Positions 1-64,000 of a DNA stretch of 64,000 bases are shown here, in pieces. The notes under the pieces were generated by a model. The model did not search any database. It was not told the DNA's origin and saw nothing but the letters and a program-made list of their open reading frames with translations. Within the stretch, counting starts at the first letter, position 1. Each line of letters opens with the position of its first letter. The translations under genes were made by a program, and so were the position numbers. The stretch is from Scilla litardierei (lineage: Eukaryota > Streptophyta > Magnoliopsida > Asparagales > Asparagaceae), in the NCBI GenBank assembly GCA_030789695.1, contig CM061142.1, positions 160,334,391 to 160,398,390 of the forward strand, in the 5' to 3' direction.

Positions 1-2272
1 ATCTGACATACATTCAAAAAGACATGAATGTATGTCAGCAAGGTCTGCAAGAAAGGTCAGAAACCAAGGCAAGGTGTGCATATAATATGACTTTAGAAAT
101 GACAGTTATTTGCATATAATTAAAGTGTCCACAACATCATCTTAAGGGATGACAAATTTAAAAGCGAAGTAAAATTTAACATCCTAACATGGTAGTTCTA
201 AGCATGTATGTGGAAGTAAAGTACTGACGTTCATTTCATTGGCATGGCAAGTTGTAATTCCATGTCCGCGTTTTTTTATTCACTTCTAGGGTTCCCGCCT
301 TTAAGACGTGATGAGTAAGTCATTCTTCTCACGGGGGTATAATCGTGATTGATACTAACCCACCGTATAGGTGGTGTTCTTAAAGACATGACCCATTCAT
401 ACGCTCAGTGGCCGTTCATCCCTAACCCACCCAAAAGTTTGCCGGAACACGAGCCGGCCTAGTCGACTCACACGACATCATGATTTTCACGATTCCGCCT
501 TCGAGGCGCACGATTATCACGATGTCCAACTCATTAAATATTCCAAGGCTTGTAGTTATATAACATCATCAAAATTACTTAGTCTACACAACATTTTCAA
601 CGAGTTGAAGGGGATAAATGATATTTGCAACAATTTAACATGGCGTTAAACATAGGTTTTTGGTGAACATGCTACAAAAACTAATTTTTCTTTGTTGTTG
701 GTTAAAACTATAGTATGTCGTGTGATATGTCGTTGGGTCACAAATTTAGTCCAGAATATCATGGCATCGTTTTCATGCGTCATTTCACGTGTGGTTTTCA
801 AGTTATACAGTAATAAGTAAAAGTGGCATATTACGCATCAAATTTCAAAAATTCATAACTAATTGCACACTTGCCTATTTTTGGCGTTCTTGGTGTCGTC
901 GGAAACGTCTCGACGGGTACTACGCTTTGGTGAAGACGGTTCGCTATTTTGATAAAAGACCAATTCAGCTAAGACTATTTTCGACAAATTACGATATTAA
1001 AACAGCTCGTACGATGTCTAGTGATTCGTTTTTATTAGGTTCTCTGTCCTATGGTGTGGGTTATGAGTTGTTTAAGGGTAGATCTACTAACCGGTAGTGC
1101 AGAGAAAGATCGGGACGTAGCGATGGGTGGCGGCGACTCGTACAGCTCCGAAACAGCGACGTTGAGCCTCGGGAGGAGGGCGAGGGTGCTGTAAGCAGCT
1201 CTCACGCTGCTGTTCTGGCATTGAGGGCGAGCAGTAGCAGCACGGCAGTGCTCCAGCTCCTGTGGAGGTTTCAAACTGAGGAGGGGAAGCCGTTTGGGTA
1301 TTGTGTCGGTGTATGGAGGAGAGCTTGCGTCGGATCTGCGCGTGGGGGCGAAGTGGGGGAGGACAAGGGCTGTGGGTGGAGCTGTCGGCGTCAAACTGGG
1401 TCGTCGGAGGGTCGGAGGAGCTTTGCGCGAGGGGGAAGGAGAGGGGATGGATGTGCGAGAGGGTGATGCCGCGGGTAGGGGGCTTGTACGGCGTGCTGCC
1501 TGGGCGGAGGAGGAGGCCGCACGAGTTGTTGGGCGGTGGAGGTTGGGCGTTGCGAGGATGAAGGGGTATTGGGTGAGGGGGAGGCGCCGGGCAGTGTTGG
1601 GAGGAGCTGGGCGTAAGATGTCGGGGGTGAGCTCGCAAAGAAGAAGAAAAAGCATCAGTTGTTGGTTATTGTAGGGTGAAGAAAGAAAACACCTAGGGTT
1701 AATAATAATAGAATAAGGTAAGGCTCTATGCTATCTCGCTTAGCCTAGGGTAGCTGTGCTCTTAGGATTTGTTTCCTATAGTTTTGTTTATTAAATAGAG
1801 TGGGGGCATGTACGTGGGTGGAGAGAGGGGGTATAACGTGTGATGATGGGGCAGTTGGATGGAGAACGGGTCAAGGAAAAAAATGCGTTGGAAAAAGATT
1901 TCAAAAGATTTGTTTTCATCAGCAGACTAATTCGTTTAACAGATTTAGCTTGAGACAAAAAAATCCCCGTTTCCCTTTATATATATATTTTTGAATACTT
2001 TTTGTTCTGTTATTCATTTAAAATTTGAGTTTGAATAGGTATAAATTAATATATATATTAATATAATAATAATAATATGTTATTAAATTTGCGCCCCAAC
2101 ATCCAAAAATCAAACGGTAGGTACCGGGGCGATAGCGCCTCCGAGAGGGTCGTAGACACTGGGTCCGGTCACGCATCTGAGCTACGGGAAACAACAATAA
2201 AACCAAATATGAAAATACACATACAGAACATCATACACAGAAAAATACACGACCCGAAAAGTGTTTGTTACA
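1..2272 (-). repeat. Element A left LTR (3' LTR in element sense), partial
   Basis: This matches 6880-7342, 14504-15025 and 20060-20741 in order. It ends in GTTTGTTACA, the usual CA end, next to 2273-2357, which lies just 3' of pol in element sense. The stretch 987-1635 is GC-rich and has no counterpart in the right LTR, where it was deleted. The open frames across 1035-1674 are by-products of this GC-rich composition. A (TA)5 run at 1978-1987 corresponds to a much longer run in the right LTR. Confidence 0.85.
4..37. repeat. 13-bp perfect inverted repeat with 8-nt spacer in element A LTR (left copy)
   Basis: TGACATACATTCA is followed by an 8-nt spacer and then TGAATGTATGTCA, a perfect 13-bp inverted repeat. 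The same structure is present unchanged at 6880-6913 in the other LTR. Confidence 0.9.
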
Positions 2273-2357
2273 TCCTACATACCTTACATAAAATTCCGTC
2301 CTCGGAATTTCTATCAACTACTGGTCAGGAAAACAAATAAGGGTAGCACTCTCTCAT
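2273..2357 (-). other. Element A 3' untranslated stretch and decayed polypurine tract
   Basis: This stretch lies between the end of pol and the LTR. On the minus strand it reads CGAGGACGGAATTTTATGTA and then a purine-rich AAGGTATGTAGGA next to the LTR, the layout expected for a Tekay-type polypurine tract, here interrupted by pyrimidines. Confidence 0.55.
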
Positions 2358-3252
2358 CTATTCTTCTCTCTCCCGTGTGGACTCTCCTGGCGAGTCGTGC
2401 CTCCACATCACTCTAACAAGATCGACAGTCTTATTTCGGAGTGTCTTCTGACGCCTGTCAAGAATCTGCACTGGCTGCTGGTCATACGTCAGATCCGGAC
2501 AGACGGTGATCTCGGAGTAGTCCATAGCGTTAGATGGGTCACTGATGTACCGACGAAGCTGAGACACATGGAAGACATCGTGGACTCCCTCTAAAGATGG
2601 CGACACGGCTAAGCGGTAGGCTACCTCGCCAACTCTCTCCAGAACATCGAATGGTCCGATGTATCTCGGGCTGAGCTTACCGCGTTTCCCAAAGCGAATC
2701 ACTCCACGATTTGGGAAAATCTTCAGGAATACGTTGTCTCCCAGTTGAAACTCCAGAGGACGACGTTTAGCATCAGCCCAATGCTTATAATGGTTCTGAG
2801 CAATCCGAAGCTTGTCCTTGATATCTCGAACAACGTCCACTGATTCGACAATCATCTCCGGTCCCAAGGGCTCTCTGTCGCCAATGTCATCCCAACTCAG
2901 TGGCGATCGACACTTCCTCCCGTAGAGAGCAGCAAATGGCGACACGCCAATGCTCGCCTGGTAGCTGTTGTTGTAGGAGAACTCCACTAGGTGTAGATGA
3001 TCCTCCCACGAACCCTTGAAATCTAGCATGTAGGCTCTCAGCATATCCTCCAAAATCTGAATGGTCCGCTCTGACTGGCCATCCCTCTGCGGGTGATACA
3101 CAGTGCTGAACTTCAGACTGGTACCCAGATTGGTCTGCAGACTCTTCCAGAACTGAGATGTGAACCTCGTATCACGATCGGATACAATGCTTACAGGGAC
3201 TCCATGCAAGCGCACGATCTCCTACACAACATATTTCACGTCACTATTGGCA
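2358..3252 (-). pseudogene. Element A integrase: core and C-terminal chromodomain-like tail (fragment)
   Basis: A 285-residue open frame ending at 2358 encodes the second half of a gypsy integrase, which inserts the cDNA copy into the chromosome. Visible blocks are [15 protein letters not shown] (second catalytic Asp), [15 protein letters not shown] (catalytic Glu region) and [11 protein letters not shown]-terminal segment then carries [15 protein letters not shown] and VRVMWRH, like the chromodomain-type tail of Tekay integrases. A frame break at about 3216-3252 separates it from the upstream integrase part. The piece is non-functional alone. Confidence 0.85.
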
Positions 3253-4022
3253 CTAGAAAGCGGAATACGAAGCGATGAGTTGGATCATTACCTCCATATA
3301 CTTCCTTACTAGTATCTCCATGGATTGCCCTACTCGGAACGGTATGAAGTGCACAGACTTGGTCAAACGATCAACGATGACCCAAATTGCGTCATTCTGC
3401 TTGGTGCTCTGAGATAAGCCAGTCACGAAGTCCATCGTGATGTTCTGCCATTTTCACTCCGGAATTGGCAGGGGTTATAGTAGTCGGCGGTACGATGATG
3501 TTCAGCTTTCACTTGCTGACACACCAGGCATTTGGCAACACTCCGTGCCACACTTCTCTTCATCCCGTGCCGCCAGAAATTCTGACAAAGATCCTTGTAC
3601 ATCTTCGTACCTCCAGGATGAATGGAATAAGGCGAACTGTGAGCCTCATTCATCAATTCTTCTCTGACATCTCCTGCAGGTACGTAGATCCGACTGCCAT
3701 ATCTCAAGGATCCATCCTCGTGAATCAGAAAATCTGTCCGGAGTCTGGCTTCGACTTGCTTTCTGATCTTCATCAATTTAGCATCTCCAGCTTGAGCAGT
3801 CTTGATCCGATCAACAATCGTCGACTGAATCTGCATGTTCATCAATAACGAAGTGACTCCTGGAAGGACAGCTTGAACATCCATCTCTCGCAAATCCTGC
3901 TGCAATCTCCACTGAGCAGTGAGAATCATCACCTCGGGCAGTCGACTCAAGGCGTCCGGTACAATATTCACCTTCCCTGGGTGATACTGAAGATCGATGT
4001 CGTAATTTGCCATCAATTCCAA
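3253..4022 (-). pseudogene. Element A RNase H end, integrase zinc-binding domain and start of integrase core (fragment)
   Basis: Two overlapping minus frames (3423-4022 and 3253-3435) continue pol. The upstream frame opens with the RNase H tail motif YDIDLQYHPGKVNIVPDALSRL and carries the His/Cys zinc-binding block (SIHPGGTKMYKDL, then CLVCQQVK). The downstream frame carries [20 protein letters not shown] and [10 protein letters not shown], which hold the first catalytic Asp. The overlap in different frames means a frameshift at about 3430. Order and spacing are normal for gypsy pol. Confidence 0.85.
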
Positions 4023-4496
4023 CCATCTGCGCTATCACATATTCAGCTCCTTCTGAGGGAATATATATTTCAAACTTTTGTGATCAGTGAAAATTTTCAC
4101 TTTCTTACTCAGTAAGAAATGACGCCATATCTTCAATGCAAAGACGACAGCGGCTAGCTCCAAATCGTGGGTCGGATAGTTCTTCTTATGGACCTTCAAC
4201 TATCACGAAGCATAAGCGACCACATGGTTGTGTTGATGCAGAACACAACCAAGTTCCTTGCCCGATGCGTTGCAGAATATCTCAAAGCCTCTCCTTCTGT
4301 CCGGAATAGCTAAGACCGGTACAGTAGTCAGTCTCTCCTTCAAAGTGCTGAAAGCCTGCTCACAAGAGTTCGACCAACTGAATCTAACATCCTTCCGCAT
4401 TGATCTCTTTATCGGCTCAGCAATCCTCGATAAATCATTGATAAATCTGCGGTAGTATCCAGCCAATCCGAGGAAACTCCTGATATCCGAAGCTAA
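4023..4496 (-). pseudogene. Element A RNase H / RT connection domain (fragment)
   Basis: The open frame at 4203-4466 reads MAGYYRRFINDLSRIAEPI followed by an FSW...CEQAFSTLKERLT block and VPVLAIPDRRRGFEIFCNAS, the standard gypsy RT-to-RNase H transition. The RNase H catalytic Asp of the usual CDAS motif is Asn here (CNAS). Stops on both sides (near 4200 and 4496) separate it from the neighbouring pol pieces. Confidence 0.8.
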
Positions 4497-5729
4497 TCAC
4501 AGTGTAGGCCATTCACTGACTGCTCTGACCTTCTCCGGATCCATTGAGATGCCAGCTCCTAATACTACATTTCCAAGAAATGCAACTCTGTCCAGCCAGA
4601 ATTTGCATTTACTGTACTTGGCATATAGTTTATGATGTCGGAGCGTCTCTAGTACCATCCTCAAATGATCGGCATGCTCCTCTTCGCTCTTCGAGTACAC
4701 CAGGATGTCATCTATAAAGATCACTACGAACTTATCAAGGAAGTCGTAAAAGATAAGGTTCATGCGATTCATGAACACATCAGAAGCATTGGTCACACCG
4801 AATGGCATGACTACGAACTCGTAGTGCCCATACTTAGTCCGGAAAGCTGTCTTGGACACGTCATCCTTCTTGACTCTGACTTGATGGTATCCGCTCCGAA
4901 GATCTAACTTCGAAAACACCTTCGATCCACCAAGCTGATCGAAGATATCATCAATACGGGGTAGCGGGTACTTGTTCTTCACGGTGATGTGGTTCAACTC
5001 CCGATAGTCGATGCACATCCTCCCCGATCCATCTTTCTTCTTCACCAGCAAGCCGGTTGCACCCCAAGGAGACATGCTGGGATGAATAAAACCCTTCTGC
5101 AGTAGCTCATCCAACTGCTTCCTTAGCTCCTCTAGCTCAGCAGGGGCCATACGATACGGCGCCTTCGAAATCGGTTGAGCTCCTGGCATCAGGTCAATGC
5201 CAAACTCCAATGCTCGATCGGGCGACAATCCAGAAATGTCCTCCAGGAAAACATCTTCGAAATCTTGCACTATCGCTGGCTTCTCTGGTTCTGCTATCAT
5301 GGATGTAACAGTCAATCTGTACGGCTGGGCCTGAAACTTGACAGGTCCAAGCGAACGTCCTCCGCTGAAGAAATCGAATACTGGGTGGTCATGAATCTCA
5401 AACACCACTTTCTTCCAGTGATAGTTGATCGTGGCATAAAAAGCTCCTGAACAGTCAATGCCGAGAATTGCATCGAAATTGGGTAGATCGTGGACAATAA
5501 AATCAGCAAACAATTCGTGTCCACTAATCACCAACGGGCACGGTCTACATCCCAGTGCAACCTTCACTACACCATTCCCAGTTGTAATATTCCAACACTT
5601 GGGAAGTGTGTAAGTGGGTATCGAGTGTTCGACGACGAACTTCCGAGATAATATGCACGTGGAAGCTCCAGAGTCGAACAGGGTCAAGGCCAGGTGGGAG
5701 GAAACTAAGATAACACCTAAGGGTAACAT
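4497..5729 (-). pseudogene. Element A protease and reverse transcriptase (410-residue open piece)
   Basis: The N-terminal part carries an aspartic protease motif ([14 protein letters not shown], about residues 15-28). The RT follows: [20 protein letters not shown], the [10 protein letters not shown] block, [10 protein letters not shown] and the catalytic FIDDILVYS (YxDD-equivalent, around residue 340). RT copies element RNA into DNA in the virus-like particle. The frame is open across protease and most of RT but lacks a natural start and ends at a stop at 4497, so it is a fragment of a former gag-pol polyprotein. Confidence 0.9.
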
Positions 5730-5791
5730 GCAACTATATCAAACAAGGAAACTAATTAATCCAGCATAAATGCACAAAAGAAAGGACTAGT

Positions 5792-6498
5792 CTAGAGGTT
5801 ACCTGCAATCACGTCATCAGCAGCTTCAGTCTCAATGGCTGTCATGGTGAAAGCTCGACGCTTCGACGGGTTGGCCTGTTGAAAGGCTCGAGCCTGCGGA
5901 ACCAGAGGTGGTCCACGTTGTCCGGGTGCAGGCGCTGTCCGCTGAGCAGGTCCAGGTGCTCCAGCAGGTGCAGGTCGGGTGTTGCTGGGGCAGCCTTTAG
6001 CAGTGTGAGCAGACGACACACAGATCAAACATTGATTCAGCATCCTCCGGCAGTCTTTCTTCACATGACTAAGCTTGCCGCTGAAATGGCAAGTCTGCTC
6101 AGCTCGGTTGGGGACAGGTGTAGCTGGCCTCTTGAACTGGGTGGTCTGAACGGGACGAACACCAGGCCTAGATGCACTCCTCAGCATCTCCATCGGGCGC
6201 TTGTCCGCCTGACGTTCCTTCTTCTGATTAGCGATCCGCTCGTGTCGCTTCGCCGCTACTAGAACTTCCTCATGAGTGGTAAAGATGGACAAAGACATCG
6301 AGCCATGTATATCCAGATCCAAACCCTGTCGGAAGCGGTGAGCACAATCCTCAGGGTCTGCCACCATAGCAGGAGCATATCGACTCAGCATAGCGAACTC
6401 GGCCTCGTACTCATCAACAGTCATAGTGCCCTGGTCCAGGTTGATGAAACGACTCTCCATCTCTCTCTTCGCTGACTTGGGAAAATACTGGGCATACC
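5792..6498 (-). pseudogene. Element A Gag, N-terminally truncated at the LTR junction
   Basis: From 6498 leftwards the frame encodes the middle and C-terminal Gag: a YAQYFPKSAKREMESRF block, VDEYEAEFAMLSRYAP and a CCHC-like region with CHFSGKLSHVKKDC (first knuckle, with Ser in place of the second Cys) and CLICVSSAHTAKGC. Residues read to the right of 6498 come from the LTR, because the LTR end TGTAATGCCCC begins exactly at 6499. The Gag N-terminus, leader and primer-binding site are missing. Gag would form the particle shell; this copy cannot. Confidence 0.85.
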
Positions 6499-6879
6499 TG
6501 TAATGCCCCGCTTCCCAAAAGACACCGAAAGTGAGAATGTTACGCGGTCCGCTTGGATTGGAGCAGAGACGCTCGAGTCCAATAAGCGTGGTGTTAACAA
6601 TAAGGCAGGTTCTTTCATTGCATTTCAGAACAATAAGAAACATTCGAAAATTAAAGCCACATCCAGAAAAGTGTCTAACAAGAAATAAAACGAAAAGCCA
6701 CAGCTGGGCCAGAGTACAACGAACAGAACGTACATAAGCAAAGTACTAAAAGTAAACTAATGAAACAACAACGAGTAGGTCTAGTCCTCCGGAGGGAAGG
6801 GCTCGGCATCAACGACGAACTCCTGGCTCGCTAGGTCAGATGTCTCTAAAGGATCCTCCTGCGACTCTGGCTCAAAATA

Positions 6880-6913
6880 TGACATACATTCAAAAAGACA
6901 TGAATGTATGTCA
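6880..6913. repeat. 13-bp perfect inverted repeat in element A LTR (right copy)
   Basis: Same inverted repeat as at 4-37: TGACATACATTCA, 8-nt spacer, TGAATGTATGTCA. Confidence 0.9.
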
Positions 6914-7337
6914 GCAAGGTCTGCAAGCAAGGTCAGAAACCAAGGCAAGGTGTGCATATAATATGAATTTAGAAATGATAGTTATTTGCATATAATTAAG
7001 GTGTCCACAACAGCATTTTAAGGGATGACAAATTTAAAAGCGAAGTAATATTTAACATCCAAACATGGTAGTTCTAAGCAGGTATGTGGAAGTAAAGTGC
7101 TAACGTTCATTTCATTGGCATGGCAAGTTGTAATTTCATGTCTGCGTTTTTTCTACTCACTCCTAGGGTTCCCGCCTTTAAGACGTGATGAGTAAGTCAT
7201 TCTTCTCACGGGGGTATAATTGTGATTGATACTAACCCACCGTATAGGTGGTGTTCTTGAAGACATGACCCCTACATACGCTCAGTGGCAGTTCAACCCT
7301 AACCCCACCCAAAAGTTTGCCGGAACACGAGCCGGCC

Positions 7338-7342
7338 TAGTC
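7338..7342. repeat. Target site duplication TAGTC (left) of the Sirevirus-like element
   Basis: TAGTC precedes the 5' LTR and recurs at 14499-14503. The uninterrupted site is visible in the left LTR of element A near 460 (GCCTAGTCGACTC). Confidence 0.9.
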
Positions 7343-9240
7343 TGTTGGTAGCAACGATCTATGAACTTCGTGTTTGATGATAACAAACGTGTGTGAACGT
7401 TTTTAACGTGATGTGTTAAGTGTTTCAGGAACGGCGAACGTGCGACTCTTTCACGGAAAGGCTTGGTTAATGTGCAAAGGAGAAATAGTCCACTAAGGAG
7501 AGAAGAGTCACATTAGGATCCCAATGGAAAGGTGTCTTCTAATCTTATAACATATCACCAACTCCCAAGCACTAAGCCAACAAAGAGAGCTGCTGATTTT
7601 CTTTAATCTCATTATCTTTGCATTACATTGGTGATTTAATAAATAAAAAAAAGAGGCCCAAGTTTCGTTTTTTTTGTTAGCCAAAATTCAAGAGAGGGCT
7701 GGCCCCTGTTCTTCATAATGGGGTAGGGTTTATTGGTTTCAAGACAGCCGAAATATCAAAGGGCAAACAAAAGGGCACAAATTGATTTGAGAGTGCAGCC
7801 GCAAGCAACAAAGAAAAGAAAGAGAATTTCGAAAGGGTCAGCCGCAAAAATCGTTGTTGAAATAAATCCCCTGTGTGCCGAAATTTGAGAGGAGGCTGCG
7901 CAAGTTCAAAAACACATTTTCCCCTAAGAAAATAAATACAACCTCAGAGCCGCAGGTTTCAAAAAGCAAGAGAGAGGCAAACAAAAACCCTAACCTATTA
8001 TTTCTAATTCCCCAAAAGGAGCCGGCTGCCAAAAATTTCTAAACCAAAAAAAAATCTTTTAAGAAGTCTGCCACTTGTTTTTAAAAGAGATGTGCACAGC
8101 CGAACAAATATAGAAAAAGGCATCTTTTTTTTCTTTTCATCTTGAATCAAATAAAAAAAGGGGTGATCAAATCAAACAGGCGCAATTCACAGGGCTTCGT
8201 TTTGTTTGGTTTTTGATTGCAAGCCGTATTGAAAAGGATAGAGGCGATTCTTCATTTTAATTGGTTTTTAGAGCAGCTCCTTTTTTAATACCCCAAGAGC
8301 CGGCCCTGTGCTTCATCTTCAAAACAATTAGAAGAGCCGCAATCTTTAATCACCCAGGGCGAATTGTTTTTTTGTGGCAGCCGAGGGGCCGCACAGTATT
8401 GTATTCTTAGAGGGAGTTCTTCGTTTTTAATTCCCAAGCGCTGCACAAAGCTTTTCTTTGAAAACAACACAGGGCCGCACAAATTGGACAAAGGGGAGCC
8501 GCAGCCGAAATTCCAAGCACAGGGAATTTTCTTTGCTTCTCTTGCAATTCACAAGCCTGCCAAAGTTTTGATTGACTTTCTTTTTTTGGCAGCCGAAATT
8601 TTTTTTTTGCCTTTCCTTTTTGGTTGACTGCTGCAACATGTTTTTTTGATACAGGAGGCAAGCTGTTGAATGTCAGTTTGAGGCAGAATGCATTAAATCA
8701 ATTGTTTCAACCTTTGGTGGAAGGCGCTAGTTTCATCGAGAGGGGAGCCGAACTATTGAGGGGACATCAGAGACAACATCTACGTCAGATGATGACGAGG
8801 ACATCGCCGCTACACAAACTGAGATTCCTAAACTCTATTTATCATTATTTTGTGTAGTTGTTGTGGCAGATCCACGTAGGGGAAACTTTACCTTCTGTGT
8901 TACTTTTGGGGACCTGACGACTTGGGAGTCGTCGCGGAGGGAGAGCATCTGACTAGATTGATAGTGTAGAGCACGTGGTGTGCGTACGAGCTAGGTGAGA
9001 GTAGATTTGGGATCTTGACTCATTGTAGCTGTACTTGATTACATATCTATCTAGTAGTTGCTTTCGGGGGCTGGAGTAGGTCGTGGGGACGACCGAACCA
9101 GGGTATATCTGTGCGTATTTTGTGATTGCTATTTTATTACCATGTCTGTGCCTATAACTGCGTGGGATTGTTCGTGGGTTGCACAAATATTTTTATTAGC
9201 CTATTCACCCCCCACTCTAGGCTACGATCCAGATCCAACA
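7343..9240 (+). repeat. 5' LTR of the Sirevirus-like element (1898 bp)
   Basis: TGTTGG...CCAACA. It is nearly identical to 12582-14498 apart from scattered single changes and an 18-bp indel (near 8791, versus 14031-14055). GCCGCA and AGCCG motifs recur throughout. No coding frame of note. Confidence 0.92.
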
Positions 9241-9242
9241 AG

Positions 9243-9257
9243 TGGTATCAGAGCCAG
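9243..9257 (+). other. Primer-binding site for initiator-Met tRNA
   Basis: TGGTATCAGAGCCAG, two bases after the LTR, is complementary to the 3' end of plant tRNA-iMet, the standard primer of plant copia elements. Confidence 0.92.
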
Positions 9258-9284
9258 TTTAGAGGATCTAGCCTAGATTTTTAG

Positions 9285-11144
9285 ATGACCATGAATATAT
9301 CTGATTGTGCTTTTGCTGAAGGTCAGTCTATAGCCCGTCCCCCTAAGTTTAATGGTGTAGACTTTGCATATTGGAAGGCTCGTATGAAAATCTATTTAGT
9401 GTCTGTTGATTATGATGTGTGGGATATTGTTGAAAATGGTTATAGTCTACCCACTATTAAAATTGAAGACACTGTTATGATTAAGCCGAAGGACAAGTGG
9501 GATTTAGCTGATAAGAAACTTTATACTCTTAATGGTAAAGCTATGAATGCGCTTATATGCTCTCTTGATAGATCTGAGTTTAACCGTATCTCACATTGTC
9601 TAACTGCGCAGGAAATTTGGCATACTCTGGAGGTGACCCACGAGGGAATATCGCAAGTGAAGGAATCCAGACTTGCGTTGCTTTGCACAGAATATGAGAG
9701 CTTCCGCATGCTACCAACAGAATCTGTAAAAGAGATGTTTGCGAGGTTCACAGACATCGTCTACAAATCCAGTTCCCTCGGTAAGCCATACTCTAGCCAT
9801 GAACAGGTACGAAAGATCTTAAGGGCGCTACCAAGCTCGTTCAGGCCTAAAGTCACCGCTATTCAAGAAGCTAAGGACTTGTCAACAATAAAAGTGGAGG
9901 ACTTGATAGGCAACCTAATGTCACACGAGCTTGAGTTGCAGAGTATAGAAGCCAGAGAGAAACCTGAAGAGAAGACCAAAGCTTCCACACCATTAGTTCT
10001 TCAAGCTAACGACGACGATCTTGATGAAGAGCAAGCCCTAATAGTCAGAAACTTCAGGAGATTCATTCAGACTGATCAAGGAAGAGCTGAGATGGGAAAA
10101 AGGTTCATACATTCTAATAATTCTAATTTTGGTAGAAATTCCTATGATCAGAAAGCTATTAATAGAAGTGAATGTTTTAAATGCAGGAAGAAAGGGCACC
10201 ACATAAAAGATTGCCCACAACAACACACAGCTCAAGTTACAAAAGGAAAAACGAAAGTGCTGACGTGGGACATGGATAGCGAAGCTGAGGATGAGGATGA
10301 GGAACATGAATCCCACTCCTGCATGGCATTAATGGCCAAACACAATGAGGTAGTATCTCCCACTAAAACTGAATTGTTAGAAATCTTGAAAGGAATGCAA
10401 AATACTATTAATGAGCTAGAAGCTGATGTGGATAGTTATAGGAATGATAACTTTGATATGCAACAATCTGAGTATGACATGACTAAGGAAATTGAAAAAC
10501 TGAAAACTGAAATTGTTGCATGTAACGCTACAATTGACATGTTAAATAAGGAGAAAGCTAGCTTGCCTGAAAAAATTGATTGTCTTTCATGTCCCTCCTT
10601 ATTAAAGGATATTAGCATGTATAAGCTAGATAAGACAAAGCTTGAAGTTGAAAATGAATTGCTCTCTGAAAAGATTAACATGCTAAATCTTGAACTTAAA
10701 GAAAAAGTGAGGGATTTTGAAAAGAAAGAAGAGGAAAACAAGCGAGCTTTCATTAGTAAATGCACTTTGCTTGTGAATGAAAACGATATCTTGAAATCCA
10801 AAGTCACCACCCTAGAATTGTCATTAAAGAGATTTTCCATTGGAAAACAAAATTTGGACATTATTCTTGGAAATCAAATTTATGGCAATAATAGGCGAGG
10901 ACTAGGATATGGTCTTAAAAATGTTAAAAAATCAAAATATAGAAAAGTTCACATTGAATCAACAAAGGTTGGAAATTTTCATGCTAAGTGCTTTACATGT
11001 GGATGCGTTGGTCATACTTCATATCATTGCAAATATAGGAACAAAAACATTAAGTTCAAACAAATATGGGTTCCTAAATCTTTGATGACTAACGTGAGTG
11101 GACCTTGTTGGATTCCAAGGTCACACACGATACCTCTTTTGTAG
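9285..11144 (+). CDS. gag: Gag polyprotein of the Sirevirus-like element (619 aa, intact)
   Basis: The protein should build the virus-like particle and package RNA. The ATG at 9285 lies 27 nt after the primer-binding site and the frame is open to a stop at 11142. A copia-type gag domain (FNGVDFAYWKARMKIYL, then KILRALPSSFRPKVTAI and the DLIGNLMSHELEL block) spans roughly residues 20-225. A CCHC knuckle CFKCRKKGHHIKDC lies near residue 296. A Lys/Glu-rich, probably coiled-coil segment covers about 360-520, and a second CCHC-type motif CFTCGCVGHTSYHC lies near 568. The frame ends shortly after QIWVPK, the place where protease normally follows. The family link is by motif; the intact frame suggests recent selection or youth. 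Confidence 0.92.
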   Translation: MTMNISDCAFAEGQSIARPPKFNGVDFAYWKARMKIYLVSVDYDVWDIVENGYSLPTIKIEDTVMIKPKDKWDLADKKLYTLNGKAMNALICSLDRSEFNRISHCLTAQEIWHTLEVTHEGISQVKESRLALLCTEYESFRMLPTESVKEMFARFTDIVYKSSSLGKPYSSHEQVRKILRALPSSFRPKVTAIQEAKDLSTIKVEDLIGNLMSHELELQSIEAREKPEEKTKASTPLVLQANDDDLDEEQALIVRNFRRFIQTDQGRAEMGKRFIHSNNSNFGRNSYDQKAINRSECFKCRKKGHHIKDCPQQHTAQVTKGKTKVLTWDMDSEAEDEDEEHESHSCMALMAKHNEVVSPTKTELLEILKGMQNTINELEADVDSYRNDNFDMQQSEYDMTKEIEKLKTEIVACNATIDMLNKEKASLPEKIDCLSCPSLLKDISMYKLDKTKLEVENELLSEKINMLNLELKEKVRDFEKKEEENKRAFISKCTLLVNENDILKSKVTTLELSLKRFSIGKQNLDIILGNQIYGNNRRGLGYGLKNVKKSKYRKVHIESTKVGNFHAKCFTCGCVGHTSYHCKYRNKNIKFKQIWVPKSLMTNVSGPCWIPRSHTIPLL

Positions 11145-12190
11145 GTGGATGGAAATTTGACGAGGAGCGATAAATTGAATGTCTCATTACTTTTTATCTC
11201 CTTAGTCAAACGGCGACGCGAAGGTATATCTCATTCTTTGAACTTAATGAATATCTTCATAGTTTTTTTTTGCATTGTGTGCATGATTTCTTTTGTTTGT
11301 GTGATTGCATCTCATGTTTGCTTTAGTACTTCATGCATTTAAAAAAAACTGAAAAATGAAAAACTGAAAAAAAAAATTTGTGCTTAAATGTGTATCTTTT
11401 CTCTTTGATTCATTAGTAAGGTATGCATGGATGATTTTCATATCTATGTAGAAATTGGTGTATTATTACTTTTGCTACATGCGCATGTTTATCTCTCTAA
11501 ATATTCATGGCATGTCCAATGACTGAGAATAACTTGATTTCTACACCACCTACTTCACTTTCACATGTATTATTATTGTTGCACATTTGTAGATATCGTT
11601 TATGAAGTATGGAAAGTGAATGTATGAGGAAAACTTAACTGAAAATCTAAGGGATATGATATACCTTGCCATGGATAAAAATTGAGCAAAAGAAATGGTT
11701 GTTATAAGTATTTAAAAAAATTGTGAAAATAAAAGTTAATTGCTCCGTATGAAAAATGGATACAATCCTTGGCAACGGTATTACCCACGAGTATCCAACA
11801 TAAGCTTTATGGGTAAACTTTAGCGTTGGTGTATTTACTCGTCAAGCAATACCACCCCCACATCTAAGAGTCCTTATAGGCTATGTTTTGGGGTGTGGTA
11901 CCTTGAACTCATTTTTATTGAGGTGGGGAAAATCAATCCTAGGTGATAGAATGTTATTTGGAAAATGAGGATTGGTTTTGGTTGACTTTCTAAATGATTC
12001 TCCCCATGTGCTTCAATTTTTAATCATCACAACGTACACGTTGGTGTTGAAGTCTTAGTTGTTTAATTTCATTGGATTTTGACTTGATTATTCTATGATT
12101 GTATTCATGCAATTGTTGGTAATGGTTAATAATACTCTATTTTTGCATGATATATATTTTTGACTTCGTGCTTCGACTTTTGATGATAAC
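11145..12190 (+). other. Non-coding interior of the Sirevirus-like element where pol should be
   Basis: About 1 kb of T-rich sequence without any pol motif in six frames. It stands in place of the roughly 4 kb of protease, integrase, RT and RNase H of autonomous relatives, so pol was lost outright and not mutated in place. Confidence 0.75.
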
Positions 12191-12581
12191 AAAGGGGGAG
12201 AAAAATTGGGAAAGATTTGATATTAATGCTCGTGAAAATAAGATTGTTTGATTAAGGGGGAGCATTAATGAATATTGGGGAAGCACAAAAAAAAGATTGT
12301 TTGATTAAGGGGGAGCATTAATGAATATTGGGGAAGCACAAAAAAATAAGATTGTTTGATTAAGGGGGAGCATTAATGAATATTGGGGAAGCACAAAAAT
12401 AGGGGGAGCATGCATATTGAAAATAGGGGGAGCATGCATATTGTTAACTTTGCACATCGGTGTTTGCACATCATTATATCTTATTGCATGTCACCCACTA
12501 TCGTCACACCTTCACACACACTATTTGGCAACTTAATGCTCAAATCTTATACTTGGTTTGTCATCATCAAAAGGGGGAGAT
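12191..12581 (+). repeat. Multiple polypurine-tract region with 53-bp and 24-bp tandem repeats
   Basis: GGGGGAG occurs near 12194, 12256, 12309, 12364, 12402, 12426 and finally 12573 next to the 3' LTR. Three copies of a unit of about 53 bp (GATTGTTTGATTAAGGGGGA followed by GCATTAATGAATATTGGGGA) fill about 12236-12400. A 24-bp unit with GGGGGAGCATGCATATTG is duplicated at 12401-12442. Sireviruses are known for repeated polypurine tracts here. Confidence 0.85.
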
Positions 12582-14498
12582 TGTTGGTAGCAACGATCTA
12601 TGAACTTCGTGTTTGATGATAACAAACGTGTGTGAACGTTTTTAACGTGATGTGTTAAGTGTTTCAGGAACGGCGAACGTGCGACTCTTTCACGGAAAGG
12701 CTTGGTTAATGTGCAAAGGAGAAATAGTCCACTAAGGAGAGAAGAGTCACATTAGGATCCCAATGGAAAGGTGTCTTCTAATCTTATAACATATCACCAA
12801 CTCCCAAGCACTAAGCCAACAAAGAGAGCTGCTGATTTTCTTTAATCTCATTATCTTTGCATTACATTGGTGATTTAATAAATAAAAAAAAGAGGCCCAA
12901 GTTTCGTTTTTTTTGTTAGCCAAAATTCAAGAGAGGGCCGGCCCCTGTTCTTCATAATGGGGTAGGGTTTATTGGTTTCAAGACAGCCGAAATATCAAAG
13001 GGCAAACAAAAGGGCACAAATTGATTTGAGAGTGCAGCCGCAAGCAACAAAGAAAAGAAAGAGAATTTCGAAAGGGTCAGCCGCAAAAATCGTTGTTGAA
13101 ATAAATCCCCTGTGTGCCGAAATTTGAGAGGAGGCTGCGCAAGTTCAAAAACACATTTTCCCCTAAGAAAATAAATACAACCCCAGAGCCGCAGGTTTCA
13201 AAAAGCAAGAGAGAGGCAAACAAAAACCCTAACCTATTATTTCTAATTCCCCAAAAGGAGCCGGTTGCCAAAAATTTCTAAACCAAAAAAAAATCTTTTA
13301 AGAAGTCTGCCACTTGTTTTTAAAAGAGATGTGCACAGCCGCACAAATATAAAAAAAGGCATCTTTTTTTTTCTTTTCATCTTGAATCAAATAAAAAAAG
13401 GGGTGATCAAATCAAACAGGCGCAATTCACAGGGCTTCGTTTTGTTTGGTTTTTGATTGCAAGCCGTATTGAAAAGGAGAGAGGCGATTCTTCATTTTAA
13501 TTGGTTTTTAGAGCAGCTCCTTTTTTAATACCCCAAGAGCCGGCCATGTGCTTCATCTTCAAAATAATTAGAAGAGCCGCAATCTTTAATCACCCAGGGC
13601 GAATTGTTTTTTTGTAGCAGCCGAGGGGCCGCACAGTATTGTATTCTTAGAGGGAGTTCTTCGTTTTTAATTCCCAAGCGCTGCACAAAGCTTTTCTTTG
13701 AAAACAACACAGGGCCGCACAAATTGGACAAAGGGGAGCAGCAGCCGAAATTCCAAGCACATGGAGTTTTCTTTGCTTCTCTTGCAAATCAAAAGCCTGC
13801 CAAAGTTTTGATTGACTTTCTTTTTTTTGGCAGCCGAAATTTTTGTTTTGCCTTTCCTTTTTGGTTGACTATTGCAACATGTTTTTTTAATACAGGAGGC
13901 AAGCTGTTGAATGTCAGTTTGAGGCAGAATGCATTAAATCAATTGTTTCAACCTTTGGTGGAAGGCGCTAGTTTCATCGAGAGGGGAGCCGAACTATTGA
14001 GGGGACATCAGAGACAACATCTACGTCAGACGAGATCTGACCCGTGCCGATTGACGAGGACATCGCCGCTACACAAACTGAGATTCCTAAACTCTATTTA
14101 TCATTATTTTGTGTACTTGTTGTGGTAGATCCACGTAGGAGAAACTTTACCTTCTGTGTTACTTTTGGGGACCTGACGACTTGGGAGTCGTCACGGAGGG
14201 AGAGCATCTGACTAGATTGATAGTGTAGAGCACGTGGTGTGCGTACGAGCTAGGTGAGAGTAGATTTGGGATCTTGACTCATTGTAGCTGTACTTGATTA
14301 CATATCTATCTAGTAGTTGCTTTCGGGGGCTGGAGTATGTCGTGGGGACGACCGAACCAGGGTATATCTGTGCGTATTTTGTGATTGCTATTTTATTGCC
14401 CTGTCTGTGCCTATAACTGCGTGGGATTGTTCGTGGGTTGCACGAATATTTTTATTAGCCTATTCACCACCCCTCTAGGCTACGATCTAGATCCAACA
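12582..14498 (+). repeat. 3' LTR of the Sirevirus-like element (1917 bp)
   Basis: Matches 7343-9240, directly after the polypurine tract AAAAGGGGGAGAT. It carries an 18-bp insertion near 14031-14055 (GAGATCTGACCCGTGCCGAT region). Confidence 0.92.
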
Positions 14499-14503
14499 TA
14501 GTC
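14499..14503. repeat. Target site duplication TAGTC (right) of the Sirevirus-like element
   Basis: Identical to 7338-7342; element A's LTR resumes here. Confidence 0.9.
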
Positions 14504-15025
14504 GACTCACACGACATCACGATTTTCACGATTCGGCCTTTGAGGCACACGATTTTCACGATGTCCAACTCATTAAATATTCCGAGACTTGTAGTTATTT
14601 AACATCATCAAAATTACTTAGTTTACACAAAATTTTCAATGAGTTGAAGGGGTTAAATGATATTTGCAACAATTTAACATAGCGTTAAACATAGGTTTTT
14701 GGTGAACAAGCTACAGAAACTAATTTTTCTTTGTTGTTATTTAAAACTATAGTATATCGTGTGATATGCCGTTGGGTCACAAATTTAGTCCAGAATATCA
14801 TGGCATCGTTTTCATGCGTCATTTCACGTGTGGTTTTCATGTTATACAGTAATAAGTAAAAGTGGCGTATTCCGCATCAAATTTCAAAAATTCATAACTA
14901 ATTGCACACTTGCCTGTTTTTGGCGTTCTTTGTGTCGTCGGAAACGTCTCGACGAGTAATACGCTACGGCGAAGACGGTTCACTGTTTTGATAAAAGACC
15001 AATTCAGATAAGACTGTTTTCGACA
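14504..15025 (-). repeat. Element A right LTR, segment 2
   Basis: Matches 464-986 of the left LTR. Similarity stops abruptly after TTTTCGACA at 15025, where the sequence switches to the interior of element B. Confidence 0.85.
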
Positions 15026-17200
15026 GAGCACAGACATATATACTCAGGCAACAAAACATAACTACTTACATATAAGCACCATATATATCTACCTACGAGC
15101 ACATACTCACTCATACTAGTATATAGGTCACTCAATAGGCCTACTTACTTATCTATATGTACACCTATTATCATCACACCTAGCATATACATAGCTTTAC
15201 CAATCATTTTATTTCAACCATTACAAGTATCTCTTACTACATACACAGCTCAGATATTTCAACGCTAACTCTTATATACACAGGCATCCCTAGTATAGTA
15301 TAGCTATCCACACAAAAATCTATAACTACTAACACACCACAACTTCATACTATCACGAATAACTCCGAGTATATATATATATATGTACCACACAATAGGC
15401 AAGCATCAATATACTATGGGGGTACACTCATTCAAGCCCACGTACACAACTTAGGTACGTGCACTACGACTACCTCACAAGGTCCAAGGGCCTACTAACA
15501 ATGAAGGGTTGACACAGTCATTGACGGACCCTAAGGTCTAAGCAATAAAGAGAGGTCGAGAGCGTGACGAGGGAAGGATCGATAAGCACGAGTTCAGATA
15601 GGACGAATACAAGGAGACGGCTTGGTTAGGGAAAACATTGGCTCAATGGTGATGTTTAGGTTGAGGGAAAAGGAGATGTGGAGATGCTTAAATAGGATAC
15701 AGAAGAGATAACAGGGTGAATAGCATAAGCTAAAATACGAGGAGTTTGAAAACTGTTGTACCTCAAAAGTTAAAATCCTCGTCTGTAAAGAAATATTTGG
15801 AGGTCGATAAAACGAGTTGTTCAAAAATAAGTTTGGGTCGAATATTCATAATAAGAGAAAGTGGTCTATTGGGGAAAAAATTTATAAAAAGAAGTAAAAT
15901 CATTTACACGAATATTAAGGATGTGGTTTAGAAAATTTATACGTCAGTAATTTAATATAATTTTGTCAAAAAGTTTTGGAAAGTCGAAGAATGAAATCAA
16001 GTAACGGAAAAATTTAAACTCAGGTTAAATGCTTTCAAAACTCTTTGGGCTATGGAAAATTGAGAATAATCAATTTTGAAACTACTTTTTAGAGAACCAG
16101 GGTTTGCCAGAAATGAGAAACTAATTTACATAAGGTTCTTAATATACGAGCACAACAAGTCTGGCACGGATATAAAAATAGTTGAAAGTATGTATGGTGC
16201 ACGGAAAAATAATATTAACGACTTAGTATAAGAATTATCAAGATCGAATAGAAAATCCTTAAAATCAAATCATGGAGGGTCTAAAGCAGGATGTGGTTAT
16301 GAAAATAGTAATTTTGCAAAAGAATCTGAAGTGGAGAAAACGACGAGCAAAACCAACTTGCTGCAAGCTGAAATTCCATGTGTCTTGAAAGTATATTAAA
16401 GTAAACACGACGTATCATTCGAATGGCATAAATAAGAAGGAAAATCATAAATCGAATAGGGCAAAATAAAGTACGGTTCAGAATTAATATATGAAGGGAC
16501 GACGCATTTACCTAAGTACGAAAAACATAGGCTGGAAAAATACTATAAACTAGTATTCAAAAATTCCGACAAGCGTTTTAAAATTTTAAATCAACGAAGG
16601 AGTAGAAAATATAAGATATATATATTAAAAATTTGGACAAATTTAAACTTAGTGAAAGAGAAGATCGAAAAATACTTTCAGAAAATTCAAGACTTGTAAT
16701 GGAGAGGTTCGAAAATTGACGACGATCGTCATGAGGTGATCTCGTGAATCGAGGCAAGGAAAATAGTCAGATGATCATGAATCAGGAAAATCTACGGGGA
16801 AACTCCTACAGTCGACCAACCAAAGACTAAGAACTAAGTGCTAAGACTCTCTAAGGAGCTAGACGGTAATGAAATGCGTTCAGCTTGGTCCGAAGTTGAT
16901 GAACCCAAGCGAACGACTGAAGGGAATTCTAGAAGTCTAATATGGTCAGGGGTAGACAAGGACCACTAAGGCAACTCCTATCAATTGCTGACAGGGGGTC
17001 TAACTAACAATCAGAGGCCTCTAACTAGCAAGCACAGACGTCTAACTAAGTCTTCTTACCACCTAGTGCCGTAGGAAAACGACTAGACTCGGGGCTTATT
17101 ACTCGGATGTTGCAATTTATTTAATGGACATTCCGTTATTATCGTTGTTCCGTTAATTCGCAATTGCAAGACCGGACCTGCATGGGCCACCAACAAAACC
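15026..17200 (-). other. Element B interior, no coding capacity
   Basis: 15026-15430 is rich in CA/TA steps (ACATATA, TACACAC types), like the interior of element D. 15430-17160 is purine-rich on the plus strand. No frame above about 76 residues and no recognisable gag or pol motif. Nothing else seen. Confidence 0.7.
17175..17192 (-). other. Primer-binding site for tRNA-Ile (element B)
   Basis: The plus strand reads GACCTGCATGGGCCACCA, which equals the 3' end of plant tRNA-Ile(AAU) including CCA, as I remember that tRNA. In element sense it is therefore a perfect 18-nt primer-binding site. It is 8 bp from the LTR edge. Confidence 0.75.
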
Positions 17201-17790
17201 TGTCACGCCCCGCTTCCCAAAAATATGGAGGCGAAGCGTGAGAAGGTCCGCTCAGACTTGAAGCTGCAAAGCTGCAAGTCCGATAAGCGTCAATCAAATT
17301 TAAAACTGCAGGTCCTTGCAATGCGAGCGAAACAAGATAATACTAATTAAATGAGACACAAGAATAATCTCAGAATATCCATAAATATAAATTCCAACAT
17401 CGCAGAAAAGCCACCAGGCTGAAATAAAAGAGAGCCTAAAGGCCTAAACATGGCCAACAAAAGTACAGCGTACAAACAAAGGTGCTACGCACCAACAACT
17501 AACAAAAGGCCTAAAACAAAATAAAGCTCAACAAAGACTCAAAGAATGGTCACCGGTGTCCACCAAAATCCTCCTGGGCAGTCATGGACTCAGACTCAGC
17601 GTCAGCAACACATCACGTACTCAGCAATGGTCTCTGGCTCAGGGTCTAACATGTGACACCCAAAAGAGCAAGGGGCACATGTCAGCAAGTCTACAAGAGA
17701 CTTGTGCAAGGAAACTGAAAGTAGGTAAAGCAACCTAGCAGTTCTAGCATGAATGCAATGACATGGAAGTTTAAAGTATGAGTGCAACAA

Positions 17791-17818
17791 GTAAAGTAAA
17801 GTAAAGTAAAGTAAAGTA
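17791..17818 (+). repeat. (GTAAA)n microsatellite
   Basis: Five GTAAA units plus GTA in element B's LTR. Confidence 0.9.
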
Positions 17819-18240
17819 CGAGCATGGCATTTAAACATGGCATGGATGACAAGTATTTCATGAATCATTCACAAGACAAGTACAAGACAAGAAAAGTAAG
17901 CACCTCGTGCACAGAGATTCCGTCTTTTGGCTAGAGGGCTGATCAGGCCACTCCTAAGCTCAAGCGAACGTTTATCCCTACCCCTCCACGTGTATCGAGC
18001 CAGGACCTTACCCCCGAACGGGAATGCTCGCTTCTGAAACACGAGCCAGGAAGTGTTTTATCTTGTTGGTCTAGGGGTGCACCTAGCCAGACAAGGGAGT
18101 ACAAGTACAAGTATTGTAGCGTGTGCTACCAATGCGACATTCAATGCATGGATGACATGACATGACAAGTAGTAAGGCGTACAGGTAAGGAAAGTAAACG
18201 TGACAGTTTAGTATGCATGAACAACAAGTTTTAAGGGTTG

Positions 18241-18306
18241 GATCTAGCTTCGTTGTCAAGCTAGGTCAATTAGGTGACGGATCTAGTTTCGTTGTCAAAC
18301 TAGATC
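18241..18306. repeat. Two tandem 39-bp units, each a hairpin with compensated stem changes
   Basis: Hairpin 1 (18241-18267): arm GATCTAGCTT, loop CGTTGTC, arm AAGCTAGGTC. Hairpin 2 (18280-18306): arm GATCTAGTTT, same loop, arm AAACTAGATC. The C:G pair of the first became T:A in the second, keeping the stem. Confidence 0.85.
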
Positions 18307-19220
18307 AAGTAGGCGTCTAGCCAGCTATCATTTCACTGACTAGTCTCTTTTACGCTAGGAACAAGGAAGTGGCCTAAAAACATGGCCTTACACAAGAGTT
18401 GTGCCTGCAAGTGCGACGTCTGAGCACACCGTCCAATGAGTCCAAAAATCACAATTATCCTACGTGCACAAGTCCACCGGCCTACATCCGTTTTATTAAT
18501 CTTGATTAGTGATTGCTAAAACATTTCAAATACTTTAAAATACTGATTTTTAGTCTTGGTTAACATGCAATTGGGTTGGGGGTCCTAGGGGTGCAAAACG
18601 TTACCTCAACACGACGCGAAAGCTACACCGGCGTCGGGTAGCGACGCCGGGGGTTGGAATAATAAGATCGCGCTCCAAGTCCAGATTCCAATTAGATTCC
18701 TCGCTGGAAATTTCAGAGCAATCAACCCAGGCGACGATTCCAGATTCCAAAGCTAGCACGTGCGACGACGGGCTACGACGTGCGACGACATCGTACGCGG
18801 CAAGTCGTCAAAGAGAACGCACCTAGGTGGGGCCCACAGTAGTCCTAGGGACCTTTGGGGGACCCACAATACCTCTGGAGAACTTGGGGGGCCCACGGAG
18901 GCAAGTGGTGCGACGGATGCGGGGTTGCGACGAGTGGCTCTCGGTCGTACACAGCCAATGCGGGGAGATCCGTCGGTCGTGCGCTGAGAATGCGGGGGTT
19001 GCAGCGTTGGGGTCGGTGCGGGCCTTGGTGCGGGGGGTTTGGTCGGTCGCTGCGGGCGATTGGGTCGGTCGATGCGGGCGACAATGCGTTGCAACGTTTG
19101 CAACGTTGCAACGAAGCAGCGAGCGCACGGTGCGGGCGGGCGCCTCGGTCAGGTGCGGAGCGATGCGGGCGACAGCTGCGGGGGCTTGCAGCGATGCGGG
19201 GAGCGGCGATGGTGGGCGAC

Positions 19221-19243
19221 AGCTCTCGGTCTGACCGAGAGCT
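19221..19243. repeat. 11-bp inverted repeat in GC-rich LTR block
   Basis: AGCTCTCGGTC, one base, then GACCGAGAGCT, followed by further CTCGGTC motifs. Confidence 0.8.
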
Positions 19244-20059
19244 TCTCTCGGTCGGGCACGGGAGATGAGGAGCGACGGCTACAGCGGAGCGGGCGGGGCT
19301 TGGTGCGGGGGAAGCTGCCGGTCAGACCGAGGGAACGGGGTGAAATTCATCGGTCGTGCGCATGCGACGGCTGCGACGTTGCGACGAATCGTCGCAACGT
19401 CAAATTTGAGTTTTGGAAGAGGCTAGGGTTAATTTCTTGCGAAAATAGGTCTTCCTAGAGGTTGTTTATATAGTATAGATGGGTTGACTTGGTCTAGGGC
19501 TAAATCTAATAGGATTAGAAGTTTAAAATAATTTAAAATTTGAAATTCAACTTCTCCAACTCACCCAAGGATTTGACTTGGTCCAAATGAGCTGGAAATT
19601 AGCTCAAAAATTCTTTAAAACGTTTAAAACTCAAATAAATTTTATTTGGCCGAAATTAATTTAAAAATAAATTATTAAAAATATTATAAACCTTGTTAAA
19701 AATATTAAAGTGGTCAAATAAACTCCAAAAATTATAAAATAAATATCGGGGTGATCGTGATGACGAATGTGAGCTAACTAAGAAGACGGATCTCAATTTT
19801 GACGTCGGACGACGAGACTAGAAATAGAAACGTCTCCCGTCAAGAGTGAGAATCGTCACGTCTCATCGAGTGAGATTAAATTGTGGAAGAACGTCTCGAG
19901 AAGTGTCATCCCAAGATAGTGCCACTATTTAATACTCTCAGAGACGTTCACAACAGTATATCACACAAAAGAGTTCACAATCAAATAAAGTCTAAAATAA
20001 ACACGTGCACGGCCAAAAGCACGTGCACGAACAACGTACCACGAAAAGTGGTCGTTACA

Positions 20060-20398
20060 GCGAGGAAGAAGAAAAGGCCTCGGTTGCTAGTTGTTGTAGG
20101 GTGAAGCAAGAAATTACCTAGGGTTAATAATAATAGAATAGGGTAAGGCTCTGTGCTATCTCGTTTAGCCTAGGGTAGTTGTGCTCTCAAGATTTGTTTC
20201 CTATAGTTTTGTTTATTAAATAGAGTAGGGGCTTGTACGTGGGTGGAGAGAGGGGTATAACGTGTGATGATGGGGCGAGTTGGGGGGAGAACGGGTCAAG
20301 GATAAAAATACGTTGGAAAAAGATTTCAAAAGATGTGTTTTTATCAGCAGACTAATTCGTTTAATAGATTTAGCTTGAGACAAAAAAATCCCTTTTCC

Positions 20399-20460
<62 letters not shown>

Positions 20461-20741
20461 TTGAAATCTTTTTGTTCTGTTTTTCATTTAAAATCTGAGT
20501 TTGAATAGGTATAAATTATTATATATATTAATATAATAATAATAATAGGTTATTAAATTTGCGCCCCAACGTCCAAAAATCAAACTGTAGGGACCGAGGC
20601 GATCACGTCTCCTAGAGGGTCAGAGACAAGGGGTCCGGTCACGCATCTGAGCTACGGGAAACAACAATAAAACCAAATACAGAAATACTCATACGAAACA
20701 GCATACGCAGAAAAATACACGACCGAAAAGTGGTCGTTACA
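20060..20741 (-). repeat. Element A right LTR, segment 3
   Basis: Matches about 1636-2272 of the left LTR and ends GTGGTCGTTACA. This is the right boundary of element A. Confidence 0.85.
20402..20457. repeat. (TA)28 microsatellite
   Basis: 28 TA units, compared with 5 at the matching place in the left LTR (1978-1987). Confidence 0.95.
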
Positions 20742-20979
20742 GGTTGGCTCAGCGATAAGGGTGTTGATCGCCTCGAGACGCGGTACGGTTCAGGAAGCGG
20801 TTCAGCACGGGACGAGGTGCGGCTCGGGACGTAGTTCGGCTTAGGAGAAGCGACATGGGTGCCAAAGAAATGTTGCTGAAAACAATGCTTCGTATTCTAC
20901 AGAAACGACGTGAAATGTCAGTAGTTTAAATATTCATGCGTTTATGACTTGCAAATGTTAGATAGATCTATTCTTAGGG
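20742..20979. other. Spacer between elements A and C
   Basis: About 240 bp without a coding frame. Once C is removed it is contiguous with 42384 onward, so it may be interior sequence of the gypsy remnant G. The first part has repeated CGGTTC/CGGGAC motifs. No gene seen. Confidence 0.5.
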
Positions 20980-20984
20980 GTTGG
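20980..20984. repeat. Target site duplication GTTGG (left) of element C
   Basis: GTTGG precedes the LTR and recurs at 42379-42383. Confidence 0.9.
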
Positions 20985-21347
20985 TGATCGCGCCCCGGAT
21001 ACACGTCCCGGGACGACGGTTGTAGTTTTACCGCAAGCGCACGGTATGGTGGCGAGCGGGTATCGAACACAGGGAGGACGAATGACCGTGCTTGCTCCTG
21101 ATCAACCTGGCTATTTAGGAACAGAGATAATTGCCTTGGGCGATCCTGTCACAATCGTCAGACAAATTTGCGAAATATCAAATCAAATAAAGAACGTCTA
21201 GGGAAAGGGGAATCCCCACTACTCACCGTATTTCATAAATGTGGTTCACCGGTATCGAAATCGCTAGAATGAGAATTTGGATGAACTAGTTGCAACTAAA
21301 TGTGGAACCAAGCTCACGCTCTCGCGCTGTTGCCGGTCTATAGCTAT

Positions 21348-21651
21348 CCTAGGTTTGGGTCCAATCTCTTGCAAACCCTAGCCTAGGGAAGCTAGCATTA
21401 GGATCAACATCATCGTCCAATTGCGCACCGAGCCCAATCTCTTGCAAACTCGGTCCACAATCTAAATTAGGATAGTTCCTACCCGTCCAATCTCTTGCAA
21501 ACGGGTATCGGCACGGAATTGCAACCGGAGGTCCTAGTATCGGTCCAATCTCTTGCAAACCGATACTTCGAAAATCCGACTCCAACCCAATTCGGATTTC
21601 TAGGGCTTCCTATCAAATTGGGATCCAATCTCTTGCAAATCCCAATTGATA
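21348..21651 (-). repeat. Array of five stem-loops with one shared 14-nt loop and five different stems (left LTR of C)
   Basis: The plus strand loop is CCAATCTCTTGCAA at 21361, 21434, 21487, 21545 and 21625. Flanking arms pair each time: CCTAGGTTTGGGT with ACCCTAGCCTAGG (13 bp, one wobble, one mismatch); ACCGAG with CTCGGT; TACCCGT with ACGGGTA; AGTATCGGT with ACCGATACT; AATTGGGAT with ATCCCAATT (plus 4 bp after a bulge). In element sense the loop RNA is UUGCAAGAGAUUGG. The array lies about 390-700 nt downstream of the TATA-like box, so it should be transcribed into the leader. Unknown function. Confidence 0.92.
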
Positions 21652-22037
21652 TGAATACCTAGCTATCCGTAGTAATTCGATCCCAATCTAATCCCTAATA
21701 ACAATCCTAGCTCAATTTCTACCAATTCAACACAAATAGGAAATAGGGCTTGTAGGGTTCATCCCCACGCCCCGAGACGTGGAGACTACTCACAAATCAT
21801 AGCAATAGCACAAAAATAATCAATGAAATAGGCAATGGAATTCATCACAACAATGATATAAACAATAAAAATAGAGTTTTTGGGGAAGAGAAATGCAAAC
21901 CAATGTAGATCTTCAATTAATCCAACAAAAATCCAAGTTTTTCTCTTCTCCAATCACAATTAATAAAGCTAAAAACTAGACTCAAAAAGCTGCAAAAAAT
22001 CTGAGAGATAGCCCCCAAAACTAGGGTAAAAACAGAG

Positions 22038-22047
22038 CTTAAATAGC
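22038..22047 (-). promoter_or_regulatory. TATA-like box of the element C LTR promoter
   Basis: On the minus strand GGGGCTATTTAAGCTC, 84 bp downstream of the last CTCGGCCGAG palindrome. Inferred from sequence only. Confidence 0.5.
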
Positions 22048-22130
22048 CCCAAAAATCGTCTAAAAATCCTGACCAAAACGCCCCTGCACAGCCTGTTTTC
22101 CGCAAATTTCGCTACAGGCAGCGCATCGCA

Positions 22131-22507
22131 CTCGGCCGAGTGACAAAAGTCGCTCGGCCGAGTGAAAACCCTGTCATTTTCCAGTAAGTCGTGGGCTTCA
22201 GGGGTCTTCAGTTCGGGGGCGGCTCGGCCGAGTGAGTTGTCGTCACTCGGCCGATGGCTTCACTTCACTCGGGCGGACGGGATTTACCACTCGGCCGAGT
22301 GGGTCTTCTGAAGCTCAGGTGGCCGAAAAACAGAAACTTCGATATTTTGAAGGGGCTTCGTCTGGGCGCCACTCGGGCGGACGTGGTATCGTCACTCGGC
22401 CGATGTGGTCTCCGTCGCTCGGCCGAGTACACATGGAAATCGTGTCTGAACGGGTCGGCCGAGCAGTGTCTCGCTGGTTGGCCGAGCGACTCCTCCACTC
22501 GGCCGAG
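22131..22507 (-). promoter_or_regulatory. CTCGGCCGAG palindrome cluster upstream of the LTR TATA-like box
   Basis: Exact CTCGGCCGAG at 22131, 22153, 22223, 22290, 22418 and 22498, most within CACTCGGCCGAGTG, plus near-matches (for example at 22245, 22395, 22454 and 22480). The same cluster is in the right LTR (33378-33754). Confidence 0.85.
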
Positions 22508-22804
22508 TGGGACACAAAAAATGCCCAATCTGATTGTTTTGGCCTCCTCGTCGCTCCTGCGACGTCCATTCTTCTTCCGCTCCTCTCCAACAGCAAAATA
22601 CCCCTCGGGGAGGTCGTCGGTGGCCGTCTAGATTGCGCGCATCTCGAGATCACTCCTAATCGCGCCAAATCACCTGAAATGCGACAAAAACAACAAATCG
22701 TGAAAAGCATCGCAATATCGTCGATATATCGTGAAAAACATGATTTGGGCGATCAAAATGGCATGCAAACATGCGGGAAAAGGGTGTAAAATAAGGAGTG
22801 ATCA

Positions 22805-24758
22805 AAATCCCCCAAGCTTGCCTCTTACTCGTCCTCGAGGAAGATAAGTAAAAAAGCGAACCCGGTGGATTCGGAAAACGAAAACGGCGAAAAACGAAAA
22901 AAAATGAAAAACGAAGAAGAATGAAAACGAAATGAAAATAAAGAAAGAAAGAAGCGAAGAGGAAGGATGCTAGATCATTTTCTCAGGACGTGGGTTTCAC
23001 TTACTCTTATAGCATGCACCGAGTGAGAAATACATGTCAAAGAATCTCATTCTGATATCATAGTAGAATAGTGCAAGTAGAAAATAGAAAACCCACGAAC
23101 AACGGTATAATCATGAAAAACGGAATGATTTTAAAATTAACATCGCCTGAATCATCTAAAGCGGTATACAAATCTCAGATCACACACTTTTCAATTGAAC
23201 GCTTTCTATCTGGAGTATAAGAGTATCACATCATAGAATAGAGAGAATAGAAAAGTATGGATTTCATGAAATGAATGCTAGGCTTAGATTTCTGGATTTC
23301 GTAAAGCTAGAAACAATCTCACCGAGTATAGAATATTACTTAGCCTAGGTTGTCGTGCAATGTCAAGTAGTCGCTCTCTCACACATCAATGGATCTCCTC
23401 CCCCAAGCTTATCTATAAGCGTGGTGGCACAAAAATATTTACATCCCCATTTTTATATGGCTCCAAAGGCAAAGAAGAGAAAGAAGAAAGAAAGTAAGCG
23501 AGATGGGATCTTTTATTGAGGATTTTTCCTCTTTTCTCTCTTTTCTCTTTTTTTTTCTTTTTTTTTTTCATATATACAATGATCCCAACTCAAAGAGAGA
23601 TAATGATATACAAGAATGTTCTTCTCTCTTTTATTATATCTTTTTTTTTGGAATAAGAGATTTGGAGCTAGGAATTAATAGCGGGGGAAATGCCATAAAA
23701 TAGAATCACTAAGGGGAGATTCACCAATGATTTTTAAAAGTAGAGAAATGATGTTCAAGATTTGTGGAGAAAGAAATAAATATAACTCTCGGCTCACTCT
23801 ATAAGACATGCACGACAACTTCAGCAGGGTAATCTAATCTACTCAGTTTCGATCACAAAAAAGCTAACTAATCCAGATATATCATAGCTAATCATCATTC
23901 AATCATCCGGAAGTGAAGTGTACAATTCATGCATATAGAAGTGATATAGGAAAAGAAATCAGTACTCCAGATATAGGCATTCAATGCGTGAATCTTGGTG
24001 TGTTTTCTGTGATAGCATACATATAAATATTCAGGCTCAGCTAATAATAAAACTTCATCCATTTTCATGTGGAAAAAGTGTGGGTTACTATTTCTAAATG
24101 CAAAGCAAGTCATAGCATATGATATCGGAAATGAAATCTAAGACACGACAAATATAGCATGCATATAGAATAAGCTAACTCCACGTAGACATCATCACAG
24201 AAAATTCATCTCTAGCATGAGATGAAAAAGGAAAGAAGTAAAGATAAAAGGAAAATAGAACTATGCAATGCGGCACACAGGAAAATAAGAAAAACGTGAT
24301 GCATGGCAAGATAAAGGAAAAATAATGAAAAATAGGTGCAAAAGTGAAAAACGGTGTGAAAAACTGAAAATAAAGGTGGCTAAACGAAAAAGAAAGTGAG
24401 GACTCACTCCCCCAAGCTAAACGGCACAGTGTCCTCAATGTGCAAAGTGTGGCACACAGAGAGACAAGTAATGAGAGGTGCAAGTGAGGATGCATGCATG
24501 ATGGAAAGAAAAAAGATAATAAAAGGAAAAATAAAGAAGTGAAAATATGATGCGGATATGATGCATGCACAGATATGAGTGATACGAGTGTATATGTGTC
24601 ACCGAAAAGCTCTCCCTCTCTCCCAAAAAAGATATATAGAGATACGGCATAATGAGAAACCCAAAATAAGTGAGGGGAGGGGGGTGGACAAAAAGACATC
24701 AGGACCCAGCAGAAACAGGCAGCACAACGGCAAAAGGAATCGATGGCATCAAGGGTGC
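22805..24758 (-). other. Element C 3' untranslated region with repeated polypurine tracts
   Basis: About 1.9 kb, AT-rich, without credible genes. The true tract abuts the LTR (22806-22820, sense AAGCTTGGGGGATT). Near-copies lie at 23399-23411 (ATAAGCTTGGGGGAGG in sense) and 24407-24418 (TAGCTTGGGGGAGTG). Long T/C-rich runs occur near 23520-23660. The minus frame 24175-24699 is low-complexity and not credible. Confidence 0.7.
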
Positions 24759-26959
24759 CTAGGAAGGTGGTGCTGCGCCGTCTCCGTCCTGAGGCGGAGG
24801 TGGTGGTGGTGGTGGTGTGGGCTGCTGAGCTGGGGTGAGGGTGTAAGTGGAAGCAGGTCTAGTGTGTGTGGAAGTGTGTGTGGGAACCTGCTGGGTGGGT
24901 GGGGGTACGCGTGGGAGACGCTCCAGAACCTGTGTAAGGCAGTAGTGGATCTGGGGGATCAGCTCGAAGCGTCCAGCCATCACAGAGACGGTGGAGGACA
25001 GGGTCCTAAGGTCTCCTCTAAGACCACTCACCGCCACCTCAAGAGCACGTATGCTCTGCAGTACAGTGTCGGGTGGGGGTGGTGCAGAGGGACGCACCTG
25101 TCGGGGCTGCGAAGGGCGAGGCTGGCGTACGCGAGTGGAGTATGTAACGGGCTCAGCAGGGAAGGGGACGAAGGGTGCCGCGCCTGGAAATGTGGTCCGG
25201 GCCTCGGTGGAGGCCGGGGCGGGCGGTGAGAAGTGGAGGCAGCGGCAGCAAAAGAAGCGTGCAAAGGTGGCAACGAGGTGGCAAGAGAGGTCAGTGGCCC
25301 AGAAGTGTGGACAGACGCCACGACGCTCTCGGAGAATACGGCGGCTGTGGAGACAGAGGACTCTACCGCTGGGGTGGAAGTGTGTGTACCAAAAGGCGCA
25401 ATCCCAGCGGAGATCATGCTAGCCATGGTCTCCACGACCGCGGCGAACGAGGGCTCTCCACTCTCAACAAAGGTCTGCGGGCGCTCGGGGAGTGCAGAGC
25501 AAAGAGGCTCGACAGACAGAGGGCCGGAGGTGGCAGCGGGAGTGGTGGGGACAGCCTCGGAAGTGGTGACAGTGGTGGAAGTGGGCTCAGCAAGAGTACT
25601 CTCGACACTGGCAGAGGTGGGGACAGAAGTGTCAGGAGCAGCAGAAACGTCAGGAACAGGCTGAGGGGCCACAGGGTCGACAGGGTCGGCAGCAGGCTCG
25701 GCAGGGTGTGCAGCAGGGTCTGCGGGGGCAGCCTGGGCAGCGTGGGCAGCGTGGGCCTGCTCGGCCTCCTCGGCCTTGAGCACGTAGGCGGCGGGGATGA
25801 GGACATCCATCGCCGGAATCCAGTCAACGTGGGCTGGTGCAATCAGAGTCTGAGCAGGGCTCGGGAGAATCATGTAATCGGCCCCATAGGGGCCGTGCAA
25901 CCAGACCCAGTGACGCTCACCATGCGGACGAAGCATCTTCATCCGGGCCATAACGTCTATCGACAGAAAAGTGGGGCCCGGGACGCGTCGCAAGTCGTCG
26001 GGGAAGTCCTCGCCGGTCATAAGAGCCAGTAAGGTAATCAGGCCGCCGCAGCATATCGGTGAGCGAGCGCCCACCGACATAATGATACGGTCTAGAAACC
26101 AAGCCCCAATGTCGATCACGGCGGCGGGGACAAGCTCGTGTCCATCCCTAGATAGAGCTCTGGGACGTGTCATCGCATAGAGCATGTAGAGCTCTGGCGT
26201 AGACATCGTGCCCGGCTCATATCTGGCCAGAAAGGTAGTCGCCATAAGGCGTTGGGCAATACGTAGGCAGGGGTGGACAATGGCCGAGGCCTTGGCCCTA
26301 CTAGGGTCAAAGGCGGCGTGGTGGCCTGTAATCCGGGCCCAGAAGGCGCCGGCGTCGAAAGAAGGTGGGGGGATGTGGGTAGGGCCGTAACCGCGATCGG
26401 CACCGGGGACGGCGGGCCATGAGAAAAATGCTCTCATCATATCGAGAGTGACCTGGCACTCTCGATCCATGAACCGGAATGAGCATCCCTCATCGGTCCG
26501 GGCGATCGAACTCAAAACCTCAAGTGTCGGACGGGTAAAAGTATCCGTCGACACCTGAAGGAAGTCGCGCCAACCCACGTTGTCGTACAACGTGAGTATC
26601 CCCTCAAGTAACCCCAGGCGTCCTAGGTCAGCGAGGTGTGCAAACCTGGAGGGTACGATCGAGCGCTGGGAGATACGGTCGAAGACGGTGCGGTGTGCAT
26701 CGTCTCGGAACGTAATCCCGAGCGGCCCAACCAGTGGAGCCGGTGGTGGTGGCTGTGGATCGGCGGGGAGAGGCTGTGCGGGCTGTGGGTGCACTGCAGG
26801 CTGTGCGGGGTGTGCGGGGCCTGCAGGCTGTGCTGGGTGGACGGCGTGTGTGGGGGAAGGAGGAGGAGACTCTTCCGCCTTGTGGGCGGGGCCGGCGTCA
26901 TCCGACCTCTTCCGCTTAGCAGAAGGTCTCCTCGTCCGAGGCCGTGTCCGGGGCGGCAT
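24759..26959 (-). CDS. ATHILA-like 3' ORF of element C (env position), frameshifted near its C-terminus
   Basis: The frame is open from an ATG at 26959 to 25028; reading further upstream needs a non-ATG start, so I take 26959. The N-terminus has a basic nuclear-localisation-type patch (RPRTRRPSAKRKR) and a Pro/Ala/His-rich repeat stretch. The core (about residues 90-390) includes GWRDFLQVSTDTFTRPTLEV, ASAIVHPCLRIAQRLMATTF and MSTPELYMLYAM, which I recognise as like the ATHILA ORF-1 family (PF03078). A second Ala/Pro-rich stretch follows. Near 25190-25240 the coding signal moves to another frame, where 24759-25097 encodes a helical segment (TVLQSIRALEVAVSGLRGDL) and a Pro-rich tail. One indel therefore separates body and tail. 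No transmembrane segment is evident, so an envelope role is not supported. Function unknown. Confidence 0.75.
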
Positions 26960-27500
26960 ATCGGCCCCGAGCGCGCCGAAAAGTGAAAAAGTGCGGCGTG
27001 TGCAAAAAGAGTGGAAAGAGTGTACCAAAACACGTCGCGAGTGCTAAGCGGTGGAAGCGTGCGAAGTCCGCGCCTCCACGAAGTCCGAAACAGCCCGTAG
27101 GAGCTCCCCTGGCCTCCCCTAAGCTCCAATAAACAACCTGCGCGTGAAAAAGCGATATCAGCGAGTAATAATCAAAATGTATGGAGCAATAGGGGTATAA
27201 TGGATAGATATAGAAATTGATTTGGGTTAGGGGGGCGTTTAGCACATGGATCCTCAAAAAAATACACGAAAAGAGGAGAAAACGGTGAAAATAAGCGAAC
27301 CGGAGGTGATCGGAGACGGGGCTGCCGGCGGCGACTCGGGCGGGGTCCGGCGACGGTCGGCCGGTGGTGGCAGGCCGAGCGGCGGCGCGCGCGGGCTTGG
27401 TCGGGCGAGTGGGGGTGAGAACGAAGCGAGTTCGGGCGAGGGTAGGCGAGGGGGCGCGGGCGGATTTGGGAATTTTCGATTTCGAAATCCGCGCCCCCTT
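26960..27500 (-). other. GC-rich leader of the element C 3' ORF
   Basis: About 540 bp between the internal TATA-like box and the ATG at 26959. GC-rich, with repeated GGGCGAG/GGCGGC motifs. No credible separate gene. Confidence 0.5.
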
Positions 27501-27505
27501 CGTCA

Positions 27506-27516
27506 CTTATATAATA
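27506..27516 (-). promoter_or_regulatory. Internal TATA-like box upstream of the 3' ORF of element C
   Basis: On the minus strand CTATTATATAAGTG, about 12 bp downstream of the last palindrome in the internal cluster and about 550 bp upstream of the ORF start. The arrangement parallels the LTR promoter. Inference only. Confidence 0.5.
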
Positions 27517-27527
27517 GAAAGTTACGA

Positions 27528-27850
27528 CTCGGCCGAGTGACGTGGTCACTCGGCCGAGCGAGGCAATAGAAATTTTCTCCCCGATATCGCTTCGGCCGAG
27601 TGGCTCTGCCAGCCTCGGCCGAGTGGAGTAATTCCATTCGACCGAGTGACTCAAGCTACTCGGCATGACTCGCCCTAGGAGGGTATCCGTTTTACTCGGC
27701 CGAGTGAATATATATACTCGGCCGAGTAGCAGTTATATCGAAATCAAGAAAATAAACAGAGAGTTGGGTTCAGCAGACTTCCCTCGTTCGTGAGCGGCTC
27801 GGCCGGACGAACTTGTGTACTCGGCCGAGTGACTAGTATACTCAGCCGAG
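27528..27850 (-). promoter_or_regulatory. Internal CTCGGCCGAG palindrome cluster between pol and the 3' ORF
   Basis: Exact copies at 27528, 27549, 27614, 27695, 27717 and 27820, with near-matches at 27591, 27797 and 27841. Same motif as in the LTR, here directly upstream of a TATA-like box. Confidence 0.85.
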
Positions 27851-28179
27851 TGAGCCTTAATTTCTGCTGTTTATCTTCGTTTTGGCTCTAAACTCCGTCT
27901 TTCTTTCTCCAGTCGATTTCCTCCTCCTCCTAAGCGTCGAACACCTTCTTGGGGCGCTCCTCATCGTCTCGTTCATCCTCCTCATGATGATCTACCTATC
28001 TTCTCTCCTGTCAAGAAAAATAGGACCCGTTATCACAAAATTTTTGGTCGGATGACTCAAAACACTAAAAGTCTAAAAAACGAGAATAAAGAAAAAGTAA
28101 AAATGAAGCAAAAACCGTCGGGTTGCCTCCCGACAAGCGCTCGTTTTAGGTCGTGAGCTCGACCCCCTATAATTTTCAA
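27851..28179 (-). other. Non-coding gap after pol in element C
   Basis: About 330 bp with C/T-rich sequence and no coding signal, between the pol stop and the internal palindrome cluster. Confidence 0.6.
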
Positions 28180-31100
28180 TCAATGCGGGATGTTTGGTGC
28201 ATATGAGATGCACCCGTCAAACTTGCCGGGGAGCGCGCTTGGATTCGAACGTGGCGGCGTAGCGTTCTCCCGCGGTGGTCTCCTATCTCGAATAGTGTTG
28301 GTGGGAGGTTCCCCCAAGCTAGCATTTGCCCCGGTCAACGGCTTAACCGGCGATGCCGATTTCCGTGCCGGCGGAGCTTTCTTTGGAGACTTTAATTTCG
28401 AGAGCTTGCAGAGCTCTCGAATCCTCGCGACATCAGCGTCGCCTTCATCTTCATCAGCGGAGAAGTCGGGGGAATCGTCTTCAATCTTTTCATCTTGGCC
28501 TAAATCCGGGCCTTCATCAAATTCTTCATCAAAAAGGGCACCAATTGAGTGAGGAATCGCCTCCTCTATCACCTCATCAAGGAGGTCCATGTAATCATCC
28601 GACCGCTCTTTAAGCAAATATACTCTATTGGTTTCGCCCGTCGGGATCCCCTCGGAATAGTGCTTGAGCCTTTGGCCATTTACTTTGAATGTGGTACCAT
28701 CCTTGCTTTCCAACTCGAAAGCTCCTCCCGGTTGTATGTGCTTGATGGTGAAAGGTCCCGACCAACGTGACCTCAACTTACCGGGAAATAGTCGGAGTCG
28801 GGAATTGTAGAGCAAGACCTTGTCTCCCAGCTTGAAGTCCGTGACAGTTATGCGGGCATCGTGGAAAATCTTGGTCCTTTCCTTGTAAATTCTCGAGCTC
28901 TCATAGGCGTCTCTCCTTATTTCATCAAGTTCGTTGATGTCCAAGAGTCGCCTCACCGCCGCACTCTTATAATCGTAGTTAAAGGTCTTGATGGCCCAAT
29001 ATGCGTGGTGTTCCAACTCTACCGGCAAGTGGCAAGCCTTCCCATAAACTAGGCGGAACGGTGTGGTACCGATGGGGGTGCGAAAGGCCGTGCGATAGGC
29101 CCATAGAGCATCGTTTAACTTCATTGACCAATCCTTTCTAGACCGATCCACGGTTTTCTCGAGAATTTGCTTGATTTCTCTATTTGAGACTTCTACTTGG
29201 CCGCTTGTCTGGGGGTGATAAGCCATCCCAACTCTATGATTTACCCCGTACTTCTTTAGCATGGCTTCAAACTTGTTCTCTATGAAGTGGCTTCCCCCGT
29301 CGCTTATCAAGGTACGCGGCACTCCAAAGCGCGGAAAGATATTTTGCTTGAAGAATTTGGAGACGACCCTTGCATCATTAGTAGGGGTGGCAATAGCTTC
29401 CACCCATTTGGAGACATAGTCAACGGCCAATAGGATGTACTTGTTGCCATTGCTCGACGGAAAAGGCCCCATGAAGTCTACTCCCCAACAATCAAAAAGC
29501 TCAATCTCCTGGATGGGTCTCATCGGCATCTCATTGCGCTTGGAGATATTCCCGGTCCGTTGACATCTATCGCAACCCTTCACAAAAGCGTGGGTGTCTT
29601 TAAACATTGTGGGCCAGAAGAATCCGCTCTGCAAGATCTTAGCAGTTGTTTTAGAGGCGGCATGATGTCCCCCGCATGGTAGACCGTGGCAATGCAAGAT
29701 GATAGACGTTGCCTCCTCTTTAGAAACACACCTACGAATGACACTATCTTTGCATATCTTGAAAAGGTAAGGATCTTCCCAAAAATAGCTACGGACCTCA
29801 TGCATAAATCTCCTCTTTTGTTGCGTGGACATCCCATGCAGTTTGATTCCGCACGCCAAGTAGTTGACGAAGTCCGCGTACCAAGGTACTTCCTCGGCCC
29901 TTACCGCATATAGCCTCTCATCAACAAATGTGTCGTCAATAGGTAAGCTCTCATCCTCCTTGTCGCGAATGAGCCTAGATAAATGATCCGCCACGACATT
30001 GTCTGTACCCTTCTTATCTCTGATCTCTAGGTCGAATTCTTGCAACAAGAGTATCCACCTAATCAACCGGGGTTTGGCCTCCTTCTTGTTTAAAAGATAC
30101 TTCAATGCCACATGGTCGGTGTGGACAATCACCCTGGAACCGAGGAGGTAGGAGCGAAACTTCTCTATGGAATAGACGACCGCTAGAAGCTCCTTTTCGG
30201 TAGTTGTGTAGTTTTTCTGCGCGTCATCCAATGTCTTGCTTGCGTAGTATATCGCATGAAGCTTCCTATCTTTCCTTTGTCCCAATACCGCTCCAATGGC
30301 TTGGTCGCTAGCATCGCACATTAGCTCAAAAGGGAGGCTCCAATCCGGCGGTTGAATGATGGGCGCTGAGACTAGCGCTTCCTTCAAGGTGTTGAAAGCT
30401 TGCAAGCATTCTCCTGAAAAGTCAAAAGGAACATCTTTAGCGAGTAAGGAAGTAAGTGGTCGGGCAATCGAGGCGAAATCCTTAATGAAGCGGCGGTAAA
30501 ACCCCGCGTGACCAAGGAAGCCTCTAATGCCCTTGACATTAATAGGAGGAGGAAGTTTTTCGATTACCTCAATTTTAGCTTTATCTACCTCGATTCCTCT
30601 TGAGGAAACAAGATGTCCGAGAACTATACCTTCCGTGACCATGAAGTGACACTTCTCCCAATTGAGAGTGAGATTGTTTTGTTGGCACCTTTTTAGGACT
30701 TTAGTGAGATTTTCCAAGCAAGAGTCAAACTCACTTCCATAAACCGAGAAATCATCCATAAAAACTTCCATAATATTTTCATTATAATCGGAAAATATGG
30801 ATGTCATACATCTTTGAAAAGTGGCGGGAGCATTACAAAGGCCGAACGGCATCCTACGGTATGCGTAGGTGCCATAGGGACAAGTGAAAGTTGTCTTTTC
30901 TTGGTCATCTTCGTGCAAAGGGATTTGGAAGAAACCCGAATACCCGTCTAGATAGCAAAAGTATTTATGGTTCGCGAGGCGTTCAAGCATTTGATCGATG
31001 AATGGCAATGGGTAATGGTCCTTTCGGGTGGCTTTATTGAGTCTCCTATAGTCAATGCACATTCGCCATCCCGTGACAGTGCGCGTGGATATTGGCTCAC

Positions 31101-32061
31101 CTTTGTCATTTTTTATGACAGTCATCCCTCCTTTCTTGGGGACGACGTGGACGGGGCTAACCCATCTACTGTCAGAGATAGGATAAATTATACCGGCTTC
31201 AAGCAATTTCAGGATTTCCTTTTTAACCACCTCCTTCATGTTCGGGTTCAACCGCCTTTGAGGCTCTATGGAGGTGGCTTCGGCATCCTCCAAATGGATC
31301 CGATGTGTGCAAAGCCTAGGGCTTATTCCTTTTAGATCGGAAATAGTGTATCCCAAGACATCTTTGTGGCTCCTAAGGACGTCTAGGAGTTTTTCAAGTT
31401 GATCTTGTGTGAGGTGGGAATTGACTATCACCGGAAAAGTCAATTTATTACCCAAAAAGGCATACCTTAGATTCGGCGGTAATTGTTTAAGCTCTACCTG
31501 AGGTGGCGCTGCTCCTTCCGCTTTATCAGCTCGCATGAATTCGGCTTCTTCCTCGTCATCCGGGTTTAGCTCATGTTCAGGTGGCATGCTTTCTTGTGAC
31601 GAGTCGGACTCGCTACTTAGTGAGGATGAGGCATCGAAGTAGGCGCCCTCTGATTCAGTGCTAGCATCGCCAAAACCTTCACTCTGCTCCAGTTCGTACC
31701 TGGAATCAAGAAACACATCAGACGATTCATAAAAACAAGAGTGAGCGTCATAAAGTGTAACACCCGGAATGTCGGTTTGCTCGAAGGGTTTTTCGGGAGC
31801 ATAGTGCTCTTCGACATTTGCTCTATTGTCTTCGAAATACAATTTGTCGTCGACCACGTCAACTCTGACATTGCCTCCGATAGTCCCTTCCGGGGAGATT
31901 TGGTCCATCACAAAGCTAGCAAATAGTTGTTCGTCGGGGTCCTTGATATTGATAGCAAATGCTCCGGTAGTGTGGACCTCGTCGACAAGCTCCTTAAGGA
32001 GGTCTGTGAAGGAGACATAGTCTTCTCGACTGAGTTCTATTGTTGGCGTTGCATCCCCCAT
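28180..32061 (-). CDS. pol: Element C Pol: reverse transcriptase, RNase H, integrase (about 1293 aa, intact, no Gag/protease)
   Basis: I chose the ATG at 32061 because the eight upstream codons open with TTG. The first 190 or so residues are acidic and unlike Gag or protease. RT follows ([13 protein letters not shown], then [43 protein letters not shown] and catalytic FMDDFSVYG), then RNase H ([36 protein letters not shown]). Integrase has its zinc-binding His/Cys block ([20 protein letters not shown]) and the DDE residues in [22 protein letters not shown] and [13 protein letters not shown]. The C-terminal tail is acidic then Lys/Pro-rich. YLDGYSG is typical of Athila. The frame has no break. 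Gag must come from elsewhere. Confidence 0.95.
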
Positions 32062-32207
32062 CCTCCCTGTTAAGATCTTATGCAAAATACGGGGAGAATA
32101 TGCAAATAGGGCTACGAAGGAAGTTAGGATAAGATAGAGAGGGAAGTAAAGGAGGAAAGTAAGAAGAAATAACCGGGTGGTCGGTGCCGAGCACCGTCAA
32201 AATGCCC
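32062..32207 (-). other. Short leader of element C where gag should be
   Basis: Only about 146 bp separate the primer-binding site from the pol ATG. Athila relatives carry gag and protease here (about 2 kb or more). No gag motif present. Confidence 0.75.
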
Positions 32208-32225
32208 TCCCCGGCAACGGCGCCA
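32208..32225 (-). other. Primer-binding site for tRNA-Asp (element C)
   Basis: The plus strand TCCCCGGCAACGGCGCCA equals the 3' end of plant tRNA-Asp including CCA. It lies 6 bp from the LTR edge at 32232. This primer is usual for Athila/Tat elements. Confidence 0.9.
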
Positions 32226-32594
32226 AAAACTTGATCGCGCCCCGGATACACGTCCCGGGACGACGGTTGTAGTTTTACCGCAAGCGCACGGTATGGTGGC
32301 GAGCGGGTATCGAACACAGGGAGGACGAATGACCGTGCTTGCTCCTGATCAACCTGGCTATTTAGGAACAGAGATAATTGCCTTGGGCGATCCTGTCACA
32401 ATCGTCAGACAAATTTGCGAAATATCAAATCAAATAAAGAACGTCTAGGGAAAGGGGAATCCCCACTACTCACCGTATTTCATAAATGTGGTTCACCGGT
32501 ATCGAAATCGCTAGAATGAGAATTTGGATGAACTAGTTGCAACTAAATGTGGAACCAAGCTCACGCTCTCGCGCTGTTGCCGGTCTATAGCTAT

Positions 32595-32898
32595 CCTAGG
32601 TTTGGGTCCAATCTCTTGCAAACCCTAGCCTAGGGAAGCTAGCATTAGGATCAACATCATCGTCCAATTGCGCACCGAGCCCAATCTCTTGCAAACTCGG
32701 TCCACAATCTAAATTAGGATAGTTCCTACCCGTCCAATCTCTTGCAAACGGGTATCGGCACGGAATTGCAACCGGAGGTCCTAGTATCGGTCCAATCTCT
32801 TGCAAACCGATACTTCGAAAATCCGACTCCAACCCAATTCGGATTTCTAGGGCTTCCTATCAAATTGGGATCCAATCTCTTGCAAATCCCAATTGATA
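32595..32898 (-). repeat. Five stem-loop array with shared 14-nt loop (right LTR of C)
   Basis: Copy of 21348-21651. The loop CCAATCTCTTGCAA occurs at 32608, 32681, 32734, 32792 and 32872 with the same five stems. Confidence 0.92.
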
Positions 32899-33377
32899 TG
32901 AATACCTAGCTATCCGTAGTAATTCGATCCCAATCTAATCCCTAATAACAATCCTAGCTCAATTTCTACCAATTCAACACAAATAGGAAATAGGGCTTGT
33001 AGGGTTCATCCCCACGCCCCGAGACGTGGAGACTACTCACAAATCATAGCAATAGCACAAAAATAATCAATGAAATAGGCAATGGAATTCATCACAACAA
33101 TGATATAAACAATAAAAATAGAGTTTTTGGGGAAGAGAAATGCAAACCAATGTAGATCTTCAATTAATCCAACAAAAATCCAAGTTTTTCTCTTCTCCAA
33201 TCACAATTAATAAAGCTAAAAACTAGACTCAAAAAGCTGCAAAAAATCTGAGAGATAGCCCCCAAAACTAGGGTAAAAACAGAGCTTAAATAGCCCCAAA
33301 AATCGTCTAAAAATCCTGACCAAAACGCCCCTGCACAGCCTGTTTTCCGCAAATTTCGCTACAGGCAGCGCATCGCA

Positions 33378-33754
33378 CTCGGCCGAGTGACAAAAGTCGC
33401 TCGGCCGAGTGAAAACCCTGTCATTTTCCAGTAAGTCGTGGGCTTCAGGGGTCTTCAGTTCGGGGGCGGCTCGGCCGAGTGAGTTGTCGTCACTCGGCCG
33501 ATGGCTTCACTTCACTCGGGCGGACGGGATTTACCACTCGGCCGAGTGGGTCTTCTGAAGCTCAGGTGGCCGAAAAACAGAAACTTCGATATTTTGAAGG
33601 GGCTTCGTCTGGGCGCCACTCGGGCGGACGTGGTATCGTCACTCGGCCGATGTGGTCTCCGTCGCTCGGCCGAGTACACATGGAAATCGTGTCTGAACGG
33701 GTCGGCCGAGCAGTGTCTCGCTGGTCGGCCGAGTGGCTCCTCCACTCGGCCGAG
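33378..33754 (-). promoter_or_regulatory. CTCGGCCGAG palindrome cluster (right LTR of C)
   Basis: Copy of 22131-22507. Near 33727-33740 the two LTRs differ (CGGCCGAGTGG here, TGGCCGAGCGA in the left copy). Confidence 0.85.
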
Positions 33755-33801
33755 TGGGACACAAAAAATGCCCAATCTGATTGTTTTGGCCTCCTCGTCG
33801 C

Positions 33802-33806
33802 TCCTG
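33802..33806. repeat. Target site duplication TCCTG (left) of element D
   Basis: TCCTG here and TCATG at 42129-42133. The intact site in the left LTR of C reads CTCCTGCGACG, so one copy has since changed by one base. Confidence 0.8.
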
Positions 33807-36659
33807 TGTAACGACCCGCTCTCCAGGATACCCGGGAAGTACGAATCCGTCCCAAGTATTCCTAGATCAACGAGTGTTACGTAGAAAAAGAGAAAGGAAG
33901 AGAACAAAAGAATGCTGCAGGTACTACGCACGTGCTGGGAAGTACAAGTAAAACTCCATCACAGATAAAAACACTGAGAAAATAACAAAAGTACAATATT
34001 CCATTTTATTGATACATTGACACATCTTATACATACACCAACATCTTCATTTTCACGACTCTAAGTACAAAGGTCCACCCGAAAAGAAACACCAAAAGTA
34101 CAAGTCTCTCATCATACCCCTCACCACCCAATACTACAACAGATCACCAACTCCAAAGCTCCAGCCGCTATCTCCAACCTCCAACTCACATGACCTGAAA
34201 GTCAACGGGGACACGTCAACGCGTGACCCAGTAGAAACTCCTAACACTCTAGTAGAACCCAATTTTAGAACTGGTCTACCTATCTAGGGAGGGTGGCCTA
34301 ACAAGTAAAGCTCTCAGGACATAAAAGTAATCACAACACGATGTATAAGCATCAAAGAAGAACTTGTGAACACGCATAAGTAACCATGTTATAACATGCA
34401 AGTGCTGAAGGTAAGTGGGAGAACATAATAACATGCAAGTACTGGACATTTATAATAAACAATGGAATGGATCAGCATGAGTTAACAACATTAACTTAAC
34501 AGAGAAACAAGTAACCATGGGATAACAATATTTATAATTAAAAGACAATTGCTTTAAGTTATTCATTCTTATGTTTGGAAACCCGTGTAAACCGTCGGAC
34601 GCTAAGGAGGCGGACTTCACCCAGGGTGGGTGAAAAAGTGGTACCCTAACCAGCAACACGAGCACCGGAGGGGGCCTCTCGCAACTCTATGCCCGAACGG
34701 GGCAAGGCACTAGAGCGAGACCTGCTCGGTTTTTCTGTGGGACAAACGGAGTAAACCATCAATTACCGTCATGGTGCATCACGGGTACACCAGCGGCCTC
34801 TCCAACCCTTTCAACTCGCCCTTTCGGGAGTGATACAGCGGGTGAGAAATCATAATTCATACGTCCGCTCCTTAACTCCTAAAGTTTACCCGTTTTCCCC
34901 CAAACCCGTGTCACCCTCCTTTAAGAGGACTTAGTCATTTTCATGAAACATAACATCTTCCATTTCTTTTCTTTCCACAGTTCATCACATATTTGGGACA
35001 TGCATCGCCTTGTGCATTCCCTTTCTCATTTCTCATAATATACCTGAAACGTATAACCATATTCACATCATCATCATCATCATCATCATCTCAAGTAAAG
35101 AATTGCATGGAATATCATCACAAACTCATCGTTATGAACATACTAATGTGAGCACAAAAGCATAAACAAATTGAACTTAAACATTATTGACATAACGAAT
35201 ATTTCATGAACCATCTGCATAATTACATGTATCAAGAGCATGTCATTGAGAACATGATTAGCACAAACAAACTTAACTTCAAACATAACTACACCATGAT
35301 AAGTACTAAGCAAAATTAGCATATGAATCTGTCAAAACTGTTACAGCAGAAAGAATATCACTTTTAGCCTATCTACAGTCAGAATTGGTGTCTGGTCCCT
35401 TCACGAAATTTGTAGATATGGGTGTTTTCCTTTCACTGACCAATTTTCATAAGCTCAGTTGACATATGTGATTTATGGTGAATTTTCTCCTAACAGGTAT
35501 AATTTCAGAATTCTGAACCAGAAACTGAGTTCAGTTCAAGTCCATTTTTCTACAAGTTACACACCGAATTAAAATCTAAAAAAATCACAGGTTGAAGATC
35601 TTGAAGTCAGCTTTCCAACGGCACTAAGAACATCCAATTTCATTAAGTGTGCATGGAGTTCTACTCGTTTTACTGAAAGGTGTCAAAACTGTCTAAAAAC
35701 AGACCAGTTTTAGAAACTGAATTTTTACTCTAGTTTTCAGTCCGAATTTGCAAAACTTGTAAACGTGAAAGTTATTAAGGACTACAATATGAGTAACATA
35801 TATTTTTTTCATGCATTTCTATGTAGCCAATTAAGTGCAGAAAGCTAACAAAGTTTCAGTCAATTCTGTGTAAATTCCAGAATTTTGTTCATCTAGCTAA
35901 TTCCGCATAACATATTAACATAAATGGAATTCCTAGTCCTAAAACTAAATCCTACTATAAGTGAAAGGAATTTCTACCTTGCAAGTCCTCCAAATAATTT
36001 CTTTGGCCCTTCTTAGTCCTTGATGGAGAGCCTCCTAGCCTCCTTCTTCAAGCTCCAAATTGGTCTCTAAAATTTGAATTTTTGAGGTGATTTTTGGATG
36101 AATTTGAAGCTAGAATGGTAGAGAGAATTTTTGGGCTCTTAGTAGTTGAAGGGGAGTATTTTGGGATGAAGTTTTTGGTGGAGGAATGAAGAAACAAGGG
36201 AGAAAAGAGGGGAGGAATTTTTTTGGGCTGGTTTGAGGGAGCAAGGGAGTGAATGAGAGAGAGTGAAATTTTCTTGTTTTTGTGTTTTTCTTGCCTAAAT
36301 TTTTGTACCCCTAAATTCCTCTCCACCCTTCATCAAGTCAAGATGAGTGCCATGTGTTTTCTCTTTAATTCTTAGGATGACACCTCACTTAGTGAGTTGT
36401 CATGGTTATAAAATTTTAGATTTTGTATTTTTAAGAAAATAGAAATACATGAAGAAATACCATATACACTCTAAATACAAGTATTCATCCAAATACTCTT
36501 ATTTACTAAATTCAAATGATGAGTTTAAACTCTTTTAAAAATAATTCCTACACCAAAATAATTAAATAAAAATACATGCATACTCCCAAAAATCATACCC
36601 ACGTATCTACGCCCAAAAATACCTACATATATACGTATTTAGGGATACAGGGTATTACA
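33807..36659 (-). repeat. Element D left LTR (2853 bp)
   Basis: Near-identical to 39276-42128. Differences seen near 33886, 34215, 35073-35075 and 35486. Contains a (CAT)n stretch near 35070-35090. No coding frame above about 92 residues; the frame at 36048-36326 is low-complexity. Confidence 0.95.
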
Positions 36660-39275
36660 TTCTACCCACCTTAAAAACAAAGTCCACCCTCGGACTTTCA
36701 TGCTAAGGGTCTGACATGAGATTAAATAGTAGAAGGGTCTCCCTACCCACGACATATGAATAACGCTATATGTTTATACAATACACCCATGTATACATGC
36801 ACGATACTATATATTATACAGTTATATGTACGCATTCCTATCCAAGGATATATGAATGCTCCTAGACAAATCATCATAACACGTACTTAGTACTATACAT
36901 AAGAATTCACACAAGTATATGCTCAAGAATATATGTTACTACATGATCACACATATAGGTATACCTAGATACATACATCAACACCCGTAATCTCACATAC
37001 TCCTTATAATTACATATTACATGCTCACATGGTATATAAACACACATCATTCATAAGTCATAAGGCTAGTATACTTATACATATACACACCTATATACAT
37101 ACCTAGATACATCCAAGTAAAGACCAAGTATACATTCATTTATAGATACACATACCAATATAAACATTACATCCAATATGCATACAACCTTACTAACATA
37201 CATACGTAAATATGTATATCCAATTTTAATACACTTATGGCAGATAGTCATACACCAATACTTTACACACCGATATGATGCACCACATATCCAGTGGGTA
37301 ACCATACACAAACATATCACTTAAGCACGCAAGTATAAACACCTTCAACTATATAGACAATTATATATAATAGCTCTCACACAAGTATGCATACAATACA
37401 TATCACTATAATAAATAGTCTTGACAGTATGTATGTCTAGTATATCAATCTTCTAGTACACTCTCACTTTATATATGAAAGTATACATTCATATGTATTC
37501 ATATCAAATATTCATTCACGTAAGTCTATATTTATCCACCTATATACGGTACAAATATACTTACATACAAGCCGTCGGCGTAACATATATTCAATGCAGT
37601 ATACATACACACAACACTATGTAGAAATAATAGCACAAGAATTATATCAATACAGTACATGTATCTATTTATACACACTTGTACCCACAAGACATATCCA
37701 TATATAAATCTCATTCACATGTTACACTCACATATTATCACATAATATATAAGTACACACCAATATTGTATAACTTGGCATACCTACTTATGTATGTCTA
37801 TACACACCATTTAGTAAGCCACTATATTTCACACACTACTTATACGCCTCCAATAGTAGCTATACTCATATATACATATCTCATTATATCAATTTACACA
37901 ACCATATTTCTAGTATACATACACATACACATCATCACATAGAGTCTCATATAACAATACCATCACACACAGATATTTATATAATGTCCATCCAACACTA
38001 GTGTAAGCGTATCCGCTTACAATCAGACAGGCAACCATATACATCTTTCGTATATGTATCAAATACACAACTTTAGTACACCTAGGGCATGCCCACTCAT
38101 ACTTGAATGGAAAACAAATATCCGCACATGGATTTACACAATCAGCATGTACAAATACATCACATATTACCAATACATCCGGTATACCGTATCTATACAT
38201 CGCCTATAGCTCAATCAACTATATCGGTCTATGATACACACTATAAATATATATACATACTTACTACTTACATCTCAATCAATACAATCACTCTATTGCA
38301 CCTACATCTGATAGTGCAACCACATACTAACACATATACTTATAATATCACATACTAACGTATAGTCACACATGTAGCTAAGGTAGTAGCATATACATGT
38401 ATGTATAGATACAGATATGCACATAAGTATAGCACACATATACATTCGACAACGGACATACAATACTTGTATATTCATATAAACACATAACCGCATACAC
38501 ATATAATTATTCCATGTATACCATCATACACTCCTATACATCCACAAGTACATCCACCCAGACGTACAAGCAACATCCATATACCAACACATACATCACG
38601 AATTTATTTATACACTAATATTTATACACACAAATACTCCATATATATAAACATCCCTCAGATATCCATATACAAATCATCTCCTTACATTCCTTAAATA
38701 TTTAATTCAGTATTTATACCTACAACTATACATAAAATCATATAGTCATCCACATACACTCAGATGTAGATAAAACATGTATTAGCACATATTTATATAT
38801 GACACACAATACTTCATTACACAGATAGTATGCCTCACACTTAGATTTACACATCATATATTATCTACTCCTTAATTCATATAAATAACATTTCTATACA
38901 TACACCTCATAGTTCGTCCATATACGAACACTTATACTATGAGTTATAAGAATACACACAAGTAGTCATACAAGTATCTATAATGCTGCTTACTTACAGA
39001 TATATCTATAGATACATGCCTATAGGAATACATGCCAATATGCACACAATACTAATATATCCATGCAAACACGTACCCATCCATACATATATGTATACAT
39101 ACAAACAACTACCCATGTTTACCCTCAAGAAGCTCTGTACATTGGGTTTCCTAATACCAGGGTTTTACCCTAAGGCTAATCACCTACCCACCTTAGGACA
39201 CAACTACCCTTATGGAGCATTACCCGCACTATCCTTACGCACGCCGCAGTGCGGAGACCTGCATGGGCCGCCAAC
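36660..39275 (-). other. Element D interior: CA/TA-rich low-complexity, no genes
   Basis: The left edge in element sense is AAGGTGGGTAGAA, a polypurine-like tract next to the LTR. From about 36780 to 39110 the plus strand is an irregular run of alternating ACATATA, TACACA and CATACA words with very little G. It is not a strict tandem repeat. Frames here (for example 37075-37320, 38302-38502) are Tyr/Cys/Ile-rich artefacts. 39115-39255 is ordinary sequence leading to the primer-binding site. Confidence 0.85.
39256..39273 (-). other. Primer-binding site resembling tRNA-Ile (element D)
   Basis: The plus strand GACCTGCATGGGCCGCCA differs by one base from the 18-nt site of element B and from tRNA-Ile(AAU) as I remember it (G for A before CCA). 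Two bases from the LTR. Confidence 0.75.
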
Positions 39276-42128
39276 TGTAACGACCCGCTCTCCAGGATAC
39301 CCGGGAAGTACGAATCCGTCCCAAGTATTCCTAGATCAACGAGTGTTACGTAGAAAGAGAGAAAGGAAGAGAACAAAAGAATGCTGCAGGTACTACGCAC
39401 GTGCTGGGAAGTACAAGTAAAACTCCATCACAGATAAAAACACTGAGAAAATAACAAAAGTACAATATTCCATTTTATTGATACATTGACACATCTTATA
39501 CATACACCAACATCTTCATTTTCACGACTCTAAGTACAAAGGTCCACCCGAAAAGAAACACCAAAAGTACAAGTCTCTCATCATACCCCTCACCACCCAA
39601 TACTACAACAGATCACCAACTCCAAAGCTCCAGCCGCTATCTCCAACCTCCAACTCACATGACCTGAAAGTCAACGGGGACACATCAACGCGTGACCCAG
39701 TAGAAACTCCTAACACTCTAGTAGAACCCAATTTTAGAACTGGTCTACCTATCTAGGGAGGGTGGCCTAACAAGTAAAGCTCTCAGGACATAAAAGTAAT
39801 CACAACACGATGTATAAGCATCAAAGAAGAACTTGTGAACACGCATAAGTAACCATGTTATAACATGCAAGTGCTGAAGGTAAGTGGGAGAACATAATAA
39901 CATGCAAGTACTGGACATTTATAATAAACAATGGAATGGATCAGCATGAGTTAACAACATTAACTTAACAGAGAAACAAGTAACCATGGGATAACAATAT
40001 TTATAATTAAAAGACAATTGCTTTAAGTTATTCATTCTTATGTTTGGAAACCCGTGTAAACCGTCGGACGCTAAGGAGGCGGACTTCACCCAGGGTGGGT
40101 GAAAAAGTGGTACCCTAACCAGCAACACGAGCACCGGAGGGGGCCTCTCGCAACTCTATGCCCGAACGGGGCAAGGCACTAGAGCGAGACCTGCTCGGTT
40201 TTTCTGTGGGACAAACGGAGTAAACCATCAATTACCGTCATGGTGCATCACGGGTACACCAGCGGCCTCTCCAACCCTTTCAACTCGCCCTTTCGGGAGT
40301 GATACAGCGGGTGAGAAATCATAATTCATACGTCCGCTCCTTAACTCCTAAAGTTTACCCGTTTTCCCCCAAACCCGTGTCACCCTCCTTTAAGAGGACT
40401 TAGTCATTTTCATGAAACATAACATCTTCCATTTCTTTTCTTTCCACAGTTCATCACATATTTGGGACATGCATCGCCTTGTGCATTCCCTTTCTCATTT
40501 CTCATAATATACCTGAAACGTATAACCATATTCACATCATCAACATCATCATCATCATCTCAAGTAAAGAATTGCATGGAATATCATCACAAACTCATCG
40601 TTATGAACATACTAATGTGAGCACAAAAGCATAAACAAATTGAACTTAAACATTATTGACATAACGAATATTTCATGAACCATCTGCATAATTACATGTA
40701 TCAAGAGCATGTCATTGAGAACATGATTAGCACAAACAAACTTAACTTCAAACATAACTACACCATGATAAGTACTAAGCAAAATTAGCATATGAATCTG
40801 TCAAAACTGTTACAGCAGAAAGAATATCACTTTTAGCCTATCTACAGTCAGAATTGGTGTCTGGTCCCTTCACGAAATTTGTAGATATGGGTGTTTTCCT
40901 TTCACTGACCAATTTTCATAAGCTCAGTTGACATATGTGATTTATGGTGGATTTTCTCCTAACAGGTATAATTTCAGAATTCTGAACCAGAAACTGAGTT
41001 CAGTTCAAGTCCATTTTTCTACAAGTTACACACCGAATTAAAATCTAAAAAAATCACAGGTTGAAGATCTTGAAGTCAGCTTTCCAACGGCACTAAGAAC
41101 ATCCAATTTCATTAAGTGTGCATGGAGTTCTACTCGTTTTACTGAAAGGTGTCAAAACTGTCTAAAAACAGACCAGTTTTAGAAACTGAATTTTTACTCT
41201 AGTTTTCAGTCCGAATTTGCAAAACTTGTAAACGTGAAAGTTATTAAGGACTACAATATGAGTAACATATATTTTTTTCATGCATTTCTATGTAGCCAAT
41301 TAAGTGCAGAAAGCTAACAAAGTTTCAGTCAATTCTGTGTAAATTCCAGAATTTTGTTCATCTAGCTAATTCCGCATAACATATTAACATAAATGGAATT
41401 CCTAGTCCTAAAACTAAATCCTACTATAAGTGAAAGGAATTTCTACCTTGCAAGTCCTCCAAATAATTTCTTTGGCCCTTCTTAGTCCTTGATGGAGAGC
41501 CTCCTAGCCTCCTTCTTCAAGCTCCAAATTGGTCTCTAAAATTTGAATTTTTGAGGTGATTTTTGGATGAATTTGAAGCTAGAATGGTAGAGAGAATTTT
41601 TGGGCTCTTAGTAGTTGAAGGGGAGTATTTTGGGATGAAGTTTTTGGTGGAGGAATGAAGAAACAAGGGAGAAAAGAGGGGAGGAATTTTTTTGGGCTGG
41701 TTTGAGGGAGCAAGGGAGTGAATGAGAGAGAGTGAAATTTTCTTGTTTTTGTGTTTTTCTTGCCTAAATTTTTGTACCCCTAAATTCCTCTCCACCCTTC
41801 ATCAAGTCAAGATGAGTGCCATGTGTTTTCTCTTTAATTCTTAGGATGACACCTCACTTAGTGAGTTGTCATGGTTATAAAATTTTAGATTTTGTATTTT
41901 TAAGAAAATAGAAATACATGAAGAAATACCATATACACTCTAAATACAAGTATTCATCCAAATACTCTTATTTACTAAATTCAAATGATGAGTTTAAACT
42001 CTTTTAAAAATAATTCCTACACCAAAATAATTAAATAAAAATACATGCATACTCCCAAAAATCATACCCACGTATCTACGCCCAAAAATACCTACATATA
42101 TACGTATTTAGGGATACAGGGTATTACA
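39276..42128 (-). repeat. Element D right LTR (2853 bp)
   Basis: Same length as 33807-36659 and nearly identical to it. Confidence 0.95.
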
Positions 42129-42133
42129 TCATG
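42129..42133. repeat. Target site duplication TCATG (right) of element D
   Basis: Matches TCCTG at 33802-33806 at four of five bases. Confidence 0.8.
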
Positions 42134-42378
42134 CGACGTCCATTCTTCTTCCGCTCCTCTCCAACAGCAAAATACCCCTCGGGGAGGTCGTCGGTGGCCG
42201 TCTAGATTGCGCGCATCTCGAGATCACTCCTAATCGCGCCAAATCACCTGAAATGCGACAAAAACAACAAATCGTGAAAAGCATCGCAATATCGTCGATA
42301 TATCGTGAAAAACATGATTTGGGCGATCAAAATGGCATGCAAACATGCGGGAAAATGGTGTAAAATAAGGAGTGATCA
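42134..42378 (-). repeat. Element C right LTR, part 2
   Basis: Matches 22560-22804 and ends TGATCA. One difference seen near 42356. Confidence 0.93.
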
Positions 42379-42383
42379 GTTGG
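42379..42383. repeat. Target site duplication GTTGG (right) of element C
   Basis: Identical to 20980-20984. Confidence 0.9.
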
Positions 42384-43671
42384 TCGGCCCAACCCCGAGA
42401 TACTAGAGATCTTGGCTGGGGTTAATATCTTTAGGGATAGACTTAAAACTGTTTTAAGTGCTATTTTTCACTGCAGATTTGTTTTTTTTCGTCCGATTGA
42501 CTTAGACCGGATGTCGATTTTATGACCAAAGGACCCGTAAAATCCTTCAGTCGGGAGCCTCTTAGATTCTTCATCATGTTGTAGAGTGTTTGGAAGCCCG
42601 CATGAACTTCTTGGGTCAGCGATTCTAACCGCTCCGTTGATACCATCTGTTGCACCACCGGCAACCTTTGACGCCCAGCCTCCTCTTGAGATGACGACTC
42701 CCCAGACTGCATCGTAGTGCCATCGGGAGAACAGTTATTGGTCTCCCGGTTTGTTGAGCGGTTTGCGGTCTGATCTTGATTCCTTTGCCCCTTACAGATC
42801 GACGAAGAGGGGTGGATGATGTCATAGGTGTAACCTCAATTACCATAGATGGCACCAATTGTTGATGGGAAAATCCACCGAACAATGAATTTGTAATAAT
42901 GGGATCAAGATTACGATGATCTGAAGATGATGACGATGATGACGGTGGCGAAGTTCCGGTTGATCGTCTGTGAAAGGCGAAGATGGATTGACGGACAACT
43001 CAATTCTGTGAGTTGCCGAAGTATCTGCAACACAGGCGACTTGTCAAAAGCGGGTCGGTCTTGGGGTCGACCCAAAACCCATCCGATGCTCAAGTTAGTG
43101 TTGAAGTCGAAGAAAGTTTGTATAGTCAAGAACGAACTATATGTTATCCGATCTGACTATGCATGTAGAAAGCGCAAGTATTTATAAGTATACTTGGCCC
43201 TTTTGAATAGAGTAGATTTCGAACCCCTTCTCTGTTGGAGTATGGCCCCTTTTATAGGGGTCATATGATTGTTGAGTGATTGATGACGCATCTTCGTCTT
43301 TCGAGCGGCTGTCATCATGTAGAAGACTTAGAGTCAGCCTAAGTCAACCATTAATGACAGGGGTCATTAAATGCTGTCATTATTTGGCAATCGGAGAGTC
43401 ACGTGAATCACGCAGCATAACAGTTTCTAGTTAATTGCTGATAATCCCGAAGGTCATGCTCATTAAATAACGTACAGTCACCTCTTTAATCTTGCCGAAG
43501 TAAACACTTTTTATGCGATGTTGCTCGTTTCTGAAGTTGTCGTCCTCGGGAGCCCAATCTTATACAAAGATCCGATCTATTTCTAGACATCTGCTTCTGA
43601 ATCGGACTCTCTGGTGCAGCCATATAAGTCGTCGTATTGGCCCTCCTAAGGTCTATATTTAGGTCGTAACA
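42384..43671 (-). mobile_element. Remnant G: 5' LTR, primer-binding site and gag start of another gypsy-type element
   Basis: In minus sense, an LTR ending CCCATCA (edge at 42863) is followed by ACAATTGGTGCCATCTATGG, laid out as a primer-binding site. A short coding stretch (42461-42712) then has an ERLESLTQEVHAGFQ segment that resembles a Gag N-terminus. The outer LTR edge is uncertain; TGTTACGACC in sense would place it at 43671. Element C inserted into this remnant, and the other end is not in the window. Confidence 0.5.
42461..42712 (-). pseudogene. Possible Gag N-terminal fragment of remnant G
   Basis: An 83-residue frame with QEEAGRQRLPVVQQMV and ERLESLTQEVHAGFQTLYNM, downstream of the putative primer-binding site. 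It may be a Gag or ORF1 N-terminus, but no diagnostic motif is visible. A second frame (42625-42885) overlaps it, so a frameshift is likely. Confidence 0.35.
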
Positions 43672-43959
43672 AGTCCCACATTGGTCACACTAGAGATTAT
43701 AAAATCGAGTTTATAATAGGTTTTTTGAGCTTGGCCTAACAAAATCAATTATCGCGGAGCCTTGGAATCGCTTTGCTGCAGCCCTTTGCCTAATCAGATT
43801 CGATTCCGGATCTAAAATCTTCATCCGATTTTGAAATCGGATTAATTGTTCCGGATCCCATATATCGGAATCGGAAACCGGATTTTTTCCTCCCATCCGA
43901 ATTGATTCGGATTCGGCTTTGGGTTTTCCTAAAAAATTCGGGGTTGCATGATGCCCACC
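43672..43959. mobile_element. Possible hAT-like terminal remnant
   Basis: On the minus strand the sequence beside the hAT insertion starts TAGAGGTGGGCATCATGC and continues with repeated CCGAATCCGA/GGATCCGG-type words. That resembles the end of a hAT or hAT-derived MITE. No transposase seen. Confidence 0.35.
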
Positions 43960-43967
43960 TCTATAGG
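43960..43967. repeat. 8-bp target site duplication TCTATAGG (left) of the hAT element
   Basis: Identical 8 bp at 47493-47500; 8 bp is the hAT hallmark. Confidence 0.88.
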
Positions 43968-43984
43968 TCAAGGTGTTTTTTTGG

Positions 43985-44205
43985 CCCACCGGGCCGGCCC
44001 GGCCCGGGCCCGGCCATGGCCCGCCCGGGCCATGGGCCGGGCCGGCCCGGGCTCAAAAGGAACCCGGGACGGGCCGGCCCGGCCCGGGTGGGCCAAGGTC
44101 TGGCCCAGCCCGGCCCGGCGGGCCGGGCCCGGTCCGGCGGGCCGGGCCAAGGCGGGCCGGGCCGGGCCGGGCCAAGGCGGGCCGGGCCGGCCCGGCCCGG
44201 CCTTT
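43985..44205. repeat. Left subterminal GGGCCGG array of the hAT element
   Basis: About 220 bp composed nearly only of GGGCC, GGCCC and CCGG words in both orientations. Such subterminal repeats are typical transposase-binding regions of hAT elements. Frames here are Gly/Pro/Ala/Arg artefacts. Confidence 0.8.
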
Positions 44206-44717
44206 CTTATTTAAAAAATTTTTTTAAAAAAAAAACCTTAAAAATCTAATATCTAAAAAATTAAAAAAATAATCAAAAAATTTTATAAAACATAAAATCT
44301 AATAACTTAAAAGCTAAAATATTGTTGTAAACATGTAAAAATTCCAAAAAAATTTTAAAACACTTCTAAAAAATTCAGAAAATTTAAAAACTACGAAAAA
44401 ACTTTAAACAGTTACAAAGCTCTTAAGAAATAAAAATAGGCCAAATTAAATTTTTAATTACTTTAAATATTTAATTGTATATGTTAATGTTAGTATGTAC
44501 TATGTAGTAACTTACTTACAATACAAGAAAAATCTTAATTTTTTTCAGAAAAAGTTTAATCCCGAAATTCGCGAAGGTCCCGGGTTGAACCTTTAAATTT
44601 TATTAATTGAAATTTTTTTGAGGGGGGGCATACGTTGGCCAGCCTAACCCCTCATACATTGGCCAAAAAAAGAAACTAATACATGTTATAAACTGCTAAT
44701 ACAAGTAAGTAAATATA
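44206..44717. other. AT-rich non-coding part of the hAT element
   Basis: About 500 bp of AAAATT-rich sequence between the left array and the transposase stop; no gene. Confidence 0.7.
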
Positions 44718-46924
44718 TCAAGTCTCTGCTGCTTCTTCTACCTCTTCTTCTTCAGAGTCTTCAGACAGGTCGGTCTGATATTGGGTTCTCGATTCAGCCC
44801 TGAACCAATCCTTCGCACAAACCGACGCTTCTACTATATCTGGCTTCAGCCGTGACCTCTTGCTGCTAAGAACACGACTACCTGCACTAAAAGCAGACTC
44901 CGAAGCAATAGTGGATATGGGTACGGCTAACAAATCACAAGCCATCATGGAAAGAATTGGATAACTATTCTTATACTGTTTCCACCATGACAGAACATCA
45001 AAACCCTCATTATTCAAGTCTTCTTCAGAAAATAAATAAGAACTTGACAAATACCTAGACAGTTCATTAGCTATGTCTGATGTTTTTTGCTTCTTCTTGC
45101 ACATAATAAGGCGGACTCTGCTTGGAGCACTTGAAGATGCTTGAACATTAGATGTTTGTGTAGAACTACCATATCGTGTCTCATATACAGTAAAAAGTGA
45201 TCTTAAGCTATTCTTAAAACTAGCTTTGTGTTGTTCTGCTTCATCTTGAAGGTTCATGTTTTCGTAATAGGTATCTAAGAAGTCAAGTACTACATCCTCT
45301 TTAAACCGGGGATCTAAAACCTTCGCTATAGAGTATAGCAACGGAACAGGATTCCAATACTTACGGAGTTTAATCTCCATCTGTTCTATCATTGCCTTAA
45401 GGTCTGGAGTCCTAATGGTGTCATTATCTCTATGTTTTTGTATGACTTCAGAGATCACCGCTAATTGGTCTAAGCCTAGAACTGAAGTAGAGTAATACAT
45501 AACAGAAAACTTGTTTGTTGTCAAGTAGAAAATTTCAAAAAATTCATAAAGTTCATCAATAATAAGCCACTCATAATCACTAATTTCATAATCACTATCA
45601 TTTGCAAGGTATGCACTTGCAAACTCAATAAGTTGGGTTCTATTTTGTCTAATACAACGTATCATTATATACGTTGAATTCCACCTATGGGGGACACTAA
45701 ATTTAAATGCCCTATAAGGCAGTTGGTTACTACGACAAAACTGCTTATATTCTCTCTTTTTTTTAAACTAGTTGTAATTAAAAGCATAAGGTTTCTAGGT
45801 TTTTCCAGATAAACAGAAGTAAGTTTTAGCCCATCCTGAACTACTAAGTTTAAAACATGGCATGCACAACGTTGATGAAAAATTAAACCATCTAGATCTG
45901 GGTTCCATTGACGTTGCAAAAAAGAAATGGCTAAAGTATTATTCGAAGCATTATCAAAAGTAATTGATACAATTTGTTTCTCAATATCATAATCATGACA
46001 AATATTTTGCAAAGTTCTACCAATGTGTGCACCCTTGTGTGCATGCTCTAACACCTTAAAACCTATAATTCTTTTCTGAATGATATAATCATCGTCTGTA
46101 AAATGGGCCGTAAGACACAGGTATGATGAACCCCATTTTGTAGTCCATATGTCAGAAGTTAAAGAAATTCTAGATTCTAAATTAAGAAAAATCTGATACA
46201 ATTTTGCATGTCCATCATGAAACATATTCATACAATCTTTTCTAAGGGTGTGCCTAGATAATTTTCTAAATGCAGGGTTAAATGCATTTTGCTGTAATCG
46301 CTCAAAGTCTGGGCTTTCTGCATAATTTAGAGGTTGTTCTCTGCATAACACAAATCTCGCCATCTCTTTTCTCATATTTTCAACAGAATACGAGAAAGGA
46401 GTAAGAGAGGAAGATGATGAAGAAAAGTTTAATGTTGCTTGTCTAGCATCTTTTTTAACATGCGATTTCATGTGTCTTAGCAGATGCGAAGTGCCGGCAG
46501 TATGTGCGGCAGCAAAACTAGTTCTACATATCTTACAGAATGCACGAATTTGTTTGATGCCATTACTGTCTTTTACCATTTCACGTGAAAAGTGCTCCCA
46601 AACACCGGACTTTTGTCCTTTCTTTTGGGTTTATGTAGAAGGTGCAGCATGTGAAGCAGGGGTAGATGTTTGTGCCGGTGAACTTGTGTACGTGTGAGCA
46701 GCATGCGAGAAAGGTGAATGTGCAGGTGGTGGCATGACGGGGCTAAGATTATTACTAGCCCCAAAGTTATCTGGTTCTTGTGTTTCAATATTTGCTATAT
46801 CAGGATTAAAACCAGCCCCTACGTTACCACGTAGTAAATCAGCATAATATTCATAATCGGCAGTATTAGTATCATCATCTATATTAAAATTCATATTTAT
46901 CTTCCTAGACAGCGGTCTTGACAT
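44718..46924 (-). pseudogene. hAT transposase (RICESLEEPER/DAYSLEEPER-like), one stop and one frameshift
   Basis: The reading starts at the ATG at 46924 with an acidic, then Pro/Thr/Ala-rich N-terminus. A TAA at 46631-46633 interrupts it; the same frame then continues into a BED zinc finger (VWEHF, CKICRTSFAAAHTAGTS, HLLRHMKSH). The RNase H-like catalytic region follows (ISLTSDIWTTKWG, ITFDNASNN). Near 45758-45768 an indel in a T8 run shifts the frame. The final 315 residues (44718-45665) contain RCIRQNRTQLIEFA, a KLRKYWNPVPLLY block and the hAT dimerisation domain (WWKQYKNSYPILSMMACDLL, SAFSAGSRVL). The family is clear; the enzyme would cut and paste the element but is broken in this copy. 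Confidence 0.92.
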
Positions 46925-47314
46925 TATGCTAATCTAAACTTTATACTACAGAAACCTGTTTGAGCCTTTGAGGATGACCCGAGTTGTAGAGACCGGACGC
47001 AGCGAATTTGAGTAGCGAATTGGAGTAGCGAGAGCTGCGAGACGGTTGACGATAGTCGCGAGATTGACGACTGTAGAGACGGTAGTAGCGAGAGTTGTAG
47101 AACACCGGGTAGAGCCGTAGAGAGGTGTTTAGAGAATTAGAGTTTAGAGATTTTGTGAGGGAAGAGATGAGTGTAGAGATTTTGTGAGAGAAGAAGAGAT
47201 GTGGAGGTGGGGTTTTTATAGAAGAAATTTGGATTAAAAAAATTAAAAAAAATGTGGCCGTTGCCAAACGGGCAAATTTTTGCCCGTTTGGCAACGGCTC
47301 CAAAAGAGCCGTTG

Positions 47315-47480
47315 CTTTGCCCGGCCCCGGGCCGGGCCGGGCCCGGTCCCGGGCCGGGGGGGACCCAGCCCGGCCCTGGGGCCGGGCCCGGGCCGCAGCC
47401 CGGCCCGGGTTTAGGAACCCGGGCCCGGGCCGGGCCGGAACCCGGGCCGGGCCGCCGGGCCTGGCGGGCCCCGGGCCCAA
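47315..47480. repeat. Right subterminal GGGCCCGG array of the hAT element
   Basis: About 165 bp of GGGCC/GGCCC/CCCGG words, mirroring the left array. Confidence 0.8.
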
Positions 47481-47492
47481 TTTACACCATGA

Positions 47493-47500
47493 TCTATAGG
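47493..47500. repeat. 8-bp target site duplication TCTATAGG (right) of the hAT element
   Basis: Identical to 43960-43967. Confidence 0.88.
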
Positions 47501-48238
47501 TGAGCCACTGACTTATAGCGTCTGGGCCAATAATGGAGCTTTATTGTCAACATTAATGGAGCCGTAATTACCAGATTAATGGACATGAAGTCAGGACATA
47601 ATTATTGGATTAATGGTGATGAAGGCATGTCATGAGTGTTGTAACAGGATGTCTGTCACAGCAAATGTAATACCAATGAGGTATCCCTAAACAACAACTC
47701 CGGATATACCAACCGCAGTTATGATTTCTAGTTATCTGCCTTCTTTGTTTCCGCTGTCTGTTATGGTCAAAACACATCAAACTATTGTATGTCATACTTT
47801 GTTGCAAAGATAGTTCATTATGTAGCCATGTGAACTCATGATATTCTGAAAAGTCAAGAACTGAGAAGAATCTCTTACCAAAATGCATCGTACCAAGCCA
47901 TTGAATACTGACTCATTCGGAGCAATAAAACGAAAATGATTAGTATCATGAGCACAAATATACATGGAGAGAGCGTAGAACATTCATTTTAGAGAAAAAT
48001 GTGTGTTTCATAGGACATGGACGTTGTTGCAACTTTCGTCTTACAACATCGACCTATAACATTCCATATAGCCCCGAGTCGGCTAAATACAGATAACCAT
48101 GACATTTGGAGACTGTTCATGATGCCATGGATTAGAAGCACAAGGTGCAATTTGAAAGACACAAAATTTAATATATATTTATATTACCAGTATCAAAGCA
48201 ACAAAAAAAGATCATGGATTTACCTGTCCAACTACATT
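47501..48238. other. Unassigned sequence between the hAT element and the CACTA end
   Basis: About 740 bp. Two overlapping minus frames (47792-47983 and 47610-47888) have fairly normal amino-acid composition, with a GTAAGAG donor-like site near 47875-47881. They could be exon debris of a host or captured gene, but I recognise no domain. No other feature seen. Confidence 0.35.
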
Positions 48239-48255
48239 CACTACAACAAAATTGG
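48239..48255 (+). repeat. CACTA-type terminal inverted repeat, left end
   Basis: CACTACAACAAAATTGG, the characteristic start of plant En/Spm elements. Subterminal GTTGTAAT/ATTACAAC words follow. No matching right end or transposase was found, so this is a non-autonomous or truncated copy. Confidence 0.6.
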
Positions 48256-49225
48256 TTGTTGACAACTTCTAAAAAAGTTTGTAGGAGGGGTCAGACAATT
48301 TTTTAACAAATGTTGTAATATGCGAAATTGTAATAGGGTCGGCACCTTCGACCACTTTTTCTGCATGTTGTAAGCAAAAGTTGTAATAGATAAATACTAC
48401 AACCAGAGGATAAACACTCTTTGGTTCGAATAAAAATAATTAGAGACTTCATGCTTTCTACTAATTGGCCTCGGTATGTTCAGCAACTAATATGTCATGA
48501 TCATGACATGGGTCCAGTTTGGTTTTTTTCCTCATGCTTTTAATTATAGCATATCGGGGTGAGCATCTGATTGAGAAAAGAAAAACGTCTAAAGAAAAAT
48601 ATATCGTAGGTTAAGCTTAAATTCTCACACAAGTCATTGTTAAATAGAGAATTGTTTGATCATAAGTAAACGTTGTGATATCTAATTAGAGTTTTTAAAC
48701 TGTCATGGTTAATTTAGTCTACCTAAAATGTTTAGTTACTAAACACGCTTCTCCCATTCCCTTAAATGTAAAGGATTAATTAATTCTTGGCAAGTCCCAA
48801 TGATTATATTTTTAATCTTTGTTTTTTTGCAAATTAACAATGTAATCAGCGTCAGTTTCTCATTCATATCTTCGTTAATATGTGAACGATTTCTTGGGAA
48901 AATTTGCTACTTATTTAAAGTAATTCGGTTTGAATCTTCGTAACTTATTTTCGTTCTCATGCAATTAAAACGTGTTTTCGTCTTCGGCTTTCTTATTCGA
49001 TCTCGCACACATATGTTGCATTGGGCCTGAGCAATGAATTTCATATCTACTTTGTTGTTCACTCTGTTATCTCAAATATACTTAAACACAATGAAAAAAT
49101 AACTCCTTTATCTCTTAACTCGTCGACTTGAACATCATCACATCTATGTATTTTACAAGTGCAGTTTGTATACCTTCTTGCAACGCCGCCCCGCCCCCCG
49201 GTCATCTAATCCTAGTTCCGCCCCT
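48256..49225. other. AT-rich interior after the CACTA end
   Basis: About 970 bp. Some GTTGTAA/TTACAAC words at 48300-48420, then unremarkable AT-rich sequence. No coding frame or RNA gene recognised. Confidence 0.5.
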
Positions 49226-49641
49226 GATTACAACTTTTTTGAAACGTTGTGTAAACTTCTATTAAAACGTTTAGAAAAATTTGTGTATTAAGATATTACA
49301 ACTTTTAATAAACTTTGTGTAAACTTCTATCACAACGTTTAATAAACGTTGTGTAAACTTTTATTACACCATTTATAAAAGGTTGTGTAAAGCAATATTA
49401 CAACTTTTTTTAAAAGTTGTGTAAACTACTATTACAACTTTTATAAAAAGTTGTGTAAAGAGATAATACAACTTTTAATAAACGTTGTGGAAACTATTAT
49501 TACAACGTTTATAAAAAGGTTGTATAAATCAATATTATAAGTTTCTTTAAAAGTTGTATAAACTGCTATTACAGCTTTTATAAAAGGTTGTGAAAAGTTC
49601 CATTACAACTGGTTTAAATAGTTGTTTAAAAACTCTACTAC
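49226..49641. repeat. 34-bp tandem array with palindromic core (about 12 units)
   Basis: Units such as ACAACTTTTAATAAACTTTG followed by TGTAAACTTCTATC repeat every 34 bp. Each has a near-palindromic core ACAACTTTT...AAAAGTTGT. Unit starts are near 49228, 49262, 49296 and every 34 bp to about 49608. The array continues after element E at 56342-56373. It resembles CACTA subterminal repeats. Confidence 0.85.
49637..49641. repeat. Target site duplication ACTAC (left) of element E
   Basis: Identical to 56342-56346. Confidence 0.9.
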
Positions 49642-49761
49642 TGTTGTGAAGGGAATTTAGGGAGAAATAGGTGTAAGGGGTTAAGAGCCCCCTACCCGTG
49701 TATTTATAACTTTCAATAGTGGGTTGGATACCCAATTGGCCCAATGAGCCTATTCATAACA
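49642..49761 (-). repeat. Element E left LTR (120 bp)
   Basis: Differs from the right LTR at one position (CTACCCGTG here, CTACCAGTG there). Followed by the polypurine tract (sense GGATAAGGGGAAG). Confidence 0.93.
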
Positions 49762-50071
49762 CTTCCCCTTATCCAATCAACATTGAAATAAGAGGTGGAT
49801 TCTTCAGGATCCGAGTTAGGGTAACTGTCTTGTTAAAGAAAGAACAGTTAACCCATAACTTCCCTTGTTTTGGGGATGTGTCTAGGGGTGGATACTTCAG
49901 GATCCAGAGTCAACGAGGTTGCCTCGTCAAAATCTTGACTACGGAAAACCCAGTGGGAAAAAACCTGTAACCAAGGGAAAAGAGTACAACTCTACAGTTG
50001 ACTCCCCCTTATCTGACCAAGCTTCAGGCTTGCAGATTTCCTCTGAATCTATACATCAGTCTCCTATGTAT
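49762..50071 (-). other. Element E 3' region with duplicated polypurine tract and conserved copia 3' motif
   Basis: Sense GATAAGGGGGAGTCAAC (about 49999-50015) is an internal copy of the tract beside the LTR. Between them lie CTTCAGGATCC repeats and the sense motif TTTTTCCCACTGGGTTTTCC, which I recall as conserved at the 3' end of many plant copia elements. Confidence 0.65.
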
Positions 50072-53000
50072 CTATGAGTTCATAGTTCTCTCATCCTGAC
50101 CCAGTTTACATTTACTCACTCTCCTCATCCCAATCCCATATACAAGTTTCTCAAAGATACTAGTAGGCAGGGATTTGGTAAGCAAATCCGCCAAGTTATT
50201 ACATGATTGGATCTTCTGTACCTCAATCTTCTTTTGCTTCTGAAGGTCGTGCGTCCAGAAGAACTTGGGGGAGATATGCTTCGTCTTGTCACCTTTGATG
50301 TAGCTGTCCTGTAGCTGGGCTATACATGCTGCATTGTCTTCATAGAGTGTAGTGGGTGCAAGAACGCCGGTCGTCAGGCCGGTGGAGGTGAGTATGTGCT
50401 GGATCACCGAGCGTAGCCAAAAGCATTCCTTGCTTGCTTCAAAGATCGCAAGTAGCTCTGAGTGGGTGGATGAGACGGTCGTCATGGTCTGCTTCACAGA
50501 TCTCCAGGATATGGCAGTGTCGCCATATGTGAACATGTATCCGGTCTGAGACTTCTCTGTATGAGGATCGGACCTGTAACCTGCGTCAACATAACCAACT
50601 AAACCAGTTGATGCCCCTTTCCTGTAGAATAGACCTAAGTCTATGGACCCTTGGAGGTAGCGCAGAAGATGCTTAACTCCGGCCCAGTACCGCTGTGTAG
50701 GTGCAGCACTATATCTGGCTAGTAAGTTTACTGCAAACGCTATGTCGGGGCGAGTGCAGTTAGCCAGGTAAAGGAGTGCACCGATAGCACTTAAATAAGG
50801 CACTTCGGGGCCTAGTACTTCCTCCCCCTCTTCCAGCGGCCGGAAGGGGTCTTTGTGTACATCCAATGATCTGACGACCATCGGAGTGCTGAGGGGGTGG
50901 CACTTATCCATCTGAAACTTTTTCAATAAGTTTGATGTGTAAGTTGACTGGTGTAACAGGATCCCATCTTTAAGATGCTCTATCTGAAGGCCTAAACAGA
51001 ATTTTGATTTTCCGAGGTCTTTCATCTCGAAAGTTTCTGTCAGGCTTCTAGAAATCTTTGCGATCTCTTCAGGAGATCCGATGAGGTTTAAATCGTCTAC
51101 ATAGACGGCTATAATTACAAATCCTGTTGCCTTTGCTCTTATAAAGATGCAAGGACAGACTGGGTCGTTTTTAAATCCTTGCTGTGCAAGGAAGTCGCTC
51201 AGTCTGTTATACCACATCCTTCCAGATTGTTTTAGACCATATAATGATCTTTGCAGTTTCACTGAGTAGATGTCACGTTCTCTCTCTTTTAGTGCTGCAG
51301 GCAAAGAATAACCGTCAGGCAATCTCATATAGATGTCTCGGTCTAGGTTGACATATAGGTATGCAGTAACCACGTCCATGAGTTGCATATCTAAACCCTC
51401 TTGTGTTGTTATGCCAATGAGGAATCGGAAGGTGATCGCGTCCATGACCGGGGAGTATGTGGCTTCAAAATCCACCCCAGGACGTTGGGTAAAACCCTGC
51501 GCTACAAGCCTTGCTTTGTAGCATACGATCTCATTCTGTTCATTTCGTTTTCTAACAAATACCCATTTATAACCCACAGGTTTTACACCTTTTGGTGTCT
51601 GGACTATTGGTCCGAAGACCTTGCGTTTGGTGAGTGAATCCAACTCCACTCCTATTGCCGCTTTCCACTTTGGCCAATCATCTCTGCTTTGACATTCTGT
51701 CAGAGAGCGTGGTTCAATATCATCGTCGCACTACGCGACGTTGATGGCAATATTACACGCAAATGTGTCATCTATTGTTGTGCTTTTTCTGTCCCAATAC
51801 TCCCCAGTTCGTACATAGTGTATCGATACTTCATTTTCTCCCGGTTTTTCCTCTTCATGAGAGTTTGGGAGAGATGGGGTAGCAGGGCTTAAATTAGCAT
51901 CCTGTGGTGGTATTTGTTTACCATTGACAAGGGTCCTACTCTTTCGAGGAACTTGGTCCTTGGATCCCGGTGGTCGTCCTCTCTTTTTGAGAGGTCCAAC
52001 CATTTCTGCTGCAGGCGGATTGCATCCATTTTGCGGTATGTTAATCCTAGCTGGAGTGTTAGCAGCATGGACGTGTGATTTGACAATCTTCTGGTTGTCA
52101 GTAAATTTGTCCGGCAAGAGATGGACAGTGTTTTGGATGTGGAGAATCTTCAGGACCTCCTCCTCACACTAGCTTGTTGGCGGATCAAAGTGACATAAAG
52201 TTTTTGTATCCCAAGTGATACTTTCTGAAGCTTCGGGCTTCTTTGTCTGTGAGCCTAGTCTTGGGAACGATGTCTCATCGAATTCACAGTCTTCTAGACG
52301 TGCCTTAAAGACGTCCCCCGTAAGGGGTTCTAGGAATCTAATTATGGAGGGGGTGTCAAACCCAACATAAATGCCTAGGCGACGTTGTGGACCCATCTTT
52401 GTCCTTTGTGGTGGTGCTATGGGGACGTATACTGCACAACCAAATATTCTCAAATGTGAGACAATTGGTGGGGCTCCAAGTGCTAGTTGCATTGGAGAAA
52501 ATGACTGACCTCCAGAGGGTCTTAATTTTATTAAAGATGCAGCATGCAGAATTGCATGACCCCACGCATTCACTGGCATCTGGGATTGAAGTAATAATGG
52601 ACAAGCGATCCATTGCAGTCTCTTAATTAGAGATTCTGCTAACCCATTTTGGGTGTGAACATGCGCTACAGGATGTTCGACTTCAATTCCCTGAGCTTGG
52701 CAATAGTCTACAAAGACTTGTGACGTAAACTCCCCCGCATTGTCCAGACGAAGTTTCTTAATCTGGTGGTCGGGGAAGTGGGCCCGTAACTTTATTATCT
52801 GAGCTAAAAGCTTAGATAGTGCTAGGTTACGGGTGGACAGTAGGCACACATATGACCACTTAGTTGATGCGTCTATCAGGACCATAAAGTACCTGAACGG
52901 ACCACTTGATGGGTGAATCGGCCCACAAATGTCTCCGTGGATTCTTTCCAGAAAGCTGGGAGACTCCACATCCACTTTCAGTGGAGAGGGTCTCGTGATC

Positions 53001-53605
53001 AGTTTACCCTTGTAACAGGGTGGACATGTGAATTTGCCTTTTTGAAGAATCTTCAGGTTCTTCAGGTCAATGCCCCTGGAGTTCTTTATGATGCGGTACA
53101 TCATAACCGAACCAGGGTGTCCCAGTCGACTGTGCCAGAGTTGGAATTCTGGTGTTTGGGGGCACTGCAGGTGCTCCACCATGGATGTTTCTGGAGTTTG
53201 TATACTTGTTTGGTAGAGTCCCGAGGGGAGTCCCTTGAAACGTTCCACAATGGTTTTTGAACCATTTGTAAGAGCCGTTACAAGCAAGTATTCCCTTTTA
53301 TCTTCCTCGACCGTCTCTAAGTGATATCCGTTTAAACGGATGTCTTTAAAACTTAGGAGGTTTCGGATGGATTTAGGGGAGTATAACGCATTTTTAAGTG
53401 TTATTTGTGTGTTGCCGGGGAGCAATATAATTGCTTCCCCTGATCCTTCGATTATGTTTGCTGGTCCTGAGATTGTTCTCAGTGAGCCAGAATAGCTACT
53501 TACGCTCGTGAAGTAGTCTATGTTTTGAAGGATCGAGTGCGTCGATGCACTGTCCACTAGGCAGATAATTTCCATATCTAAAAAAGGGGAAAGACATTCA
53601 AGCAA
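50072..53605 (-). pseudogene. Element E Pol: protease, integrase, RT, RNase H, interrupted by two TAG codons
   Basis: A single frame runs from about 53605 to 50072, broken only by TAG at 52169-52171 and TAG at 51731-51733. Order: protease (VDSASTHSIL), pre-integrase (LWHSRLGHPGSVMMYRII, CPPCYKGKL), integrase core (HGDICGPIHPSSGPFRYFMV, KLRLDNAGEFTS, VAHVHTQNGLAESLIKRLQ), then RT (YKARLVAQGFTQRPGVDF, SLYGLKQSGRMWYNRLSDFL, catalytic YVDDL) and RNase H (GYVDAGYRSDPHTEKSQTGY, YEDNAACIAQL). All catalytic motifs look present. Both stops could come from CAG by C-to-T deamination. The first ATG-like start is unclear because gag and pol are separated. Confidence 0.93.
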
Positions 53606-53739
53606 TAAATGAAGAGAAAAGATCTACTTTCATAAAGGTAAATGCTCAAAAAAAAATATTGTTCTGACATGGAAATAAAAACTAGATACGCTGCATAAAA
53701 TAGAAGATACATTGCTAGTTGCATAAAAGTGTTCCAGAT
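53606..53739 (-). other. Gag-pol gap of element E with intron-like features
   Basis: Gag ends at 53740 and pol reading begins at about 53605 in another frame. In element sense the gap is T-rich and ends in TGTCTTTCCCCTTTTTTAG just before the protease, like a 3' splice site. Element F has a similar gap. Confidence 0.45.
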
Positions 53740-54762
53740 CTAGAGAGTGTCATCTCCCATGAAATCTTCAGGAGTCCATGAGGTCTCTGCCAACGCTGCG
53801 CTCTCCATCAGGTTTGTCTCAGCTCGAGGCTTGAGGCTTGCCTGGTAGAGGTCCTGGAGGTGTTTTGCTGTGCGGCAGATTCTGGACCAGTGGCCCGTCA
53901 TCCCGCATTTTGAGCATTTGTCCTCCCAGTCTTTCTTGGGAGTGCCTCCTTTGTTGGGAATCCTCTTCTGCTTCTTGTCCACGAACTTCTGGTTCTGGGG
54001 AGGAGCTGGGTGAGTGGCCTTCTTCCGCTGCTTCTGTTCTTTCCATTTCTGGAATTTTGCCTTTTTGTCCGTCTTCTTCTTCTGGGAAGACTGGAAGTGG
54101 GCCTCTGCAGGAGGTGGCAATGGAGCGGAGCCAGGAGGGCGCAGGTTGTGGGTGGCAACCAACAGGTCTCTGTTCTGTTCATCCATAAGCAGGCATGAAA
54201 GAAGGTCAGAGTACTTTGTGAACTTCCTCTCTCGATATTGTTGCATAAGGATCATGTCCTTTTCGTGGAAAGACGTAAACGTCTTTTCCAGCAACATCTT
54301 CTCCGTCACTGGTTCACCACACAACTTCAGGCGTGAGGTGATGCGGAAGAGAGCTGAGTTGTACTCCGCTACGGATTTGAAATCCTGTATGCGGAGGTGA
54401 GTCCACTCGTACTGTGCACGGGGGAGTATGACATCCCTCTGATGTCTGTACCTCTCCTCGAGTGCATCCAACAGCTCGTAAGGGTCCTCTACAGTGAGGT
54501 ACTCGTCCTTTAAGGTCGAGTCTAAGTGTTTCCTGATATATATAATGGCTTTCGCCTTTAATATATCGGAAACTTCCTCTGTATGAGGTGCTTCCACTGA
54601 AGCCTCCTTGTTAGCTGGGGCAGTACTAGTTGTTGCCTTTTCAGTCTGTGTGAGACTGAAACCATGAGAGCGCAGATGGAACTTCAGGTCCAACTGCCAA
54701 CTCAGGTAGTTTGACCCATCAGCCTTCAGGACTGAGAAGTCTACATTTGCGAGTCTGGCCAT
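53740..54762 (-). CDS. gag: Element E Gag (340 aa, open)
   Basis: Start chosen at 54762, where MARLANVDFSVLKADGSNYL begins the copia gag domain; the matching ATG is conserved in element F at 62543. Copia gag motifs include YLSWQLDLKFHLRSHG, IYIRKHLDSTLKDEYL and LDALEERYRHQRDVILPRA. A Lys/Gln-rich basic stretch and a CCHC knuckle CSKCGMTGHWSRICR lie near the C-terminus. It would form the particle and bind RNA. The frame is intact, unlike pol. Confidence 0.9.
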   Translation of the reverse strand: MARLANVDFSVLKADGSNYLSWQLDLKFHLRSHGFSLTQTEKATTSTAPANKEASVEAPHTEEVSDILKAKAIIYIRKHLDSTLKDEYLTVEDPYELLDALEERYRHQRDVILPRAQYEWTHLRIQDFKSVAEYNSALFRITSRLKLCGEPVTEKMLLEKTFTSFHEKDMILMQQYRERKFTKYSDLLSCLLMDEQNRDLLVATHNLRPPGSAPLPPPAEAHFQSSQKKKTDKKAKFQKWKEQKQRKKATHPAPPQNQKFVDKKQKRIPNKGGTPKKDWEDKCSKCGMTGHWSRICRTAKHLQDLYQASLKPRAETNLMESAALAETSWTPEDFMGDDTL

Positions 54763-56221
54763 TTTATGATCTAGCATGTAAAGAAAAGTAGCATGTATCA
54801 TTAAGACTGAATAAAACAGACATCCACGCATGTAATGTAGTCATTTTCATGGCATGAATTTTAATTAGTGTGATTTTAACATACATGCTTTTTTCAGGTA
54901 ATGTGAATAATTAATTACTAAAAATTAACAATCACGCATGCTGTTAAGGGATTTCATTGTGACATTAAAACATGGTATTTAAGCTAATTAATCAACCACG
55001 CAGTTTAATGCATAAACAATGAAAACAGAAATAATGACCTTTAGGCTATGGGGATCAGCCAGCCGACACCGAAAAAATAAAAGAGTCCAGTCCGAAGTTA
55101 CATCAAAAATGCATGAAAATTAAAGTACAACTCGGGAACTTCAGAGAGAAGCCCCTATCTTCATTGTGCGAACGCCTTCAGCTTCTTCTTGGTGTCCTTC
55201 GGTCTTCTTTTTTACATATTCATCCTCACATACAAAATTTCTCTCAAAAAGGAAGAAAAATTGCAGGAATTTAAAACGGTGTCGGAAACCTGGCTGATCC
55301 CTAAAAACATAGCCTAATATTTGCACATCCACGCAGATAATATATTTGCGACATACAACCACGCAGATAATCAAAGACACATGCATTTAAAGTAATTAAA
55401 ATTGTGTGTGTCGTGCAAAAAACATTTTTTTTTGAAAAACTTTTTGCCTTTTTGATCCATAATTTACTGTTTTATTTTACCGCTTTAAACCCTTTCGAAA
55501 ATTTCTTTTTAAATATTTTGGGCTTTTTAGGGCCAAAAATAAATAAAATAATTTATGTGAATGGGCTAATTTTCTGGCCTTTTGGGCCATGAAAACAACC
55601 CATTAGGGTTAATATTTGGGCCTCCCCCGAAAAATAGCCCGTTAAGGTTAGGGTTTCGGGAAACCCTAGGGGGGCCCGCGGTGTGTCGCCGCGACGGCGG
55701 GCCGCGTAGGGCGCGGCCGCCGTGGCGGCGACGGGCCGCGGCTGCGGGCCGCGGCCGCCGCGGCCTGAGGCCGCGGAGGCAGTCCGCGGCCTGAGGCCGC
55801 GGCGTTCGTTCTCCGCCGGCGGCGCAAAGAGCGCGCCGCCGTTCCGCCCTACGGGCGTGTGGATTTTTATTTTTGGATCAAAGGCGGGGGGTAAAAATCG
55901 GATTTTTCAACAAATTTGATCACTAAAAACAAGTTTTTATTGTTTTAAACATGCAGATCTTATTAAAAATGTTGAATTTTACCGAGTTTATCAACTTTTT
56001 GATCCTAAAACATGCAGATCTAATGAGAAAAGCAAGTTTAGATCTAAAAAGTTTGGATTTTTACGTCTAGATTCGACGAGGAATCTAGGCGACGGTTGGT
56101 GAAGTATGCCCTTTTCGCTCCCCGTTGAGAAGATTACGATCTTCTTGAATCTGAGCTATTTGTGGATCTCCTTTTCCGCGAGCCGCCGTCTCCTCCAACG
56201 AGCGTGATCGTGCTGATAACG
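54763..56221 (-). other. Element E leader (about 1.46 kb) with GC-rich palindromes
   Basis: Non-coding. Homologous to the leader of F in the first 500 nt before gag. A GC-rich block at 55670-55850 carries two copies of CCGCGGCCTGAGGCCGCGG (55758-55776, 55784-55802) and other GC palindromes. The right end has the sense sequence CGTTATCAGCACGATCACG next to the LTR, the primer-binding position in this type of copia element. Confidence 0.75.
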
Positions 56222-56341
56222 TGTTGTGAAGGGAATTTAGGGAGAAATAGGTGTAAGGGGTTAAGAGCCCCCTACCAGTGTATTTATAACTTTCAATAGT
56301 GGGTTGGATACCCAATTGGCCCAATGAGCCTATTCATAACA
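56222..56341 (-). repeat. Element E right LTR (120 bp)
   Basis: TGTTGTGAAGG...TTCATAACA, one base different from the left LTR. Confidence 0.93.
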
Positions 56342-56373
56342 ACTACAACTTTTATAAAATTTTGTGGAAAAAG
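56342..56373. repeat. ACTAC duplication and last unit of the 34-bp array
   Basis: ACTAC (56342-56346) repeats 49637-49641; ACAACTTTTATAAAATTTTG continues the array split by element E. Confidence 0.8.
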
Positions 56374-57683
56374 CACAAAATTTAAAAATGTATATGAGGT
56401 TGCAGCTGTTCCAAATCTCACTGCAGTAGCTATACACATCATGATAAACAAACGCACACCTAATATTATTCATTCAAACCACATTCATTGTTCATCTTTC
56501 CATCACCCTGAAGGAGCCGGTTCCTTCTACAAAAATGCATAAACACTTATCCCCTAAAAAGATGCCTAAACATATATCAGAAGCTGTGGATAGTTGGTAA
56601 GAAGTTTCCTTGGTAAAAGTAGGAAGGATGCTAATCACCCTCTTTTTATAGTATTTACAATCTTATATCCAAACATATATAAGGAATTGGACATAAGTAT
56701 TGCACTTAATCCTATAGTCATCCTCATTGTAGGATCGCTAACACCAATACTGGAATCTCTATGAACCCTTTCTGTAGCTCCAAGTTCAACCATACACATA
56801 GGAGCCCTTACTCTGACACTCCTTTATCGTCTACGTTGCATCTGTACGAAACATAACTAATCTAACCTAGCAATTAATTCTGGGATGAACAACCGCTCTA
56901 TTCTGAGTGATATGTGAAGACATTGGTTTGAGCAGAAAGCCCCAAATTACAAGAACCGTATAAATCCATAAAAGAAAATACCTAGTTTAAGGACTTGGAA
57001 TTTGGTGTGAGAAGCAATGGAGTAACAGTCTCCATAAAGACTAAGGAGCTTAACCAGATTTTATGAACACTGTGAAGCTACTGTCAACCCGCTATATCAT
57101 ATACTTTTAAAAACATATTAAATGAAAAATCTCCACTTGATTTTTGGATAATTAAGTAATTAAAACTTGATGGGTTAATAACCAAACTCGAAAAATCAAC
57201 ATGTGACCTACAACAGACCTAGATGAATTTTTAAAGCAAACATGTTTCAGATTGGGAGCGAATTTTTACAGCGAGACTCGACGAGCGAGATTTGAAACCC
57301 ACGGCAGCTCTTTCTCCCTCGTTGCCAGCCCATCATTATAATTTAATTATATATAATAATAATGATAAAAGATGTAAATACTACACAGAACCGCGTGTTG
57401 AAAACCAGTTAAAAGGGATTTTCTACTAAGTACGGTTGGTAACTTTGTACGTGTGCTAAAATGGATCGGGTCTGGCGGACAGGTCTGATTATTGGATTCG
57501 CTTGCCCAAATTGATTCCTGATTTTAGGCCTGGATTGACAACTGATGTAAATACCTGATTTCCATGGTATAAATGTGGTTTAAACTTAAAAAGCTATTAC
57601 AACCAACTAAGACAACATCTCAAAAAGCTGTAAATATTCGGTCAAAATTAACAATTACAACTATTCAAGAAAAAAGTTCTAAT
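56374..57683. other. Unassigned sequence, probably rest of the CACTA-like element
   Basis: 1.3 kb of AT-rich sequence without a frame above 72 residues or any recognised motif. A right CACTA end (sense ...TTGTAGTG) was not seen. Confidence 0.5.
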
Positions 57684-57830
57684 TGTTATGAATCAAGTAC
57701 TGAGGGGAGAGCCCTCAAGTCTATATTTATAGCCAAAGGGGAGAATACAAGTGGGCTTATACATATATGGGCCTAAACACTTGGGTTGGCCCAATAACTC
57801 ATCCAACCCAGTAAATACCCATTCACAACA
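57684..57830 (-). repeat. Element F left LTR (147 bp)
   Basis: TGTTATGAATC...TTCACAACA, followed by the polypurine tract (sense TAAGGGGGAG). Similar in layout to E's LTR. Confidence 0.8.
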
Positions 57831-58215
57831 CTCCCCCTTATCCAGCCATAGTTGTGGACCCTGCTCATGAATGCTTCAGGATTCTGAGCCTGTATGGGTC
57901 TCACATGGGGTGAATACTTCAGGATCCTGAGTTGGTGAGATTTGCCTCGTTAAAACCTTTAGCTATGGAAAACCCAGTGGGAAAAACCATAGTTAAGGAA
58001 AAAGAGTGCAAACGCTCTTTAACTCCCCCTGATTTGTACATGTGACTCTGCTCATGAATACTTCTGGATTCTGAGCGTCACAGAGGGGTGGATACTTCGG
58101 GATCCAGAGTTGATTTGATTTTGCCTCGTTAAAACCTTTGGCTATGGAAAACCCAGTGGGAAAAACCATAACTAAGGGAAAAGAGTACAAATTCTGTCAA
58201 CTCCCCCTGATCTGT
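57831..58215 (-). repeat. Tandemly duplicated 3' module of element F with three polypurine tracts
   Basis: Two diverged copies of a module of about 185 bp (57836-58020 and 58022-58206) each hold a CTTCAGGATCC-type word, GCCTCGTTAAAACCTTT, GGAAAACCCAGTGGGAAAAA, AAAAGAGT and ACTCCCCCTGAT (sense ATCAGGGGGAGT). With the LTR-proximal tract there are three copies. Confidence 0.8.
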
Positions 58216-58422
58216 AAAAGCTCTTAGGCTTTCAGATCTCGTAGGCTTATATCATCACTCCTATTTACAATATTCCGAAAATGTACACAGATTACAAATG
58301 TTATCACCATCAAGCAGCTGCTGAATCCAGAAACTCTGGAGAGGTGTGCTAAGTTTCATCGCCTCTGATGTGGTCTTCAGACTATATGGTCAGCTCCACA
58401 AAACCAGCCTCTATCCCAGTCG

Positions 58423-59608
58423 TCACTGGGATGTGATGTACCACCAGACGCCCTTAAATACACCTATTGGTGTGATTCTGGAATGGTGAGTATATCGGAA
58501 TTGATAGGATGATGTTGCCTTCATAAGTTGCTTTGCATATTTGCAGTAGATGGCCATCCCACTGTGGGTACCCATTCTGTGATTTATCAGTATAGGGACC
58601 GGACCTGTAACCTGCATTTGCACAAACATTGGAGGATGCTACTATAATTTGTAAGTCCAAATCTTTCGACCCTTGGAGGAAGCGCAGAAGGCTTGACTCC
58701 GGTCTAATGGCCCTAGTGAGGTGCCAACTATCTCTGGCTAATGAGTTAACTGCAATTGCTATACCGGGACACATGCAGTTAGCCATGAGTGCATGATTGC
58801 ACTTAGATAAGGGACTTTAGGACCAGTTATATCCTCCCCCTCTTCCAGCGATCGGAAGGGTTCTTTTTTGTACATCCATTGAGTATACCACCGAAGGTGT
58901 ACTTTGGATGACAATGGTCCTTTTAATTTCTTTAACGCGCTTCTGGGCGTTTATAACAGGATTCTATGAGCCATGACTTTATATTTGCCTAGGTCTTTTT
59001 ATTTCATGTTTAAAAGTCAGGCTTGTACATTTATTTCGGTTTTCTCTTCAGGAGATCCAATGAGATTTTAGTTGTTTCCAACTATGATCTCTAATCCTGT
59101 TCTTTGCACAGATGCAAAGACAACCTTCAGTAGGAATCATTGACTTGTCAAGTGATTCTCTTGGTTGTACATTTATTTGTTATACTTATATTTCTTTATT
59201 TGAATAGACGTCCCGAAGTCTATTCTGGCATTTTAAGGAAATGTGGAAATTATCTTTACAAGATATCCACGAAGGTATGCCGTCACAACATCCAATAACA
59301 GCATATCCAAAATTTTCCTTCGCCAAATCGTAAGGTATTCGCTTTTGATAACTTAGGGAGACTGATGCATCATTTATGAGACATGCTCATTTGATTTTGT
59401 TCGATCCCTAGTTTCAGCGAAATTTTCCTTGGGCTATAGGTTGTACCGTATAGCATGCGATTTTGTATTTATTTTTCTTATGTTTGCAATACTTTGTTTT
59501 ATCCACAGGTTTGACACCTTTTAGTGTCTGGACTTCAGGTCCGAACATTTCACGTTTCATAAGTGAGTCCAGCTCATCTTTTATTGCCACGTTCCATATT
59601 TTGGCCAA
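58423..59608 (-). pseudogene. Element F RT and RNase H debris
   Basis: Recognisable islands: an RNase H part (NVCANAGYRSGPYTDKSQNG near 58590) and the start of RT (KDELDSLMKREMFGPEVQTL, KGVKPVDKTKYCKHK at 59414-59608). The middle of RT, including the catalytic region, is heavily decayed. Confidence 0.75.
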
Positions 59609-61440
59609 TCTCTACGTTTGCCTTCTAGCAACGGAGTGTGGAACGATAATTTTCAAACATCATCGCCATTGCGATGTATATGGCAATATGATACGTGAAT
59701 ACATTGTCGACAATTTATGTTCTATCTGTCCAACACCTCCCCAGTACGTACAACATTTGCTTAATTTCACTTTTTCCCGGCAATTCCTCTGCAGTGGATT
59801 CCGGGAAGGGTGATGGTGTGGACAGGAGCTCATTGTCCTGTGGTAGTATTGTCTTAAGGTCTCCAGGAGTTTCTTGTCCTAGGAGCCTGGTGGTCTGCCT
59901 CTTTTCTGTTGAGGGTCAGCCACTTCTGCTGCTGGTGGATTGCATCCATTCTCGGGGATGTTAATCCTAGCTGGAGTTTTTGCAGCAGGAATGTGTGATC
60001 TGACAATCTTCTGGTTGTCAATGAATGATTCCGGTAATTGGTAAACAGTGTTCTTGTATGTGGAGGATCTGCGGGATCTCATCTACACATTGTATTGTTA
60101 CCGGATCATAGTGGGTCAAACTTTTTTGTATCCCACGTTATAATTTTTCTTCGCGCCAGATTTTCCAGTATCTGGGCCTATTTTTGGGAAACTCGTCTCA
60201 TCGAGATCACAGTCTTCAAGGTGTGCCTTAATTACGTCTCCCGTTTGGGGTTCTAGGTATCGTATAAGTGAGGGTGAGTCAAACCCTGCATGGATACCTA
60301 GGCGACGTTGAGTACCGTTTTGGTCCTCTTTGGTGGTGCAATGTGGATTTAAGACTGCGCGACCGAAGATTCTCAGATGAGAAATGTTCGGTGGCATTCC
60401 ATATGCAAATTGCATTGGAGACTCTGACCTCCAGAGGGTCTTATTTTCATTTACGATGCAGCATGCAGAGTTTGCATGTCCCCATGCATCCATAGGTAAT
60501 CGGGATTTAATGGACGTTCAGTCCATTGGAGTCTACTTTTCAGTGACTCTGCCGACCCATTTTGGGTATGAACATGTGGCACTTGTATGTTCATTTTCAA
60601 TTCCTGTTGATTGGCAGTACTCTTGAAAAGACTGAGGTATATTTCCCAACATTAACCAGACTTATTTACAACATTTTATTGTCTGGGAAATGTGCCCGCA
60701 ACATTTTTATTCTTGTGCCAATAGCTTTGGAAAAGCTAAGTTGCGGGTCTTGTAGTAGACATACGTACGAATGTTCTGAGGATGCATTTATCAGTACAAT
60801 GAAGTACCAAAATAGCCCACTAGGGGTGGTGGATTTTATCCACATTTGTCTCCTTGTATTCTTTTTGAGGAAGCGTGGAGATCCTTTTTCAACTTTTCGT
60901 GGAGATGGCCTTGTAATTAATCTTCCTTTATAGTAAGGGATGCGAGGGAATTTTCCCTTCTGAAGAATCTTCTGGTTCTTCAAGTCATACCCATAGGATA
61001 AGATGCTGTGCATCATCACAAATCCAGGGTGGCCAAGTCCATCATGCCAGAGTAAAAACTCGGCTGATGTAGGGCACTTCAGGTGCTCCGTTTAATTCTG
61101 CTTTTTTTCTCCGAATCTTCGTATGGTAGAGGCCTATAAGGCTCTCAAAACGTTCAAGTGTGGATTTTACTCCTTTTCTTGAGACGTTGCATACGGTAAT
61201 TTTTCATTTACATTTGCTGTTTCCAAGTGGGATCCGTTGAAACGGATGTCCTTGAAACTTAGAAAGTTTCTTTTGGAATTCGGAGGGATTAGTGCATCCA
61301 TTATTTTTGTGTCATTTGGGGGCAACTGTGTTGCATTCCCTGGATCTTCAATATAGCCCTGATATTGGGCTTTGTATTGAAAGAGATCGTACGTGTTTAT
61401 TGTCTACTAATTATTTATGGGAGCGGTTTCAAAAGATGAA
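59609..61440 (-). pseudogene. Element F protease and integrase debris
   Basis: Fragments match E in order: the linker with ARINIPENGCNPPAAEV (59879-60082), integrase C-terminal part (ANSACCIVNENKTLWRSE, LGIHAGFDSPSLIRYLEPQT at 60116-60493), core and pre-integrase (ILQKGKFPRIPYYKGRLITR at 60666-61019) and a ruined protease near 61400. Multiple frameshifts. Confidence 0.8.
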
Positions 61441-61609
61441 ACATAAAGGCACATGCATATTCAGATAGACATATTAATTTATTGTCTACTAAATTTTTTC
61501 AATCAAAACAGATTGCGTAATACAAAAGCTCTCATAACGTGAGATGTTCTAAACAATTTGCTAAGATAAAAGTAAAGGCTAGTCAAGCATGTCATTATTT
61601 TCGAAGTCG
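61441..61609 (-). other. Gag-pol gap of element F
   Basis: About 170 bp of AT-rich non-coding sequence between gag and protease remnants, at the same place as the 53606-53739 gap in E. Confidence 0.5.
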
Positions 61610-62543
61610 TCAGCTGAAAAACTTAACTGGAGCATCATATGTCATCAGGTTTGTTTCAGCTTTATTTTTCTTGTTCTCTTTATACAAATCCTGGAGATGA
61701 TGCGGAGTTCGGCACACTCTGGACCAGTGGTCTTTCATGCCACAATTTTGGCACTGGTCTTCCCATTCCCTCTTGGGTGGGGGTATATCATTTCTATTTT
61801 TGTTATTTCTGTGCCTCGTGAACTTCCGCTTACTTTCATTATTTCGTTGCTGCTGTACATGGCCCTTGGCATTTTTCTGTTGACCCCCCTTCTGTGGTCT
61901 TTCTTTTCTTTTATTATCTCTCTTCTTTTTGAAGGAAGAGGAATAGTGAGCTTCTGGTGGGGGGCAGTGCCGGGGAGCGTATATTGTGAGTGGAGAGAAG
62001 AAGCTCTCTGTTTTACTCGGCCATGAGTAAACATGACGGCAGCTCGGAATACTTGGTGAACTTGCGTTCACGGTATTGCTGCATGAGTATCGCATCTTTT
62101 TCATGGAAGGACGTATACGTCTTTTCCAGCATGCGATTTTCTGAGACTTTTTCACCACACAACTTCAGGCGTGCGGTGATGCTAAAAAGTGCTGAGTTGT
62201 ACTCAGCAACGGACTTTAAGTCCTGCAGTCTCAGGTTCTCCCACTCGTATCGTGCCCTTGGGAGTATAACATCTTTCTGATGTTTATACCTGTCCTCAAG
62301 GTAAGTCCATAGCTCAAATGGATCTTCGACCGTAAGGAATTCAGCCTTTAAGGTCTTGTCCACATGGCGGCGAATATAGATGATGGCTTGCGCCTTCTCT
62401 ATATCGCTAACATTTTCTTTTTCAGTCACAGCAGCGATGAGGGTCTTTGCCCGCAGGTGAAACTTTACATCTAGCTGCCAGCTTAGATAGTTTCTACCTT
62501 ATGCTTCCAGTACTTCGAAATTAACGCTTGCAATATTAGCCAT
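61610..62543 (-). pseudogene. Element F Gag, broken
   Basis: ATG at 62543, an in-frame stop soon after, then open pieces 62013-62429 (IYIRRHVDKTLKAEFLTVED, YKHQKDVILPRARYEWENLR) and 61610-62158 with the CCHC knuckle CQNCGMKDHWSRVCR. Clearly the homologue of the E Gag, with one stop near the start and one frameshift near 62013-62158. Confidence 0.85.
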
Positions 62544-63490
62544 TTATCTAGCAGAGCACAAACATGCATGAATGAATAATTAATTCAGAGAAAACATTTT
62601 CATGCGGAGGCAATATTTAACGAAAAACTAAATGTGTGGATCGGCCAGTCCCACAAGAAAGAGTCCAAAAAAGTCCACAGTCCAAATTATACAAATTTGC
62701 AGCTTAAAGAAAATGAAAATACAACTTTGGAAACCCCGTGGGTCCCATATGATATCTCCATCTTCAAGCGTGGCCTCCGTCTTCATGGAAGTTGGTCTTC
62801 TTTCTTTGACATTTACATAAATTCCTCACTACAATTTCTCTCAAAAATAAAAGAAAAGTGCGGGAAATAAACTGTGGGACTAAACGGCCGATCCAAAAAC
62901 CACATTTAGCAATTCATGCAGAAATATTGTGCTCATCAACATTTTCATCATACATTTTCATCACAGGCATCACAGGCATTTAATATTCGCAGAGATGGAT
63001 AAATAATTTAAACACTTAATAATTATTGGACCACTGGGCAACGTCATACACCGTTAGGTTACTAACGGCAGAGCGGTCGCAGGATCTTCCTAATTATTAA
63101 GTTTTAAATACAATGCACAACCACGCATATAATATCCAACAGAATATACCAGAGATGCAAAGCATGTAAATATGATTTTTGCAGAAAAAATCATCACAAT
63201 GCAAAGGTTATAAATTGAATGGGTTTAATCAATTAAATTGATTAAGAGCCCAAAAATAACATTTTCTTTGTCAGAGGAAAAAGTTTCCCTCATCATCCCA
63301 AAAGCCCCCCAAGAAACCCCAAAAAATTCTCGCCTGCCCGATATTTGTCCCGTATTTTATCGTGATTTTTCACGAATATTTTGCCCTTAAATCCCCCTTT
63401 TTAAATTAATATTTAGGCTAATAAATTGCCTTTTGAGACGAGTTTATAGCCCTTTGCCTCCCCCACATTTTTTTTCACAGATAAACCAGC

Positions 63491-63755
63491 CTGCGGGCCT
63501 GAAGCCCGCAGTCGACCTATAGGCTTCAGGCCCATAAGCCTCTTTTTTTTTTTGAAAATCTGACTGTGGGCCTGAGGCCCGCAGCAGGTCTGTGGGCTTC
63601 AGGCCCACAGATTTTTCTGTTTTTTTTTTTGAAATCTGTGGGCCTAAAGCCCACAGATCTGCTGTGGGCTTCAGGCCCACAGATCTGGAATAATTTTTTT
63701 TTTGAATTCTGTGGGCCTGAACCCCACAGATCTGCTGTGGGCTTCAGGCCCACAG
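63491..63755 (-). repeat. Array of eight 21-bp palindromes separated by T tracts in the F leader
   Basis: Palindromes at 63491-63511 (CTGCGGGC...GCCCGCAG), about 63519-63538, 63564-63584, 63590-63610, 63636-63656, 63662-63682, 63709-63729 and 63735-63755 (mostly CTGTGGGC...GCCCACAG). Centres are CTGAAG, CTTCAG or CTGAGG. Runs of 10-12 T separate pairs. C:G in the first stem is T:A in later ones. Confidence 0.9.
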
Positions 63756-63807
63756 ATCTGGAAAATTTAATTTTTTTTTTGTGTTTCCCCCTAGGGTTTC
63801 ACAGGGG

Positions 63808-64000
63808 GGGCCGGAGCCGCCGCCGCCCCCTGCAGGGGGGGCGCGGCCGCCGGGGCCGCCGCCCCCCTGCAGGGGGGCGCGGCCGCGGAGGCCGCCCCCC
63901 TGCAGGGGGCGCGGCCTCGGGGGCCGCCGCCCCTGCAGGAGGGGCGGCGAGGGCCGCCCCCCGGCAGGGGGAGGCGTCCGCAGGGGCCGCCACCCCCTGC
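63808..64000 (-). repeat. GC-rich tandem repeat with CCCCCTGCAGGGGG palindromes
   Basis: About five units of roughly 35-42 bp, each with CCCCTGCAGGGG and GCGGCCGC-type words, running to the end of the window. Confidence 0.8.

Follow-up and report, generated by a model that had tools for sequence, protein, structure and literature searches.

A covarying five-hairpin array in the LTR of a gag-less Athila derivative from Scilla litardierei, a candidate RNA packaging tag common to gag-protease and Pol elements

In retroviral packaging hairpins and in the coat-protein operators of RNA phages, the protein reads the loop and a bulge, the stem is largely free in sequence and several copies can cooperate. 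The array described here differs from them in that a plant LTR presents one tip in five tandem copies. Partners that encode only Gag have been described before, and so have parasites without gag. In barley, the RNA of the gag-defective Ty1/copia element BARE2 is packaged into BARE1 particles, and the packaging and dimerisation signals are conserved (PMC3735527). The present system is similar, judged from sequence alone, in that a gag-defective element has Gag-making relatives with shared cis signals, here gag-protease (gag-PR) elements with the same array and primer binding site (PBS). It is different in that BARE1 and BARE2 belong to the copia superfamily, no hairpin array is described in the available part of that account, and BARE1, on which BARE2 depends, has a Gag of its own (PMC3735527). 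Pol-less Athila elements of Arabidopsis keep gag under purifying selection (PMC2410132). According to the available part of that paper all potentially autonomous pol-bearing Athila copies have gag, unlike the pol elements viewed here, and the terms hairpin and LTR motif are absent from its main text (PMC2410132). In wheat, elements with Gag(-protease) alone are partnered with one that encodes the enzymes (RLG_Sabrina/WHAM with Wilma, Quinta with Cereba), and the PBS and LTR termini are common to Quinta and Cereba (PMC9744471, PMC11302176). In the accessible portions of these accounts the enzyme partner is complete (autonomous) and no RNA array is described (PMC9744471, PMC11302176), whereas the pol partner viewed here is without gag, and therefore dependence could be mutual.

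Repeated palindromic motifs are also known from the LTRs of plant Sireviruses, where, in the part of the report available, one palindrome is repeated per element upstream of the TATA box and is read as promoter DNA (PMC2829016). The array, in contrast, has variable stems downstream of a TATA-like box, which covary as RNA. A repeated palindrome of type CACTCGGCCGAGTG is observed at 22120-22510, upstream of the TATA-like box, and resembles the CGG-CCG repeated motifs of Sireviruses (PMC2829016). Neither a hairpin array nor a reciprocal Athila gag-PR/Pol split was among the matches listed in the openly licensed literature, in which the literal motif was also not found, and a search of 20900-22900 against Rfam gave nothing at E values of up to 1. 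The statement of the first-pass annotation that no described family is like this one is consistent with these results.

The window is the whole stretch of 64,000 nucleotides that was analysed (contig C13). Its host element has the following features.

20985..22804, minus strand: 3' LTR of the Athila-type element, with TG..CA ends and TSD GTTGG
22039..22045, minus strand: TATTTAA, a TATA-like box that precedes the array in element sense
25028..27043, minus strand: ORF with ATHILA ORF-1 domain (PF03078), envelope-like by position
28180..32196, minus strand: Pol ORF (RT, RNase H, integrase), which begins right after the PBS
32208..32225, minus strand: PBS of Athila type, TGGCGCCGTTGCCGGGGA, just after the 5' LTR
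32232-33806 plus about 42129-42378, minus strand: 5' LTR, split by a nested element
32595..32898, minus strand: five-hairpin array of the 5' LTR copy, with exact motif matches

The two LTR copies show 3 differences in 1575 shared positions. The PBS TGGCGCCGTTGCCGGGG after the LTR is one which we take to be of the tRNA-Asp type. Of the features of the Athila lineage (Ty3/gypsy), the PBS type, the RT-RNase H-integrase order and the ATHILA ORF-1 domain are present. A domain search found no gag or protease domain in either ORF, and the match of a sister gag-protease protein to the window interior is confined to its last 137 residues, a shared tail. The loss of gag proposed earlier is thus borne out for this copy, and by its sequence the window element is a gag-less Athila derivative. 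The element nested inside the 5' LTR (33807-42129) has direct repeats of 2854 bp that are 99.86% identical. Another pair of long direct repeats, 97.4% identical and possibly the LTRs of a second element, lies at 7343-9243 and 12582-14502; a hairpin scan of the window found no array there comparable to the five-hairpin one.

The motif CCAATCTCTTGCAA has five exact matches within 300 bp of the 3' LTR (starts 21361, 21434, 21487, 21545 and 21625), and a second set of five is found in the other LTR copy (32608-32885). With up to three mismatches, the window has 19 matches, where shuffling gives an expectation of 7.5 (100 shuffles, largest 14). Each copy is the tip of a hairpin.

21348..21387, minus strand: hairpin 1 (the last in element sense), 4+1+6 pairs interrupted by two mismatches, tip 21361-21374
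21419..21462, minus strand: hairpin 2, 7+7 pairs, wobbles included, flanking a mismatch, tip 21434-21447
21480..21507, minus strand: hairpin 3, 7 bp, tip 21487-21500
21536..21567, minus strand: hairpin 4, 9 bp in the window copy, tip 21545-21558
21611..21651, minus strand: hairpin 5 (the first in element sense), 9 bp and 4 bp separated by a 1-nt bulge (9+4 positions, counted with the one-base bulge), tip 21625-21638

The five stems are mutually unrelated in sequence and each is self-complementary, so the earlier description of five motif copies in 300 bp with complementary, unrelated flanks is confirmed by the exact matches and the flank pairing. Its further claim of perfect or near-perfect flanks holds in that pairing is present in all five, but the longest stem (13 positions) is broken by two mismatches. 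Because both the stems and the spacers differ, simple tandem duplication is rejected as the origin of the array. When the window was scanned for perfect stems of at least 5 bp around a repeated loop, the only 14-nt loops with more than two copies were AT runs and CCAATCTCTTGCAA. Two other stems are observed nearby. A sixth GAGA-capped stem (GCGC GAGA GCGU) is located just downstream of hairpin 1 in sense (21315-21328), variable among siblings and broken in some, and between hairpins 5 and 4 (21572-21599) an 8-bp stem carries another loop, of 12 nt.

The 14-nt "loop" is itself folded, with three base pairs below a GAGA (GNRA) tetraloop. The tip can be written as U-U-[UG bulge]-C-A-N-GAGA-N'-U-G-G, in which the UG bulge and the U1.G14 pair beneath the tip helix are RNAfold predictions. 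Two common tip forms, TTGCAAGAGATTGG and TTGCACGAGAGTGG, covary, with pair 6-11 being either A-U or C-G, which supports the three-pair helix beneath the GAGA loop. The motif occurs 167,774 times exactly in the 3.68-Gb host assembly (83,374 + 84,400; reversed control 5) and the second form TTGCACGAGAGTGG 32,129 times. Whole-genome counts of the top tip pair are A-U 167,774, C-G 32,129, C.U 247, A.G 304, G.U 450 and A.C 221; among the first four forms, the two matched ones make up 99.7% of copies. The same exchange is seen within single hairpins: the tip pair of hairpin 1 is A-U in 59, C-G in 25 and U.G in 3 of 87 sibling arrays, and that of hairpin 2 is C-G in 29, A-U in 4 and U.G in 1 of the 34 arrays whose choice did not depend on the C-G tip. 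The fixed 14-nt loop of the first description is therefore one shared motif in all five window copies, but it is a structured tip rather than a plain loop and it varies genome-wide (TTGCACGAGAGTGG). In viral contigs the 14-mer alone was met in at least 120 stretches, with one match in each of the 80 listed, as chance would give. A two-motif pattern had 0 matches in viral_contigs and genome_contigs, a 601-residue Pol piece had no relatives in viral_contigs, and the first 260 Pol residues gave 2323 candidates outside the host genome, none at E 0.001.

Sibling arrays were all fetched from the first 7.5 Mb of contig C1, 33 at first and then 54 via the second tip form. With one partial array (L186) dropped, the final set has 87 arrays, being 86 full siblings and the window. 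They were chosen by an exact tip of either form, and each array therefore has at least one hairpin whose tip was selected for; many arrays come in pairs from the two LTRs of a single insertion, so that not all are independent. The pairs were fixed from the window alone, and the tree was built from unpaired columns. Across the 87 arrays 95.9% of 6025 pair cells are kept paired, compared with 17-52% in slid controls. Stems differ between subfamilies yet remain paired. The arms of hairpin 3 are exactly TACCCGT/ACGGGTA in 22 of the 87 arrays and TATTCGT/ACGAATA in 30, and no chimera of these two arm pairs is found among them; one of the two possible chimeras was counted in the whole genome and has 10 copies there, the matched forms being counted in the 87 arrays only. 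Pair 4 of hairpin 4 is T-A in 50 arrays and C-G in 36 (n=87). Weak positions are also observed: hairpin 4 has an A.G mismatch at pair 7 in 45 of 87 arrays, pair 9 of hairpin 2 is often unpaired in this set, and pair 8 of hairpin 5 is a gapped column with letters in 37 of 87 arrays only. Siblings that keep the motif with unpaired stems had been named in advance as evidence against selected pairing; some copies and single pairs are indeed broken, alongside the 95.9% of cells that are kept.

Changes along the tree show when the pairing is maintained. Starting from a good pair, 68 changes keep and 20 break the pairing on internal (pre-insertion) branches, compared with 78 and 102 on terminal branches (Fisher p 1.3e-7). 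New G.U outnumber new A.C by 33:9 on internal branches and 57:50 on terminal ones (p 0.005). The first 34 arrays give the same picture, with keep:break ratios of 39:7 internal and 33:45 terminal. From the internal/terminal contrast and the G.U excess it follows that pairing was guarded on element-sense RNA during activity and decayed after insertion. Both-sided Watson-Crick differences at internal nodes are found at thirteen stem pairs, covering all five hairpins, and at two tip pairs, some of them at few nodes. In 1000 tree simulations, the fraction of good internal-node pairs (0.967) exceeds the null maximum of 0.938 and the number of pair-keeping changes (68) exceeds the null maximum of 48, while the 15 pairs with both-sided Watson-Crick swaps compare with a null mean of 7.9 and a maximum of 15. 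RNAalifold, given 34 arrays, predicts all five hairpins on the sense strand (-176 kcal/mol, compared with -122 kcal/mol for antisense). A strict per-pair test (G statistic with APC, tree null), which has little power on these arrays, finds 1 of 69 pairs significant, or 1 of the 18 variable on both sides; few single pairs are significant because the swaps fall on few deep branches. Covariation among aligned siblings is accordingly seen at two levels: the aggregate tests indicate a conserved RNA beyond phylogeny, but single pairs rarely pass tree correction (1/69). It is well supported in aggregate that the paired stems and the top tip pair are under selection in element-sense RNA, as had been suggested; compensatory changes, the internal/terminal contrast, G.U over A.C and the tip counts all bear this out.

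In element sense, the array is ordered downstream of the TATA-like box and upstream of the PBS. Of 33 siblings, 31 have TATTTAA or TATATA in the corresponding position, 282-330 nt upstream of the part in which the arrays are aligned, so that the position proposed from the window sequence holds in the window and in these siblings. If the TATA-like box is used, the array probably lies in the transcribed leader, before the PBS.

The array is carried by elements of different coding capacity. A PBS is present downstream within the fetched stretch in 42 of 87 oriented loci, followed by gag in 19, Pol in 6, an ORF type first seen in short elements in 9 and none of these in 8. From the 19 gag-first 5' LTRs, 18 were followed inward (L133/L145 as L155/L157, plus sixteen; L164 was left out), and L161, beside L152, is the nineteenth element followed. 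In L155, L157 and L161, whose interiors were read through, the protease is joined directly, at one junction, to the tail which in the Pol ORF comes after integrase, and RT or integrase was not found. The sixteen further gag elements were probed at the junction site with 1.7 kb each. Thirteen have this junction too, which L230 crosses by just 8 residues, and three are uninformative (L221, L225, L233), so that RT or integrase is absent at the junction in 16 of 16 informative gag elements (3 + 13). Elements with the protease fused in frame to the post-integrase tail (L155, L157, L161, L218-L232) are complementary to the pol-only element of the window. Conversely, no gag or protease is found in the whole interiors of the pol elements in the window, L154 and L156; in L147, L185, L209 and L214, viewed at the element start only, Pol comes right after the PBS. 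In all, the window element and six others begin with Pol at this place. A complete gag-pol copy with the array was not met in this small sample.

Gag-PR has dN/dS 0.08 at dS 1.3-1.9 (three pairs), near saturation, and Pol pairs have dN/dS 0.11-0.28. The shared junction at this dS suggests that gag-PR elements, apparently without RT and integrase of their own, have long been replicating under selection; spread by recombination could also account for the junction. Gag and pol elements are intermixed in the array tree. The closest classified array of a pol element is on a gag element in 5 of 7 cases (L142, L147, L185, L214 and the window), in a sample where gag elements outnumber pol elements and chance therefore favours gag-nearest arrays; that of L131 is on another pol element by a hair, and that of L209 on a third-type element. 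Such intermixing would also arise by recombination in mixed particles. The third type (L158-L160, L171; L165 is assigned to it on a 32-residue match) has the array as well, with several members about 5.5-6 kb between arrays, while L187 has 10 kb to the next array and is not "short". Part of its ORF resembles the N-terminal region of the Pol ORF, and by eye it may hold a gag remnant too.

We propose that the array is a cis-acting RNA element in the probable leader, whose five tips are jointly bound by the Gag of gag-PR elements, leading to packaging of all array RNAs, and we give this reading slightly better than an even chance. Five tandem stems of free sequence would present one tip in the element RNA, and Gag from gag-PR elements would bind the five tips together. 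Each array-bearing RNA would then be packaged, the gag-PR and Pol halves would meet in one particle, and enzymes translated from the Pol half could reach that same particle. Several features fit a multivalent tag that Gag would read for packaging: a constant tip on stems of free sequence, its five copies, pairing in sense RNA, a probable place in the leader and presence on complementary elements. Five equal sites on stems that can be exchanged would also suit a capsid protein that binds avidly as it assembles. The earlier idea of a foreign Gag now has a concrete candidate in the gag-PR sisters with the same array and PBS. Against packaging stand the 20 of 88 internal-branch changes from a good pair that break pairing, the low yield of the strict per-pair test and the weak pairs of hairpins 4 and 2. 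A more tentative extension, possible though short of evenly likely, is an obligately two-part retrotransposon with a Gag-protease-only set and an RT-integrase-only set, neither complete, for which the array would be the shared address label that collects both RNAs and, via RNA, the Pol enzymes no longer fused to Gag.

A structured leader could equally serve export or translation. Recognised by a plant protein, the tips might promote export or translation of the long unspliced RNA, an explanation that we consider unlikely but worth keeping in sight. In the CTE of type D retroviruses, two identical loops recruit the export receptor, and a repeated identical recognition loop on variable stems is the same design. 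The element has also kept a second frame (ATHILA ORF-1), and 22020-20985 contains 7 ATGs in 1036 nt of sense sequence, which would hinder scanning if this stretch is leader. Sharing of the array by complementary gag and pol elements is not explained by a host factor alone, though common LTR descent would explain it.

Direct RNA-RNA contacts, either genome dimerisation by kissing tips or docking of the GNRA tetraloop to a receptor, are improbable. Retroviral dimer signals do lie in leaders, and the window tip holds the palindrome UUGCAA as well as a GNRA loop. However, the common form UUGCAC (32,129 copies), carried by hairpin 2 in 29 of 34 first-sample arrays, is no palindrome, which disfavours palindrome-kissing dimerisation; the dimerisation role once suggested is weakened, as the loop is not conserved as a self-complementary one. 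A role in DNA, as cruciform-extruding inverted repeats or as a repeated factor-binding site in the LTR, seems very unlikely: the inverted repeats are strong and the motif contains CCAAT on the plus strand, but neither cruciforms nor factor sites predict the strand-specific bias of G.U over A.C (33:9 internal; 450:221 for the tip pair genome-wide), and the DNA cruciform is disfavoured by it. The least probable reading by far, namely palindromes that arose by chance or through an artefact of fold-back copying and multiplied along with a successful family without having a function, could draw on the descent of copies from few ancestors and the single pair significant alone, but pairs are kept before and lost after insertion, tip pairs are 99.7% matched and the aggregate null is rejected.

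Little is known about how plant LTR retrotransposons choose their genomic RNA. The array is a compact, covariation-supported RNA element with a defined tip; its motif has roughly 170,000 copies and double mutants occur naturally, which makes binding and packaging directly testable. As it is common to elements of complementary coding capacity, it could also be used to study what keeps the parts of a split genome together.
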